Assembly: GCA_026388545.1 (NCBI GenBank)
Contig: JAPLJS010000079.1
Span: 1-35,172 of the forward strand
Source: Deltaproteobacteria bacterium
GTDB taxonomy: Bacteria > Desulfobacterota > Syntrophia > Syntrophales > UBA2185
Length of the DNA stretch: 35,172 nucleotides
Direction of reading: 5' to 3'
Part shown: positions 1-35,172 of the stretch, piece after piece
How positions within the stretch are numbered: the first letter of the stretch is position 1
Layout: every line of letters begins with the position of its first letter
Made by a program: the position numbers and the translations under genes
Notes under the pieces: generated by a model
What the model saw: only the letters and a program-made list of their open reading frames with translations
Databases searched by the model: none
Told to the model about the DNA's origin: nothing

Positions 1-1649
1 TCCTCCTGTGCGTCTCGAAAATCGGTCAACAGGCCGAAGTGCAGGTTAGCGTCCCGATTTGCCAGGAACCGCACTTCAAGCGCCTCGATCAGATCCTCTA
101 TATTCTGCGTGCTTATGAGCATCGTCGGAACCACGGCCAGTGTGCGGAATTCCGGCGGTATCCCTTTGGAGAAGTCCATGCGCGGCAGCGGATGGGGTAT
201 CGCCAACAGCGTTGCCAGCAAGTTTACCAGCGCAATGGCCAGTTGACTTGCGCCCAGAACTGAGAGGAGTACGATCAGAACAATTGCCCATCCCGGTAAC
301 GCACCGACATGCGCCTTCGCCAGTAAGCCCCCGGCGAAGATTGACGTCATCAGCGTGATTGTACCCAGATAGAGGAGAAAAGGAAACCGGCGGCTCCATC
401 TCTGAAGGTACTCAGATGGGGAAAGGCGTACCTCCAGCGCCCGTTCGAGTTGGGGCAATCCCTTGTCGATCAGGTAAAAGCCGACATGTGCCGAGCGATC
501 ATTACCGTCTTTCCCGTTCGCACCCTCATGCGCCAGCCCGATCGCCGTGCGCGCCACCTCGCTCTCGGAAAACCGGCTGTGTCTCGCTATCTTTTCCACG
601 ACATGGCGGTAACGGTCACGGGTAGAAAAATCCATTGTGCCGTAAACGCCTCCGGGGTCCTCGCGCAGCACTTGCTCGACAACGCTCATCGTCTCGACGA
701 ACTCTCGCCAGTCCATCGCGCTCAGGAAACGAAGGCTGCCGATGCTGTTGCTCATGGATACCTGATCGGCAGCCAGTTGTTGGTTCTCCGCCTGCACCAG
801 TTGCTGGATCGTCTGGCCGCACTCGGACAGCCGCTGCTCAAGCCAGGTAAGCGGCAATGACAGAGCAGGACCCTGTCCCTGCAGGCGGCGTGTAATTTCC
901 GCTATAAACGAGCTCACCAGCGGCGGGTTTGATCGCGCCATGTCTGCGATTACCAGAATCAGGCTCTTCGGGTCCTTCGTGGCGCTCTCCGTCATCTGGT
1001 CTGCCCAATAATCGGCCAGGTTGCGGTCGATTCTATCGGTAGCGATCCGGGCGGCAACGCGCCGGAGATTCTCGATCAGCGCCAGGCGCAGCATAATGGG
1101 TATTGCCCACAATTCGCCTAACTTCAGTGCGGTGACGGTCTGGTAGGCTGCGGCAAATCTGCTGAGAATCTCAGGATCTACCCGCCCATCGCCATGGGAG
1201 ATCATTTCCAGCGCAATGTCATATACGCGCGGCAGAGCAGCCGACGGACCATTCATCAGGCGAGAGAGTTCCCGGCTGTACCCCTTTGGCAAATGCCTCC
1301 TGGCGGTGCGTATCTGCTCTTCAATCAGATAGAAGTTGTCGAGCAGCCATTCCCCGGCAGGCGTAATCCGGCGGGTTGCCTTAACCGCCTCCGTCAGCAA
1401 ATTTTGGACGCCAATCAGGAGGCCTTCATTCTCAGCCAGTCTTGTCAGAAGCCGATCCGGAGCGTATCCCGGGCTTAACGTGTGCGAGCCTGCGAGAATC
1501 TTGCCATGCAGCTCCATCTGATCGGCGCTGAATAACTCCGCTCGCAGCGGCGGCTCGAAACAGGCAAACTTTTGCGCCAAACCGTTTCCGCGAAGGCTTG
1601 TCCACAAATGGGACAGGTTCTTGAAAATTGTCTTGGTGATGAACTTCAC
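1..1649 (-). CDS. ndvB: Cyclic beta-1,2-glucan synthase (NdvB-type), N-terminal part, truncated by window edge
   Basis: An open frame runs without a stop from a GTG at 1649 to the left edge (549 codons). An in-frame TGA lies two codons upstream and a GAGG Shine-Dalgarno 8 nt before the GTG, so this start is well supported. Residues 1-410 are soluble and helical. About 420-480 form two membrane segments after a WSRRFPF motif. Next come a HPLPRMDFSKGIP-type block, VVPTML, and a final RDANLHFGLLTDF stretch. These are hallmarks of the GT84 region of cyclic beta-1,2-glucan synthases, which make and cyclise periplasmic or extracellular beta-1,2-glucan from UDP-glucose at the inner membrane. Family members are roughly 2,800 residues with a C-terminal GH94-type phosphorylase domain, so most of this gene lies outside the window. 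A beta-1,2-oligoglucan or cellobiose-phosphorylase-type relative cannot be excluded. Confidence 0.85.
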   Translation of the reverse strand, partial: MKFITKTIFKNLSHLWTSLRGNGLAQKFACFEPPLRAELFSADQMELHGKILAGSHTLSPGYAPDRLLTRLAENEGLLIGVQNLLTEAVKATRRITPAGEWLLDNFYLIEEQIRTARRHLPKGYSRELSRLMNGPSAALPRVYDIALEMISHGDGRVDPEILSRFAAAYQTVTALKLGELWAIPIMLRLALIENLRRVAARIATDRIDRNLADYWADQMTESATKDPKSLILVIADMARSNPPLVSSFIAEITRRLQGQGPALSLPLTWLEQRLSECGQTIQQLVQAENQQLAADQVSMSNSIGSLRFLSAMDWREFVETMSVVEQVLREDPGGVYGTMDFSTRDRYRHVVEKIARHSRFSESEVARTAIGLAHEGANGKDGNDRSAHVGFYLIDKGLPQLERALEVRLSPSEYLQRWSRRFPFLLYLGTITLMTSIFAGGLLAKAHVGALPGWAIVLIVLLSVLGASQLAIALVNLLATLLAIPHPLPRMDFSKGIPPEFRTLAVVPTMLISTQNIEDLIEALEVRFLANRDANLHFGLLTDFRDAQE

Positions 1650-1793
1650 TTTTCAAACCTCGTATTGAGGAGAAGTATCGCCAAACCAGTCGCAATGGTG
1701 GTAGCAGACTTTTATCATTCCTTGACGCAATATTATCTTACCGTAGCAAAGAATCTCGGCGAATCCGATAACGACCGGAATCACTCCCCATGA

Positions 1794-2015
1794 AACTGGC
1801 AGATTGGAATATCTACCCCTGAAGTTTGTACCACACTTAATGTTAAAGTTCCGGCATTTTTTTATTATTTAGGACTGGAACAACTCCCAGCTTCCCACCT
1901 CTCTATGTATGGAAGGGGAAAATATGTGTCGGGTATTGATACAATGACAGCAATGGGTGGTCAGGTTATTTATAGACAGAAAGGAGGGATATTTCATGTG
2001 ACACAGGCAGGTTAA
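1794..2015 (+). pseudogene. Possible C-terminal coding remnant, unrecognised
   Basis: A 73-codon open frame follows a TGA at 1791 and ends at TAA 2013-2015. Its predicted peptide has protein-like composition (mixed aromatic, Gly and polar residues, ending near IFHVTQAG), but there is no start codon or ribosome site near its 5' end. It may be the tail of a broken gene. An AAGGAGG at about 1981-1987 lies inside it but leads only to ATG-TGA. I do not recognise the family, and chance is a real alternative. Nothing else is seen between 1650 and 2057. Confidence 0.2.
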
Positions 2016-2057
2016 CCCTTCTTTGGGCACAATTTTTGTCACACTGATCGACTGCTG

Positions 2058-2252
2058 TTGAGAAATGCCTTTAAACGAAGACTAAACAAAGCCATGCTCT
2101 ACACAAGATATCATCCCCTGATACAAATAGTCTGTAATTCCGTATGGGTAATATTGGGATTATGGATTTATCCGATTGAGAAAACAATTCTGTTGATACC
2201 CTTAATACTGGGCATTGCTTTCGGATTATATATATCGAGGGGTGGCAGATAG
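2058..2252 (+). CDS. Small hydrophobic protein, putative cassette gene
   Basis: A 64-codon frame opens with TTG at 2058, or with ATG at 2094. It encodes a basic N-terminus followed by two hydrophobic stretches (roughly residues 22-38 and 43-58) and ends in a basic SRGGR tail. It looks like a tiny membrane protein of unknown function. There is no clear ribosome-binding site. The best support is context: its stop codon is 5 nt before an attC-like site, the standard layout of an integron gene cassette. It could still be a chance ORF. Confidence 0.35.
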   Translation: MRNAFKRRLNKAMLYTRYHPLIQIVCNSVWVILGLWIYPIEKTILLIPLILGIAFGLYISRGGR

Positions 2253-2257
2253 TTTTA

Positions 2258-2315
2258 GCCCAACCATTTATTTCAGCCGACCGCCTTTGGCGGCGGCTGA
2301 ATTCGGGCGTTACTC
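2258..2315 (+). other. Integron attC-type recombination site
   Basis: This 58-bp site has the architecture of short (59-base-element) attC sites. It begins with GCCCAAC (R'' box, matching RYYYAAC). Imperfect inverted arms TTCAGCCG / CGGCTGAA enclose an inner CCGCC-TTT-GGCGG hairpin with one extrahelical base on one side. It ends in GCGTTACTC. The terminal R' box keeps GTTA but departs from the GTTRRRY consensus, so recombination activity may be reduced. Orientation fits a cassette whose gene (2058-2252) reads toward the site. No integrase gene or second attC lies next to it. Confidence 0.7.
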
Positions 2316-2493
2316 TCTTTCCATCCGTAATCCTCAATTCTGACAACTGCCCACCGCTGAACAGTAGTAGGTGTATAGTCGTAAATCAAGACCTACTTTG
2401 AAATTGATATAAAATTATTCTAAAAGACCATAAAAAATGAGGTAAAACGCCATTTTTCAATTTGCATTTCCCTGGAAGAAAAATCTTTCATCT

Positions 2494-2934
2494 TTATTTG
2501 ATATTCATGGCCATTCGTTTAATAGCATCCTTAAATAAGACTTCCATGCTTGTATCTGAGACCCGTCTGACAAAACCCAGGCCGAATAATTGATGCTTGA
2601 TCACCTCGTCAGGCTTGTATATGTCCTGAACGCGGTACACTTTTACTGGGATTTCCGGATTCATTTCACTATGCTTGCGTTCCCACTGGATGGGGGCATC
2701 GTTGACCGGCTTTCGGCTCTTAGATGCCGTCGTCACTCTTTTTTCTTGCCTGGGCTGCGCCACAAGATCATTGCTTTTTTTCTGTTGCGTTGCCGTTCTG
2801 TACATATGTTCCGAACCGCAGGTTTTACATTTAACCCTTTTAACTTTACCGTCAACTTCATACATGACAACGTGGGCCAGCAAGAGTTTACATTTCGTAC
2901 AGTGGGAATCGATATATTTTCCGACTAATGACAC
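2494..2934 (-). CDS. Zinc-ribbon protein of unknown function
   Basis: This 146-residue soluble protein starts at GTG 2934, 7 nt after an AAGGAG ribosome site. Cysteines at 12, 15, 36 and 39 form a CxxC...CxxC zinc ribbon. A basic, Gln/Lys/Arg-rich linker (about 50-90) leads to a compact C-terminal region, residues 100-146, containing YKPDEVIKH and a GFVRRV motif ahead of a conserved-looking VLFKD. The design (zinc ribbon plus small C-terminal domain) recalls short conserved proteins of Deltaproteobacteria, possibly nucleic-acid-binding. Function cannot be assigned. It is divergent from the TPR gene at 3002. Confidence 0.75.
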   Translation of the reverse strand: MSLVGKYIDSHCTKCKLLLAHVVMYEVDGKVKRVKCKTCGSEHMYRTATQQKKSNDLVAQPRQEKRVTTASKSRKPVNDAPIQWERKHSEMNPEIPVKVYRVQDIYKPDEVIKHQLFGLGFVRRVSDTSMEVLFKDAIKRMAMNIK

Positions 2935-3001
2935 AGGAATCTCCTTATGGTTATATTTTTTATTATGGATATTGAAATCTTGATCTTAAAGTAAAAAACC
3001 C

Positions 3002-3937
3002 ATGACCAACGCCAGAGAATACGCCGACAGAATAATCGAACTGGAGAGAAAGAGGGACTACCGTGGGGCGCACGAAGTGCTGAAGGAGGCCCTGACTATC
3101 TATCCGACCCATCCTTTTCTTTTAAGGACAGAGGTCTACCTGCTCCTTAGACTCAATAAGACAAAAGAGGCGCGGACCAAGGCGGAAGGACGGGTGGAGA
3201 TGCTGAAGAACGACATCTTTTTCCTAAAGACCTACCTCAGTGTGCTCCGGCAGGAAAAGGCCAAAGAAGACATGGAACGGCTGCTCACCGCGATCCTCTC
3301 GTGGGGTGTGGGCGATGAAGATTTTCATGTTTTCCTGGTCAAAACAGCCTCACAGTGCGTTGGCAGGGAAAAGGGAGAGGAAGTCCTCCGGCAGGCACTG
3401 GCGAGGTTTCCCGAAAGCGAACCCCTGAAGAAGATAGCGGCTGATGGGGAAACGGCAGAGGACGGCGCGAACAGGTTTACCCTTTACCGGCAGAAATTCG
3501 CCGGCAAGAAGACGGCGGAGGCCGTTGCCGAGATCGAGGCCATCATGGTGATGCCGGGTTACGCCGGGGATTACGATCTCCATCTCTATCTTGCCGACCT
3601 GTATAAAAAAATGGAAAGATACGATCAGGCCGTGGAGATCTATACGAGGCTGCTGGCCCTCCGGGACCATGAATTCACCCGCAAGATGCTGGGCTACACC
3701 TACTATAAGATGGGAGACAAAGAGCAGGCCGCCGCTTACCTGAAAAGCGTTTTTATCAAGCGGCCAGACGATCATTTTCTGGCTCGTACTATTTTCAAAA
3801 TCTTCGAGGAAAAGGCCGACTATACGGGATTGGAACAGCTGGTGGCCGAGGCGCTTGCCTTAAGACCGGAGGCGAAACACCTTTACGGATTACTGAAAAA
3901 GGCGCGACGATGGCAGAAAGACTGCGCGACATTATAG
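3002..3937 (+). CDS. Tetratricopeptide-repeat protein
   Basis: This is a 311-residue soluble protein with no signal peptide. It is helical throughout, with TPR-like units visible at about 5-40 (RDYRGAHEVLKEALTIYP), 190-225 (ERYDQAVEIYTRLLAL) and 225-262 (GYTYYKMGDKEQAAAYLKS). Such proteins are scaffolds for protein-protein contacts and no catalytic domain is present. ATG 3002 has no strong ribosome site. It is convergent with the amidohydrolase gene, 47 bp away. The specific partner is unknown. Confidence 0.85.
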   Translation: MTNAREYADRIIELERKRDYRGAHEVLKEALTIYPTHPFLLRTEVYLLLRLNKTKEARTKAEGRVEMLKNDIFFLKTYLSVLRQEKAKEDMERLLTAILSWGVGDEDFHVFLVKTASQCVGREKGEEVLRQALARFPESEPLKKIAADGETAEDGANRFTLYRQKFAGKKTAEAVAEIEAIMVMPGYAGDYDLHLYLADLYKKMERYDQAVEIYTRLLALRDHEFTRKMLGYTYYKMGDKEQAAAYLKSVFIKRPDDHFLARTIFKIFEEKADYTGLEQLVAEALALRPEAKHLYGLLKKARRWQKDCATL

Positions 3938-3984
3938 ACATCCGGTTCCTTGACGTATTCGACGGATGGCGTTTCGAGACTGAC

Positions 3985-4731
3985 TCATATCTTCAGCAAC
4001 CTTAAGATGTTGTGGCAGACAATATTTTCGAAATCCTGTTTTCCTAAGTTTAACCGGATTACTTCCTGGAGTTCGCTGCCGGGTGTACCGAAAGGAAAAT
4101 CGCTTCCGAAAAGGAGCCTGTCGCTTCCATACTTGTCCAAAAATGCCGATATTTCCCGCCCTGAAGCCAGAGCCGTATCGGCGTAGATGGTTTCATCATC
4201 CCATATCCCCGATCTGAATAGCGCGGTAAAGCCGCCGTTTAATCCACCCATATGAGGAATAATGATAGGGGTTCTCCCCTTGACTCTCCTGATGAAGTAC
4301 CGGGTGTTATCGAAAGATTCTTCGAGGACAATGGGAAGCGCCTGACGATAAACCTCCTGCAGGAATCCCTCACAGAGGGGATCGTCGTAATTATAGACCG
4401 GTTCATGTTCGTGGCGATGCCACTTAATTGCCTTGTAGCCTTTCTTTAACTCATCCTTCCTGAAGTCGTTCCATACAAAGTAATAGGAAAAGATGTTTTC
4501 TTGGGTCTGCTGGAGGTCTAACAGATAATTATTGGCCCGCTGCCTGCAGGTCATCCAGACGGAATTATCTTCGAAGTCATAGGTATACCGGTCATAGATA
4601 TCCTCGACAGGGGCAAAGAGACATGCACCCTGTATTCCCGCCGAATCAAGATATTGCTTTATGATTTCAAAGGGCAGATTGACATTCTGAATACCGCAGT
4701 GCATATGAGAATCGATAATTTTCGTATTCAT
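3985..4731 (-). CDS. Amidohydrolase family (amidohydrolase_2-like) TIM-barrel hydrolase
   Basis: This 248-residue protein has the metal-site pattern of the amidohydrolase_2 superfamily. IDSHMH at residues 6-11 supplies the HxH pair (H9, H11), PHMGG gives H160, and FGSDFPFG gives the C-terminal Asp (D211). The family includes decarboxylases and hydrolases acting on small carboxylic or lactone substrates, and the substrate here is unknown. A GGGAG ribosome site sits 8 nt before ATG 4731. The gene is monocistronic in appearance. Confidence 0.85.
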   Translation of the reverse strand: MNTKIIDSHMHCGIQNVNLPFEIIKQYLDSAGIQGACLFAPVEDIYDRYTYDFEDNSVWMTCRQRANNYLLDLQQTQENIFSYYFVWNDFRKDELKKGYKAIKWHRHEHEPVYNYDDPLCEGFLQEVYRQALPIVLEESFDNTRYFIRRVKGRTPIIIPHMGGLNGGFTALFRSGIWDDETIYADTALASGREISAFLDKYGSDRLLFGSDFPFGTPGSELQEVIRLNLGKQDFENIVCHNILRLLKI

Positions 4732-4750
4732 CTCCTGTGCTCCCTGGACC

Positions 4751-5059
4751 CTAGTACACTATTTTTAAATTTGTGCTTTCTCTGTCTTTCCCGTAAGGAG
4801 CCTGCTCTCGCGAGGGCGGACAACAGGCAGGGTGGATATGAGGTTTATATCGCATGAGTGGTGTAAAGTCGGGAAAGGGCAGGGTTAGCTGCTGCCAGTT
4901 GGCGATGCATCGGCGGCATCGTGATCGGGTGTTGGCCCTTGCCTGGCAGGCGTCGGTGTCAATGAAATATCCGTACTTTTCACACCACCGGCTTTCTCTA
5001 GGATTTTTTGCGGCGTGAAAGGTGTCTTTTTCTTCTCTATGGAAATCTTTTCTATCCAT
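4751..5059 (-). CDS. Small cysteine-rich protein of unknown function
   Basis: A 102-codon frame. Residues about 26-60 (CEKYGYFID...DACQARA...RCRRCIANW, then LPFPDF) resemble a short zinc-binding motif that I associate with small deltaproteobacterial proteins, with Cys pairs spaced as C-x11-C-x10-CxxC. The C-terminal third looks less conserved. No ribosome site precedes ATG 5059, which falls just after the U-tract of a terminator, so expression or the start is uncertain. I cannot assign a function. Confidence 0.45.
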   Translation of the reverse strand: MDRKDFHREEKDTFHAAKNPRESRWCEKYGYFIDTDACQARANTRSRCRRCIANWQQLTLPFPDFTPLMRYKPHIHPACCPPSREQAPYGKDRESTNLKIVY

Positions 5060-5060
5060 T

Positions 5061-5112
5061 TATTAAAAAAGACAAAACCCCGTCCTCATGTCGATTTTGA
5101 GAAACGGGGTTT
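5061..5112 (-). terminator. Rho-independent terminator
   Basis: A 9-bp perfect stem (AAACCCCGT at 5075-5083 with ACGGGGTTT at 5104-5112), read on the minus strand, is followed by GTCTTTTTT at 5073-5065. It lies 42 nt past the stop of the desulforedoxin-like gene at 5155-5457 and would end that transcript. Confidence 0.8.
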
Positions 5113-5154
5113 CACAAAACATGTAATAATCATCATTGATAGATTAAACTATCT

Positions 5155-5457
5155 CTACTTTTTTGCCTTGGCAACAGGCTTTTTCACTGCCTTCTTTACG
5201 GCAGGTTTCGCTTTAGCGGGGGCAGCCTTGGCAACGGCGCCGGTTTTCCCCTTGCCCGCTTTTGCAACGGCAGGTTTAGCCGCAGCCTTGGTTGTTGGTT
5301 TGTTCTTCGCTTTAGCGGCGGCAGCCTTGCCCTTCACCATTGGCTGCTCCTTACAGCAAATGATCTCACCCACGGCACAGCCGCATGCCTCATCAACAAC
5401 AACCACGAGACTGCACACCTCACAAGTCAATAAATCACCCTTTTTTAACTTTGCCAT
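5155..5457 (-). CDS. Desulforedoxin-like metal-binding domain with histone H1-like Ala/Lys-rich tail
   Basis: The start chosen is ATG 5457, preceded by GGAGG at 9 nt. A longer frame to 5535 has no such support. The product is 100 residues. Residues 7-40 carry CEVC at 12-15 and CC at 34-35, followed by EQPM, the pattern of desulforedoxin and desulfoferrodoxin N-terminal domains that bind iron (or zinc) through four cysteines. Two extra cysteines (25, 27) lie between. Residues 41-100 are nearly all Ala, Lys, Pro and Val in AKP/KPAVKKA repeats, like the tail of histone H1 or bacterial AlgP-type proteins. The tail could bind DNA or another polyanion. The fusion suggests a redox or metal protein tethered to nucleic acid, which is an inference. 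Confidence 0.8.
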   Translation of the reverse strand: MAKLKKGDLLTCEVCSLVVVVDEACGCAVGEIICCKEQPMVKGKAAAAKAKNKPTTKAAAKPAVAKAGKGKTGAVAKAAPAKAKPAVKKAVKKPVAKAKK

Positions 5458-5633
5458 GCTCGGCTCCCTCCTCTTAATTTTTTTCCTTGGCCACTGTGAA
5501 GCTTGCATAGTCGCCATATGTAAATGCTTGTACATGACAAATGATGTTTTTTCAAGTGATTATACAATATTTTTTTAAAAATTTTTATATGCTGGATATT
5601 ATCTTCAACAGGTGGGCAATGCGTTGGCGGCTT

Positions 5634-6512
5634 TTACAATGGTATACGGCTGAAGAAATCCCTGATAATTGCTGTGGTTCTTGTCGGTTGCTCCATAGGA
5701 ATAAGATGTCCGGCATCCTTTACGAGAAGGTGAGAAGCTTCCGGTAACAGGGAAACGGTCCGATTAAGGTCGATGAAATTTTTGCTCTCACTCTTCTCTC
5801 CCTCGACAACGAGGACAGGACATGAAACTTTCGGGAGGAGAGGCCACGGGTTATAGCGCAGACCGCCCATGAACAGGGCAGCCTCCGTTTTAGGAGAACA
5901 GGCTAACTGAAGCCCGCCCTTCTTTTTCTCTTTCATGCCATATGATATATAGAGTTCCAGCATTTCCTCAGTCCAGTTCTGAAAAAGAGCTTTTGATCTG
6001 AGATAGCCCATTGCCTCTGATGCATTTGCCCAGTGGTCGGTACGTTTCAACGCTTTGGAAGCCAGGGGATGATCTTTGACACTGATACCAGCACGGTAAA
6101 AATCCTCAGATAGAAAGATTGGCTCTATCAGGATCATTCCCTTTGCCTTTATGCCATAAAGTACATGTGCAATTGTCGAAACGGTCGCCCCCATGGAGTG
6201 TCCCACCAGGAGAGGATTTTCGATATTGTTTTTGTTGCAAAGAGCAGCAATATCTTTTGCAACTGTCGCCCAGCCGAGACCGCCTTTTTCAGGATCTGCT
6301 TTCCGGTAGTCGCAGATATAAGGGGCGATGATCCTGTATGATGGAGATAATTCTCTTGCAATGGGGTGCCATAACCAGGGCAAGAATCCCGTGGCATGAA
6401 GGAAGATCAAGGTTGGCCCGTTGCCGTTGTATGAGAGGTACGGCAGTTCGGCATCACCGATGTCTTGAGTTACTAATACAGGTTTTGCAAAGCCATCTCT
6501 GTTGACAGGCAT
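5634..6512 (-). CDS. Alpha/beta hydrolase fold protein
   Basis: This 292-residue protein has the alpha/beta-hydrolase pattern. A LHATGFLPWLW oxyanion-hole region lies near residue 39, the nucleophile elbow GHSMGAT has Ser106, VVEGEKSE lies near the acid position, and AGHLIPMEQP supplies the catalytic His near 270. There is no signal peptide. Candidate activities are esterase, lipase or haloalkane-dehalogenase-like; the substrate is unknown. It begins 1 nt after the stop of the membrane spermidine-synthase-like gene, so it is surely co-transcribed with it and with pcm. Confidence 0.85.
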   Translation of the reverse strand: MPVNRDGFAKPVLVTQDIGDAELPYLSYNGNGPTLIFLHATGFLPWLWHPIARELSPSYRIIAPYICDYRKADPEKGGLGWATVAKDIAALCNKNNIENPLLVGHSMGATVSTIAHVLYGIKAKGMILIEPIFLSEDFYRAGISVKDHPLASKALKRTDHWANASEAMGYLRSKALFQNWTEEMLELYISYGMKEKKKGGLQLACSPKTEAALFMGGLRYNPWPLLPKVSCPVLVVEGEKSESKNFIDLNRTVSLLPEASHLLVKDAGHLIPMEQPTRTTAIIRDFFSRIPL

Positions 6513-6513
6513 A

Positions 6514-8928
6514 TTAATATTTGCTTCCTTTCATTCTGAGCCGGGTGAACATGAATGCCGATAGAATATAGAGCAATACGGCTATCACAATAATAGATTT
6601 AAAGCCCCACCCTATGGCAATGAGCACCGTTGACGCACTTCCTGTGACGGAGAAGAAACCGTTTATGCTCCACGCCCAGGGAATGAGCACTTCCCTTTCT
6701 GCTGCCAATTCGCTGAGTCCCGATGGAAAGAGGATGCCCATGGGAACAGCAAGGGGTGCGATGAGTAAGCTGCACGAAAGCATTCTCAGCCACAATGGGA
6801 AGCCGGAGAGGGCGTCCTGGAGCCACCGGTCGGCGGTCAGGAAAACGAAGCCGGCAAGACCGATAATGAATACGGACCAGAAGATGTGTTTTGATTTGAC
6901 CGGCCTGCATTTCCCTGCAATCAGGCTTCCTATCCCTGAGTAGACGAGGAATGAGCCGATTACGACACTTGCGGAGAAGATGGGGTCGTAGAGATAGCGG
7001 ATGAATCGCTGCAGGATGGATATTTCTAAAAACATATAAGCCATTCCTAAAGAGCCGAAATAAATAAGAAGTGAAATGAGACCCTCCCGGGAAGAAAGAA
7101 TGAAAGGCATGGGAGCCAGGATGAAGGCTATACCCAGCAGAAAAAGGACGCATGCCGTTATCCACACCAGGATGTATCCCCAATCCAGGAATGGGATCAG
7201 GGTGCGGTTATATGAGTTGAGATATTCTTTCAGCATGCCAATTTTAAAAAAATGAGAAAAGAAGGGACTGTCGTCTGTGGCGGGTTTAACATAAAAAGGA
7301 TAGGTTTCGTAGAATTTTTCTTTTTCCGGTGATAATAGACTCTTTGCCGCATAATAAAAAGTGTCTTCTTCCAGGATATTAAAAATATTGGTTTCTTTTT
7401 CTTTAACTCCCGGGTAGTAGGAAATATCGAAAAGGCGGCTTTTGCAGTACTCCCTGATGGCCGCTATGTCCGTGCTCTCAAAGATGCCGTTTTTCACCAG
7501 GAGTGTGGCGGTCTGCCAGCTCCTGATCATGACGATTGATTGGGCAGGTGTGTTTTTCCCGTGCCTTTCAACTGCCTCAATCGCCATGGCGAGGAGCTTG
7601 ATGTTATCCCGTGGAGGATTTTTAATCCAGGTGGAGATGGAGAGGATTCCCCCCGGTGCGAGAACCATCAGGCATTTCTCTATTGCCTCTGTCGTAAAAA
7701 GATAGTTTTCATTGAGGGAATAAACGCCGGCGGTAGCCGTACCCATAGATTCCAGCAGGCTGATCTGGACAAGATCAAAAAGTTTCTTTGTTCTCTGCAG
7801 GTATCCCCGCCCCTCTTCGATATAAACAGAGGTGTTTCCAGTAGTATAGAGATTCCCACTAAATGAACCATAAACTCCCTGCATCAGATGAACAATATCC
7901 CCATTCATTTCCACAACGGAGATACTTTTTGCCGCGTGGTATCCGGCGTTGAGCATTTCTGTTCCGGAGCCGCCGCCGATAATCAACACATCAGGATGAT
8001 GTAAAATCTTATATGCAAGCGAGTTGGTCCGGTAATCCATAAAATGAACATCATTGACATTACCGGTGAACTCATTGATAGCCCCGACAGTGTTTCCGTC
8101 CAGAAAGAGCCCCTTCTGCCGCGGTAACGGGTATGGACAATTCAAACTCAAATCGGGGAGATAATGGTAGGCAGGGCTGGAAAGTACGGTAGCCAGACCG
8201 AGGGGGCCGAAGACTTCCATATCTTTTTTCGCCATGATGAGATTTTCGGCCTGGGCAAGATCTTTGAAATCGCTCATTGGGAGCGGAGCGGAGCGGAACA
8301 AAAAAACATGAAGAAGTATCATTGTACCTCCGGCGGCACAGATGATCCCCTGCCTGGTATGACTCGTACTTCCCACGAGAGCCGCACAGATTGTGATCAT
8401 TGAAATAAAGAACATAATATCATACGGTTTGATATGAAAAAAAGTGAGAAGGACAATCAGGCTTCCCAAACCTGACCCTGCCATGTTGGCGAAATATATC
8501 TTGTGGATGTTATCGGAAGCGGCTACGAAGCTGATTCCGATACAGAGGGCGCCGAGAAAAAAGGGAACAAAGATGGCAAGGCTTAAGAAAAGAAGACGGA
8601 TGATTTCGTATTTGTGCCAGATGATCATGAGGGGATTGAACGCAATCGCACGGTTCAGGTAAATGTTCATCCAGATCGACAATACGAGAAGGAGGGGACA
8701 CAGGAACAGGACTAACGGGAAGTGATTCTTCAACTGTCTTTTAAAAAGAAAGATAAAAGTGCCGCTCGCCCCGAATCCAAGGAGGGCTATGCTGATGATG
8801 AGATAAGCGAAATGGTACCAGTACTGTATGGAGAACATTTTGACCAGGAGGATCTGGTAGGAGATAAGAGCGGCAGATATCAGGAAGACTGAGGTCTGAA
8901 TACGTTGTAATGACAATGGGGCAACCAT
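6514..8928 (-). CDS. Multi-pass membrane protein with central spermidine-synthase-like domain
   Basis: The 804-residue protein has three parts. Residues 1-210 contain about six membrane helices. Residues 220-560 are soluble, with a Rossmann glycine loop IIGGGSGTEM (316-325), VVEMN at the usual acidic strand-2 end, and DLVQISLLES later, as in spermidine synthases. Residues 590-800 contain about seven more helices. Membrane-fused spermidine-synthase-like proteins of this layout are common in bacteria, but their reaction is mostly unproven, and aminopropyl transfer from decarboxylated SAM is only the founding activity. It is 4 nt downstream of pcm and close to the arginine decarboxylase gene, so a polyamine-related role is plausible. 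Confidence 0.8.
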   Translation of the reverse strand: MVAPLSLQRIQTSVFLISAALISYQILLVKMFSIQYWYHFAYLIISIALLGFGASGTFIFLFKRQLKNHFPLVLFLCPLLLVLSIWMNIYLNRAIAFNPLMIIWHKYEIIRLLFLSLAIFVPFFLGALCIGISFVAASDNIHKIYFANMAGSGLGSLIVLLTFFHIKPYDIMFFISMITICAALVGSTSHTRQGIICAAGGTMILLHVFLFRSAPLPMSDFKDLAQAENLIMAKKDMEVFGPLGLATVLSSPAYHYLPDLSLNCPYPLPRQKGLFLDGNTVGAINEFTGNVNDVHFMDYRTNSLAYKILHHPDVLIIGGGSGTEMLNAGYHAAKSISVVEMNGDIVHLMQGVYGSFSGNLYTTGNTSVYIEEGRGYLQRTKKLFDLVQISLLESMGTATAGVYSLNENYLFTTEAIEKCLMVLAPGGILSISTWIKNPPRDNIKLLAMAIEAVERHGKNTPAQSIVMIRSWQTATLLVKNGIFESTDIAAIREYCKSRLFDISYYPGVKEKETNIFNILEEDTFYYAAKSLLSPEKEKFYETYPFYVKPATDDSPFFSHFFKIGMLKEYLNSYNRTLIPFLDWGYILVWITACVLFLLGIAFILAPMPFILSSREGLISLLIYFGSLGMAYMFLEISILQRFIRYLYDPIFSASVVIGSFLVYSGIGSLIAGKCRPVKSKHIFWSVFIIGLAGFVFLTADRWLQDALSGFPLWLRMLSCSLLIAPLAVPMGILFPSGLSELAAEREVLIPWAWSINGFFSVTGSASTVLIAIGWGFKSIIVIAVLLYILSAFMFTRLRMKGSKY

Positions 8929-8932
8929 AGTG

Positions 8933-9679
8933 TTAATCGTGCTTCCCGGTCAGGGGGACAAAACGTACCGGCAACAAGTTTCTGGTAGTTATATTGCCGT
9001 CATTGTCCTTATTGATCAGGATAAGATTTTGAACCATGAAGGAGCCTCCCACGGGGATAACCATTCTGCCGTTATTTTTAAGCTGTGCCAGGAGGGGCGG
9101 CGGGATATGACCGGCTGCTGCGGTTACTATAATAGCATCAAAAGGAGCATGTTTATTCCAGCCGTAATAGCCATCTCCTATTCCAACGTCAACGTTATCA
9201 TACCCTAAATTTTTCAGGCGAAAAGAGGCAGATGTTGCCAGTTCAGGAATAATCTCGATCGTGTAGACCTGCTTGACAATAGGCGAGAGGATTGCCGCCT
9301 GGAAACCCGATCCCGTACCGACTTCTAAAACCTTGCTGGTCTTATTCAGATTCAAGACCTCCGTCATGTACGCCACGATATACGGCTGGGAAATCGTTTG
9401 TCCGTATCCGATGGGAAGAGGTCTATCATCATATGCCGAGGCGATATATTTATCAGGCACGAATTTATGGCGTGGAACAGACATCATTGCCCGGATCACA
9501 TGGGTATCTTTGACGCCTCTTTCCACAATTTGGCTTTTTACCATTGCTGTTCTTTGATCAAGGAAGTCAGTGTCATCGGACTTCGCGGCAGAGGCACAGG
9601 ATACTAAGGGGTGAATTGGCAGAATAGTGATGGAGATGAGAATCGATAGAAAACTGAGGAGACTCTTATATGAAACCAT
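8933..9679 (-). CDS. pcm: Protein-L-isoaspartate O-methyltransferase with N-terminal lipoprotein-like signal
   Basis: Residues 42-248 match Pcm throughout: MVKSQIVERGV, the substrate loop GYGQTISQPY (about 91-100), SAM motif VLEVGTGSGFQ (117-127), and a DAIIVTAAAGHIP block. The enzyme methylates isoaspartyl residues with SAM to start repair of damaged proteins. The oddity is the first 30 residues: a Lys, a long hydrophobic stretch and a lipobox LVSC at 25-28, which would export and lipidate the protein. SAM is not normally available outside the cytoplasm, so either the signal is misleading, the true start is near Met46, or the exported form has another role. It is followed immediately by the membrane spermidine-synthase-like gene. 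Confidence 0.88.
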   Translation of the reverse strand: MVSYKSLLSFLSILISITILPIHPLVSCASAAKSDDTDFLDQRTAMVKSQIVERGVKDTHVIRAMMSVPRHKFVPDKYIASAYDDRPLPIGYGQTISQPYIVAYMTEVLNLNKTSKVLEVGTGSGFQAAILSPIVKQVYTIEIIPELATSASFRLKNLGYDNVDVGIGDGYYGWNKHAPFDAIIVTAAAGHIPPPLLAQLKNNGRMVIPVGGSFMVQNLILINKDNDGNITTRNLLPVRFVPLTGKHD

Positions 9680-9717
9680 ATAGGTGAAACCCCGTCCGGC
9701 TAAAATAACGTAATCGC

Positions 9718-9742
9718 CCCCTCTCCCTTGATGAGAGAGGGG
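9718..9742 (-). terminator. GC-rich hairpin between arginine decarboxylase and pcm
   Basis: CCCCTCTC (9718-9725) pairs perfectly with GAGAGGGG (9735-9742) over a 9-nt loop, 7 nt past the arginine decarboxylase stop. There is no U-tract on the minus strand, so it may be an mRNA-stabilising or attenuating hairpin rather than a true terminator. Confidence 0.35.
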
Positions 9743-9748
9743 TTGGTT

Positions 9749-10321
9749 TCAGAAAACAAATACGGCGGCGGCGACGACGGTAGTGTATCCTGCTTTTCTA
9801 ACAATCGCAGATTGGGTCACATTGCGTGTTCTGACGATTTTTCCGCTGATTTTAAAGATCTCCTTCTTCTCATCCCAGCTTTCATCGACATCAAAATCAA
9901 TGCCCAGTGTGGATGCCAGCATAGCGGCAGCAAGGTCTTCGGCGTAATCGCCGGCTTGTTTCTCCGTTTGACCGAAAGCATGATGTTCGCTGATATACCC
10001 ATAAGACGATTTCTCTGCCGGGATGGCGCAACCGACAGAAGCAGCCAGAAGTCGCTTCGGTTCGTCGCTGCAGCAACGGCTCATGACACAGAAGGTCATT
10101 CCCCCAGGTACCAGTTCTTTCAGTCCCTGGGTTTTCGAGACCATTTTACATCGTGGCGGAAAGATACTCGATACCTGCACAAGGTTGAATTTCTCTATGC
10201 CCGCGTCCCTCAGAGCCCGCTCAAATGAATGGAGTTCGTCCTTATGCGTTCCGACACCTTTTGTAAAAAAAATCTTTGTGGGAACAAAATATTTTATTTC
10301 CCGCCCTCCTAAATATTTCAT
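9749..10321 (-). CDS. Pyruvoyl-dependent arginine decarboxylase
   Basis: This 190-residue protein matches the PvlArgDC family over its length. [19 protein letters not shown] is at the N-terminus. [10 protein letters not shown] contains the Ser51-Ser52 pair, where the proenzyme is expected to cleave itself so that the downstream Ser becomes the pyruvoyl group. [11 protein letters not shown] and a long C-terminal beta region follow. It converts arginine to agmatine and CO2, the first step of one polyamine route, or part of acid or arginine metabolism. An AAGGGGGG tract precedes ATG 10321. It lies 70 bp upstream of the pcm and spermidine-synthase-like genes on the same strand. Confidence 0.9.
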
Positions 10322-10439
10322 GGCCCCCCTTTTGCGATTTAAGCCGCGATCCGATCGTTCTGAGGATGTTTAAAATATTTGCAACGGATATTGGTCGTCT
10401 CCTTATCAGCTTGTTGGTCCCATGTCAATAAGTGGAAAA

Positions 10440-11912
10440 TCACTTCGGAGATTCTTTTTTTACCGTTACAAAGAAGTTCATATCTCCTCTCTTGATTAAA
10501 AGTAAGAGAGTTGCTTCTTGAGGAGCTTTCTTGATTTCGTTCAGAAAATCTTTCAGGGAAGAAATATTTACTTTGTTGACCTGGAGAATAATATCCTGGA
10601 TTTTCAATCCGGCATCATCGGCAGGACTTCCCTCACGTACCTGGGTGATAATAACCCCGCCTTTTCCAGAAAGCCCCAAATGTTTTGCCATCTCGGGAGT
10701 AATTTCTTGAACTGTCATGCCATAATGCTCGCCGATCTTACCTTTGCGGGCTATTTCTTTTTCTTCTTTCCGTTCACCAATTGTCACCTGAAGAGTCTTC
10801 TCCCGGCCATCACGCACAACTTTGACGTTAGCCTTTTCTCCAATTTTCAGAGCGGCAACAATTCTCAACAGTTCGTGGGTGTCCTGAATTTTCTTTCCGG
10901 CAATTTCGATGATGATATCGCCGGTTTTTATACCGGCCTTATCGGCCGGATCACCCTCAAAGACATGACCTACCAGGGCGCCCTTTATGTCTTTCAATTT
11001 CAAATTTTCGGCAATATCTTCTGTAATATCCTGTATGGATATTCCTAACCACCCCCGGGTGACGATTCCCTTCGTTTTGAGATCGGCGAGAATACCTTTT
11101 GCCGTGTTAATTGGTATGGCAAAACCAATCCCTTGTGCTTGAGCAACAATTGCAGTATTGATACCGACGACTTCACCCTCGATGTTGAAGAGCGGACCGC
11201 CACTGTTGCCAAGATTTATGGAGGCATCTGTTTGAATGAAATTATCGTACGGTCCTGAACCGATGACACGCCCCTTTGCACTGACAATTCCTGCTGTGAC
11301 CGTATGTTCCAGCCCGAAAGGGTTGCCGATGGCAAATACCCATTCACCTGTCCGTAATTTTTCAGAATCTCCGAACTTAACGACGGGGAGACTGTCGGCT
11401 GCGTTTATTTTAATCAATGCAATATCTGTATTGGCGTCTCTCCCCTTAACTTCTGCATCGTATTCTTTACCGGTGGCAAGTTTTACTTTTATTTTATCAG
11501 CCTTCTCAACAACGTGATTATTGGTAAAGATATAGCCATCACTGGAAATGATGAATCCTGATCCCAGGCTCCGTTGTTTAAATTCCCTTTCGGGTGCGTT
11601 TTCAAAAAATCTTCTGAAAAAGTCATCCCCACCGAAAAACCTGGGGGAAGGCATATCGTTTCCGAAGGGATTGTCAAGTCGTTTTTTACTTTTAACGATG
11701 GTCGTCGTGCTGATATTGACTACAGTGGGACTCCATTTTTCCACTAAGTCAGCAAAAGAGACAGGTGTTCCCGCCGCTTTTCCTGCCGGAGATGCAAAGG
11801 CATTATCTCCATTCAGCTCCTTGGGTAAAAAAGTAAAATCTGCAAAAGGGATAAACAGTAACGAAAACAGAAAAAGAATCACGATAAAGAATTTGTGGGG
11901 TTTACTAATCAT
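10440..11912 (-). CDS. degP: Do-type periplasmic serine protease (HtrA/DegP/MucD) with two PDZ domains
   Basis: The 490-residue protein starts with a signal peptide (residues 1-40, hydrophobic core then AFA-S). The trypsin-like domain has a catalytic triad of His133 (TNNHVV), Asp163 (NTDIALIKI) and Ser237 (GNSGGP). Two PDZ domains follow (about 285-375, beginning RGWLGISIQDI, and 395-485, with GVIITQV...DAGLKIQDIIL). These proteins act in the periplasm as oligomeric protease/chaperones that clear misfolded envelope proteins. A GGGAGG lies 15 nt before the ATG, rather far for a ribosome site. The gene is apparently monocistronic. Confidence 0.95.
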   Translation of the reverse strand: MISKPHKFFIVILFLFSLLFIPFADFTFLPKELNGDNAFASPAGKAAGTPVSFADLVEKWSPTVVNISTTTIVKSKKRLDNPFGNDMPSPRFFGGDDFFRRFFENAPEREFKQRSLGSGFIISSDGYIFTNNHVVEKADKIKVKLATGKEYDAEVKGRDANTDIALIKINAADSLPVVKFGDSEKLRTGEWVFAIGNPFGLEHTVTAGIVSAKGRVIGSGPYDNFIQTDASINLGNSGGPLFNIEGEVVGINTAIVAQAQGIGFAIPINTAKGILADLKTKGIVTRGWLGISIQDITEDIAENLKLKDIKGALVGHVFEGDPADKAGIKTGDIIIEIAGKKIQDTHELLRIVAALKIGEKANVKVVRDGREKTLQVTIGERKEEKEIARKGKIGEHYGMTVQEITPEMAKHLGLSGKGGVIITQVREGSPADDAGLKIQDIILQVNKVNISSLKDFLNEIKKAPQEATLLLLIKRGDMNFFVTVKKESPK

Positions 11913-11984
11913 GGCTATCTATATGAACCTCCCTGATACGAAGAATTGTATGGTATGTCCTGATGGACAAAGATGCTTCACACC

Positions 11985-12021
11985 TTTAAATAAATATAAA
12001 CTGGGGGACAGAGTCCCCCAG
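11985..12021 (-). terminator. Terminator-like hairpin downstream of selenoprotein operon
   Basis: CTGGGGGAC (12001-12009) and GTCCCCCAG (12013-12021) form a perfect 9-bp stem with a 3-nt loop. Read on the minus strand it is followed by TTTATATTTATTT. It lies 140 nt beyond the stop of the selenoprotein gene and upstream of degP, so it probably ends the cyclic-nucleotide-binding/selenoprotein transcript. Confidence 0.65.
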
Positions 12022-12141
12022 AAAATCATTCATCTTAAACAGATTTTCCTCCGCATCAACAGCCTACCTTGATGATGACGGCAAGCACATGCGAAAGTAT
12101 TTATCGCCAACTGATCTATATCCTTATAAGTTTCGGTGTGA

Positions 12142-12160
12142 GACCGATTACCTATCGGCC
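12142..12160 (-). promoter_or_regulatory. SECIS-like hairpin for the C-terminal UGA
   Basis: Starting 11 nt after the second UGA (12173-12171), GGCCGAU pairs with AUCGGUC (one G-U pair) around the loop AGGUA. Seven base pairs and a loop containing GGU about 18-22 nt after the UGA match the geometry of bacterial SECIS elements bound by SelB. The hairpin sits just past the final stop codon at 12162, so it carries no coding constraint. Confidence 0.6.
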
Positions 12161-12161
12161 T

Positions 12162-12377
12162 TCAGACCCCTCAGGCACCCCCGTAGCCGATGGTTACTTT
12201 ATCGCCCTCCACAATGACCGGAACTTGCCGAACACCGCCGGAAATCTTGAGCATCTCCTGTAATTTTGCGCTGTCGGATTTCACATCGAGGTACTTTGCC
12301 TTTTTCCCGTAGGCCGACAGGGCCTGGTCTGTGAAAGGTCACCCCGCTTTTCCGTAAATGATAGTCTCCTCCGCCAT
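12162..12377 (-). CDS. Glutaredoxin-like selenoprotein with two selenocysteines (Uxx-star type)
   Basis: ATG 12377 follows GGAGG by about 7 nt. Read through two in-frame UGA codons, the frame gives 71 residues. Sec13 is in IYGKAGUPFT, exactly where glutaredoxins carry the first active-site Cys. A typical glutaredoxin fold follows (KYLDVKSD, RQVPVIVEGDKVTIGYGG with the cis-Pro), and Sec69 stands in GGAUGV-stop. A Sec two residues before the stop is what I recall as the Uxx-star glutaredoxin-like seleno-family; that name is from memory. Both UGAs have hairpins at SECIS spacing. Predicted role: cytosolic thiol/selenol redox chemistry. It lies 16 nt after the cyclic-nucleotide-binding gene. Conventional gene callers would miss it because the longest UGA-free piece is about 55 codons. 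Confidence 0.82.
12311..12325 (-). promoter_or_regulatory. SECIS-like hairpin for the active-site UGA
   Basis: Downstream of the UGA at 12341-12339, AGGCC and GGCCU pair around a CUGUC loop. The stem starts 14 nt and the loop about 19-23 nt after the UGA, the spacing expected of bacterial SECIS elements within the coding sequence. The stem is only 5 bp, so the evidence is mostly positional. Confidence 0.5.
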
Positions 12378-12393
12378 GATTTTCCCTCCGGTT

Positions 12394-12879
12394 TTACATT
12401 TCTGTCAGGACAGATAAACCTCGCTCACCAACCAGTATAATCTGGGTATGGGTAAGACGGGTGGCTATTACTTTTGCAGTGGCATGCATGAACTTGAATC
12501 CTAAGGCACTGTCTTTATTTAGTAATTGCCTGAGTTTTTCTCCATCGAAGGCAATTACTTTCGCATTGTCAATGCATCGAGCCCCTAAGGTATATACATA
12601 CGGTTCAACAACGGATGACCATCCCATGGCATCTCCCTTTGTGACGATATCCACGGTGACCTGCATGGGGGGTTTAGCGGTACCCATGTAACTCTCCAAG
12701 ACCATAATAATCTTTCCCTCTTCCACCAGGTAGAGGTTTTTTGCCGGATCTCCCTTCTTGTAAACCTGGAAACCGGCTTTGTACGACTCTTCAGTGGCTA
12801 TTTCAGCGAATTTCTCTAACTCTCCATCAGCGAATCCCTTAAAAAAACCGAAAGTTTTTAACAGATCTACCGAAATCAT
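12394..12879 (-). CDS. Cyclic nucleotide-binding domain protein without DNA-binding domain
   Basis: This 161-residue protein is a single cNMP-binding (Crp-like) beta-barrel. FFKGFADGELEKFAEIA opens it, YKKGDPAKNLYLVEEGKI is the classic GD/G pattern at about 40-57, and GDAMGWSSVV fills the phosphate-binding cassette position, though without the canonical RxA Arg. Helices follow and there is no helix-turn-helix. It may sense a small ligand or act as a regulatory subunit. GGAGG lies 9 nt before ATG 12879. It is the first gene of a two-gene unit with the selenoprotein, which suggests a link to redox sensing (inference). Confidence 0.85.
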   Translation of the reverse strand: MISVDLLKTFGFFKGFADGELEKFAEIATEESYKAGFQVYKKGDPAKNLYLVEEGKIIMVLESYMGTAKPPMQVTVDIVTKGDAMGWSSVVEPYVYTLGARCIDNAKVIAFDGEKLRQLLNKDSALGFKFMHATAKVIATRLTHTQIILVGERGLSVLTEM

Positions 12880-13132
12880 GTGTCAGTCCCTCCTTTCTGA
12901 AAAAAAGAAACCGGTTTTGGTATTGTTGCCCTTTTATCGCCCTTTTGTCTTTTATGATACCAATCTTTTACGGTTTATGCCATAAAAATTATATTTTGGA
13001 CGGCTTTGATAAGTAGTTTGAAAAGGGTGCACAAAAGTATTGCACTCATGAGAAAAAATACCTAAAATAAAAAAAGTATGAATGATTTACTTGGTGATCA
13101 TTAATTGGTTATGGATTAAGTATCCGGTATCT

Positions 13133-14488
13133 ATGAGACGGCAAAATATACTCATATTCTTAGTAATTATTTTTGTTTTGTATGGTTGCGTTACTGTCCC
13201 TGAGACGATCAGAGACATCCGGGACCTCAAACAGGATCACATGGTTTACATCGATAAATCTGCTTCCGATCGCGATTGGATAAGTGTCGAAGATCAAAAA
13301 AAAATGGACGCCAATTATAATTCTCTCTATTTTGCTCCATGGCGCCGGGAGAAACCCTATTATCAGATAGACATTGTCGAGAGAGGATTTAAGAAGTACA
13401 GAAAAAATTTAGGGTATGGTGAAAATGGAAGAAAACATTCGAAATCATGGATGAAAAATATAGTAAACAATGCCCACCTGGAAAATTATCCGAATAGCGG
13501 CTTCATAGGTATTACCATTGAAACTGCTGATTTACGAGTTCTGCCCACGCATAAGCCCCGCTTTTTTGATGCAAGCTATTCACATAGTGGATATCCTTTC
13601 GATACCCTGCAAGAGTCGTCTATTGCCCCCAATACACCCCTTTTTATATCCCATATGACAAAGGATAAGGCATGGGTTTTAGTCGAAACGCCCTATGCCG
13701 TGGGGTGGATGTCAGCAAGAAGTGTGGCCTCCGTGGATAACAATTTTATAAAGACCTGGGAAAGGGGTCAGTATGCGGTTGTCATGAAGGATAAAACCCA
13801 TCTCTATGATGGAGGCGGCCGTTATTTTTTTAATGCACCATTAGGCGCAATGTTTCCAAAAATGGAGGAAGATGCGAAAAACATCACGCTGTTGGTGGCT
13901 GTGGCGGATGAAAACGGCAAGGCATGCATCAAAACTGCTGTTATACCAAAAGAAGCGGCAACATCAAAACCTCTGCAATTAACCATTTTAAATATTGCGA
14001 AACTTGCCAACGAACTGATCAATGAACCCTATGGCTGGGGAGGCTTGTATCAGAACAGGGACTGTTCGGCCATGATCAAGGACCTGTTTGCCCCTTTCGG
14101 AATCTGGTTACCAAGGCATTCAGCCGATCAGGCAAAAGAGGGAGGGACATTCATAGACCTTCAGAAACTTTCTCCGGAAGAAAAAGAATTGATGATTCTC
14201 AAGCACGGCATACCGTATCTGACCCTGATATGGCGCAGAGGGCACATTATGCTGTACATCGGGAGCTATCAGGGTAAGGCACTCATATTTCATAATTTAT
14301 GGGGAGTCAGAACGAGGGATTTGCTGGGCAGGGAAGGCAGAAGAATAGTCGGCCATGCAGCCATAACAACGCTTAATCCGGGAAGTGAATTCAATCCTAG
14401 TGATACTCCCGGGGGTGATTATTTGAAGGGTATTTTGGGTATGACTGTATTGCTAAACCCCCAAAATCCGGAAATAGTCAAACAGTAA
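13133..14488 (+). CDS. NlpC/P60 peptidoglycan endopeptidase lipoprotein with SH3-like domains
   Basis: The start chosen is ATG 13133 (451 residues), because it gives a clean lipoprotein signal: MRRQN, a hydrophobic core and LYGC with lipidated Cys19. A frame from 13082 adds 17 residues before it. Residues about 120-270 form bacterial SH3-like regions (ETADLRVLP, VGWMSARSV). The C-terminal papain-like domain shows the catalytic Cys311 in NRDCSAMIKDLF, His371 in RRGHIMLYIG and a third His387 in FHNLWG. The combination matches YkfC-type enzymes that cut gamma-D-Glu-diamino acid links in wall peptides at the cell envelope. It is 14 bp from the acyl-CoA synthetase gene, probably by chance. Confidence 0.88.
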   Translation: MRRQNILIFLVIIFVLYGCVTVPETIRDIRDLKQDHMVYIDKSASDRDWISVEDQKKMDANYNSLYFAPWRREKPYYQIDIVERGFKKYRKNLGYGENGRKHSKSWMKNIVNNAHLENYPNSGFIGITIETADLRVLPTHKPRFFDASYSHSGYPFDTLQESSIAPNTPLFISHMTKDKAWVLVETPYAVGWMSARSVASVDNNFIKTWERGQYAVVMKDKTHLYDGGGRYFFNAPLGAMFPKMEEDAKNITLLVAVADENGKACIKTAVIPKEAATSKPLQLTILNIAKLANELINEPYGWGGLYQNRDCSAMIKDLFAPFGIWLPRHSADQAKEGGTFIDLQKLSPEEKELMILKHGIPYLTLIWRRGHIMLYIGSYQGKALIFHNLWGVRTRDLLGREGRRIVGHAAITTLNPGSEFNPSDTPGGDYLKGILGMTVLLNPQNPEIVKQ

Positions 14489-14502
14489 AAGGAAATAAAT
14501 AT

Positions 14503-16665
14503 ATGAACAATCTTAATGCTATTTTTTCGCCGGAATCCGTTGCCATTGTAGGCGCCTCCAACACACCGGGAAAGGTAGGGCATGATATTTTTGCCAATAT
14601 CTTGAGCGGCCACTATCAGGGTACACTGTATCCGGTCAATCCCAAGGCCAGGTCAATTCTCAGTGTCAAAGCATATCCTTCGATCAGTGAAATACCTGAT
14701 AGCGTGGATCTCGCAATAATGATTCTCCCACCCATGGCTTCCCTTGCCGCAATAGAAGAGGGTATAAAAAAAGGGATAAAGGGATTTGTCATTGTCTCGG
14801 CAGGTTTTCGGGAAGTCGGAGGTGAAGGGCTTGAAATTGAAGAAAGGATGGTCTCTGTCTGCAGAGAGGCGGGGGTTCGACTTGTCGGTCCCAACTGCCT
14901 CGGTGTGATTAATCCCCTTCCAACCGTCAGTTTGAATGCCAGTTTCTCCGCCCGTATGCCGTCACCCGGCAATATTTCTTTTATTTCCCAGAGCGGAGCG
15001 TTATGTACGGCAGTCCTCGATTTTGCCGCAGACAGGGATATCGGTTTTTCAAAGTTTATCTCCATAGGCAACAAGGCGGATGTCGATGAACTGGATCTTT
15101 TGCAGTTCTTTCACGAGGATCCTGATACGGCGGTTATCATGCTTTACATAGAAGAACTGCGAAGGGGCGCCGAGTTCATAAGAACCGTAAAAGAGATTAC
15201 GTCAGGGGCGAGACCGACACCGGTTTTGGCCATAAAGTCGGGACGGACAAAAGCAGGCGCCATGGCTGCGGCTTCTCATACGGGCGCTTTAGCCGGAAGG
15301 GACGCAGTATACGATGCTATCTTCAAGCAGGCCGGCATCATCCGGGCTGACTCCATTGATGAGCTTTTTGATTATGCAAACGTTTTTTCCTACAAGCAGG
15401 AGAGCAAACTGGGAAAACGGAGAAGAATACTGCCAAGAGGAAACCGTGTTGCCATTGTCACCAATGCAGGAGGACCGGGGATACTGGCAACGGACATGAC
15501 GGTGTCATCCGACCTTGTCCTTGCCGAATTCCAGAAAGAAACGATTGATGATCTTGCAAGCCACCTGCCGTTGACAGCGAACATTCACAATCCCGTCGAT
15601 GTCATCGGAGATGCATCCTACGAGCGCTACGAGAATGCGCTCAAGGCAGTGATCAGGGACGACGGGGTCGACGGGGCCCTCGTTATCCTGACACCCCAAT
15701 CCATGACGGATGCCCTCGGTACGGCACAGGCCATTGTACGGGTTGCGAGAGGAGCCGGGAAACCGATCATATGCTGCTTCATGGGTATATTCGATGTTTC
15801 TGCCGGTGTGAAATATCTTCAGGAGAATGGTTACCCCGTTTACAGGTTTCCGGAAAACGCGGCAAAGGCGTTCGGAGTAATTTACCGATATGCCCACTGG
15901 CTGCAAAGAGAACATCTCCCGCAGTTTACCCTGACACACGATAGTGTTGGGGCGGCAAACATTATTGCACAGTTTCTTGCTCAAGGGAAAACACATCTGG
16001 ATGGGTTGGACAGCGTTGAAATTTTGAAGTGTTACGGATTTAATGTCCTGCCGGCGCATCTGGCGAAAAGTGAGGATGAGGCTGCAGAGTACGCGGAAGG
16101 CATGACTTTCCCGGTCGTTATGAAGATTACTTCCGAGCAGATCCTCCATAAGACGGATGTATGTGGGGTTGCCTTAGGAATCAGAAGCAAAGAGGAGGCA
16201 AAGGCAGCCTTTCGTGAAATAATTGAGAATGCGGGGAAGTTCAGGCCGGATGCCGAAGTTGACGGAGTTATGGTTCAGAAAATGGCCATGCAGGGGGAAG
16301 AAATAATTCTCGGCATGAATCGAACTCATTTCGGTCCCTTGCTGATGTTCGGCCTCGGCGGAATCTTTGTTGAGGTTTTTCAGGATGTGGTGTTTCGTCT
16401 CGCGCCGATATTGAGAAACGAGGCCCATAGAATGATTCAAGAGATTAAGGGATATAAGCTCCTTACGGGATTTAGAGGGCGTCCGAAAGCGGATATTGAA
16501 GCGATTGAGAAAGCTGTGGTAAGTCTGTCAAGTCTGGTTTTCAACCACCCGGAGATCAAAGAAATGGATATAAATCCGCTTATCGTTCACGGGGAAGGAC
16601 AGGGAACTACCGTGGCGGACTGCAGAATCATCCTTGAGGCAACCGGTAACTCGATAAAACAATAA
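14503..16665 (+). CDS. ADP-forming acyl-CoA (acetate-CoA) ligase, fused alpha-beta subunits
   Basis: The 720-residue protein contains, in order, a CoA-binding Rossmann domain (VAIVGASNTPGKVG, 13-26), succinyl-CoA-ligase-like domains with GPNCLGVINP and SQSGAL, the phospho-His loop ASHTGALAG (His259), a middle domain, and a C-terminal ATP-grasp domain (about 495-715). It interconverts acyl-CoA plus ADP and phosphate with free acid, CoA and ATP, giving substrate-level phosphorylation in anaerobes. The acyl specificity (acetyl, propionyl, aryl) cannot be read from sequence. Some bacterial relatives are instead Pat-type acetyltransferases, but these carry a GNAT domain that is absent here. AAGGA precedes ATG 14503. 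Confidence 0.9.
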   Translation: MNNLNAIFSPESVAIVGASNTPGKVGHDIFANILSGHYQGTLYPVNPKARSILSVKAYPSISEIPDSVDLAIMILPPMASLAAIEEGIKKGIKGFVIVSAGFREVGGEGLEIEERMVSVCREAGVRLVGPNCLGVINPLPTVSLNASFSARMPSPGNISFISQSGALCTAVLDFAADRDIGFSKFISIGNKADVDELDLLQFFHEDPDTAVIMLYIEELRRGAEFIRTVKEITSGARPTPVLAIKSGRTKAGAMAAASHTGALAGRDAVYDAIFKQAGIIRADSIDELFDYANVFSYKQESKLGKRRRILPRGNRVAIVTNAGGPGILATDMTVSSDLVLAEFQKETIDDLASHLPLTANIHNPVDVIGDASYERYENALKAVIRDDGVDGALVILTPQSMTDALGTAQAIVRVARGAGKPIICCFMGIFDVSAGVKYLQENGYPVYRFPENAAKAFGVIYRYAHWLQREHLPQFTLTHDSVGAANIIAQFLAQGKTHLDGLDSVEILKCYGFNVLPAHLAKSEDEAAEYAEGMTFPVVMKITSEQILHKTDVCGVALGIRSKEEAKAAFREIIENAGKFRPDAEVDGVMVQKMAMQGEEIILGMNRTHFGPLLMFGLGGIFVEVFQDVVFRLAPILRNEAHRMIQEIKGYKLLTGFRGRPKADIEAIEKAVVSLSSLVFNHPEIKEMDINPLIVHGEGQGTTVADCRIILEATGNSIKQ

Positions 16666-16707
16666 TGTTTATAATAGTTTATATTTTATAACAATATCCA
16701 ACCAGTC

Positions 16708-16727
16708 ATTCCCGCGGAGGCGGGAAT
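16708..16727. repeat. REP-like palindrome
   Basis: ATTCCCGC and GCGGGAAT form an 8-bp perfect hairpin with a GGAG loop, within the context CATTCCCGC...GGGAATCCAG. This is a very common intergenic palindromic repeat type in many bacterial genomes. It lies between the acyl-CoA synthetase and elbB genes and may double as a 3' mRNA hairpin. Confidence 0.6.
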
Positions 16728-16816
16728 CCAGTATTTCATTGTAATTTTTAGCAGGTTTTTGTTATGTACCATACCAGCATAGAGGTAATCGATTTTTAGA
16801 TATAAGGAGGTAGAAG

Positions 16817-17485
16817 ATGGCAAGAGTAGGCGTAGTTTTATCAGGTTGTGGGGTATACGATGGCGCCGAAATCCATGAGGCAACCCTGACGCTTTTTTTC
16901 CTGGATAGGGCCGGCGCAGAGATCATCTGCATGGCTCCGAATGTTGATCAGATGGATGTGGTGAACCACATAAAGGGGGAGGCCATCGGTGAGAAGAGAA
17001 ATGTTCTGGTAGAGGCATCCCGCATTGCCAGAGGAGTAATTAAAGACATAAAAGATGTGAAAGCCGGTGATATCGATGCGCTGGTGTTTCCCGGCGGATT
17101 CGGAGCAGCGAAAAATTTGTGCAATTTTGCCGTGAAGGGAGCGGACTGCACCGTTAACCCCGGGGTCGAAAAATTGATAAAAGAAATGCATTCGGCAAAG
17201 AAACCTATTGGATTTATCTGCATTGCCCCGGTCATTGCAGCGAAGGTGCTGGGTTCATTTAACCCGCAGTTAACAATCGGCAATGACAAAGGTACGGCAG
17301 AAGCAATTGAGAAGATGGGCGGCAAACATGTCGTGTCTCCTGTTGAAAACGCCGTGGTTGACCAGAAAAACAAGATCGTAACCACCCCTGCCTATATGTT
17401 AGGTCCCACCATCTCCAAAGTTGCCCTGGGAATTGAGAAAGTGATCAATGAGGTGTTGAAGTTAGCAGGGCAAGGGAGAGGGTGA
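16817..17485 (+). CDS. elbB: ElbB/ES1-type DJ-1/PfpI-family glyoxalase-like protein
   Basis: This 222-residue protein matches ElbB (also called isoprenoid biosynthesis protein or glyoxalase-like) over its length: VGVVLSGCGVYDGAEIHEA at the N-terminus, VFPGGFGAAKNL near 90-101, and GFICIAPV with the nucleophile-position Cys135. DJ-1 superfamily members handle small aldehydes or act as chaperones; E. coli ElbB has weak glyoxalase activity. A strong AAGGAGG precedes ATG 16817. The gene ends 42 bp before truA on the same strand. Confidence 0.92.
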   Translation: MARVGVVLSGCGVYDGAEIHEATLTLFFLDRAGAEIICMAPNVDQMDVVNHIKGEAIGEKRNVLVEASRIARGVIKDIKDVKAGDIDALVFPGGFGAAKNLCNFAVKGADCTVNPGVEKLIKEMHSAKKPIGFICIAPVIAAKVLGSFNPQLTIGNDKGTAEAIEKMGGKHVVSPVENAVVDQKNKIVTTPAYMLGPTISKVALGIEKVINEVLKLAGQGRG

Positions 17486-17527
17486 AAGATGGGAATTTCT
17501 TTCAATGCCGTTTAAACAGGATCACAA

Positions 17528-18349
17528 ATGAGATACAAGTACAAAATCACCATTGAATACGATGGGACCAGTTACAGAGGCTGGCAGACACAGATAAATG
17601 CAAAGAGCGTTCAGGATACGCTGATACATGCGGCCGAGAAGCTGTTCGGAGAGTCAGTGGAGATCCAGGGGGCAGGCCGCACCGATGCAGGTGTCCATGC
17701 CCTCGGTCAGGTTGCCCACCTGGGTGCGACAAAGACAATGCCTCCTCGAAAGATACGGGAGGGTCTGAATGATCTGCTCCCATCCAATATTAATATACTC
17801 AACGTTGAGGAAGTTCCCGTTAGTTTTCATGCCCGCCATTATGCAATCTCGAGAAGCTATCTCTATATTATCTCAAAACACCGGACCGCCTTCGGGAAAA
17901 GGTATGTCTGGTGGGTGAGGGATGCGTTGGACATCGAGAAGATGCGGTCAGTCTGTGATCTTTTTGAGGGATTTCACGATTTTGCATCTTTTGCGGATAA
18001 ACGGCTTGATAAAGATACGTCCACAAAGGTCAAACTGGATGCGGTGGATATCAGAGAAGTGGATGGCCTGATTATCCTGAGATTTGTCGGCTCTCACTTC
18101 TTGTGGAAGATGGTCCGGAGAATGGTAGGGATCATCGTTGAAGCGGGGAGAGGAAGCCTGTCGTACCACGATGTAAAAAAAATGCTTACGCATCCTTCCG
18201 ACCTGCCGGCAAAGAACACGGCGCCGCCATCAGGCCTTTTTCTGGAGCGGGTTTTATATGAGGGCGACACAGAGAAACCGGCACAGACGGGTAGATTATT
18301 TTTCCTTTCAAATACCCTTGCCTCAAATCTTCCGGGAACCTCTCGATAG
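17528..18349 (+). CDS. truA: tRNA pseudouridine(38-40) synthase
   Basis: The 273-residue protein shows the full TruA pattern: ITIEYDGTSYRGWQ, the catalytic motif GAGRTDAGVHALGQ with Asp53, FHARHYAISRSY, and HFLWKMVRRMVGIIVEAGRG near the C-terminus. It isomerises U38-U40 in tRNA anticodon arms. The domain ends at about residue 248 (LFLERVLYEG). The last 25 residues are an unusual extension that overlaps the convergent AlkD-like gene by 164 bp. Confidence 0.95.
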   Translation: MRYKYKITIEYDGTSYRGWQTQINAKSVQDTLIHAAEKLFGESVEIQGAGRTDAGVHALGQVAHLGATKTMPPRKIREGLNDLLPSNINILNVEEVPVSFHARHYAISRSYLYIISKHRTAFGKRYVWWVRDALDIEKMRSVCDLFEGFHDFASFADKRLDKDTSTKVKLDAVDIREVDGLIILRFVGSHFLWKMVRRMVGIIVEAGRGSLSYHDVKKMLTHPSDLPAKNTAPPSGLFLERVLYEGDTEKPAQTGRLFFLSNTLASNLPGTSR

Positions 18350-19025
18350 CGTACCGGAGCATGGTTCGCGGCATGAGCCTGTAGTGTGCTTTCAGAAACA
18401 CTTCCTCCGCCATGTGATCACGTTTGCCGATCTCCCGGAGCATCCAGCCAACTGCTTTGTGAATCAAGTCTTCTGTATCGCTGAGCAACATACCCGCTAC
18501 ATGCAACGTCTCGGCAAACTCCCCATGCTTGATGTAGTGAAATGTTGCCATTACTGCAATCCTGCGTTCCCACAACAGGTTCGATGCTGCCAAGGCATGG
18601 AGCGGCGCCTTGCTTCTATATCTCAAATGAGGACCGACAATATGTTCAGCCGAAATATCCACCAAGTCCCAATTATTGACGAACCGGGTATTCTGAAGAT
18701 ACAGATTATATATCTTCTCTTGGAGAGAAACATCTCCTTTCGCATAGGCACGAACCATGATCAAGAGTGCCAACACTCGTGATTCATGGATGGAGGAGTG
18801 AAGTAATTTCACCGTCTCTGAAAGGGAAAGTCCCTGGAATTCTTTGGCCAGCTTTCTTATCTCCGGAACACGGATACCGACAAATACATCTCCCTCCCCG
18901 TATTCTCCCGGTCCTGTTTTGAAGAATCCTTGCAGCACTTCTGCTCTTTGTGGATCACCAAGCAACTGTAATCTTGCATGGATTTCTTGCACATTCATGA
19001 AGGATAACGATTTTGAAGCATCCAT
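18186..19025 (-). CDS. DNA alkylation repair protein (AlkD-like, HEAT-repeat)
   Basis: This 279-residue all-helical protein matches AlkC/AlkD-like DNA glycosylases: VGIRVPEIRKLAKEF near 49-63, NNWDLVDISAEHIVG (117-131) with the Trp-Asp pair used by AlkD, and a C-terminal ERFPEDLR. The family excises N3- and N7-alkylated purines without flipping the base. The domain should end near residue 232; about 45 further residues are read antisense to truA and are probably incidental. GGAG precedes ATG 19025. Confidence 0.88.
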   Translation of the reverse strand: MDASKSLSFMNVQEIHARLQLLGDPQRAEVLQGFFKTGPGEYGEGDVFVGIRVPEIRKLAKEFQGLSLSETVKLLHSSIHESRVLALLIMVRAYAKGDVSLQEKIYNLYLQNTRFVNNWDLVDISAEHIVGPHLRYRSKAPLHALAASNLLWERRIAVMATFHYIKHGEFAETLHVAGMLLSDTEDLIHKAVGWMLREIGKRDHMAEEVFLKAHYRLMPRTMLRYAIERFPEDLRQGYLKGKIIYPSVPVSLCRPHIKPAPEKGLMAAPCSLPAGRKDA

Positions 19026-19106
19026 GTTTCTCCATACTTTTTAAGTACAGTTTGCCAGCCTAACGGCAGAATTCAGCAGCGGCCACAGGCGGTCGGTCTT
19101 TAATGG

Positions 19107-20075
19107 TTAGCTTACCAGCAAGACTTTACCGGGCTGGCGAAATTCATGCACGACACGGATCGCTTCCTTTACTTCTGAAAGACTGAAACACTGAATCACA
19201 GGCAGCAAATTCGGATCTTCTGAAAGCATTCCCCAAAGCTCTTCTTGCGCAGTTGCTAATTGTCCCTGTGTCGCATTATCAAGCCAGCCGTCTATACCAA
19301 ATCCTTGCCAAATAATATTTTTGAAAAGAAGGGTCGAAGCATAAAGGGTAATCGGGCTGTCATCGAGTAAACCATAAGAGATCAGTCGCCCTCGATGTTC
19401 AAGTGCTTCAATTATTGCTAAGGTGGCTGAGCCTCCGACAGCATCAAGCACAGCGTGGAAACGTCCCTCTGCAATAGCACCCTGCAAAGTTTCTTCAACG
19501 CTTAAGCCTTTCGAAACGGTCTTTCCGGTTTCTGTATCAATGGCGACATAGCCCATGCCTTCCTGTACCAGCAACGTTGCTTTCAGCCTCTTACGCTGTG
19601 AAAGCTTGGTCAAGATACGTGCAATCACTGAGCGCCCCGCAGTAATCAAAAGACGGTTGCCTTCTGCAAGGTTGCATTCTTCAAGGAGGCCCCACGCTGT
19701 GAGTGGATTCAACGGAAACTGACACGCGATGGCATCAGAGATTTCGGCAGGTACGGGATAAACTCTTGATACCGGCGCCACAGCAAGCTCAGCCCATGCA
19801 CCAGGACTGCGAAAAGCGACACGCATGCCGGGGTGATAATCGGTGATGCCAGGCCCGCACGCAGTAATCGTCCCCACGCCATCAAAACCAGCAACTTGAG
19901 GAAAGATGGGTTTGATTCTGTAGCGTCCTTCAATAAATAGAAAATCAGCAGGATGGATTGGGCGACTGGCAACTCTGATCAATACCTGATCTTGCCCGGC
20001 AATTGGAGGTTCAATATCTTGAATTTTTAAAACATCTTGGGCTTTACCTGATTGTTCAAAAATGACGGCTTGCAT
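19107..20075 (-). CDS. Zinc-independent MDR-family oxidoreductase (quinone or enoyl reductase-like)
   Basis: This 322-residue protein is a medium-chain dehydrogenase/reductase. The GroES-like half carries RPIHPADFLFIEGRY and VAGFDGVGTITACG (about 40-75), and NPLTAWGLLEE (122-132) leads into the Rossmann half. The usual nucleotide glycine motif is weakly preserved (TAGRSVIARIL). Zinc-binding Cys and His residues of alcohol dehydrogenases are absent. It most resembles NADPH:quinone reductase or trans-2-enoyl-CoA reductase (MECR/ETR1) types. The substrate is unknown. GAAGGA precedes ATG 20075. Confidence 0.85.
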   Translation of the reverse strand: MQAVIFEQSGKAQDVLKIQDIEPPIAGQDQVLIRVASRPIHPADFLFIEGRYRIKPIFPQVAGFDGVGTITACGPGITDYHPGMRVAFRSPGAWAELAVAPVSRVYPVPAEISDAIACQFPLNPLTAWGLLEECNLAEGNRLLITAGRSVIARILTKLSQRKRLKATLLVQEGMGYVAIDTETGKTVSKGLSVEETLQGAIAEGRFHAVLDAVGGSATLAIIEALEHRGRLISYGLLDDSPITLYASTLLFKNIIWQGFGIDGWLDNATQGQLATAQEELWGMLSEDPNLLPVIQCFSLSEVKEAIRVVHEFRQPGKVLLVS

Positions 20076-20211
20076 TTTTCCTTCCTCTACGGGTTCATTT
20101 CACGCTTCGTCATGTCGCCGCAATGGACGTGCGTATGCGACGAAAACGACTCCCGGGAACCTCGATTCCGCAGCTGAATAAGGACTGAAATGCAGCTTTA
20201 TTTGTGAGACC

Positions 20212-20547
20212 TTATAACCTAATATTATCTTCACTTTTCGGAGGAGGTTTTGAAGCCGTAATATCCCAACAACCATCAGCACATTTGTACCCTCTTTCAA
20301 TCATGCATCTCTGGAAATCTTTCTGATGATTCACCTTAATAATTTCCAATACAATCACAACGGGAAAAATAATTATGAGTGGCCCGAACAAGAAATGTCC
20401 GCCTTGGTATCCGCTTAGCTTGGAACATTCCTCTCGGTCTAATAGAAAGTCGGATTGCGTTTTAGGCGATGGTATTGTGTACCGTTGTTGTGTAGCGCAA
20501 CCTATAGTCATGCCCATTATAAGAATGATTGCCAAAAGCCTTTTCAT
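20212..20547 (-). CDS. Small lipoprotein of unknown function
   Basis: The start chosen is ATG 20547 (111 residues), which gives a standard lipoprotein signal MKRLLAIILIMGMTIGCATQ. A 7-codon longer frame is possible. After the lipidated Cys17, a central hydrophobic segment (about 53-72, FLFGPLIIIFPVVIVLEII) could cross a membrane. The C-terminus carries paired Cys (RCMIERGYKCADGCW) that might form disulfides or be part of a glycine-zipper-like envelope protein. I do not recognise a specific family. Confidence 0.65.
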   Translation of the reverse strand: MKRLLAIILIMGMTIGCATQQRYTIPSPKTQSDFLLDREECSKLSGYQGGHFLFGPLIIIFPVVIVLEIIKVNHQKDFQRCMIERGYKCADGCWDITASKPPPKSEDNIRL

Positions 20548-20581
20548 AACGCCCCTTCGTATGAACAACTAAGAACAACTA

Positions 20582-20653
20582 TGGACACTTCCCTGTTTTA
20601 TTAAATCTGAACTATGTCATGGAGTTAAGTTAACAAAAACAGGGAAGTGTCCA
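20582..20653. repeat. 18-bp inverted repeat, MITE-like palindrome
   Basis: TGGACACTTCCCTGTTTT (20582-20599) recurs as its exact complement at 20636-20653, with a 36-nt AT-rich spacer. Perfect 18-bp arms in an intergenic space of an accessory region suggest a small non-autonomous mobile element or the paired ends of a lost one. A bidirectional terminator is possible, but the U-tracts lie inside the arms. Confidence 0.6.
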
Positions 20654-20660
20654 TAATTAT

Positions 20661-20762
20661 TCAAGGGTAATTGGTGGCTGTCCCCGATTTTTGCACAACT
20701 TTATGAAAATTCAGTAATTTCAAGAAATCTTTGAAGTCTGGATGAAGTTCGATCAATGCCAT
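20661..20762 (-). pseudogene. Truncated nucleotidyltransferase gene (5' remnant)
   Basis: From ATG 20762 the frame reads about 22 residues (IELHPDFKDFLKLLNFHKV), which look like the N-terminus of small nucleotidyltransferase-fold proteins that normally continue with a VGGYAV-type catalytic motif. After 20697 the frame enters a repeat sequence shared with 24683-24710 and stops at 20661, so the catalytic part is gone. It overlaps the end of the upstream small ORF (20701-20904) in another frame. The identification rests on a short stretch. Confidence 0.35.
20666..20690. repeat. Short dispersed repeat, copy A
   Basis: GGTAATTGGTGGCTGTCCCC plus GATTT here is nearly the same as 24683-24710, apart from a 3-4 base change in the middle. 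The copy coincides with the breakpoint of the truncated nucleotidyltransferase gene, suggesting it marks the end of an inserted or recombined segment. Confidence 0.55.
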
Positions 20763-20904
20763 AAACCATTCTCCGGTTGTATTCAATTGCATTAAAGCGG
20801 TCGGATATCGTTCGAGATAGCCAATACTGCTTCTCTTCACTGTCGTCACCGAGGCTAGTGAGTATCAGCACTTTCTTGTTTATCCGTGGCAATTCATTGT
20901 CCAT
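20701..20904 (-). CDS. Small conserved protein, possible antitoxin-like partner of nucleotidyltransferase
   Basis: This 67-residue protein resembles small conserved ORFs that precede nucleotidyltransferase genes, judging by KKVLILTSLGDDSEEKQYWLSRT, the arrangement FNAIEYNRRMVYG, and a C-terminal SRLQRFLEIT. AAGGA lies 9 nt before ATG 20904. Its expected partner immediately downstream is truncated. The function of the pair is not established; a toxin-antitoxin role is only an inference. Confidence 0.6.
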   Translation of the reverse strand: MDNELPRINKKVLILTSLGDDSEEKQYWLSRTISDRFNAIEYNRRMVYGIDRTSSRLQRFLEITEFS

Positions 20905-20987
20905 GAAAGTAAATCCTTTTCTGATTTTTTATCCATAACGATGCGGCTCATGCTCGCAATTTTACCGCGTTGCTATACAGACTCTGG

Positions 20988-21326
20988 TTAACCCCCAATT
21001 ATTTCGTTTAGCCCTTCAATAATTAAATCGATCTCTTCAGGAGATATTGTGGTAATCCTTTTCCCAAGGCGTGAAGTTGAAAAAGTACGAATTTGGCTAA
21101 TTTTAACCCAGGACTTTTTGGGGAGTTCCGGATTTGACAGTTCGAAGGTTAAAGGGAAGCCTGCTTTTTGGGGTTGACTCGTCAGCGCCATGGCTATAAC
21201 GGTGCCGGACCTCTCATTAAACACATCATGACTGAGTATTAAGACAGGGCGTTCACCGGATTGTTCATATCCTTTCGCTGGATCTAAATTCGCCCAGAAA
21301 ATATCTCCCCTCAATATCTTGGCCAT
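20988..21326 (-). CDS. mazF: MazF/PemK-family mRNA interferase toxin
   Basis: This 112-residue protein has the PemK/MazF fold signature: [32 protein letters not shown] at 6-37, VIAMALTSQ, and [18 protein letters not shown]. The family cleaves mRNA at short specific sites when freed from antitoxin. Its start overlaps the end of the upstream ribbon-helix-helix gene by 16 bp, standard for antitoxin-first TA operons. The cleavage motif cannot be predicted. Confidence 0.92.
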
Positions 21327-21553
21327 TGGTCGATCTCCGGTGTAAAACCCTCTTCAGCAAGTGATCGTTCGTCTTTCATATCCAAGTTAGCGCATTCTCG
21401 TGCAAGACGGGACCGATCCAGGCGAGCGATTTTTTCTTCTACGGCTCGTTGAAAGGCTTTGCTGCGGTTGGGAAATACTTTTGACTGTACCAACCTGTCC
21501 AGCTTCTGGAGCAGGGATTCTTCAATTGTTATAGCTATTTTTATGGTACTCAT
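21311..21553 (-). CDS. Ribbon-helix-helix antitoxin of the MazEF-type pair
   Basis: An 80-residue protein. Residues 1-45 ([21 protein letters not shown]...[14 protein letters not shown]) form a ribbon-helix-helix DNA-binding domain. The C-terminal part ([17 protein letters not shown]) is an acidic toxin-binding tail, as in MazE-like RHH antitoxins. It should neutralise the downstream MazF and autorepress the operon. An AGAGGTG ribosome site precedes ATG 21553. Confidence 0.88.
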
Positions 21554-21637
21554 AGCAACACCTCTGGGTATTACAATATATCATACCAAAAAAATATGCA
21601 ATAATCTTTAAGAAGGCTAATGAAAAAATCACCGGCG

Positions 21638-21801
21638 CAAGGAACGAGCGATCAGTTGGTAGGTGATCTATTTTTATTCTGCAAGCAGCCGTATTTAGGA
21701 GTATATTTTGTGGCCAAAATGGGCAGTCTCAGGCTCAATATAGGCAGTTTTTTAATCCTATTCTTTATGATATCTATTACTTATCTTGGTCCGACCCCAT
21801 T
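21638..21801. repeat. 160-bp direct repeat, copy 1
   Basis: About 164 bp from CAAGGAACGAGCGATC to GTCCGACCCCATT. It is roughly 85% identical by eye to 23623-23783, in the same orientation. Shared blocks include TTTTGTGGCCAAAATGGGCA and TTCTTTATGAT. It fills most of the gap between the antitoxin gene and the SRPBCC gene. A frame across it (21620-21862, plus) is probably not a gene. It is probably a mobile-element remnant. Confidence 0.75.
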
Positions 21802-21825
21802 ATATCCTCGCATCGTCATCCGCCA

Positions 21826-22302
21826 CTACATCTGCTTCTTTTTTCTCTTGTCCTCAAGGTGACGGTTCATAAACTCCTCGAGACCTTTCAATCTTCCCCC
21901 AAAATCCTCACTCTCATAGCGCTTGAGAAAGGTGTTGCCTTCCTCTGAAATCGAAGTAAAAACTTGCGTGAACGTTATTGTGAGAAGACCATCGCCGTTC
22001 ACATGGATCTCAATCTTGAAGCGAAACATATATAGATGCGGAGCTGTGAGCAGAAAATCGACAACTCTACTGTTTATATTATATTGAAGAGTGGTCCAGT
22101 ATAATTCAGTACTGTAAGGTTTTATGGTTCTAAAGATGGCGCCTTCTTCATTGTAACCGCTATTTGACCAGATTGTCTCGCACTCCCAGCCCGGAATCCA
22201 TTCTTCTTCTCTTTTCGGACACAGAAGCGGGAATACTTCTTCAACTGCTGCCTTACAGTGAATAACACCCTTTCTCATAAATTGTGTTGCCTGAAATAGC
22301 AT
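21826..22302 (-). CDS. SRPBCC/START-like domain protein
   Basis: This 158-residue protein shows the beginning of SRPBCC ligand-binding folds: IHCKAAVEEVFPLLCPKREEEWIPGWECETIWSNSG. Alternating beta strands follow, then a long C-terminal helix (GGRLKGLEEFMNRHLEDKRKKK). Such domains bind hydrophobic ligands or act in polyketide/aromatic chemistry, and none is specified here. AAGGGAG precedes ATG 22302. It starts 26 nt from an attC-like site, as a cassette gene would. Confidence 0.75.
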   Translation of the reverse strand: MLFQATQFMRKGVIHCKAAVEEVFPLLCPKREEEWIPGWECETIWSNSGYNEEGAIFRTIKPYSTELYWTTLQYNINSRVVDFLLTAPHLYMFRFKIEIHVNGDGLLTITFTQVFTSISEEGNTFLKRYESEDFGGRLKGLEEFMNRHLEDKRKKKQM

Positions 22303-22327
22303 AAAATTACTCCCTTGGTTTTATCAC

Positions 22328-22388
22328 GTCTAACGTACGGATCGGCGGCTGGGGCTTAGCCCCGGTCCGATGGATGCGTCTGTTCAAA
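22328..22388 (-). other. attC-like recombination site
   Basis: Read on the minus strand, this 61-bp segment lies 24 nt after the stop of the flavoprotein gene. It contains an imperfect inverted structure (ATCGG, CCGGGGC-TAA-GCCCC, then CCGAT) and ends in ACGTTAGAC, a perfect GTTRRRY R' box. The opposite box, TTTGAAC, is degenerate. The next gene starts 26 nt beyond. Length, fold and placement fit an integron attC, with one weak arm. Confidence 0.5.
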
Positions 22389-22411
22389 ACAGCATGGATG
22401 CATGGTCGTAA

Positions 22412-23062
22412 TTATGCCTTTGAAGCGATCCGGCAACCGAACTCGAACGCTTTCCGGCAGTCATCCGGAAACTCCGCCTTACGTCGTACTGCCTTCTTGG
22501 CCGGGTCCATATACTCCATAACGACCTTAGAATAGTCCGGAAACTGATAGGTATCATAGCAGCAGAAGGTTTCAGCCTCACCGAAGACCATGCGAAAGTA
22601 TGCCTCAGTGGAACTGAACATCGCCCCATAACCGCGTTCGGCGCACATCTCCTCGGTCGCGTTCATGGTGTAGATGATTCCCGTCCTGATCCTCCGCGGA
22701 AATGCAGACCGGGGCGGTTTAGAATATACGAGGGGGGCAAACAGAAGTCGTTCCATGAATGAGCGCATCTCACCGGTCATTGCTCCGAAGTATATAGGTG
22801 TTCCCAAGATAATCGCATCGGTTTCGTCCTCGATCTTTTTGAGTATCGGGCTAAGGTCATCCTTCAGCGCACATCTTCCGTTGTGCGGCCCATCAATGAT
22901 TTTGCATGCGAAGCAACTCATGCATCCCTTGAAGGCAAGATCGTACAGGTGCACCAACTCGGTATCAGCCCCTTGTGAAGCAGCGCCTTCGAGAGCCTTC
23001 GTCAGCAGGGTCGCCGTATTCCAGTTCTTTCTCGGGCTTCCGTTGATACCAATGATCATCAT
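22412..23062 (-). CDS. Flavodoxin-fold NAD(P)H:FMN reductase with iron-sulfur motif (ISF-like)
   Basis: This 216-residue protein begins with the FMN loop GINGSPRKNWNTATLL (5-20). Cysteines at 47, 50, 53 and 64 (GCMSCFACK) match the cluster motif of archaeal-type iron-sulfur flavoproteins, although the last spacing is longer than usual. GTPIYFGAMTG (about 87-97) is the second FMN loop. Such proteins move electrons between ferredoxin-type donors and small oxidants in anaerobes. A GGGGACAG region precedes ATG 23062. It sits in the cassette-like island between attC-like sequence and the PPOX gene. Confidence 0.85.
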   Translation of the reverse strand: MMIIGINGSPRKNWNTATLLTKALEGAASQGADTELVHLYDLAFKGCMSCFACKIIDGPHNGRCALKDDLSPILKKIEDETDAIILGTPIYFGAMTGEMRSFMERLLFAPLVYSKPPRSAFPRRIRTGIIYTMNATEEMCAERGYGAMFSSTEAYFRMVFGEAETFCCYDTYQFPDYSKVVMEYMDPAKKAVRRKAEFPDDCRKAFEFGCRIASKA

Positions 23063-23164
23063 GTCTCACTGTCCCCTTTCTGGTTGTCGAACGATCACGC
23101 ATCAGAGGCGCGAGCGTCAGTCCGCGTCAGTCTGGCTGTGCTGGTTATGTGATAGCTCGGTTCT

Positions 23165-23584
23165 CTACCCAACTTCAAAATTCTCAGATTTAAAATTGCT
23201 GTAATACCTTCCGTTTTGAGCTGTGAACCTGAGTACGCAGTAATCGGGATCAGTTATACCCTTTGGATAATACATCTCGTCACCAGGCTTCCAGATCATT
23301 TCCTTAGATGCGCTATCATGCAGGACTTCCATAGTTCCCCTAAGCATAACGCCCTTGAAGAATCGTTTATCAAAGAAATACAAGCAAGCTTTCGGGTTAT
23401 TGAGATATTGCCTTACCCTCATTGAGGATGTATTCGTCGTGAAGAAGATATGCTTTATGCCTTCCCTTTTCCTCGGTGGAAGCATCGCTTTTGAATTAGG
23501 AAAACCGTCTTCATCAACGGAACTGATTATAGATACGCTTGCTTTGTCGATCAGATTGCCAATTGTTTTGATCGAATTTCTCAT
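23165..23584 (-). CDS. Pyridoxamine 5'-phosphate oxidase-family FMN-binding protein
   Basis: This 139-residue split-barrel protein has SVSIISSVDEDGFPNSKAMLPP (about 16-37), FFTTNTSSMRVRQYLNNPKACLYFFD (47-72), and a C-terminal YCVLRFTAQNGRYYSNFKS, all typical of general-stress/PPOX-like flavoproteins. The probable activity is FMN-dependent reduction of small molecules or FMN storage, not vitamin B6 synthesis. AAGGAGAAC lies just upstream of ATG 23584. It neighbours the flavoprotein gene, and the two could be functionally paired. Confidence 0.85.
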   Translation of the reverse strand: MRNSIKTIGNLIDKASVSIISSVDEDGFPNSKAMLPPRKREGIKHIFFTTNTSSMRVRQYLNNPKACLYFFDKRFFKGVMLRGTMEVLHDSASKEMIWKPGDEMYYPKGITDPDYCVLRFTAQNGRYYSNFKSENFEVG

Positions 23585-23622
23585 TCTTTTTGTTCTCCTT
23601 CACATAACTAAAGATCACAGGC

Positions 23623-23783
23623 CAAGGAACGAGCGATCGGTAGGTTACCTAATTTTTTCTGCAAGCAATCGTAATCTTAGGTGTATATTTTGTGGCCAAA
23701 ATGGGCAGTTTAAGGCTCAATATAGGCCGTTTTTCAATCATATTCTTTATGATTCCTATTACTTATCTTTGTCCGACCCCATT
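23623..23783. repeat. 160-bp direct repeat, copy 2
   Basis: Second copy of the repeat at 21638-21801, same orientation, with small indels. Together the copies bracket three genes (SRPBCC, iron-sulfur flavoprotein-like, PPOX). It occupies the gap between the PPOX gene and the Mrr-type nuclease gene. Confidence 0.75.
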
Positions 23784-23831
23784 GATCGAGAATCAGACGC
23801 TGGAATGAAAAACGCCAGATGCTATTCCTGG

Positions 23832-24644
23832 TCAGCTCGATGCCGTGTAATTTTTTATTGCACGACAAGCAGGAAACCTTGAACAGCCCCAGAATTGTTG
23901 GCCAACGTTTGCTCCTTTTCGTGCAGTCCTTAACACCATTTCACTGCCGCATTCTGGACAGACAACAGATGTTTTTGTAACAGTTGGCGCTGCTTTACGA
24001 TCACGCTGAACGTTCTTGATAAATTCAAACAGTTGAAAGCCTTCGACCAAATCGATTGGTTTGTTTGCTGCAAAATTCTTCGCCTCTTGAGTAAAGAAAC
24101 CAGAAGTCATTAAAATTGACCTATTTGCATTTTGAGAAATCTGAACGCCGTATAACTCGCGAACTTTGTCAACACCGACCTTGATATTTCGCCATTGCTT
24201 ACATTGAACAAGGATCAGTTCGCCATTCTTTTTCAATGTCAAATCAATGCCGCCATCAGGTCCAGCACTGGTATTTTCATATACCGTATATCCTTGACGC
24301 CGGTAAGCTTCCCCCACTAATTCTTCAAATTCCTTCCAGTTTAAATTACGAACGGTATCAATGGATTCCTGCTTATCTAAAAGTTTACGCTTCCGCCAAT
24401 AATTAATTACCGAAATGGGAGTAGGAATTAACAAAATTAGTGCAATTATCGGAGCAAGCGAGGGCGCGGCAGTAGCCAGCCCTTTGAACAGCATATATGT
24501 TATGTCTGCTGGCCCCTTTTGCTGAATTTCTATTGAGGGTATGAAGTATTTGAGAATCAGATATGAAATGCCAGATAACGCTACACTAACCCACCACGGA
24601 AACAGAGCCAGCATGTCGAGAATTGATTGATTCTTTTTTGCCAT
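23832..24644 (-). CDS. Membrane-anchored Mrr-like restriction endonuclease with topoisomerase-type zinc finger
   Basis: The 270-residue protein has two N-terminal membrane helices (about 15-35 and 56-80). An Mrr_cat nuclease domain (about 100-205) starts at LNWKEFEELVGEAYRRQGYTV, has Asp134 in GPDGGIDL, and QCK at 147-149 (QxK variant of D-QxK), plus SILMTSGFFTQEA. A C-terminal zinc ribbon (Cys229, 232, 254, 260), as in topoisomerase I zinc fingers, ends the protein. Mrr-like proteins cut modified or foreign DNA, and membrane anchoring suggests action on incoming DNA. The gene lies in the cassette island, before the second repeat. Confidence 0.88.
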   Translation of the reverse strand: MAKKNQSILDMLALFPWWVSVALSGISYLILKYFIPSIEIQQKGPADITYMLFKGLATAAPSLAPIIALILLIPTPISVINYWRKRKLLDKQESIDTVRNLNWKEFEELVGEAYRRQGYTVYENTSAGPDGGIDLTLKKNGELILVQCKQWRNIKVGVDKVRELYGVQISQNANRSILMTSGFFTQEAKNFAANKPIDLVEGFQLFEFIKNVQRDRKAAPTVTKTSVVCPECGSEMVLRTARKGANVGQQFWGCSRFPACRAIKNYTASS

Positions 24645-24682
24645 TAATTTTCCTCTATTTTATGGGTTAACGCAAAATGTCT

Positions 24683-24710
24683 GGTAATTGGTGGCTGTTG
24701 TTCCCGATTT
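24683..24710. repeat. Short dispersed repeat, copy B
   Basis: GGTAATTGGTGGCTGTTGTT plus CCCGATTT parallels copy A at 20666-20690. It lies just upstream of the Mrr-like gene start, in a 280-bp non-coding gap that also contains an attC-like site. The gap has no other recognisable gene. Confidence 0.5.
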
Positions 24711-24817
24711 CATACATATTCATAGAGTTTTCCGGTTGCATATAACCCCCCCTATGAGCGCACCAATTGAGCAACCGGCTATTGAGCGTATCTTGTAATC
24801 ATTTTCTTCAAGCCAAT

Positions 24818-24919
24818 GAATAACGCCAATGTGCGCTAAACATCGAGCGCTGCCGCTTCCAAGAACCAGAGATACGGTTTTCAGGATGACCAGCTTGACT
24901 GGTCAATCCTGTTGTTATA
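24818..24919 (-). other. attC-like site after the HEPN/Abi-like gene
   Basis: On the minus strand, 5 nt past the stop of the gene at 24925, the sequence begins TATAACAAC and ends 102 nt later in GGCGTTATTC, the complementary R''/R' boxes of VCR-type attC sites. Inside, near one end, is a stem AGGAT-GACCAG/CTGGTC-A-ATCCT (24883-24910) with a bulged base. The internal L boxes pair poorly, so this may be a degenerate or hybrid site. Confidence 0.45.
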
Positions 24920-24924
24920 CAAAA

Positions 24925-25863
24925 TTATTTTCGAGTGATAAGGGACTTAACCCAAGTCATAGCAGACTCTATGACAAAAGTCTCTTGCTCCTGAGTTAGC
25001 TGTGGCATTTCTTCTGCACCAGGGCCATGCCCATGGGGATTTCTAAGCTCTGAAAATAACATCTTCAGCAAATTAGCCTCCCAGACGTCTATGAATCGCC
25101 CGTTCGACTTGCTTACTAAGTTGTCTATGTAGCTGGCAGCTCCTTTTTCCTTTCCAGATGTAAACCCCTTCTCATCAGAAATGATTTTAATAGTGCTTTC
25201 AAGAGCTTTAAAGGCATATAAGGCAGCATCCCTACCTTTGATGTCTCGCCTGTGGATGGCTTCTTTCATGTCAATATCAACGTTCTTCCATTTTTGATCT
25301 TTCAGGAGTGCCCAAAATGGCTCCTCAATTTCCTGCGCTATCACTTGATCGTTGGAAAATTGAATATAACCGTTGTGGTAATGTAGTGGAAAACCACAGG
25401 TGCGGAATCTGGAATTGAGCTCGGAGATGGCAGATGATAACGCCGCTGATAGAGAAGTATATGCGGCGATGTTTGTGGGAGAAAAAAGCCCTTTCTTCTG
25501 GGTTTGCATCGACTCTGCAAAAGATTCAAGTTCACGGAAGATGAGTTCTATAAGGCTGATCCTGAGCTTAATAAAATAGTCACCCTCTCCATGGCGATCG
25601 TTCCAAAGATTATAGCGTTCAAAAATCAGGAGCCCACAGATCTCATCGTCGGTGCTTCCTGGCCCCAACGACACTAATCCTATTTCTCTAGCAAGTTTTT
25701 TGTGAGATTTTGTGAAAATATCGATTGGGATTTTGTAACCCTTACAGATATCCTCAAAGATAATATGACCAGCCTGCGTGAATAAAATCTGAACTTGAGG
25801 AGGGATATTCCCACCGTAGAACAACGGGTGATTGTACCTCGTATAGAAAACATCGTTGATCAT
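24925..25863 (-). CDS. HEPN-like/abortive-infection (AbiJ-like, STM4504/CBY_0614-like) protein
   Basis: This 312-residue soluble protein resembles a family annotated as abortive-infection or STM4504/CBY_0614-like. It has DYFIKLRISLIELIFRELE (about 95-115), LNSRFRTCGFPLHYHNGYIQF near 150-172, and a C-terminal helical domain with a FKALESTIKIISDEKGF stretch. RNPHGHG at 274-280 resembles the HEPN RNase motif RxxxxH. HEPN proteins in defence systems typically act as RNases that halt growth after phage infection; here this is inferred. GAGGT precedes ATG 25863. attC-like sequences lie directly on both sides, making it a good candidate cassette gene. Confidence 0.7.
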   Translation of the reverse strand: MINDVFYTRYNHPLFYGGNIPPQVQILFTQAGHIIFEDICKGYKIPIDIFTKSHKKLAREIGLVSLGPGSTDDEICGLLIFERYNLWNDRHGEGDYFIKLRISLIELIFRELESFAESMQTQKKGLFSPTNIAAYTSLSAALSSAISELNSRFRTCGFPLHYHNGYIQFSNDQVIAQEIEEPFWALLKDQKWKNVDIDMKEAIHRRDIKGRDAALYAFKALESTIKIISDEKGFTSGKEKGAASYIDNLVSKSNGRFIDVWEANLLKMLFSELRNPHGHGPGAEEMPQLTQEQETFVIESAMTWVKSLITRK

Positions 25864-25881
25864 GTAGCGTTACCTCTTTTT

Positions 25882-25970
25882 GTATAACGCCTGAGCTGTG
25901 GAGCCGCCGAACGTCAGCGAGGATACTTAGCGCTCAGCAGAAGACGGTCCGCACAAGAGAATTGTTATAT
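25882..25970 (-). other. Integron attC-type site (VCR-like)
   Basis: Read on the minus strand, the 89-bp segment starts TATAACAATT 2 nt after the stop of the gene at 25972 and ends GGCGTTATAC. The R''/R' boxes are exact complements. The arms TGTGCGGACCG and CGGCTCCACA pair with one extrahelical base, as attC folds require. The next gene starts 18 nt later. This agrees closely with large attC sites in sedentary integrons. Confidence 0.7.
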
Positions 25971-25971
25971 T

Positions 25972-26241
25972 TCAGTCAGCTTCATTGATAGATTCGATTG
26001 CTTGAATTAATTCTTTGAGAAGCTCTCCAATTCCAGACATTTGTTCATCATGTGTGTCACCATTCTCTACATAAAGATCATTTTTGCGTTGTAATTCGAG
26101 AACTTTTTTTGCTTCTATTACATCGGATACTGACACTTTTTTTTCTTTCGAAACCTTTATGGCATTTTCAAGAAAGTCTTCAATATCTAATAATTTGATA
26201 ACTCGATGATTTCTTTCCGGTTGTTTAAACAATGTTCCCAT
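25972..26241 (-). CDS. Small hypothetical protein, putative cassette gene
   Basis: An 89-residue charged, helical protein with no signal peptide, cysteines or recognised domain. VIKLLDIEDFLENAI and a KKVSVSDVIEAKKVLELQR heptad-like stretch suggest a coiled-coil or helical-bundle protein. A near-ideal AAAGGAGG lies 5-6 nt before ATG 26241, so it is expressed. Its stop abuts the attC-type site at 25882-25970, making the pair a textbook cassette. Function unknown; it may work with the HEPN-like protein encoded next. Confidence 0.65.
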   Translation of the reverse strand: MGTLFKQPERNHRVIKLLDIEDFLENAIKVSKEKKVSVSDVIEAKKVLELQRKNDLYVENGDTHDEQMSGIGELLKELIQAIESINEAD

Positions 26242-26589
26242 TGTAACCTCCTTTAGCTATTGATATATAACGAGTCTGCAGGAAAAGTCTGATTTGACCA
26301 TTTTGTGAAAAATTCCGCTTAATTAAATTAGATACTTATAAACCTAGGAAATGCAAAAATAACAGGTTTTACCCCTTTTCCTACAGGCTCAACATCAAAA
26401 GTCAGCCGCCTAACTTGTTCGGCTCGAAAACTCCAGCCTGTCTTCTATCAATTCTGGATACTTGCTCATAATATTTTGTAATCTTTTTCCAACATTACAT
26501 TTTTACCTCAGTATATATAGACGACATATTTCTAACTTATAAAGAAACTCCGTCAGTCAAGCCGATAGATCCCTCTATTAGAACTCGTT
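26242..26589 (-). other. Non-coding gap with possible frameshifted coding remnant
   Basis: No intact gene is seen in 348 bp. On the minus strand two short open stretches in different frames read like one interrupted protein. One ends in VFEPNKLGG, and after a +1 shift a second reads LTFDVEPVGKGVKPVIFAFPRF before a stop at about 26330. That tail loosely resembles Rep_3-type plasmid initiators, but this is weak. CGTTATATATC at 26263-26273 could be the R' end of a degraded attC ahead of the small gene at 26241. Confidence 0.25.
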
Positions 26590-27738
26590 CTACATTGGCT
26601 GCACCTTCATACTGATACTCAGGCCGGTCTGCAATTTCCTCACAACCTGAGCGTATACTTCGTCGAAGTCCCAGAAGTTGTTGAACGCACTCATAGTAAA
26701 CTGCAAGAACTCCTTCTGACCGTCATCAGGTTGTAGTCGCATGAGTTGCTCGATTACCGTGGAGGGCACTGGCCAAAGTACCCCCTGGTTCATGATCAGC
26801 TTTGGTAGTCTTATACGCCCAATAGTGACCGAAGCACGGGCAGGAGCGGAGAGGAACCCACGCAAGGCTTCTTCCGTTTTGAAGACATTCGGAGCTGCAT
26901 CGAAGAGCCCCGCAGGAAACTTCACGCGCAAAGTTCGGCGCTCTGTAGCTCTCGTGAGCGCGTCAACTAACTGATATGCCCTCCCCTCCCCTTTTAGCTG
27001 AAAAGTCAAGGCTGAAACTTCGTATTTAACCTGAATGTTGTTTATGGAGTTCTTACGACCGTCCGCCAGATACTTCCAGTCATCGGGTATTTCCATGCGG
27101 TAGACGTGACTTCCGCAAATCAGAGGAGGAGTTCCCCTAAGCCAAGCCGCCCAAAGTAGATCGGCGATAGACCCCTTATAATTTCCATCTATGTCGTAGT
27201 ACTGCATGTGCTGGAATGAGCCGCCCTCAATCATCTCATCGGTGTTAAAGGTGAGTTCTTTTAACGCACAGGCCATAAAAACGTGTGACTGAATTGCATC
27301 AAAAATGAGATCCTTGGCCTCTGAAAACTCGGCCCCTGCCAAGACAAGAGTTCTCATTCCGACTTCTTGAGCTCGTTCAACTGCCGGTTGAGTGAATCCG
27401 GCAGTTGATACGAAGATACTCGTTTGGGTTGGGAGACCGACATCCATTAGCTTGCCAACAAAAGTGTCGATCTGTGGCGAATCAGTTCTCCTGTTATGAT
27501 GTTTGCATTCGACCGCCAGATGGATTGGCTGCCCGGCAAGGCTGCCGGTGATCAGCACGTCGATTTCGCGCATGCCACCTCTACCTCCACGTCGCCTAAG
27601 CGCAGGGAGTCGCACATTTTTCTGAACCCGTACATCGGGAGCCTGAAAGACGATAGCCACGATCTGTTCGACGAGCTTCCATTTCTTCGATCTCTTTGTA
27701 GTGCCATCGATTCTGTCAGTAGCAGGCATGACTTTCAT
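26590..27738 (-). CDS. PD-(D/E)XK (Mrr-like) restriction endonuclease with large C-terminal domain
   Basis: A 382-residue protein. The N-terminal nuclease domain (about 15-150) shows Glu24 (KLVEQIVAIVF), Asp60 in REIDVLITG, and ECK at 77-79 in LAVECKHH, a complete PD-(D/E)XK site. IFVSTAGFTQPAVERAQEVGM (about 107-127) is typical of Mrr-like folds. Residues 150-382 form an additional domain I do not recognise, probably for target recognition or partner binding. No methyltransferase adjoins it directly; the nearest lies beyond one small gene. It could be a modification-dependent nuclease or part of the neighbouring defence cluster. The ribosome site before ATG 27738 is weak. Confidence 0.8.
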   Translation of the reverse strand: MKVMPATDRIDGTTKRSKKWKLVEQIVAIVFQAPDVRVQKNVRLPALRRRGGRGGMREIDVLITGSLAGQPIHLAVECKHHNRRTDSPQIDTFVGKLMDVGLPTQTSIFVSTAGFTQPAVERAQEVGMRTLVLAGAEFSEAKDLIFDAIQSHVFMACALKELTFNTDEMIEGGSFQHMQYYDIDGNYKGSIADLLWAAWLRGTPPLICGSHVYRMEIPDDWKYLADGRKNSINNIQVKYEVSALTFQLKGEGRAYQLVDALTRATERRTLRVKFPAGLFDAAPNVFKTEEALRGFLSAPARASVTIGRIRLPKLIMNQGVLWPVPSTVIEQLMRLQPDDGQKEFLQFTMSAFNNFWDFDEVYAQVVRKLQTGLSISMKVQPM

Positions 27739-27822
27739 TGATAAACCGTCTATTATGGAAAGGATTCAACTTCGCAAAGCTTTGCGGAATTGCGTGGCAC
27801 TAACTGTCACGTCATTGCCAGC

Positions 27823-28113
27823 TCACGGTAAAGTGATTCTCCAAAAACCTCTCTCGCCTTCCTCTATCCAGTAACCTTCTAAGAATTTGCTATTTGGAAT
27901 TCGATGCAAAGTAGCTCGTGCTTGCCTTTCTGGACATTTCAATACAAAATGACCATGTCCTTTATCCTTTCCTTCGTAAATAACCACTCCATTATCATCT
28001 TTATAGGATAGTACAATTACATTTCCGTTTATTCTGATTTCGCATTCTTCCCCTTCATCAGCGGGAGTTTCATCGTAAAACACGGTATCCATCAATGCTG
28101 TTTTTGCCACCAT
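27823..28113 (-). CDS. Small hypothetical protein in restriction cluster
   Basis: The start chosen is ATG 28113 (96 residues), because GGAG lies about 10 nt upstream. A 7-codon longer frame exists. The product is beta-rich and acidic, with DTVFYDETPADEGEECEIRI, a KDDNGVVIYEGKDKG turn and a C-terminal GYWIEEGERGFWRITL. There are no catalytic motifs or membrane segments. It lies between the methyltransferase and the second nuclease on the same strand, so a role in the restriction cluster is possible, but function is unknown. Downstream (27776-27792) the sequence contains a palindrome around CGCAAAGCTTTGCG. Confidence 0.6.
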   Translation of the reverse strand: MVAKTALMDTVFYDETPADEGEECEIRINGNVIVLSYKDDNGVVIYEGKDKGHGHFVLKCPERQARATLHRIPNSKFLEGYWIEEGERGFWRITLP

Positions 28114-28204
28114 TAGTAGTAATCTCCTATGCACTTTAGTGCCGCCAATTACTGGCAGGTTGGAAGCTCAGAAGTGTCCACGCACCTTGCAGTGCCTTCT
28201 TGAC

Positions 28205-29113
28205 CTAATCCAACTTCTTCTTTGCCGGTCTTACTTCATACAGAGCCTGATCTTCCATGACGGAATACTCTTGCTCTGCGCTGATTTTCTCAAATTGGAG
28301 ATTGATTTTTGAGAAGAGATCCGAGCTTTCGACTTTCAGGTATCGTGCCGTCATCCTGCAATATTCAGGATCAATCTCAATCCCAATACTGTTACGGCTT
28401 GTCCTTAAGGCCGCAATCATTGTCGTGCCTGTACCACAAAATGGATCAAGCACAGTATCTCCGACGAATGAAAACATGCGTACCAATCGTGTTGCCAGTT
28501 CCAAAGGAAACGGCGCCGGGTGGTGTTTTGTTGAAGCCCCCGTTATGTTCCATATTTGTTGGAACCAGCGGGCAAACTCCTCTTTGGTTAATTTGCTTGC
28601 CCTTCGCTGTGCCTCCGTCGGTTTTCTATACCCGCCAGGTTTCCTCTGCATGAGGATGAATTCCATATCGTTCTTAATGATGGCGTTAGGTTCGTATGGT
28701 TTGCCGAGAAACTTGGAGCCATTTGTAACTTCATACGAGGCATTTGCGATCTTATGCCAGATGATGGGATTCAGGTTGTCAAAGCCAATTCGACGACAGA
28801 TGACAGAAATATCTGCATGAAGCGGAAACACAAGATGCCGACCAAAATTACGCCGCGCAACACAAACGTCCCCTACGACACAAACCATGCGCCCGCCAGG
28901 AACGAGTACGCGGAAAATGTGTCGCCAGACCTTCTCCAACTCCGAGAGAAATGTTTCATAGTCCTGAACGTGGCCGAGCTGATCCGGGTTTTCATTGTAA
29001 CGCTTGAGGTTCCAATACGGAGGAGATGTAACAACAAGGTGAACCGACTCAGGCTTCAGAAAAGACAATTCCCTTGCATCACCGTTGATTAGTCTGTGGA
29101 GAGTTGACTGCAT
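28205..29113 (-). CDS. Type II DNA methyltransferase, beta-class (TSPPYW type)
   Basis: The start chosen is ATG 29113 (302 residues), 4 nt after the stop of the restriction gene. A longer frame to 29203 would overlap that gene by 86 nt. Motif IV TSPPYWNLKRY (29-39) comes before motif I DPFCGTGTT (223-231), with the target-recognition region between, which defines beta-class N6-adenine or N4-cytosine methyltransferases. SPPY favours N4-cytosine slightly but does not decide it. Its likely job is to protect the sites cut by the adjacent PaeR7I/XhoI-like nuclease. Confidence 0.92.
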   Translation of the reverse strand: MQSTLHRLINGDARELSFLKPESVHLVVTSPPYWNLKRYNENPDQLGHVQDYETFLSELEKVWRHIFRVLVPGGRMVCVVGDVCVARRNFGRHLVFPLHADISVICRRIGFDNLNPIIWHKIANASYEVTNGSKFLGKPYEPNAIIKNDMEFILMQRKPGGYRKPTEAQRRASKLTKEEFARWFQQIWNITGASTKHHPAPFPLELATRLVRMFSFVGDTVLDPFCGTGTTMIAALRTSRNSIGIEIDPEYCRMTARYLKVESSDLFSKINLQFEKISAEQEYSVMEDQALYEVRPAKKKLD

Positions 29114-29117
29114 TGTC

Positions 29118-29849
29118 TCACGCAAAGGTCGCCACATGGGCGATGAGGATTCTTGCGAAACGTTCGATTGAAAGATCATCCGCAGGGGTTTTGAATTCCC
29201 CATTCAAGCCGTCTTGGCTAGTCGAAGTGAGGAAGGCGGAGGCGGTGTAATGACGTTCCAGAACCAGTTTTCGGCAGAACAGTTCATACCGACGCATGTA
29301 TGATGCGCCAACGAATTCGGGAAACACCTTGAAGTGATGCTCCTGGACACTGACAGGACGGTTGGATGCATCACAGTCCTCCAACATGAAGAAATAGCCC
29401 AGAAAAGGTTGGGGGCTTTCCAAGTATGCTCGCTCACGGAATGCCGTCCAAAGGTCAAGAGCGCTTCCCATCGCCTCTTCTGTCCTGTTGTTGAAGTTGT
29501 TGCCAAAAGATGGACCAACCTGTGATTTGGTTTCAATAGCGGCGACCAATGTCCGATCACGGACAATAAGAAGGTCCCATTCCTTGGTGGGTCGGAAAAA
29601 ACCAGGTAGCGCAACAGCTTTCTTTCTGAACACGTATTGGCGGGGAATTCCTGCCTCAGCGACAAGCGATGTAAAGAGGTCGATAAATCCATCCATCTGA
29701 GCACCGCCAGTAACGGCACTACGCAGACCTTGGTCGGCTTTGCCACCTGCTTCTTGTTTCTTCCACTGGACAGCCCTTGTTTGCCAGTAGTGAGCGACTG
29801 CTTTGGCGGTACGATCTGCCATCTGTTTCGCAATTTCGTGATTATTCAT
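29118..29849 (-). CDS. PaeR7I/XhoI-like type II restriction endonuclease
   Basis: This 243-residue protein is of PaeR7I size and pattern: AVTGGAQMDGFIDL near 45-58, FFRPTKEWDLLIV with Asp92, and AAIETKSQVGPSFGNNFNNR with ExK at 106-108, followed by EEAMGSALDLW. PaeR7I and XhoI cut C^TCGAG, so this enzyme may do the same. CTCGAG occurs in the window (for example at 17848 and 21877), so host protection by the adjacent methyltransferase would be needed. There is no good ribosome site at ATG 29849. Confidence 0.9.
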   Translation of the reverse strand: MNNHEIAKQMADRTAKAVAHYWQTRAVQWKKQEAGGKADQGLRSAVTGGAQMDGFIDLFTSLVAEAGIPRQYVFRKKAVALPGFFRPTKEWDLLIVRDRTLVAAIETKSQVGPSFGNNFNNRTEEAMGSALDLWTAFRERAYLESPQPFLGYFFMLEDCDASNRPVSVQEHHFKVFPEFVGASYMRRYELFCRKLVLERHYTASAFLTSTSQDGLNGEFKTPADDLSIERFARILIAHVATFA

Positions 29850-30205
29850 ATAAATGTGATTCTACCATATTCTTCTGTCTTATTCCAGAGGCTAACAATT
29901 AATATACGTAATACGCTTTTCCTGGTTACGTGAAAACAAATCTATGAAAAATAATAGTAATTTATAAAGATATTAATAGTTGTTGTCAAATTATTATTAA
30001 AGAATTCGGTGATTTGTATTTATTATCACAAAATACATAGTACGTATGATAAGGAATTTTGTACGGATGACGACATAATGACTGTCCTGCCTGGGTCTCA
30101 GAAATAGCCCATCAGAAGCAGCTACAAAGTACCGCAGAGACTCCTGAATATCCTCTTGCAAAGAAGAGGAATTACAGGATACTATCAAAAGAGGAATAGC
30201 GTACT
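29850..30205. other. AT-rich intergenic gap upstream of helicase operon
   Basis: The 356 bp hold no gene I can support. They separate the minus-strand accessory island from the plus-strand helicase operon, so promoters for both directions probably lie here. The right end carries the leader hairpin listed separately. Confidence 0.4.
30142..30179 (+). promoter_or_regulatory. Leader hairpin ahead of helicase gene
   Basis: TCCTG (30142-30146) and TCCTCTT (30151-30157) pair with AAGAGGA (30164-30170) and CAGGA (30175-30179), leaving a 6-nt loop and a symmetric 4-nt internal loop. It ends 26 nt before the helicase ATG and has no U-tract, so a 5'-UTR or operator role is more likely than termination. 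Confidence 0.35.
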
Positions 30206-31774
30206 ATGACAGGAAAAATTCAAAACCCGGCAGCCATCGATTTCAACCCCCAGTTTCGGAAGGCCCTTGAGTTGATGGAAGAAACGAACCGGAACGTCTT
30301 TATCACCGGCAGGGCGGGTACGGGGAAATCGACCCTGCTCAACTACTTCAAGGAACACACGGGAAAGAAGGCCGTTGTCCTTGCCCCTACCGGCGTGGCC
30401 GCAATCAATGTCGGCGGGCAGACCATTCACTCCTTTTTCGGTTTCAAGCCCGATGTGACCCTGGGGGCCATCCGTAAAAGATTTCGTGATGAAAAAAAGA
30501 ATATTTATAGAAAGCTGAAGACTATTGTCATCGATGAGGTCTCCATGGTACGGGCTGACCTCCTTGATTGCGTCGATAAATTCCTGCGCCTCAACGGTCC
30601 TGAAGAAAAATTTCCTTTTGGCGGTGTTCAGATGATCTTCATTGGCGATCTCTACCAGCTTCCGCCGGTCGTGACGGGTCATGAAAGGGAAATTTTCCGG
30701 GAGCATTACGCAACCCCTTATTTTTTCAGCGCAAAAGTCTTTGAAGATTTGGATTGGGAATTCATCGAACTGGAAAAGATCTACCGTCAGAAGGACGACG
30801 ATTTTATCCGCCTGCTCAATGCCATCCGCAACCGCACCGTGACCGATAATGATCTGGTCCTGCTCAATCAGCGTTTCGATCCCAACTTCACCGCCCCGCC
30901 CGACGCTTTTTACATTTATCTCACCACCACAAATGATTTGGCCGATCGTCTCAATGATGAGCAGCTTGCTCAATTACCCGGCAAGACATGGACGGTCCGC
31001 GGCATCATTGAAGGTGATTTCAGCAAGGAATACCTGCCGACGGCTTTAGATCTCAAACTCAAGAAGGGCGCACAGATCATGCTTCTCAATAACGATTCAT
31101 CCGGAAGATGGGTGAACGGAACGATTGGAAGGATGATCGGCATGAAAAAGGACGAAGAGAAACAGGATATCCTCATCACACGACTGGATAACGGTAAAAA
31201 AATGGAAATTACTCCCTACACATGGGAGATCTTTCGGTTTTTTCTCAAAAACGGGGAGCTTTCTTCCGAAGTGGTCGGTTCATTTACCCAGTATCCCGTA
31301 AGGCTTGCCTTTGCCGTTACGATCCATAAAAGCCAGGGAAAGACCTTTGAAAGGGCCATCATTGATGTGGGGAAAGGCACCTTCGCCCACGGCCAGATGT
31401 ATGTGGCGCTTTCCCGCTGCACTACTCTGGAAGGCATCGTCCTGATGAAACCGATACGGAAAAATCACGTTCTCATGGACTGGCAGGTGGTGAAATTCCT
31501 GACAAAGTGCCAGTACGACATTGCCGCCCGGCAGTTGCCACGGGAAGATAAAATTCAGATCATCGAGGACGCAATCAGGAATAAACAAACCCTGGAAATT
31601 GTGTACCTGAAGGCACAGGACGAAAAGACCCGCCGCCTCATCAGACCCCTTTCCGTCGGCGATATGGAATACAAAGGCCACCCTTTTATCGGCCTGGAGG
31701 CGCTCTGTATGACGCGACGGGAAAAGCGGGTCTTCAATGTGGATAAGATATTGGAAATTGTAGAATCTTCGTAA
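30206..31774 (+). CDS. PIF1-like superfamily 1 helicase with C-terminal WYL domain
   Basis: The 522-residue protein has Walker A GRAGTGKST (35-43), IDEVSM (109-114), GDLYQLPPV (motif III) and a C-terminal UvrD-like block KSQGKTFERAIIDVGKGTFAHGQMYVALSRC (about 372-403). This is the PIF1/RecD-like set of 5'-3' SF1B helicases. Residues about 460-520 (LEIVYLKAQDE...RRLIRPLSV...GLEALC) form a WYL domain, a ligand-sensing module known from transcription and defence regulators. GAGGAA precedes ATG 30206. It is 12 bp upstream of hslO and apparently co-transcribed. The role (replication, repair or nucleic-acid sensing) is not fixed. Confidence 0.9.
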   Translation: MTGKIQNPAAIDFNPQFRKALELMEETNRNVFITGRAGTGKSTLLNYFKEHTGKKAVVLAPTGVAAINVGGQTIHSFFGFKPDVTLGAIRKRFRDEKKNIYRKLKTIVIDEVSMVRADLLDCVDKFLRLNGPEEKFPFGGVQMIFIGDLYQLPPVVTGHEREIFREHYATPYFFSAKVFEDLDWEFIELEKIYRQKDDDFIRLLNAIRNRTVTDNDLVLLNQRFDPNFTAPPDAFYIYLTTTNDLADRLNDEQLAQLPGKTWTVRGIIEGDFSKEYLPTALDLKLKKGAQIMLLNNDSSGRWVNGTIGRMIGMKKDEEKQDILITRLDNGKKMEITPYTWEIFRFFLKNGELSSEVVGSFTQYPVRLAFAVTIHKSQGKTFERAIIDVGKGTFAHGQMYVALSRCTTLEGIVLMKPIRKNHVLMDWQVVKFLTKCQYDIAARQLPREDKIQIIEDAIRNKQTLEIVYLKAQDEKTRRLIRPLSVGDMEYKGHPFIGLEALCMTRREKRVFNVDKILEIVESS

Positions 31775-31786
31775 GGGAGACGGCCG

Positions 31787-32686
31787 ATGAAAAATTATAT
31801 TGTGCGCGTAATCAGTAATACATTAAACGTGCTTGGACTGGCCTGTGTGACGACCGATCTTGTCAATGAAGCCTGCCGTCTGCACGGCACTTCTCCAACC
31901 GCTTCGGCCGCGTTAGGGCGCGCGCTGACCGGGGGTGCGCTGATGGCGTCCCTGTTGAAGGACGGTCAGAGTCTGGCCCTCAAGTTTGAGGCCGACGGCC
32001 CCCTGAAGAAGATTATCGTGGAAGCGGAAAGCAGCGGCGCCGTTCGTGGGTTTGTGGGGGTCCCTGATGTCGATGTGCCGTTAAAGGAAGGAAAACTTGA
32101 TGTGCCGGGGGCTCTCGGGAGGAACGGATTCCTCACCGTGATCAAAGATACAGGGTTAAAGGAACTGTATAACGGCATTGTGCAAATACGTACCGGGGGT
32201 ATCGCAGAGGATATCGCTTTCTATTTCACCGAATCGGAGCAGATTCCTTCTGCCGTAGGATTGGGGGTATTTGTTGAACCCATGGGGGACATAAGCGCCG
32301 CCGGGGGCTTCCTGATTCAAACCCTTCCCCCGTCCGATGAACAAATAGTCGACAAGCTGGTTGCACGTCTTGAGGGCATGCCGCCCGTTACGCAGAACCT
32401 GCGCTCCGGTAAGACTCCTGAAGATATGCTGGAGATTATTTTTGAGGGGATTCCCTACCATATTCTGGAAAAGAGGGAACTCGTCCTGAAATGCACGTGC
32501 AGTAGGGAAAGGATCGAGCGTGTCCTCATATCCCTCGGGAAAAAAGATATCGCCGACATGATTGCCGCACAAGGCGAGGCAGAGGTGGACTGCGAATTCT
32601 GCCGTACAAAGTATCACTTCAACCGGGCTGAGCTTGAACAGCTCCTGCAGGAAATGGGAGAGGTGAGCGAAAACGGTGATCGTTAA
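31787..32686 (+). CDS. hslO: Redox-regulated chaperone Hsp33
   Basis: This 299-residue protein matches Hsp33: the N-terminal domain with [26 protein letters not shown] (29-54), and the C-terminal zinc-binding cysteines CTC at 236-238 and CEFC at 269-272. When oxidised, it loses zinc, dimerises and holds unfolding proteins in the cytoplasm. GGGAG precedes the ATG. It is downstream of the helicase gene and overlaps the convergent small gene by 4 nt. Confidence 0.95.
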
Positions 32687-32922
32687 GTGCGGATGGACCA
32701 GGTGTCAAAAAGGGAGAGATAGCGGAGGATAAAGAACTGGCCATCGGTGGTTTTTACCTTGAAATAGTCTATTTCCGGTCGGGTCGGATCCAGTCCCCCC
32801 TCGTACCAGCGATCAACAATCTCTTCCGCTTCCCAGCGGCGTCCCTGATAGGTAAAGGCTACGGGGCGTTCGTTGGCCTTGTAGCCGCTGTAGCATTCAA
32901 CGTGTATTCGTTCGTCGGGCAT
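32683..32922 (-). CDS. Small conserved protein of unknown function
   Basis: This 79-residue protein has [26 protein letters not shown] near 18-43, then [23 protein letters not shown], giving a compact beta-rich fold with conserved Trp residues. I associate this pattern with short conserved cytoplasmic proteins in Deltaproteobacteria, but no function is known to me. No ribosome site is visible at ATG 32922. It is convergent with hslO. Confidence 0.65.
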
Positions 32923-33033
32923 ATGAGAAATCTTTGAAGGACTTATACCTTACTTGCGGTGCGGTGAAAAGAGAGAACTCACCTGAATCGCACGCGACAC
33001 TTAAAAGACTATCTTCCGATCGTATTGTGTACG

Positions 33034-33930
33034 TCACGGTTGTTTCAGAAAATCAAGGACCTTTCTATTTACCATCTCCGCCTGCACAATTGTTAAGTCG
33101 TGACCGGCATTGGGAATAATCTCTGCTTTTATCCGGGGCGCCACTCTGTTGAGGCGTTGTATGGCTTTTTGGGCGGAATAGAGCTTTTCGTTCTCACCGA
33201 CTAAATAAAGTGCAGGCACGGTGATGCCCTGTAATTCGTTATCATTCAGAACCGTCGGATTAACCAGGCGCCTTGGCTTAAAGCACCGCACCGCCATAAA
33301 CGTATCATCCGCCATTTCTTCTGCTATTATCCGGCCGGCTTCATCTTTGTGTACCAAATCCTCTGCCAGCCAGTGCATAAAACTTCTGGCAAAGGAGCGA
33401 TGGGGCAAGAAACTGAGAATTGCGCGCATTATCCACACCAGCCGCACGGGTAACACTGTAAAAGCCGGCGCTAATAAGACAATTTTATTGAGCCGGTTTG
33501 GAAAGCGGAGCGCGCACAGGCTTGTCAGCCAGCCTCCGTAAGACAGACCCATAAGATTGATAGTGTCTCCAAGCGCAAGAGCGTTAAACGACTCGTCAAG
33601 CCAGTTCACAAAATCATCCGGGCTTTTGATGGGTCGCGTGTATACACTTCGCCCATAGTCATAAATATTGTCCACCGCATAGGTTTTATAAAACTCTGAT
33701 AAAGCTTTTATGTTTGGTATCCATTGCAGCGAATTGCCGCTGCCTCCGTGCAATAATACCAGCGGTGGAGCGCCGTCGGGCCCGCTGATGCGCACAAACG
33801 TTTGACCGTAAGAAGTATCTCCCATTCTCGATTCCGATGGAACGGGCCACTTCTTCGCCCTCATATCGTATAACTTCAGATATTGTTCTTTTGCTTCCGC
33901 TGATCGAAAAGGGTGAAAGGGCGGCAGCAT
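33034..33930 (-). CDS. Alpha/beta hydrolase fold protein
   Basis: The 298-residue protein has an HGGSGNSLQW oxyanion region (61-70), nucleophile elbow GLSYGGW with Ser130, VGENEKL near the acid position and AGHDLTIVQAEM with the catalytic His near 279. There is no signal peptide. It resembles esterase/peptidase-type carboxylesterases, and the substrate is unknown. AAGAAGG precedes ATG 33930. It begins 3 nt after the stop of the SAM methyltransferase gene, so both are one operon. Confidence 0.85.
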   Translation of the reverse strand: MLPPFHPFRSAEAKEQYLKLYDMRAKKWPVPSESRMGDTSYGQTFVRISGPDGAPPLVLLHGGSGNSLQWIPNIKALSEFYKTYAVDNIYDYGRSVYTRPIKSPDDFVNWLDESFNALALGDTINLMGLSYGGWLTSLCALRFPNRLNKIVLLAPAFTVLPVRLVWIMRAILSFLPHRSFARSFMHWLAEDLVHKDEAGRIIAEEMADDTFMAVRCFKPRRLVNPTVLNDNELQGITVPALYLVGENEKLYSAQKAIQRLNRVAPRIKAEIIPNAGHDLTIVQAEMVNRKVLDFLKQP

Positions 33931-33933
33931 ACA

Positions 33934-34719
33934 TTACCTTCTTACTCTCGCGACGTAGAATCGACTGACGTACTCGCTCTCCACGAGCCCGCCGTGCTGT
34001 TTAATCAACTCCCGTATATCCGCCAGTACCTTCCACCGCGCCTCATCCGTCAGACGCTGTATCGGCGAATAGGTATTGAGCAGCTTCACGTATCTCTCCT
34101 CATTGTACGTCTCCCGCCACGGATAGCGCCTCACAATTACTTCTCCAAACAAATCCGAGCCCTTAATTTCCTCCACCGTTTCCCTTTCCAGTTCCTCCGG
34201 CGGCGTACTTTTCATCTGCAACAACTGCGGCACTCCCTCCCGATACACCTTCTCAGCCGCCTGAAAGAATTTCGACTTCCCTCCATGATGGCCGTTCCAG
34301 AACAATGCTATTGATCCTCCATTCTTCAATGCGGCAGCGGTTTTGACTAGCCTGATTTCGGGAGATATCCAGTGAAACGCTTCTGCGCAAATGGCCAGGT
34401 CAAACGCCTTATCCTTAAGAGGCCACTCCTCGAACGCAATGTTCCGAACTTGAACTCCGGGATAGGGCCTACAATGTTCGGCTGCGAGCCGGACCGGATT
34501 TGCCCCCAGCTCCAGGCAGAGCATCGTGTACCCGCGCCGGGCAAATGGCAAGGTTGCCTTTCCCGTCCCGCATCCGATTTCAAGAATAGTTCCTCCTGAA
34601 GGGATTTCGGATAACGAGACAACATCCTCAATCAGTTGTTCCGGGTATCCGGGCCGAATCTCGTCATATATCTTAGCCACGTCATTGAAGGTTGTCCTCA
34701 ATTCTCTGTCAATGGACAC
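33934..34719 (-). CDS. Class I SAM-dependent methyltransferase (type 11)
   Basis: The 261-residue protein carries a Rossmann motif ILEIGCGTGKATLPFA (45-60), LELGANPVRLA in strand 2, AFDLAICAEAFHWISPE (motif with Phe-His-Trp, about 104-120) and GGSIALFWNGHHG. This is the pattern of many small-molecule methyltransferases of the UbiE/type 11 group. The GTG at 34719 is chosen because GAGGAA lies 8 nt upstream. The substrate is unknown. It is co-transcribed with the alpha/beta hydrolase. Confidence 0.88.
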   Translation of the reverse strand: MSIDRELRTTFNDVAKIYDEIRPGYPEQLIEDVVSLSEIPSGGTILEIGCGTGKATLPFARRGYTMLCLELGANPVRLAAEHCRPYPGVQVRNIAFEEWPLKDKAFDLAICAEAFHWISPEIRLVKTAAALKNGGSIALFWNGHHGGKSKFFQAAEKVYREGVPQLLQMKSTPPEELERETVEEIKGSDLFGEVIVRRYPWRETYNEERYVKLLNTYSPIQRLTDEARWKVLADIRELIKQHGGLVESEYVSRFYVARVRR

Positions 34720-34781
34720 TCTCGCTGTTCCTCGTTTGTTGAGCTATTTTATCGGGTGTGATACCAAATTGCCATCATCTC

Positions 34782-34843
34782 ATTGCGGGAAGCGAAGCGA
34801 CGTGGCAACCTAATATATTGAGATTGCTTAACTTTGCTCGCAA
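34782..34843. repeat. REP-like intergenic repeat (ATTGCG...CGCAAT)
   Basis: The sequence from ATTGCGGGAAGCGAAGCG to GAGATTGC...GCTCGCAAT is a diverged copy of a widespread bacterial palindromic intergenic repeat (often ATTGCGAGCGAAGCGAAGC...). Outer arms and an inner GCAA/TTGC pair are only partly complementary here. It sits in the 231-bp space between the methyltransferase gene start and the partial gene at the right edge; nothing else is seen there. Confidence 0.6.
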
Positions 34844-34950
34844 TAACCATGTATCATAAATAGCGTTTAAAAACACAACTTGGTTTGAGATGAGCCACGC
34901 GTGGTATAAAGTTGAACACGGCAGGAATGGTTCCTCAGTCACTGGCCCTT

Positions 34951-35172
34951 TTAGAACAGGACAAGCTGCGTTGCTGACATTACTCTAGTTAAAAAATAGA
35001 TCATTAGTGCTACATATACGAGGGTCGATACGGCGTGTCTCAAGAAATAACGGGAAAAGATTCTATTTTCGGACAGGCATCTCCATGTGTACAGTATACC
35101 CACCTGCAAGAGATAGAGCGTATAGCCAAGTACAGTCAAGATTTTAGCAGCGATTCCCCAGTTACCGAAGTA
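34951..35172 (-). CDS. C-terminal fragment of a membrane protein, entering from right edge
   Basis: The minus frame is open from the window edge to TAA at 34951 (73 residues, including an upstream in-frame stretch YFGNWGIAAKI before a TTG that could pass as a start). Two hydrophobic stretches (about 12-32 and 51-68) flank a basic loop RCLSENRIFSRYFLRH. It is probably the last two helices of a larger membrane protein. Family not recognised. Confidence 0.5.
   Translation of the reverse strand, partial: YFGNWGIAAKILTVLGYTLYLLQVGILYTWRCLSENRIFSRYFLRHAVSTLVYVALMIYFLTRVMSATQLVLF

Follow-up and report, generated by a model that had tools for sequence, protein, structure and literature searches.

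Single orphan attC sites are known, and where and how gene cassettes settle outside integrons is a live question. The locus described here raises that question in a simple form: how did one attC site, with a small ORF just in front of it and no integrase alongside, come to stand in a chromosome of the order Syntrophales, and what is it joined to? The window, that is, the whole stretch of DNA that was analysed (35,172 nucleotides), is the complete contig C79 of a draft genome of 3.28 Mb, which comprises 128 contigs and is estimated to be 100% complete. The site is read here, with a probability of roughly 0.6, as a single attC lacking an integrase, which ends one cassette with a decayed gene and which an integrase joined to a 66-bp element (Table 1). 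If a conserved repeat marks the place where a cassette settles, off-array integration targets become predictable and testable. If, on the other hand, the attC travels with the repeat, this is relevant to the way in which ordinary genes come by an attC, a matter that to our knowledge is still unsettled.

Table 1. Features of the window and their positions.
Feature	Positions	Strand	Details
Zone in which the 5' boundary of the cassette has to lie	1870..1995	+	Flank similarity ends in relatives
Decayed 5' end of the cassette gene	1981..2054	+	AAGGAGGG at 1981-1988, ATG at 1996-1998, TGA directly after it, frameshift near 2050
Part of the gene relic that is still open (the 64-aa ORF listed from 2058)	2055..2252	+	tblastn homologues
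attC site	2258..2315	+	Covariance model 34.1 bits, E 7.8e-6; fold z -4.6; crossover expected between G2309 and T2310
R'' box GCCCAAC	2258-2264		
L'' box CAGCCG	2274-2279		
L' box CGGCTG	2294-2299		
R' box GTTACTC	2309-2315		
66-bp dispersed element CGTTACTCTCTTTC...GTAGGTG	2308..2373	+	Overlaps the R' box; model R1 79.4 bits, E 4.6e-24, with the window copy in the training set of R1
GTAGGTG, right edge of the element	2367..2373	+	In G006, the unit common with G003 stops and a different flank starts here
Probable decayed cassette array without integrase (CALIN)	18186..28134	-	Three attC matches and cassette-typical cargo
attC match	19058-19112	-	17.2 bits, E 0.083
attC match	22328-22388	-	16.1 bits, E 0.15
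attC match	25882-25970	-	21.8 bits, E 0.0065

The attC site

The first-pass annotation had placed a 58-bp attC-like element behind the small ORF, and its position and box order are borne out, with all four boxes (R'', L'', L' and R') in their order. The site starts 5 nt past the stop of the ORF (2058-2252), as had been claimed, and the gene immediately upstream is co-directional, although it is a relic. Two checks that had been proposed, a search with an attC model and a fold of the bottom strand, gave concordant results: the site is the best of the four matches in the window at E<=10, its opposite strand reaching 8.4 bits with the same covariance model, and the bottom strand reaches a folding energy of -17.7 kcal/mol, compared with -8.2 for shuffled sequences, with none of 200 shuffles as good. 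Judged by its boxes, its hairpin and its score, 2258-2315 is a genuine attC and a predicted substrate of IntI.

The covariance model behind these scores was built from 23 attCs that lie beside integron integrases (20 from Syntrophales genomes and three from plasmid-borne class 1 integrons, the window contributing none), of which 22 were motif-finder candidates picked by orientation and appearance and one (L053:9697-9756) was chosen by eye, the motif finders being used solely for choosing training sites. Since these sites were chosen by a simple motif finder and by eye, the model differs from that of IntegronFinder and its E-values, obtained with a short calibration, are rough. Rfam, which may have no attC family, gave no match at gathering scores.

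The R' box consensus is GTTRRRY, from which GTTACTC departs, as had been remarked. TTACTC lies in the first part of the 66-bp dispersed repeat, and the box is off consensus because these letters belong to the downstream element; as all that follows the G of the crossover belongs to it, the R' consensus says nothing about that part of the attC which the cassette itself contributes. It had also been considered that the palindrome might be a dispersed repeat of this genome, and this holds for one half only: the hairpin is not strongly repeated (its best other match in the genome covers 38 bases at 83%, E 0.019, and is itself an attC), whereas what follows from the crossover on is recurrent.

Integron integrases were defined by the curated cut-off of the TIGR02249 profile, which was searched in 149 genomes of the order Syntrophales and was passed in 57 of them. 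The genome of the window is not among these, its best partial match in the 128-contig draft reaching 82.7 bits, so that the claimed lack of an integrase nearby extends to the whole genome. A complete integron, with intI and attI beside an array, is likewise not what the window site presents.

The gene relic and its 5' boundary

The small ORF, with a start at 2058, had been taken for an intact cassette gene of a small membrane protein; this was not supported, since its homologues reach further 5', where the window has a stop and a frameshift. In 155 Syntrophales genomes, the 64-aa ORF has two homologues beyond the window, in addition to a fragment in G008; by tblastn the two correspond to a 266-aa ORF of G150 (L187; 60% over 65 aa) and to a 95-aa ORF of G030 (L188; 52% over 44 aa). 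Both align solely from 2055 on, and their N-termini, matched by eye, have no intact counterpart in the window, where the broken frame compared with them translates as M*HRQVNPSLGTIFVTLIDCC*. The same broken start is found in G008 (L006). A Pfam search of the small ORF (2055-2252) gave no match. On these comparisons, ORF 2058-2252 is a gene relic, whose lost start would lie near 1996.

A comparison of the locus with relatives had been suggested as a way to its 5' boundary, and it delivered a zone (about 1870-1995) and not the exact junction. Similarity to the flank of the window stops near 1869 in G109 (L193) and near 1899 in G018 (L007), and because it ends there and the start of the relic lies upstream, the boundary is placed in this zone and not at 2058. 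G008 has the window sequence in common up to 2111; about 85 nt (approximately 2025-2111, by eye) are identical between the two in a region that is otherwise near 89%, and they diverge abruptly at 2111. Further upstream, the label 'ndvB-like' for ORF 3-1649 was not confirmed, as this ORF has no match in Pfam or NCBIfam.

The 66-bp element

A search of relatives with the locus showed 2308-2373 to be recurrent, and with a sequence model built from 33 copies this element was found in 80 of 149 Syntrophales genomes and in up to 34 copies per genome. In all, 87 distinct copies were collected, and the core is also present in 17 stretches of a named genome collection, most of which bear the labels Syntrophaceae or Smithellaceae, from which the order is called Syntrophales here. 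Neither an ORF nor inverted ends or intron motifs were noticed in the element, and the 33 copies have 0 consensus pairs, which led us to reject a group II intron or a structured RNA. A coding reading of its bottom strand was likewise set aside, since the differences between copies alter the protein and one copy has a stop (by eye).

The nearest ORF of at least 90 aa upstream of the element is co-directional with it in 65 of 73 copies, against 51 of 78 for the nearest one downstream, and the element thus goes with the 3' side of genes. These genes are not one family, as the 68 proteins just upstream of the element (alignment A3) gave mixed Pfam families; a caspase domain (PF00656) is present in four of the 68 and TPR repeats in five. 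A GTT-like core at the left edge is missing from 28 of 83 copies. A simple search for stems upstream of these copies separated the two groups poorly (a stem of at least 7 in 29% of the 55 with the core vs 25% of the 28 without it), which is why the covariance model was relied on.

On the other side, the sequences 3' of GTAGGTG belong to several families, and a k-mer comparison of 84 downstream regions gave an ACTTCTTCCTGTA motif. A second dispersed module, GTAGGTGnAAGCAGnAATCGACTTC..., starts at GTAGGTG with different sequences to its left (L223-L229, L219, L130). One conserved flank in four genomes (L064, L062, L220, L221) is bordered by a variable place, where G008 has a tRNA-like gene with anticodon TTT (by eye) and where G003 and G007 carry different element-ended units.

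Register of attC sites and elements

How often does an attC end where an element begins? The 80 element-bearing loci, a biased sample for this count since they were fetched for carrying the element, hold 22 attC matches at E<=5. In nine of these the end lies exactly 7 nt into the element, which is also the register of the window, and in a further three it lies at 2, 5 or 8 nt. These 12 abutting matches represent 11 distinct units (L015 and L022 carry the same one), and the other ten are found elsewhere, in part upstream, where they look like the ends of previous cassettes. A further 34 loci were not chosen for the element, 29 having been picked for attC score and five taken from known attC places of the window's genome. 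They hold 83 attC matches (some counted twice, since loci overlap) and three elements, and all three abut an attC, at 7, 7 and 8 nt. Most attCs thus have no element after them, yet elements near attCs sit at the crossover. Since GTTA is favoured by the attC model in the R' box and also occurs in the element, weak matches (14-16 bits) may be drawn into this register; for matches of 20-48 bits this is hardly the case. Two further cases were seen by eye, one in the window's genome (L273) and one in L068, where a diverged copy follows an attC.

An attI site adjoins intI and faces the start of the first cassette. The element, in contrast, stands on the attC side, and in the fetched integrase-linked stretches it is absent save for one locus of G008 with a broken integrase, where no attC abuts it, and for two weak matches (E 0.21 and 0.5); it was accordingly rejected as an attI site.

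How the attC and the element may have met

The register described above is what the explanation weighed highest accounts for, and the score of the attC, the gene relic and the mostly co-directional ORFs upstream of the element also speak for it. An integron integrase, now gone from the genome, would have joined the cassette at its attC crossover (G^TT) to a downstream, lineage-specific 66-bp element, which would thereby have supplied the TTACTC of the R' box. With the integrase lost, the cassette would have become immobile and its gene would have lost its start and its frame, the attC and the element staying in place. Since 57 of the 149 Syntrophales genomes have integron integrases over the cut-off, a source of the enzyme existed. 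We infer that the joint is the work of an integrase and that the element served as its partner, and not as the end of a mobile unit that already carried the cassette; either of the two may be the mover.

A wider proposal would be that Syntrophales chromosomes hold up to dozens of elements whose left edge is the integron crossover, and that these serve as cassette-receiving or cassette-ending sites, distinct from attI, from attC and from the diverse attG sites, at which cassettes are captured or created singly. This is doubtful. Against the integrase-made joint itself stand several observations. No conserved left half of a target was found upstream of the cassettes, 28 of 83 copies have no GTT-like core, and the fetched integrase-linked stretches lack the element save for the G008 locus with the broken integrase. 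In five of five pairs that share the upstream gene, similarity passes the gene end into the element and does not stop at the crossover; one gene-attC-element unit is found at different sites in two congeners with the element attached; and copies without an attC simply follow gene ends. Given the five pairs and the relocated unit, an element that travels with the cassette is favoured over a landing pad.

The same observations lend some weight to another explanation, in which the element is the right end of a transposon-like or island-like mobile unit and the gene, attC and element move as one block with its junction at GTAGGTG, integron recombination having merely loaded the unit beforehand. 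All five gene-sharing pairs retain at least the first part of the element, and in three of them similarity stops at its end. The relocated unit of G006 occupies another site in its congener G003, and bases 1-787 of L130 are found at G003:C6 (98%) and bases 781-4000 at G003:C16 (95%), the two overlapping in GTAGGTG. A right junction at GTAGGTG is hence seen in shared units, but neither a second end on the left nor inverted repeats or a transposase could be identified; in two of the five pairs similarity breaks off within the element, 38 and 20 nt short of its end, and a mobile unit alone gives no reason for the element to start at the integron crossover. Taken together, this origin of the block is possible, if rather unlikely.

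Ordinary off-target integration beside a repeat that adjoins the cassette by coincidence appears improbable. Insertion of cassettes at non-classical genomic attG sites, divergent and spread over many loci, has been reported (Loot et al. 2024, Nat Microbiol, as cited in PMC12901181 and PMC12444791), and single orphan attCs are common in Shewanella according to passages of a survey of that genus (PMC9229058). As with attG, the place would be a genomic one outside attI and attC that receives cassettes; it would differ in that the receiving sequence is a conserved 66-bp repeat. Compared with an attG target, a right half was found here; a k-mer comparison of 82 upstream regions revealed no specific conserved left half upstream of cassettes, and the 5' junction was not located. 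Against coincidence stands the recurrence of the same element, in the same register, beside different attCs of other genomes.

It is more improbable still that attC and element form one composite dispersed repeat, which lands 3' of ordinary genes and turns them into cassettes. All seven attCs assigned by eye to the CAGCYAATCG type, out of 19 pattern matches in the collected loci, precede the element or a variant of it, and L019 and L026 align over the attC, the element and the downstream module with different genes upstream. However, attCs of one lineage should resemble each other in any case, most of the collected loci were chosen for carrying the element, and the attCs adjacent to elements are of several types, some of them also present in integrase-linked arrays. 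Finally, it is hardly credible that the palindrome is an ordinary terminator or arose as a hairpin by chance, since the off-consensus R' box that would favour it is outweighed by the fold, by the other attC arrays of the same genome and by the ordered boxes and the model score, which already contradicts it.

Relation to known systems

The site is of a known kind, one attC without an integrase, and the literature searched yielded no description of its setting or of such an element in Syntrophales. The term SALIN is applied to a single attC lacking an integron integrase in passages of the Shewanella survey (PMC9229058). The window site is alike in having one cassette-type attC, an adjacent ORF and no integrase alongside, with no TIGR02249 match over the cut-off in the 128-contig draft and the next attC about 17 kb away, but its ORF is a relic and its crossover abuts a lineage-wide repeat. 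A CALIN, in turn, is a cluster of attC sites lacking an integrase, as passages on IntegronFinder 2.0 (PMC9024848) have it. Integrase-less arrays of this kind occur in the window's genome and probably in the window itself, whereas the attC discussed here stands alone, on the other strand and at a distance of about 17 kb from the rest.

The 3'-conserved segment of class 1 integrons is a conserved sequence that starts at the crossover of the last attC, and in this it resembles the element, which differs by its many short dispersed copies without an integrase end and by a conserved length of 66 bp or slightly more. Group IIC-attC introns and MITEs sit at attC sites or cassettes. The element shares this position and differs from both in what it contains, as described above. 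Group IIC introns are named in the abstract of PMC7923331.

Other attC sites in the window and its genome

The site had been called solitary, which is right in so far as the nearest other attC is about 17 kb off, although three weaker attCs lie on the minus strand of the same window. The attC model matches 19 places of the genome at E<=0.05. Contig C77 (L268, G000:C77) has nine matches at E<=0.5 within a 10-kb stretch, all on one strand, and C61 (L269, G000:C61) has four, some of the attCs of these two arrays scoring above 45 bits; the genome thus holds integrase-less arrays. Within the window, the minus-strand region at 18-28 kb is probably a decayed cassette array, two of its three attCs being individually weak. 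Its ORFs belong to the DNA alkylation repair, alcohol dehydrogenase, PemK/MazF toxin, FMN reductase, pyridoxamine oxidase, Mrr restriction and AbiJ families, and such gene families are cargo expected of cassettes. The further suggestion that the locus is the relic of a larger array gains partial support from this region, from the attC at 19058-19112, which by eye resembles that at 2258-2315, and from the other integrase-less arrays of the genome. The region also contains a 107-nt direct repeat, 92% identical between its two copies (21695-21801 and 23677-23783); by eye, a degenerate attC-like stretch comes after each copy on the minus strand.

Follow-up and report, generated by a model that had tools for sequence, protein, structure and literature searches.

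A probable two-selenocysteine UXX-star family 1 gene beside a CNB-fold gene in a Syntrophales genome

The closest described relatives of the gene reported here are the UXX-star selenoproteins. A 2026 review (PMC13188914) lists NF041114 (UXX-star selenoprotein family 1) as distant Grx-like protein 1, with the motif UxxT and two selenocysteine (Sec) residues, and considers that Sec in the UXX-star families may bind metals or unknown substrates. The gene lies on the minus strand of a stretch of 35,172 nucleotides from a Deltaproteobacteria bacterium of the Syntrophales (contig JAPLJS010000079.1), which is referred to here, at its full length, as the window. An earlier note, made from the letters of this DNA, had called two Sec residues in so small a protein striking; we find the two residues supported, but since both the family and its two-Sec architecture are already catalogued (NF041114), the gene is an ordinary member and not a new kind, and the finding is less striking than the note had claimed.

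Reading frame, family and fold

The coding sequence of 71 residues (12165..12377, minus strand) starts at an ATG at 12377-12375 and terminates at a UGA at 12164-12162; read through two further in-frame UGAs, it gives MAEETIIYGKAGUPFTDQALSAYGKKAKYLDVKSDSAKLQEMLKISGGVRQVPVIVEGDKVTIGYGGAUGV. The first of these (12339..12341, minus strand) encodes Sec13 at the active-site position, in UPFT (residues 13-16), a UxxT active site in a protein with a second Sec; TGC or TGT stands here in Cys homologues. The second (12171..12173, minus strand) encodes Sec69, the U of the UXX-star motif: the C-terminal codons are UGA GGG GUC UGA (U-G-V-stop), so that the Sec codon precedes the stop by three positions and the recoded and terminating UGAs (12171-12173 and 12162-12164) lie nine bases apart. 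All coordinates of the frame and of the two Sec codons given in the earlier note were reproduced, and its remark that gene callers would skip the gene was borne out: the program-made ORF list of the window contains no ORF for the 71-residue selenoprotein, and a plain ORF caller would therefore miss it. Upstream, a 16-nt gap with a ribosome-binding-like GGAGG (12378..12393, minus strand) separates the ATG from the stop codon of a gene for a CNB-fold protein; downstream, 3' of the gene pair and ahead of a Do-family (DegP) protease gene, lies a terminator-like stem-loop of nine pairs (12001..12021, minus strand), a kind of site of which two were found vs. 1.1 expected by chance. An Rfam search of the window gave no matches. 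Elsewhere in the window (24925-25863, minus strand) lies a possible phage-defence gene whose product bears the AbiJ N-terminal domain (PF18863).

We scored the product, with Cys substituted for Sec, against NCBIfam and Pfam, and it matched NF041114 over nearly the whole profile (107.4 bits vs. a cut-off of 72; profile positions 2-70 of 70), exceeded the cut-off of the Uxx-star subfamily NF041212, and fell under those of UXX-star families 2 and 3 (NF041211 and NF047338). The Pfam Glutaredoxin domain (PF00462) was likewise recognised (31.8 bits vs. a gathering cut-off of 22.9), and a sequence profile search matched glutaredoxins with E values down to 9e-7. In the AlphaFold2 model (mean pLDDT 78.5) the elements run strand-helix-strand-helix-strand-strand, the C-terminal tail is the region of lowest confidence (last residues near 50), and the nearest PDB structures are mostly glutaredoxins and NrdH, all at E of at least 0.001. 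The glutaredoxin-like identity proposed in the earlier note thus holds. Judged from sequence, the gene is very probably a functional two-Sec member of UXX-star selenoprotein family 1, and its product, as modelled, is a minimal glutaredoxin-fold protein.

Conservation and candidate SECIS hairpins

We sampled 149 genomes and found an NF041114 match above cut-off in 63, and most of the better matches among these carry two in-frame UGAs; among the weaker above-cut-off matches, many stop at profile position 66 or 67 and have a single UGA or lack one altogether. Codons were read in 30 genes, the window gene and its 29 top-scoring relatives, a sample picked by score; in these best-scoring family genes, codon 13 is UGA in 26/30 and TGT or TGC in 4/30, and the C-terminal Sec codon is UGA in 30/30 (codon 69, or codon 68 in one relative, L042, that is shorter by one residue), followed by a true stop that may be UGA, UAA or UAG. 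The C-terminal Sec is therefore the more conserved of the two among the family genes compared. In many of a further 17 named records, with Deltaproteobacteria, Nitrospirae and Pelotomaculum among the sources, Cys13 is combined with a C-terminal UGA; the set is biased toward Cys forms because it was retrieved with Cys-requiring patterns. It also contains a more distant relative (L070) with Cys at both Sec positions, so that homologues with Sec or Cys were found for each UGA. Across 15 aligned members the protein frame is conserved, with 62-87% identity to the window protein, which argues against chance read-through; two of the genes, one from a Syntrophus MAG (L062) and L025, which is listed under the host's own order, encode an identical protein, and the host therefore probably belongs to the Syntrophus order. 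The window genome also holds a paralogue on contig C96 (L002; L012 1424-1624) with UGA-13 in a UPFC site, a single UGA and no UXX-star tail; it scores 88 bits against NF041114, above the cut-off, and the NF041114 model therefore covers two architectures.

The earlier note had placed a hairpin loop about 18-23 nt downstream of each UGA, and both loop centres indeed lie ~21 nt after their UGA. SECIS-1 (AGGCC-CUGUC-GGCCU; 12311..12325, minus strand) lies within the coding sequence, with its loop centre ~21 nt after UGA-13; SECIS-2 (AGGCCGAU-AGGUA-AUCGGUCU; 12141..12161, minus strand) follows directly 3' of the stop codon, its loop centre ~20.5 nt after UGA-69, and since it starts past the stop codon, it is free of protein-coding constraint. 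Its fold energy is lower than that of shuffled sequences (z = -2.1 to -2.6), and when 13 relatives sharing its register are compared, pairing holds in 92% of cells, and both sides have changed in 12 cells vs. 4.1 in shuffles. All slid registers performed much worse than the unslid one, a comparison that somewhat favours the unslid version, as register and structure were derived from the same sequences. In four relatives (L041, L043, L044 and L049) a simple ungapped search found the SECIS-2 stem weaker or interrupted.

The energy of SECIS-1, on the other hand, is unremarkable against shuffles (z ~ -0.2 to -0.6), and we therefore turned to a comparison between genes. At least three of the four core pairs are present in 28/28 Sec13 genes vs. 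10/16 Cys13 genes (Fisher p = 0.001, a value weakened by the relatedness of the sequences; more distant proteins are present in the Cys13 set). Within the hairpin, 92% of two-UGA genes use GCC for Ala19, and no other conserved fourfold-degenerate position is as uniform, although the hairpin-free Gly47 still reaches 86%. Pair 18-30, which joins two wobble positions, occurs as G-C, G-U, C-G and U-A, and is unpaired in 6/26. The paired hairpins of the earlier note thus fared unequally, with SECIS-2 supported by both energy and covariation, and SECIS-1 by comparison but not by energy; a candidate SECIS hairpin is nevertheless properly spaced after each UGA.

Roles of the selenocysteines and the machinery that would insert them

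In the mechanism that we propose, the two UGAs would be translated by SelB and tRNA-Sec, each guided by a hairpin of its own: SECIS-1, inside the coding sequence, would serve UGA-13, and SECIS-2, just beyond the stop, would serve UGA-69. We tentatively suggest, at somewhat less than even confidence, that Sec13 (U-P-F-T) acts as the nucleophile of a one-residue site and that Sec69, on a mobile tail, is the other redox group and resolves the intermediate formed at Sec13. The same two-Sec selenoprotein might instead use its selenocysteines to bind a metal, a metalloid or another soft ligand, with no redox catalysis. Such binding would accord with the metals or unknown substrates proposed for UXX-star families in the 2026 review (PMC13188914) and with a C-terminal Sec conserved beyond Sec13; however, the protein retains glutaredoxin features, the VPV cis-Pro included, and a scan of the window's 13 other proteins showed nothing that resembles metal resistance. 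We regard ligand binding without catalysis as unlikely, though a serious alternative, and accordingly place redox catalysis ahead of metal or metalloid binding among the predicted roles.

Whether taken as redox group or ligand, each Sec would depend on the insertion machinery, of which selA (612 bits), selB, selD and tRNA-Sec (selC) were all detected in the window genome; the tRNA-Sec scored above the gathering score and was confirmed by ARAGORN. Of the two findings that the earlier note had named as counting against its reading, a genome lacking Sec machinery and homologues lacking Cys or Sec at both UGA positions, neither was seen, with the qualification that the selB frame is interrupted in the assembly: selB (contig C15; L011 about 2161-4052) has a frameshift upstream of the last winged-helix domain, and if this were real, Sec insertion in this genome would probably fail. 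An intact selenoprotein gene might then go unread in the window strain, as the break ahead of the SelB C-terminal domain would imply. We think this very improbable: selB is a single unbroken frame in 8/8 family relatives, the assembly is a draft of 128 contigs, and selA, tRNA-Sec, selD and both hairpins have been kept. An error of the draft assembly is the likeliest reason for the frameshift. A candidate second SelB with internal stops on contig C114 was rejected, being an intact EF-Tu-like gene with the stops beyond the gene end. An in-frame UGA also lies close to the start of selD (L015, contig C117), which is thus probably a selenoprotein gene itself.

A cysteine glutaredoxin gene that had decayed through two nonsense mutations would likewise show two in-frame stops and no ordinary listed ORF, but this pseudogene reading is already refuted, and we give it next to no credence, because the identical UGA pair recurs in dozens of genomes across families, Cys homologues occur at codon 13, frame and residues (VPV cis-Pro among them) are conserved, and the two hairpins are well placed, one of them clearly covarying; the earlier note was right that the gene is not decayed. 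Genome-wide reading of UGA as another amino acid, e.g. Trp, would also yield in-frame UGAs, but it is equally refuted by homologues that show Cys, not Trp, at codon 13, by the tRNA-Sec, selA and selD in the genome, and by the window gene itself, which stops at UGA where relatives have UAA or UAG.

As a two-Sec selenoprotein, the 71-residue product is a clean case of Sec being inserted twice within one small protein, with the second SECIS lying wholly past the stop codon. The true UGA stop, nine bases past a recoded UGA, makes the gene a good test case for SelB discrimination.

The CNB-fold partner and comparison with known systems

Directly upstream and in the same direction lies the gene for a stand-alone CNB-fold protein of 161 aa (PF00027; 12394..12879, minus strand). 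In 31/60 CNB-bearing genomes, spread over six families, a CNB gene adjoins a UXX-star match on its upstream side and shares its strand (coordinates compared by eye, the UXX-star match being partial in a few), and one mRNA probably carries both the selenoprotein and this conserved partner. The CNB-fold gene is also found alone, and a second copy in the window genome (contig C112) is unpaired. Cyclic-nucleotide binders usually carry a Glu and an Arg in the phosphate-binding stretch; the corresponding stretch here reads GWS(S/A)VVEPY, and as the usual Glu/Arg ligand pattern is missing, nucleotide binding is doubtful. The coupling to a cyclic-nucleotide-binding protein that the earlier note described therefore stands as a conserved pairing, but not clearly as one with a nucleotide binder.

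A single Cys102 is invariant in all 36 CNB matches in 35 loci, paired or unpaired (some of the loci represent one gene drawn from two collections); we had considered that it might be confined to copies that accompany the selenoprotein, and rejected this since unpaired copies carry it too. The copies read through the C-terminus share a near-invariant ending, (I/L)L(V/I)GERGL, conserved in the form LVGERGL. One could speculate that the UXX-star and CNB proteins belong to a dedicated module of two genes, and that the redox or ligand state of Cys102 is either set or read by the double-selenol protein. We hold this to be a long shot; if true, it would amount to a selenium-dependent switch not yet described. 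A narrow literature search found no description of the CNB/UXX-star pairing. The conserved pairing in itself offers a concrete candidate partner for UXX-star proteins.

Compared with known systems, the window protein shares with UXX-star family 1 (NF041114) the full-length match, UxxT, the C-terminal U-x-x-stop and the two Sec residues; differences were looked for and none found. With NF041212, NF041211 and NF047338 it has the fold and the C-terminal Sec motif in common. With classical glutaredoxin 3, NrdH and the Sec-glutaredoxin of Clostridium oremlandii it shares the fold and a Sec or Cys at the first active-site position, but it is shorter, has Thr in place of the second active-site Cys, and adds a second, C-terminal Sec. 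It scores far under the glutaredoxin 3 cut-off, and it stops at a short GGAUGV tail, whereas classical glutaredoxins run on past that point.
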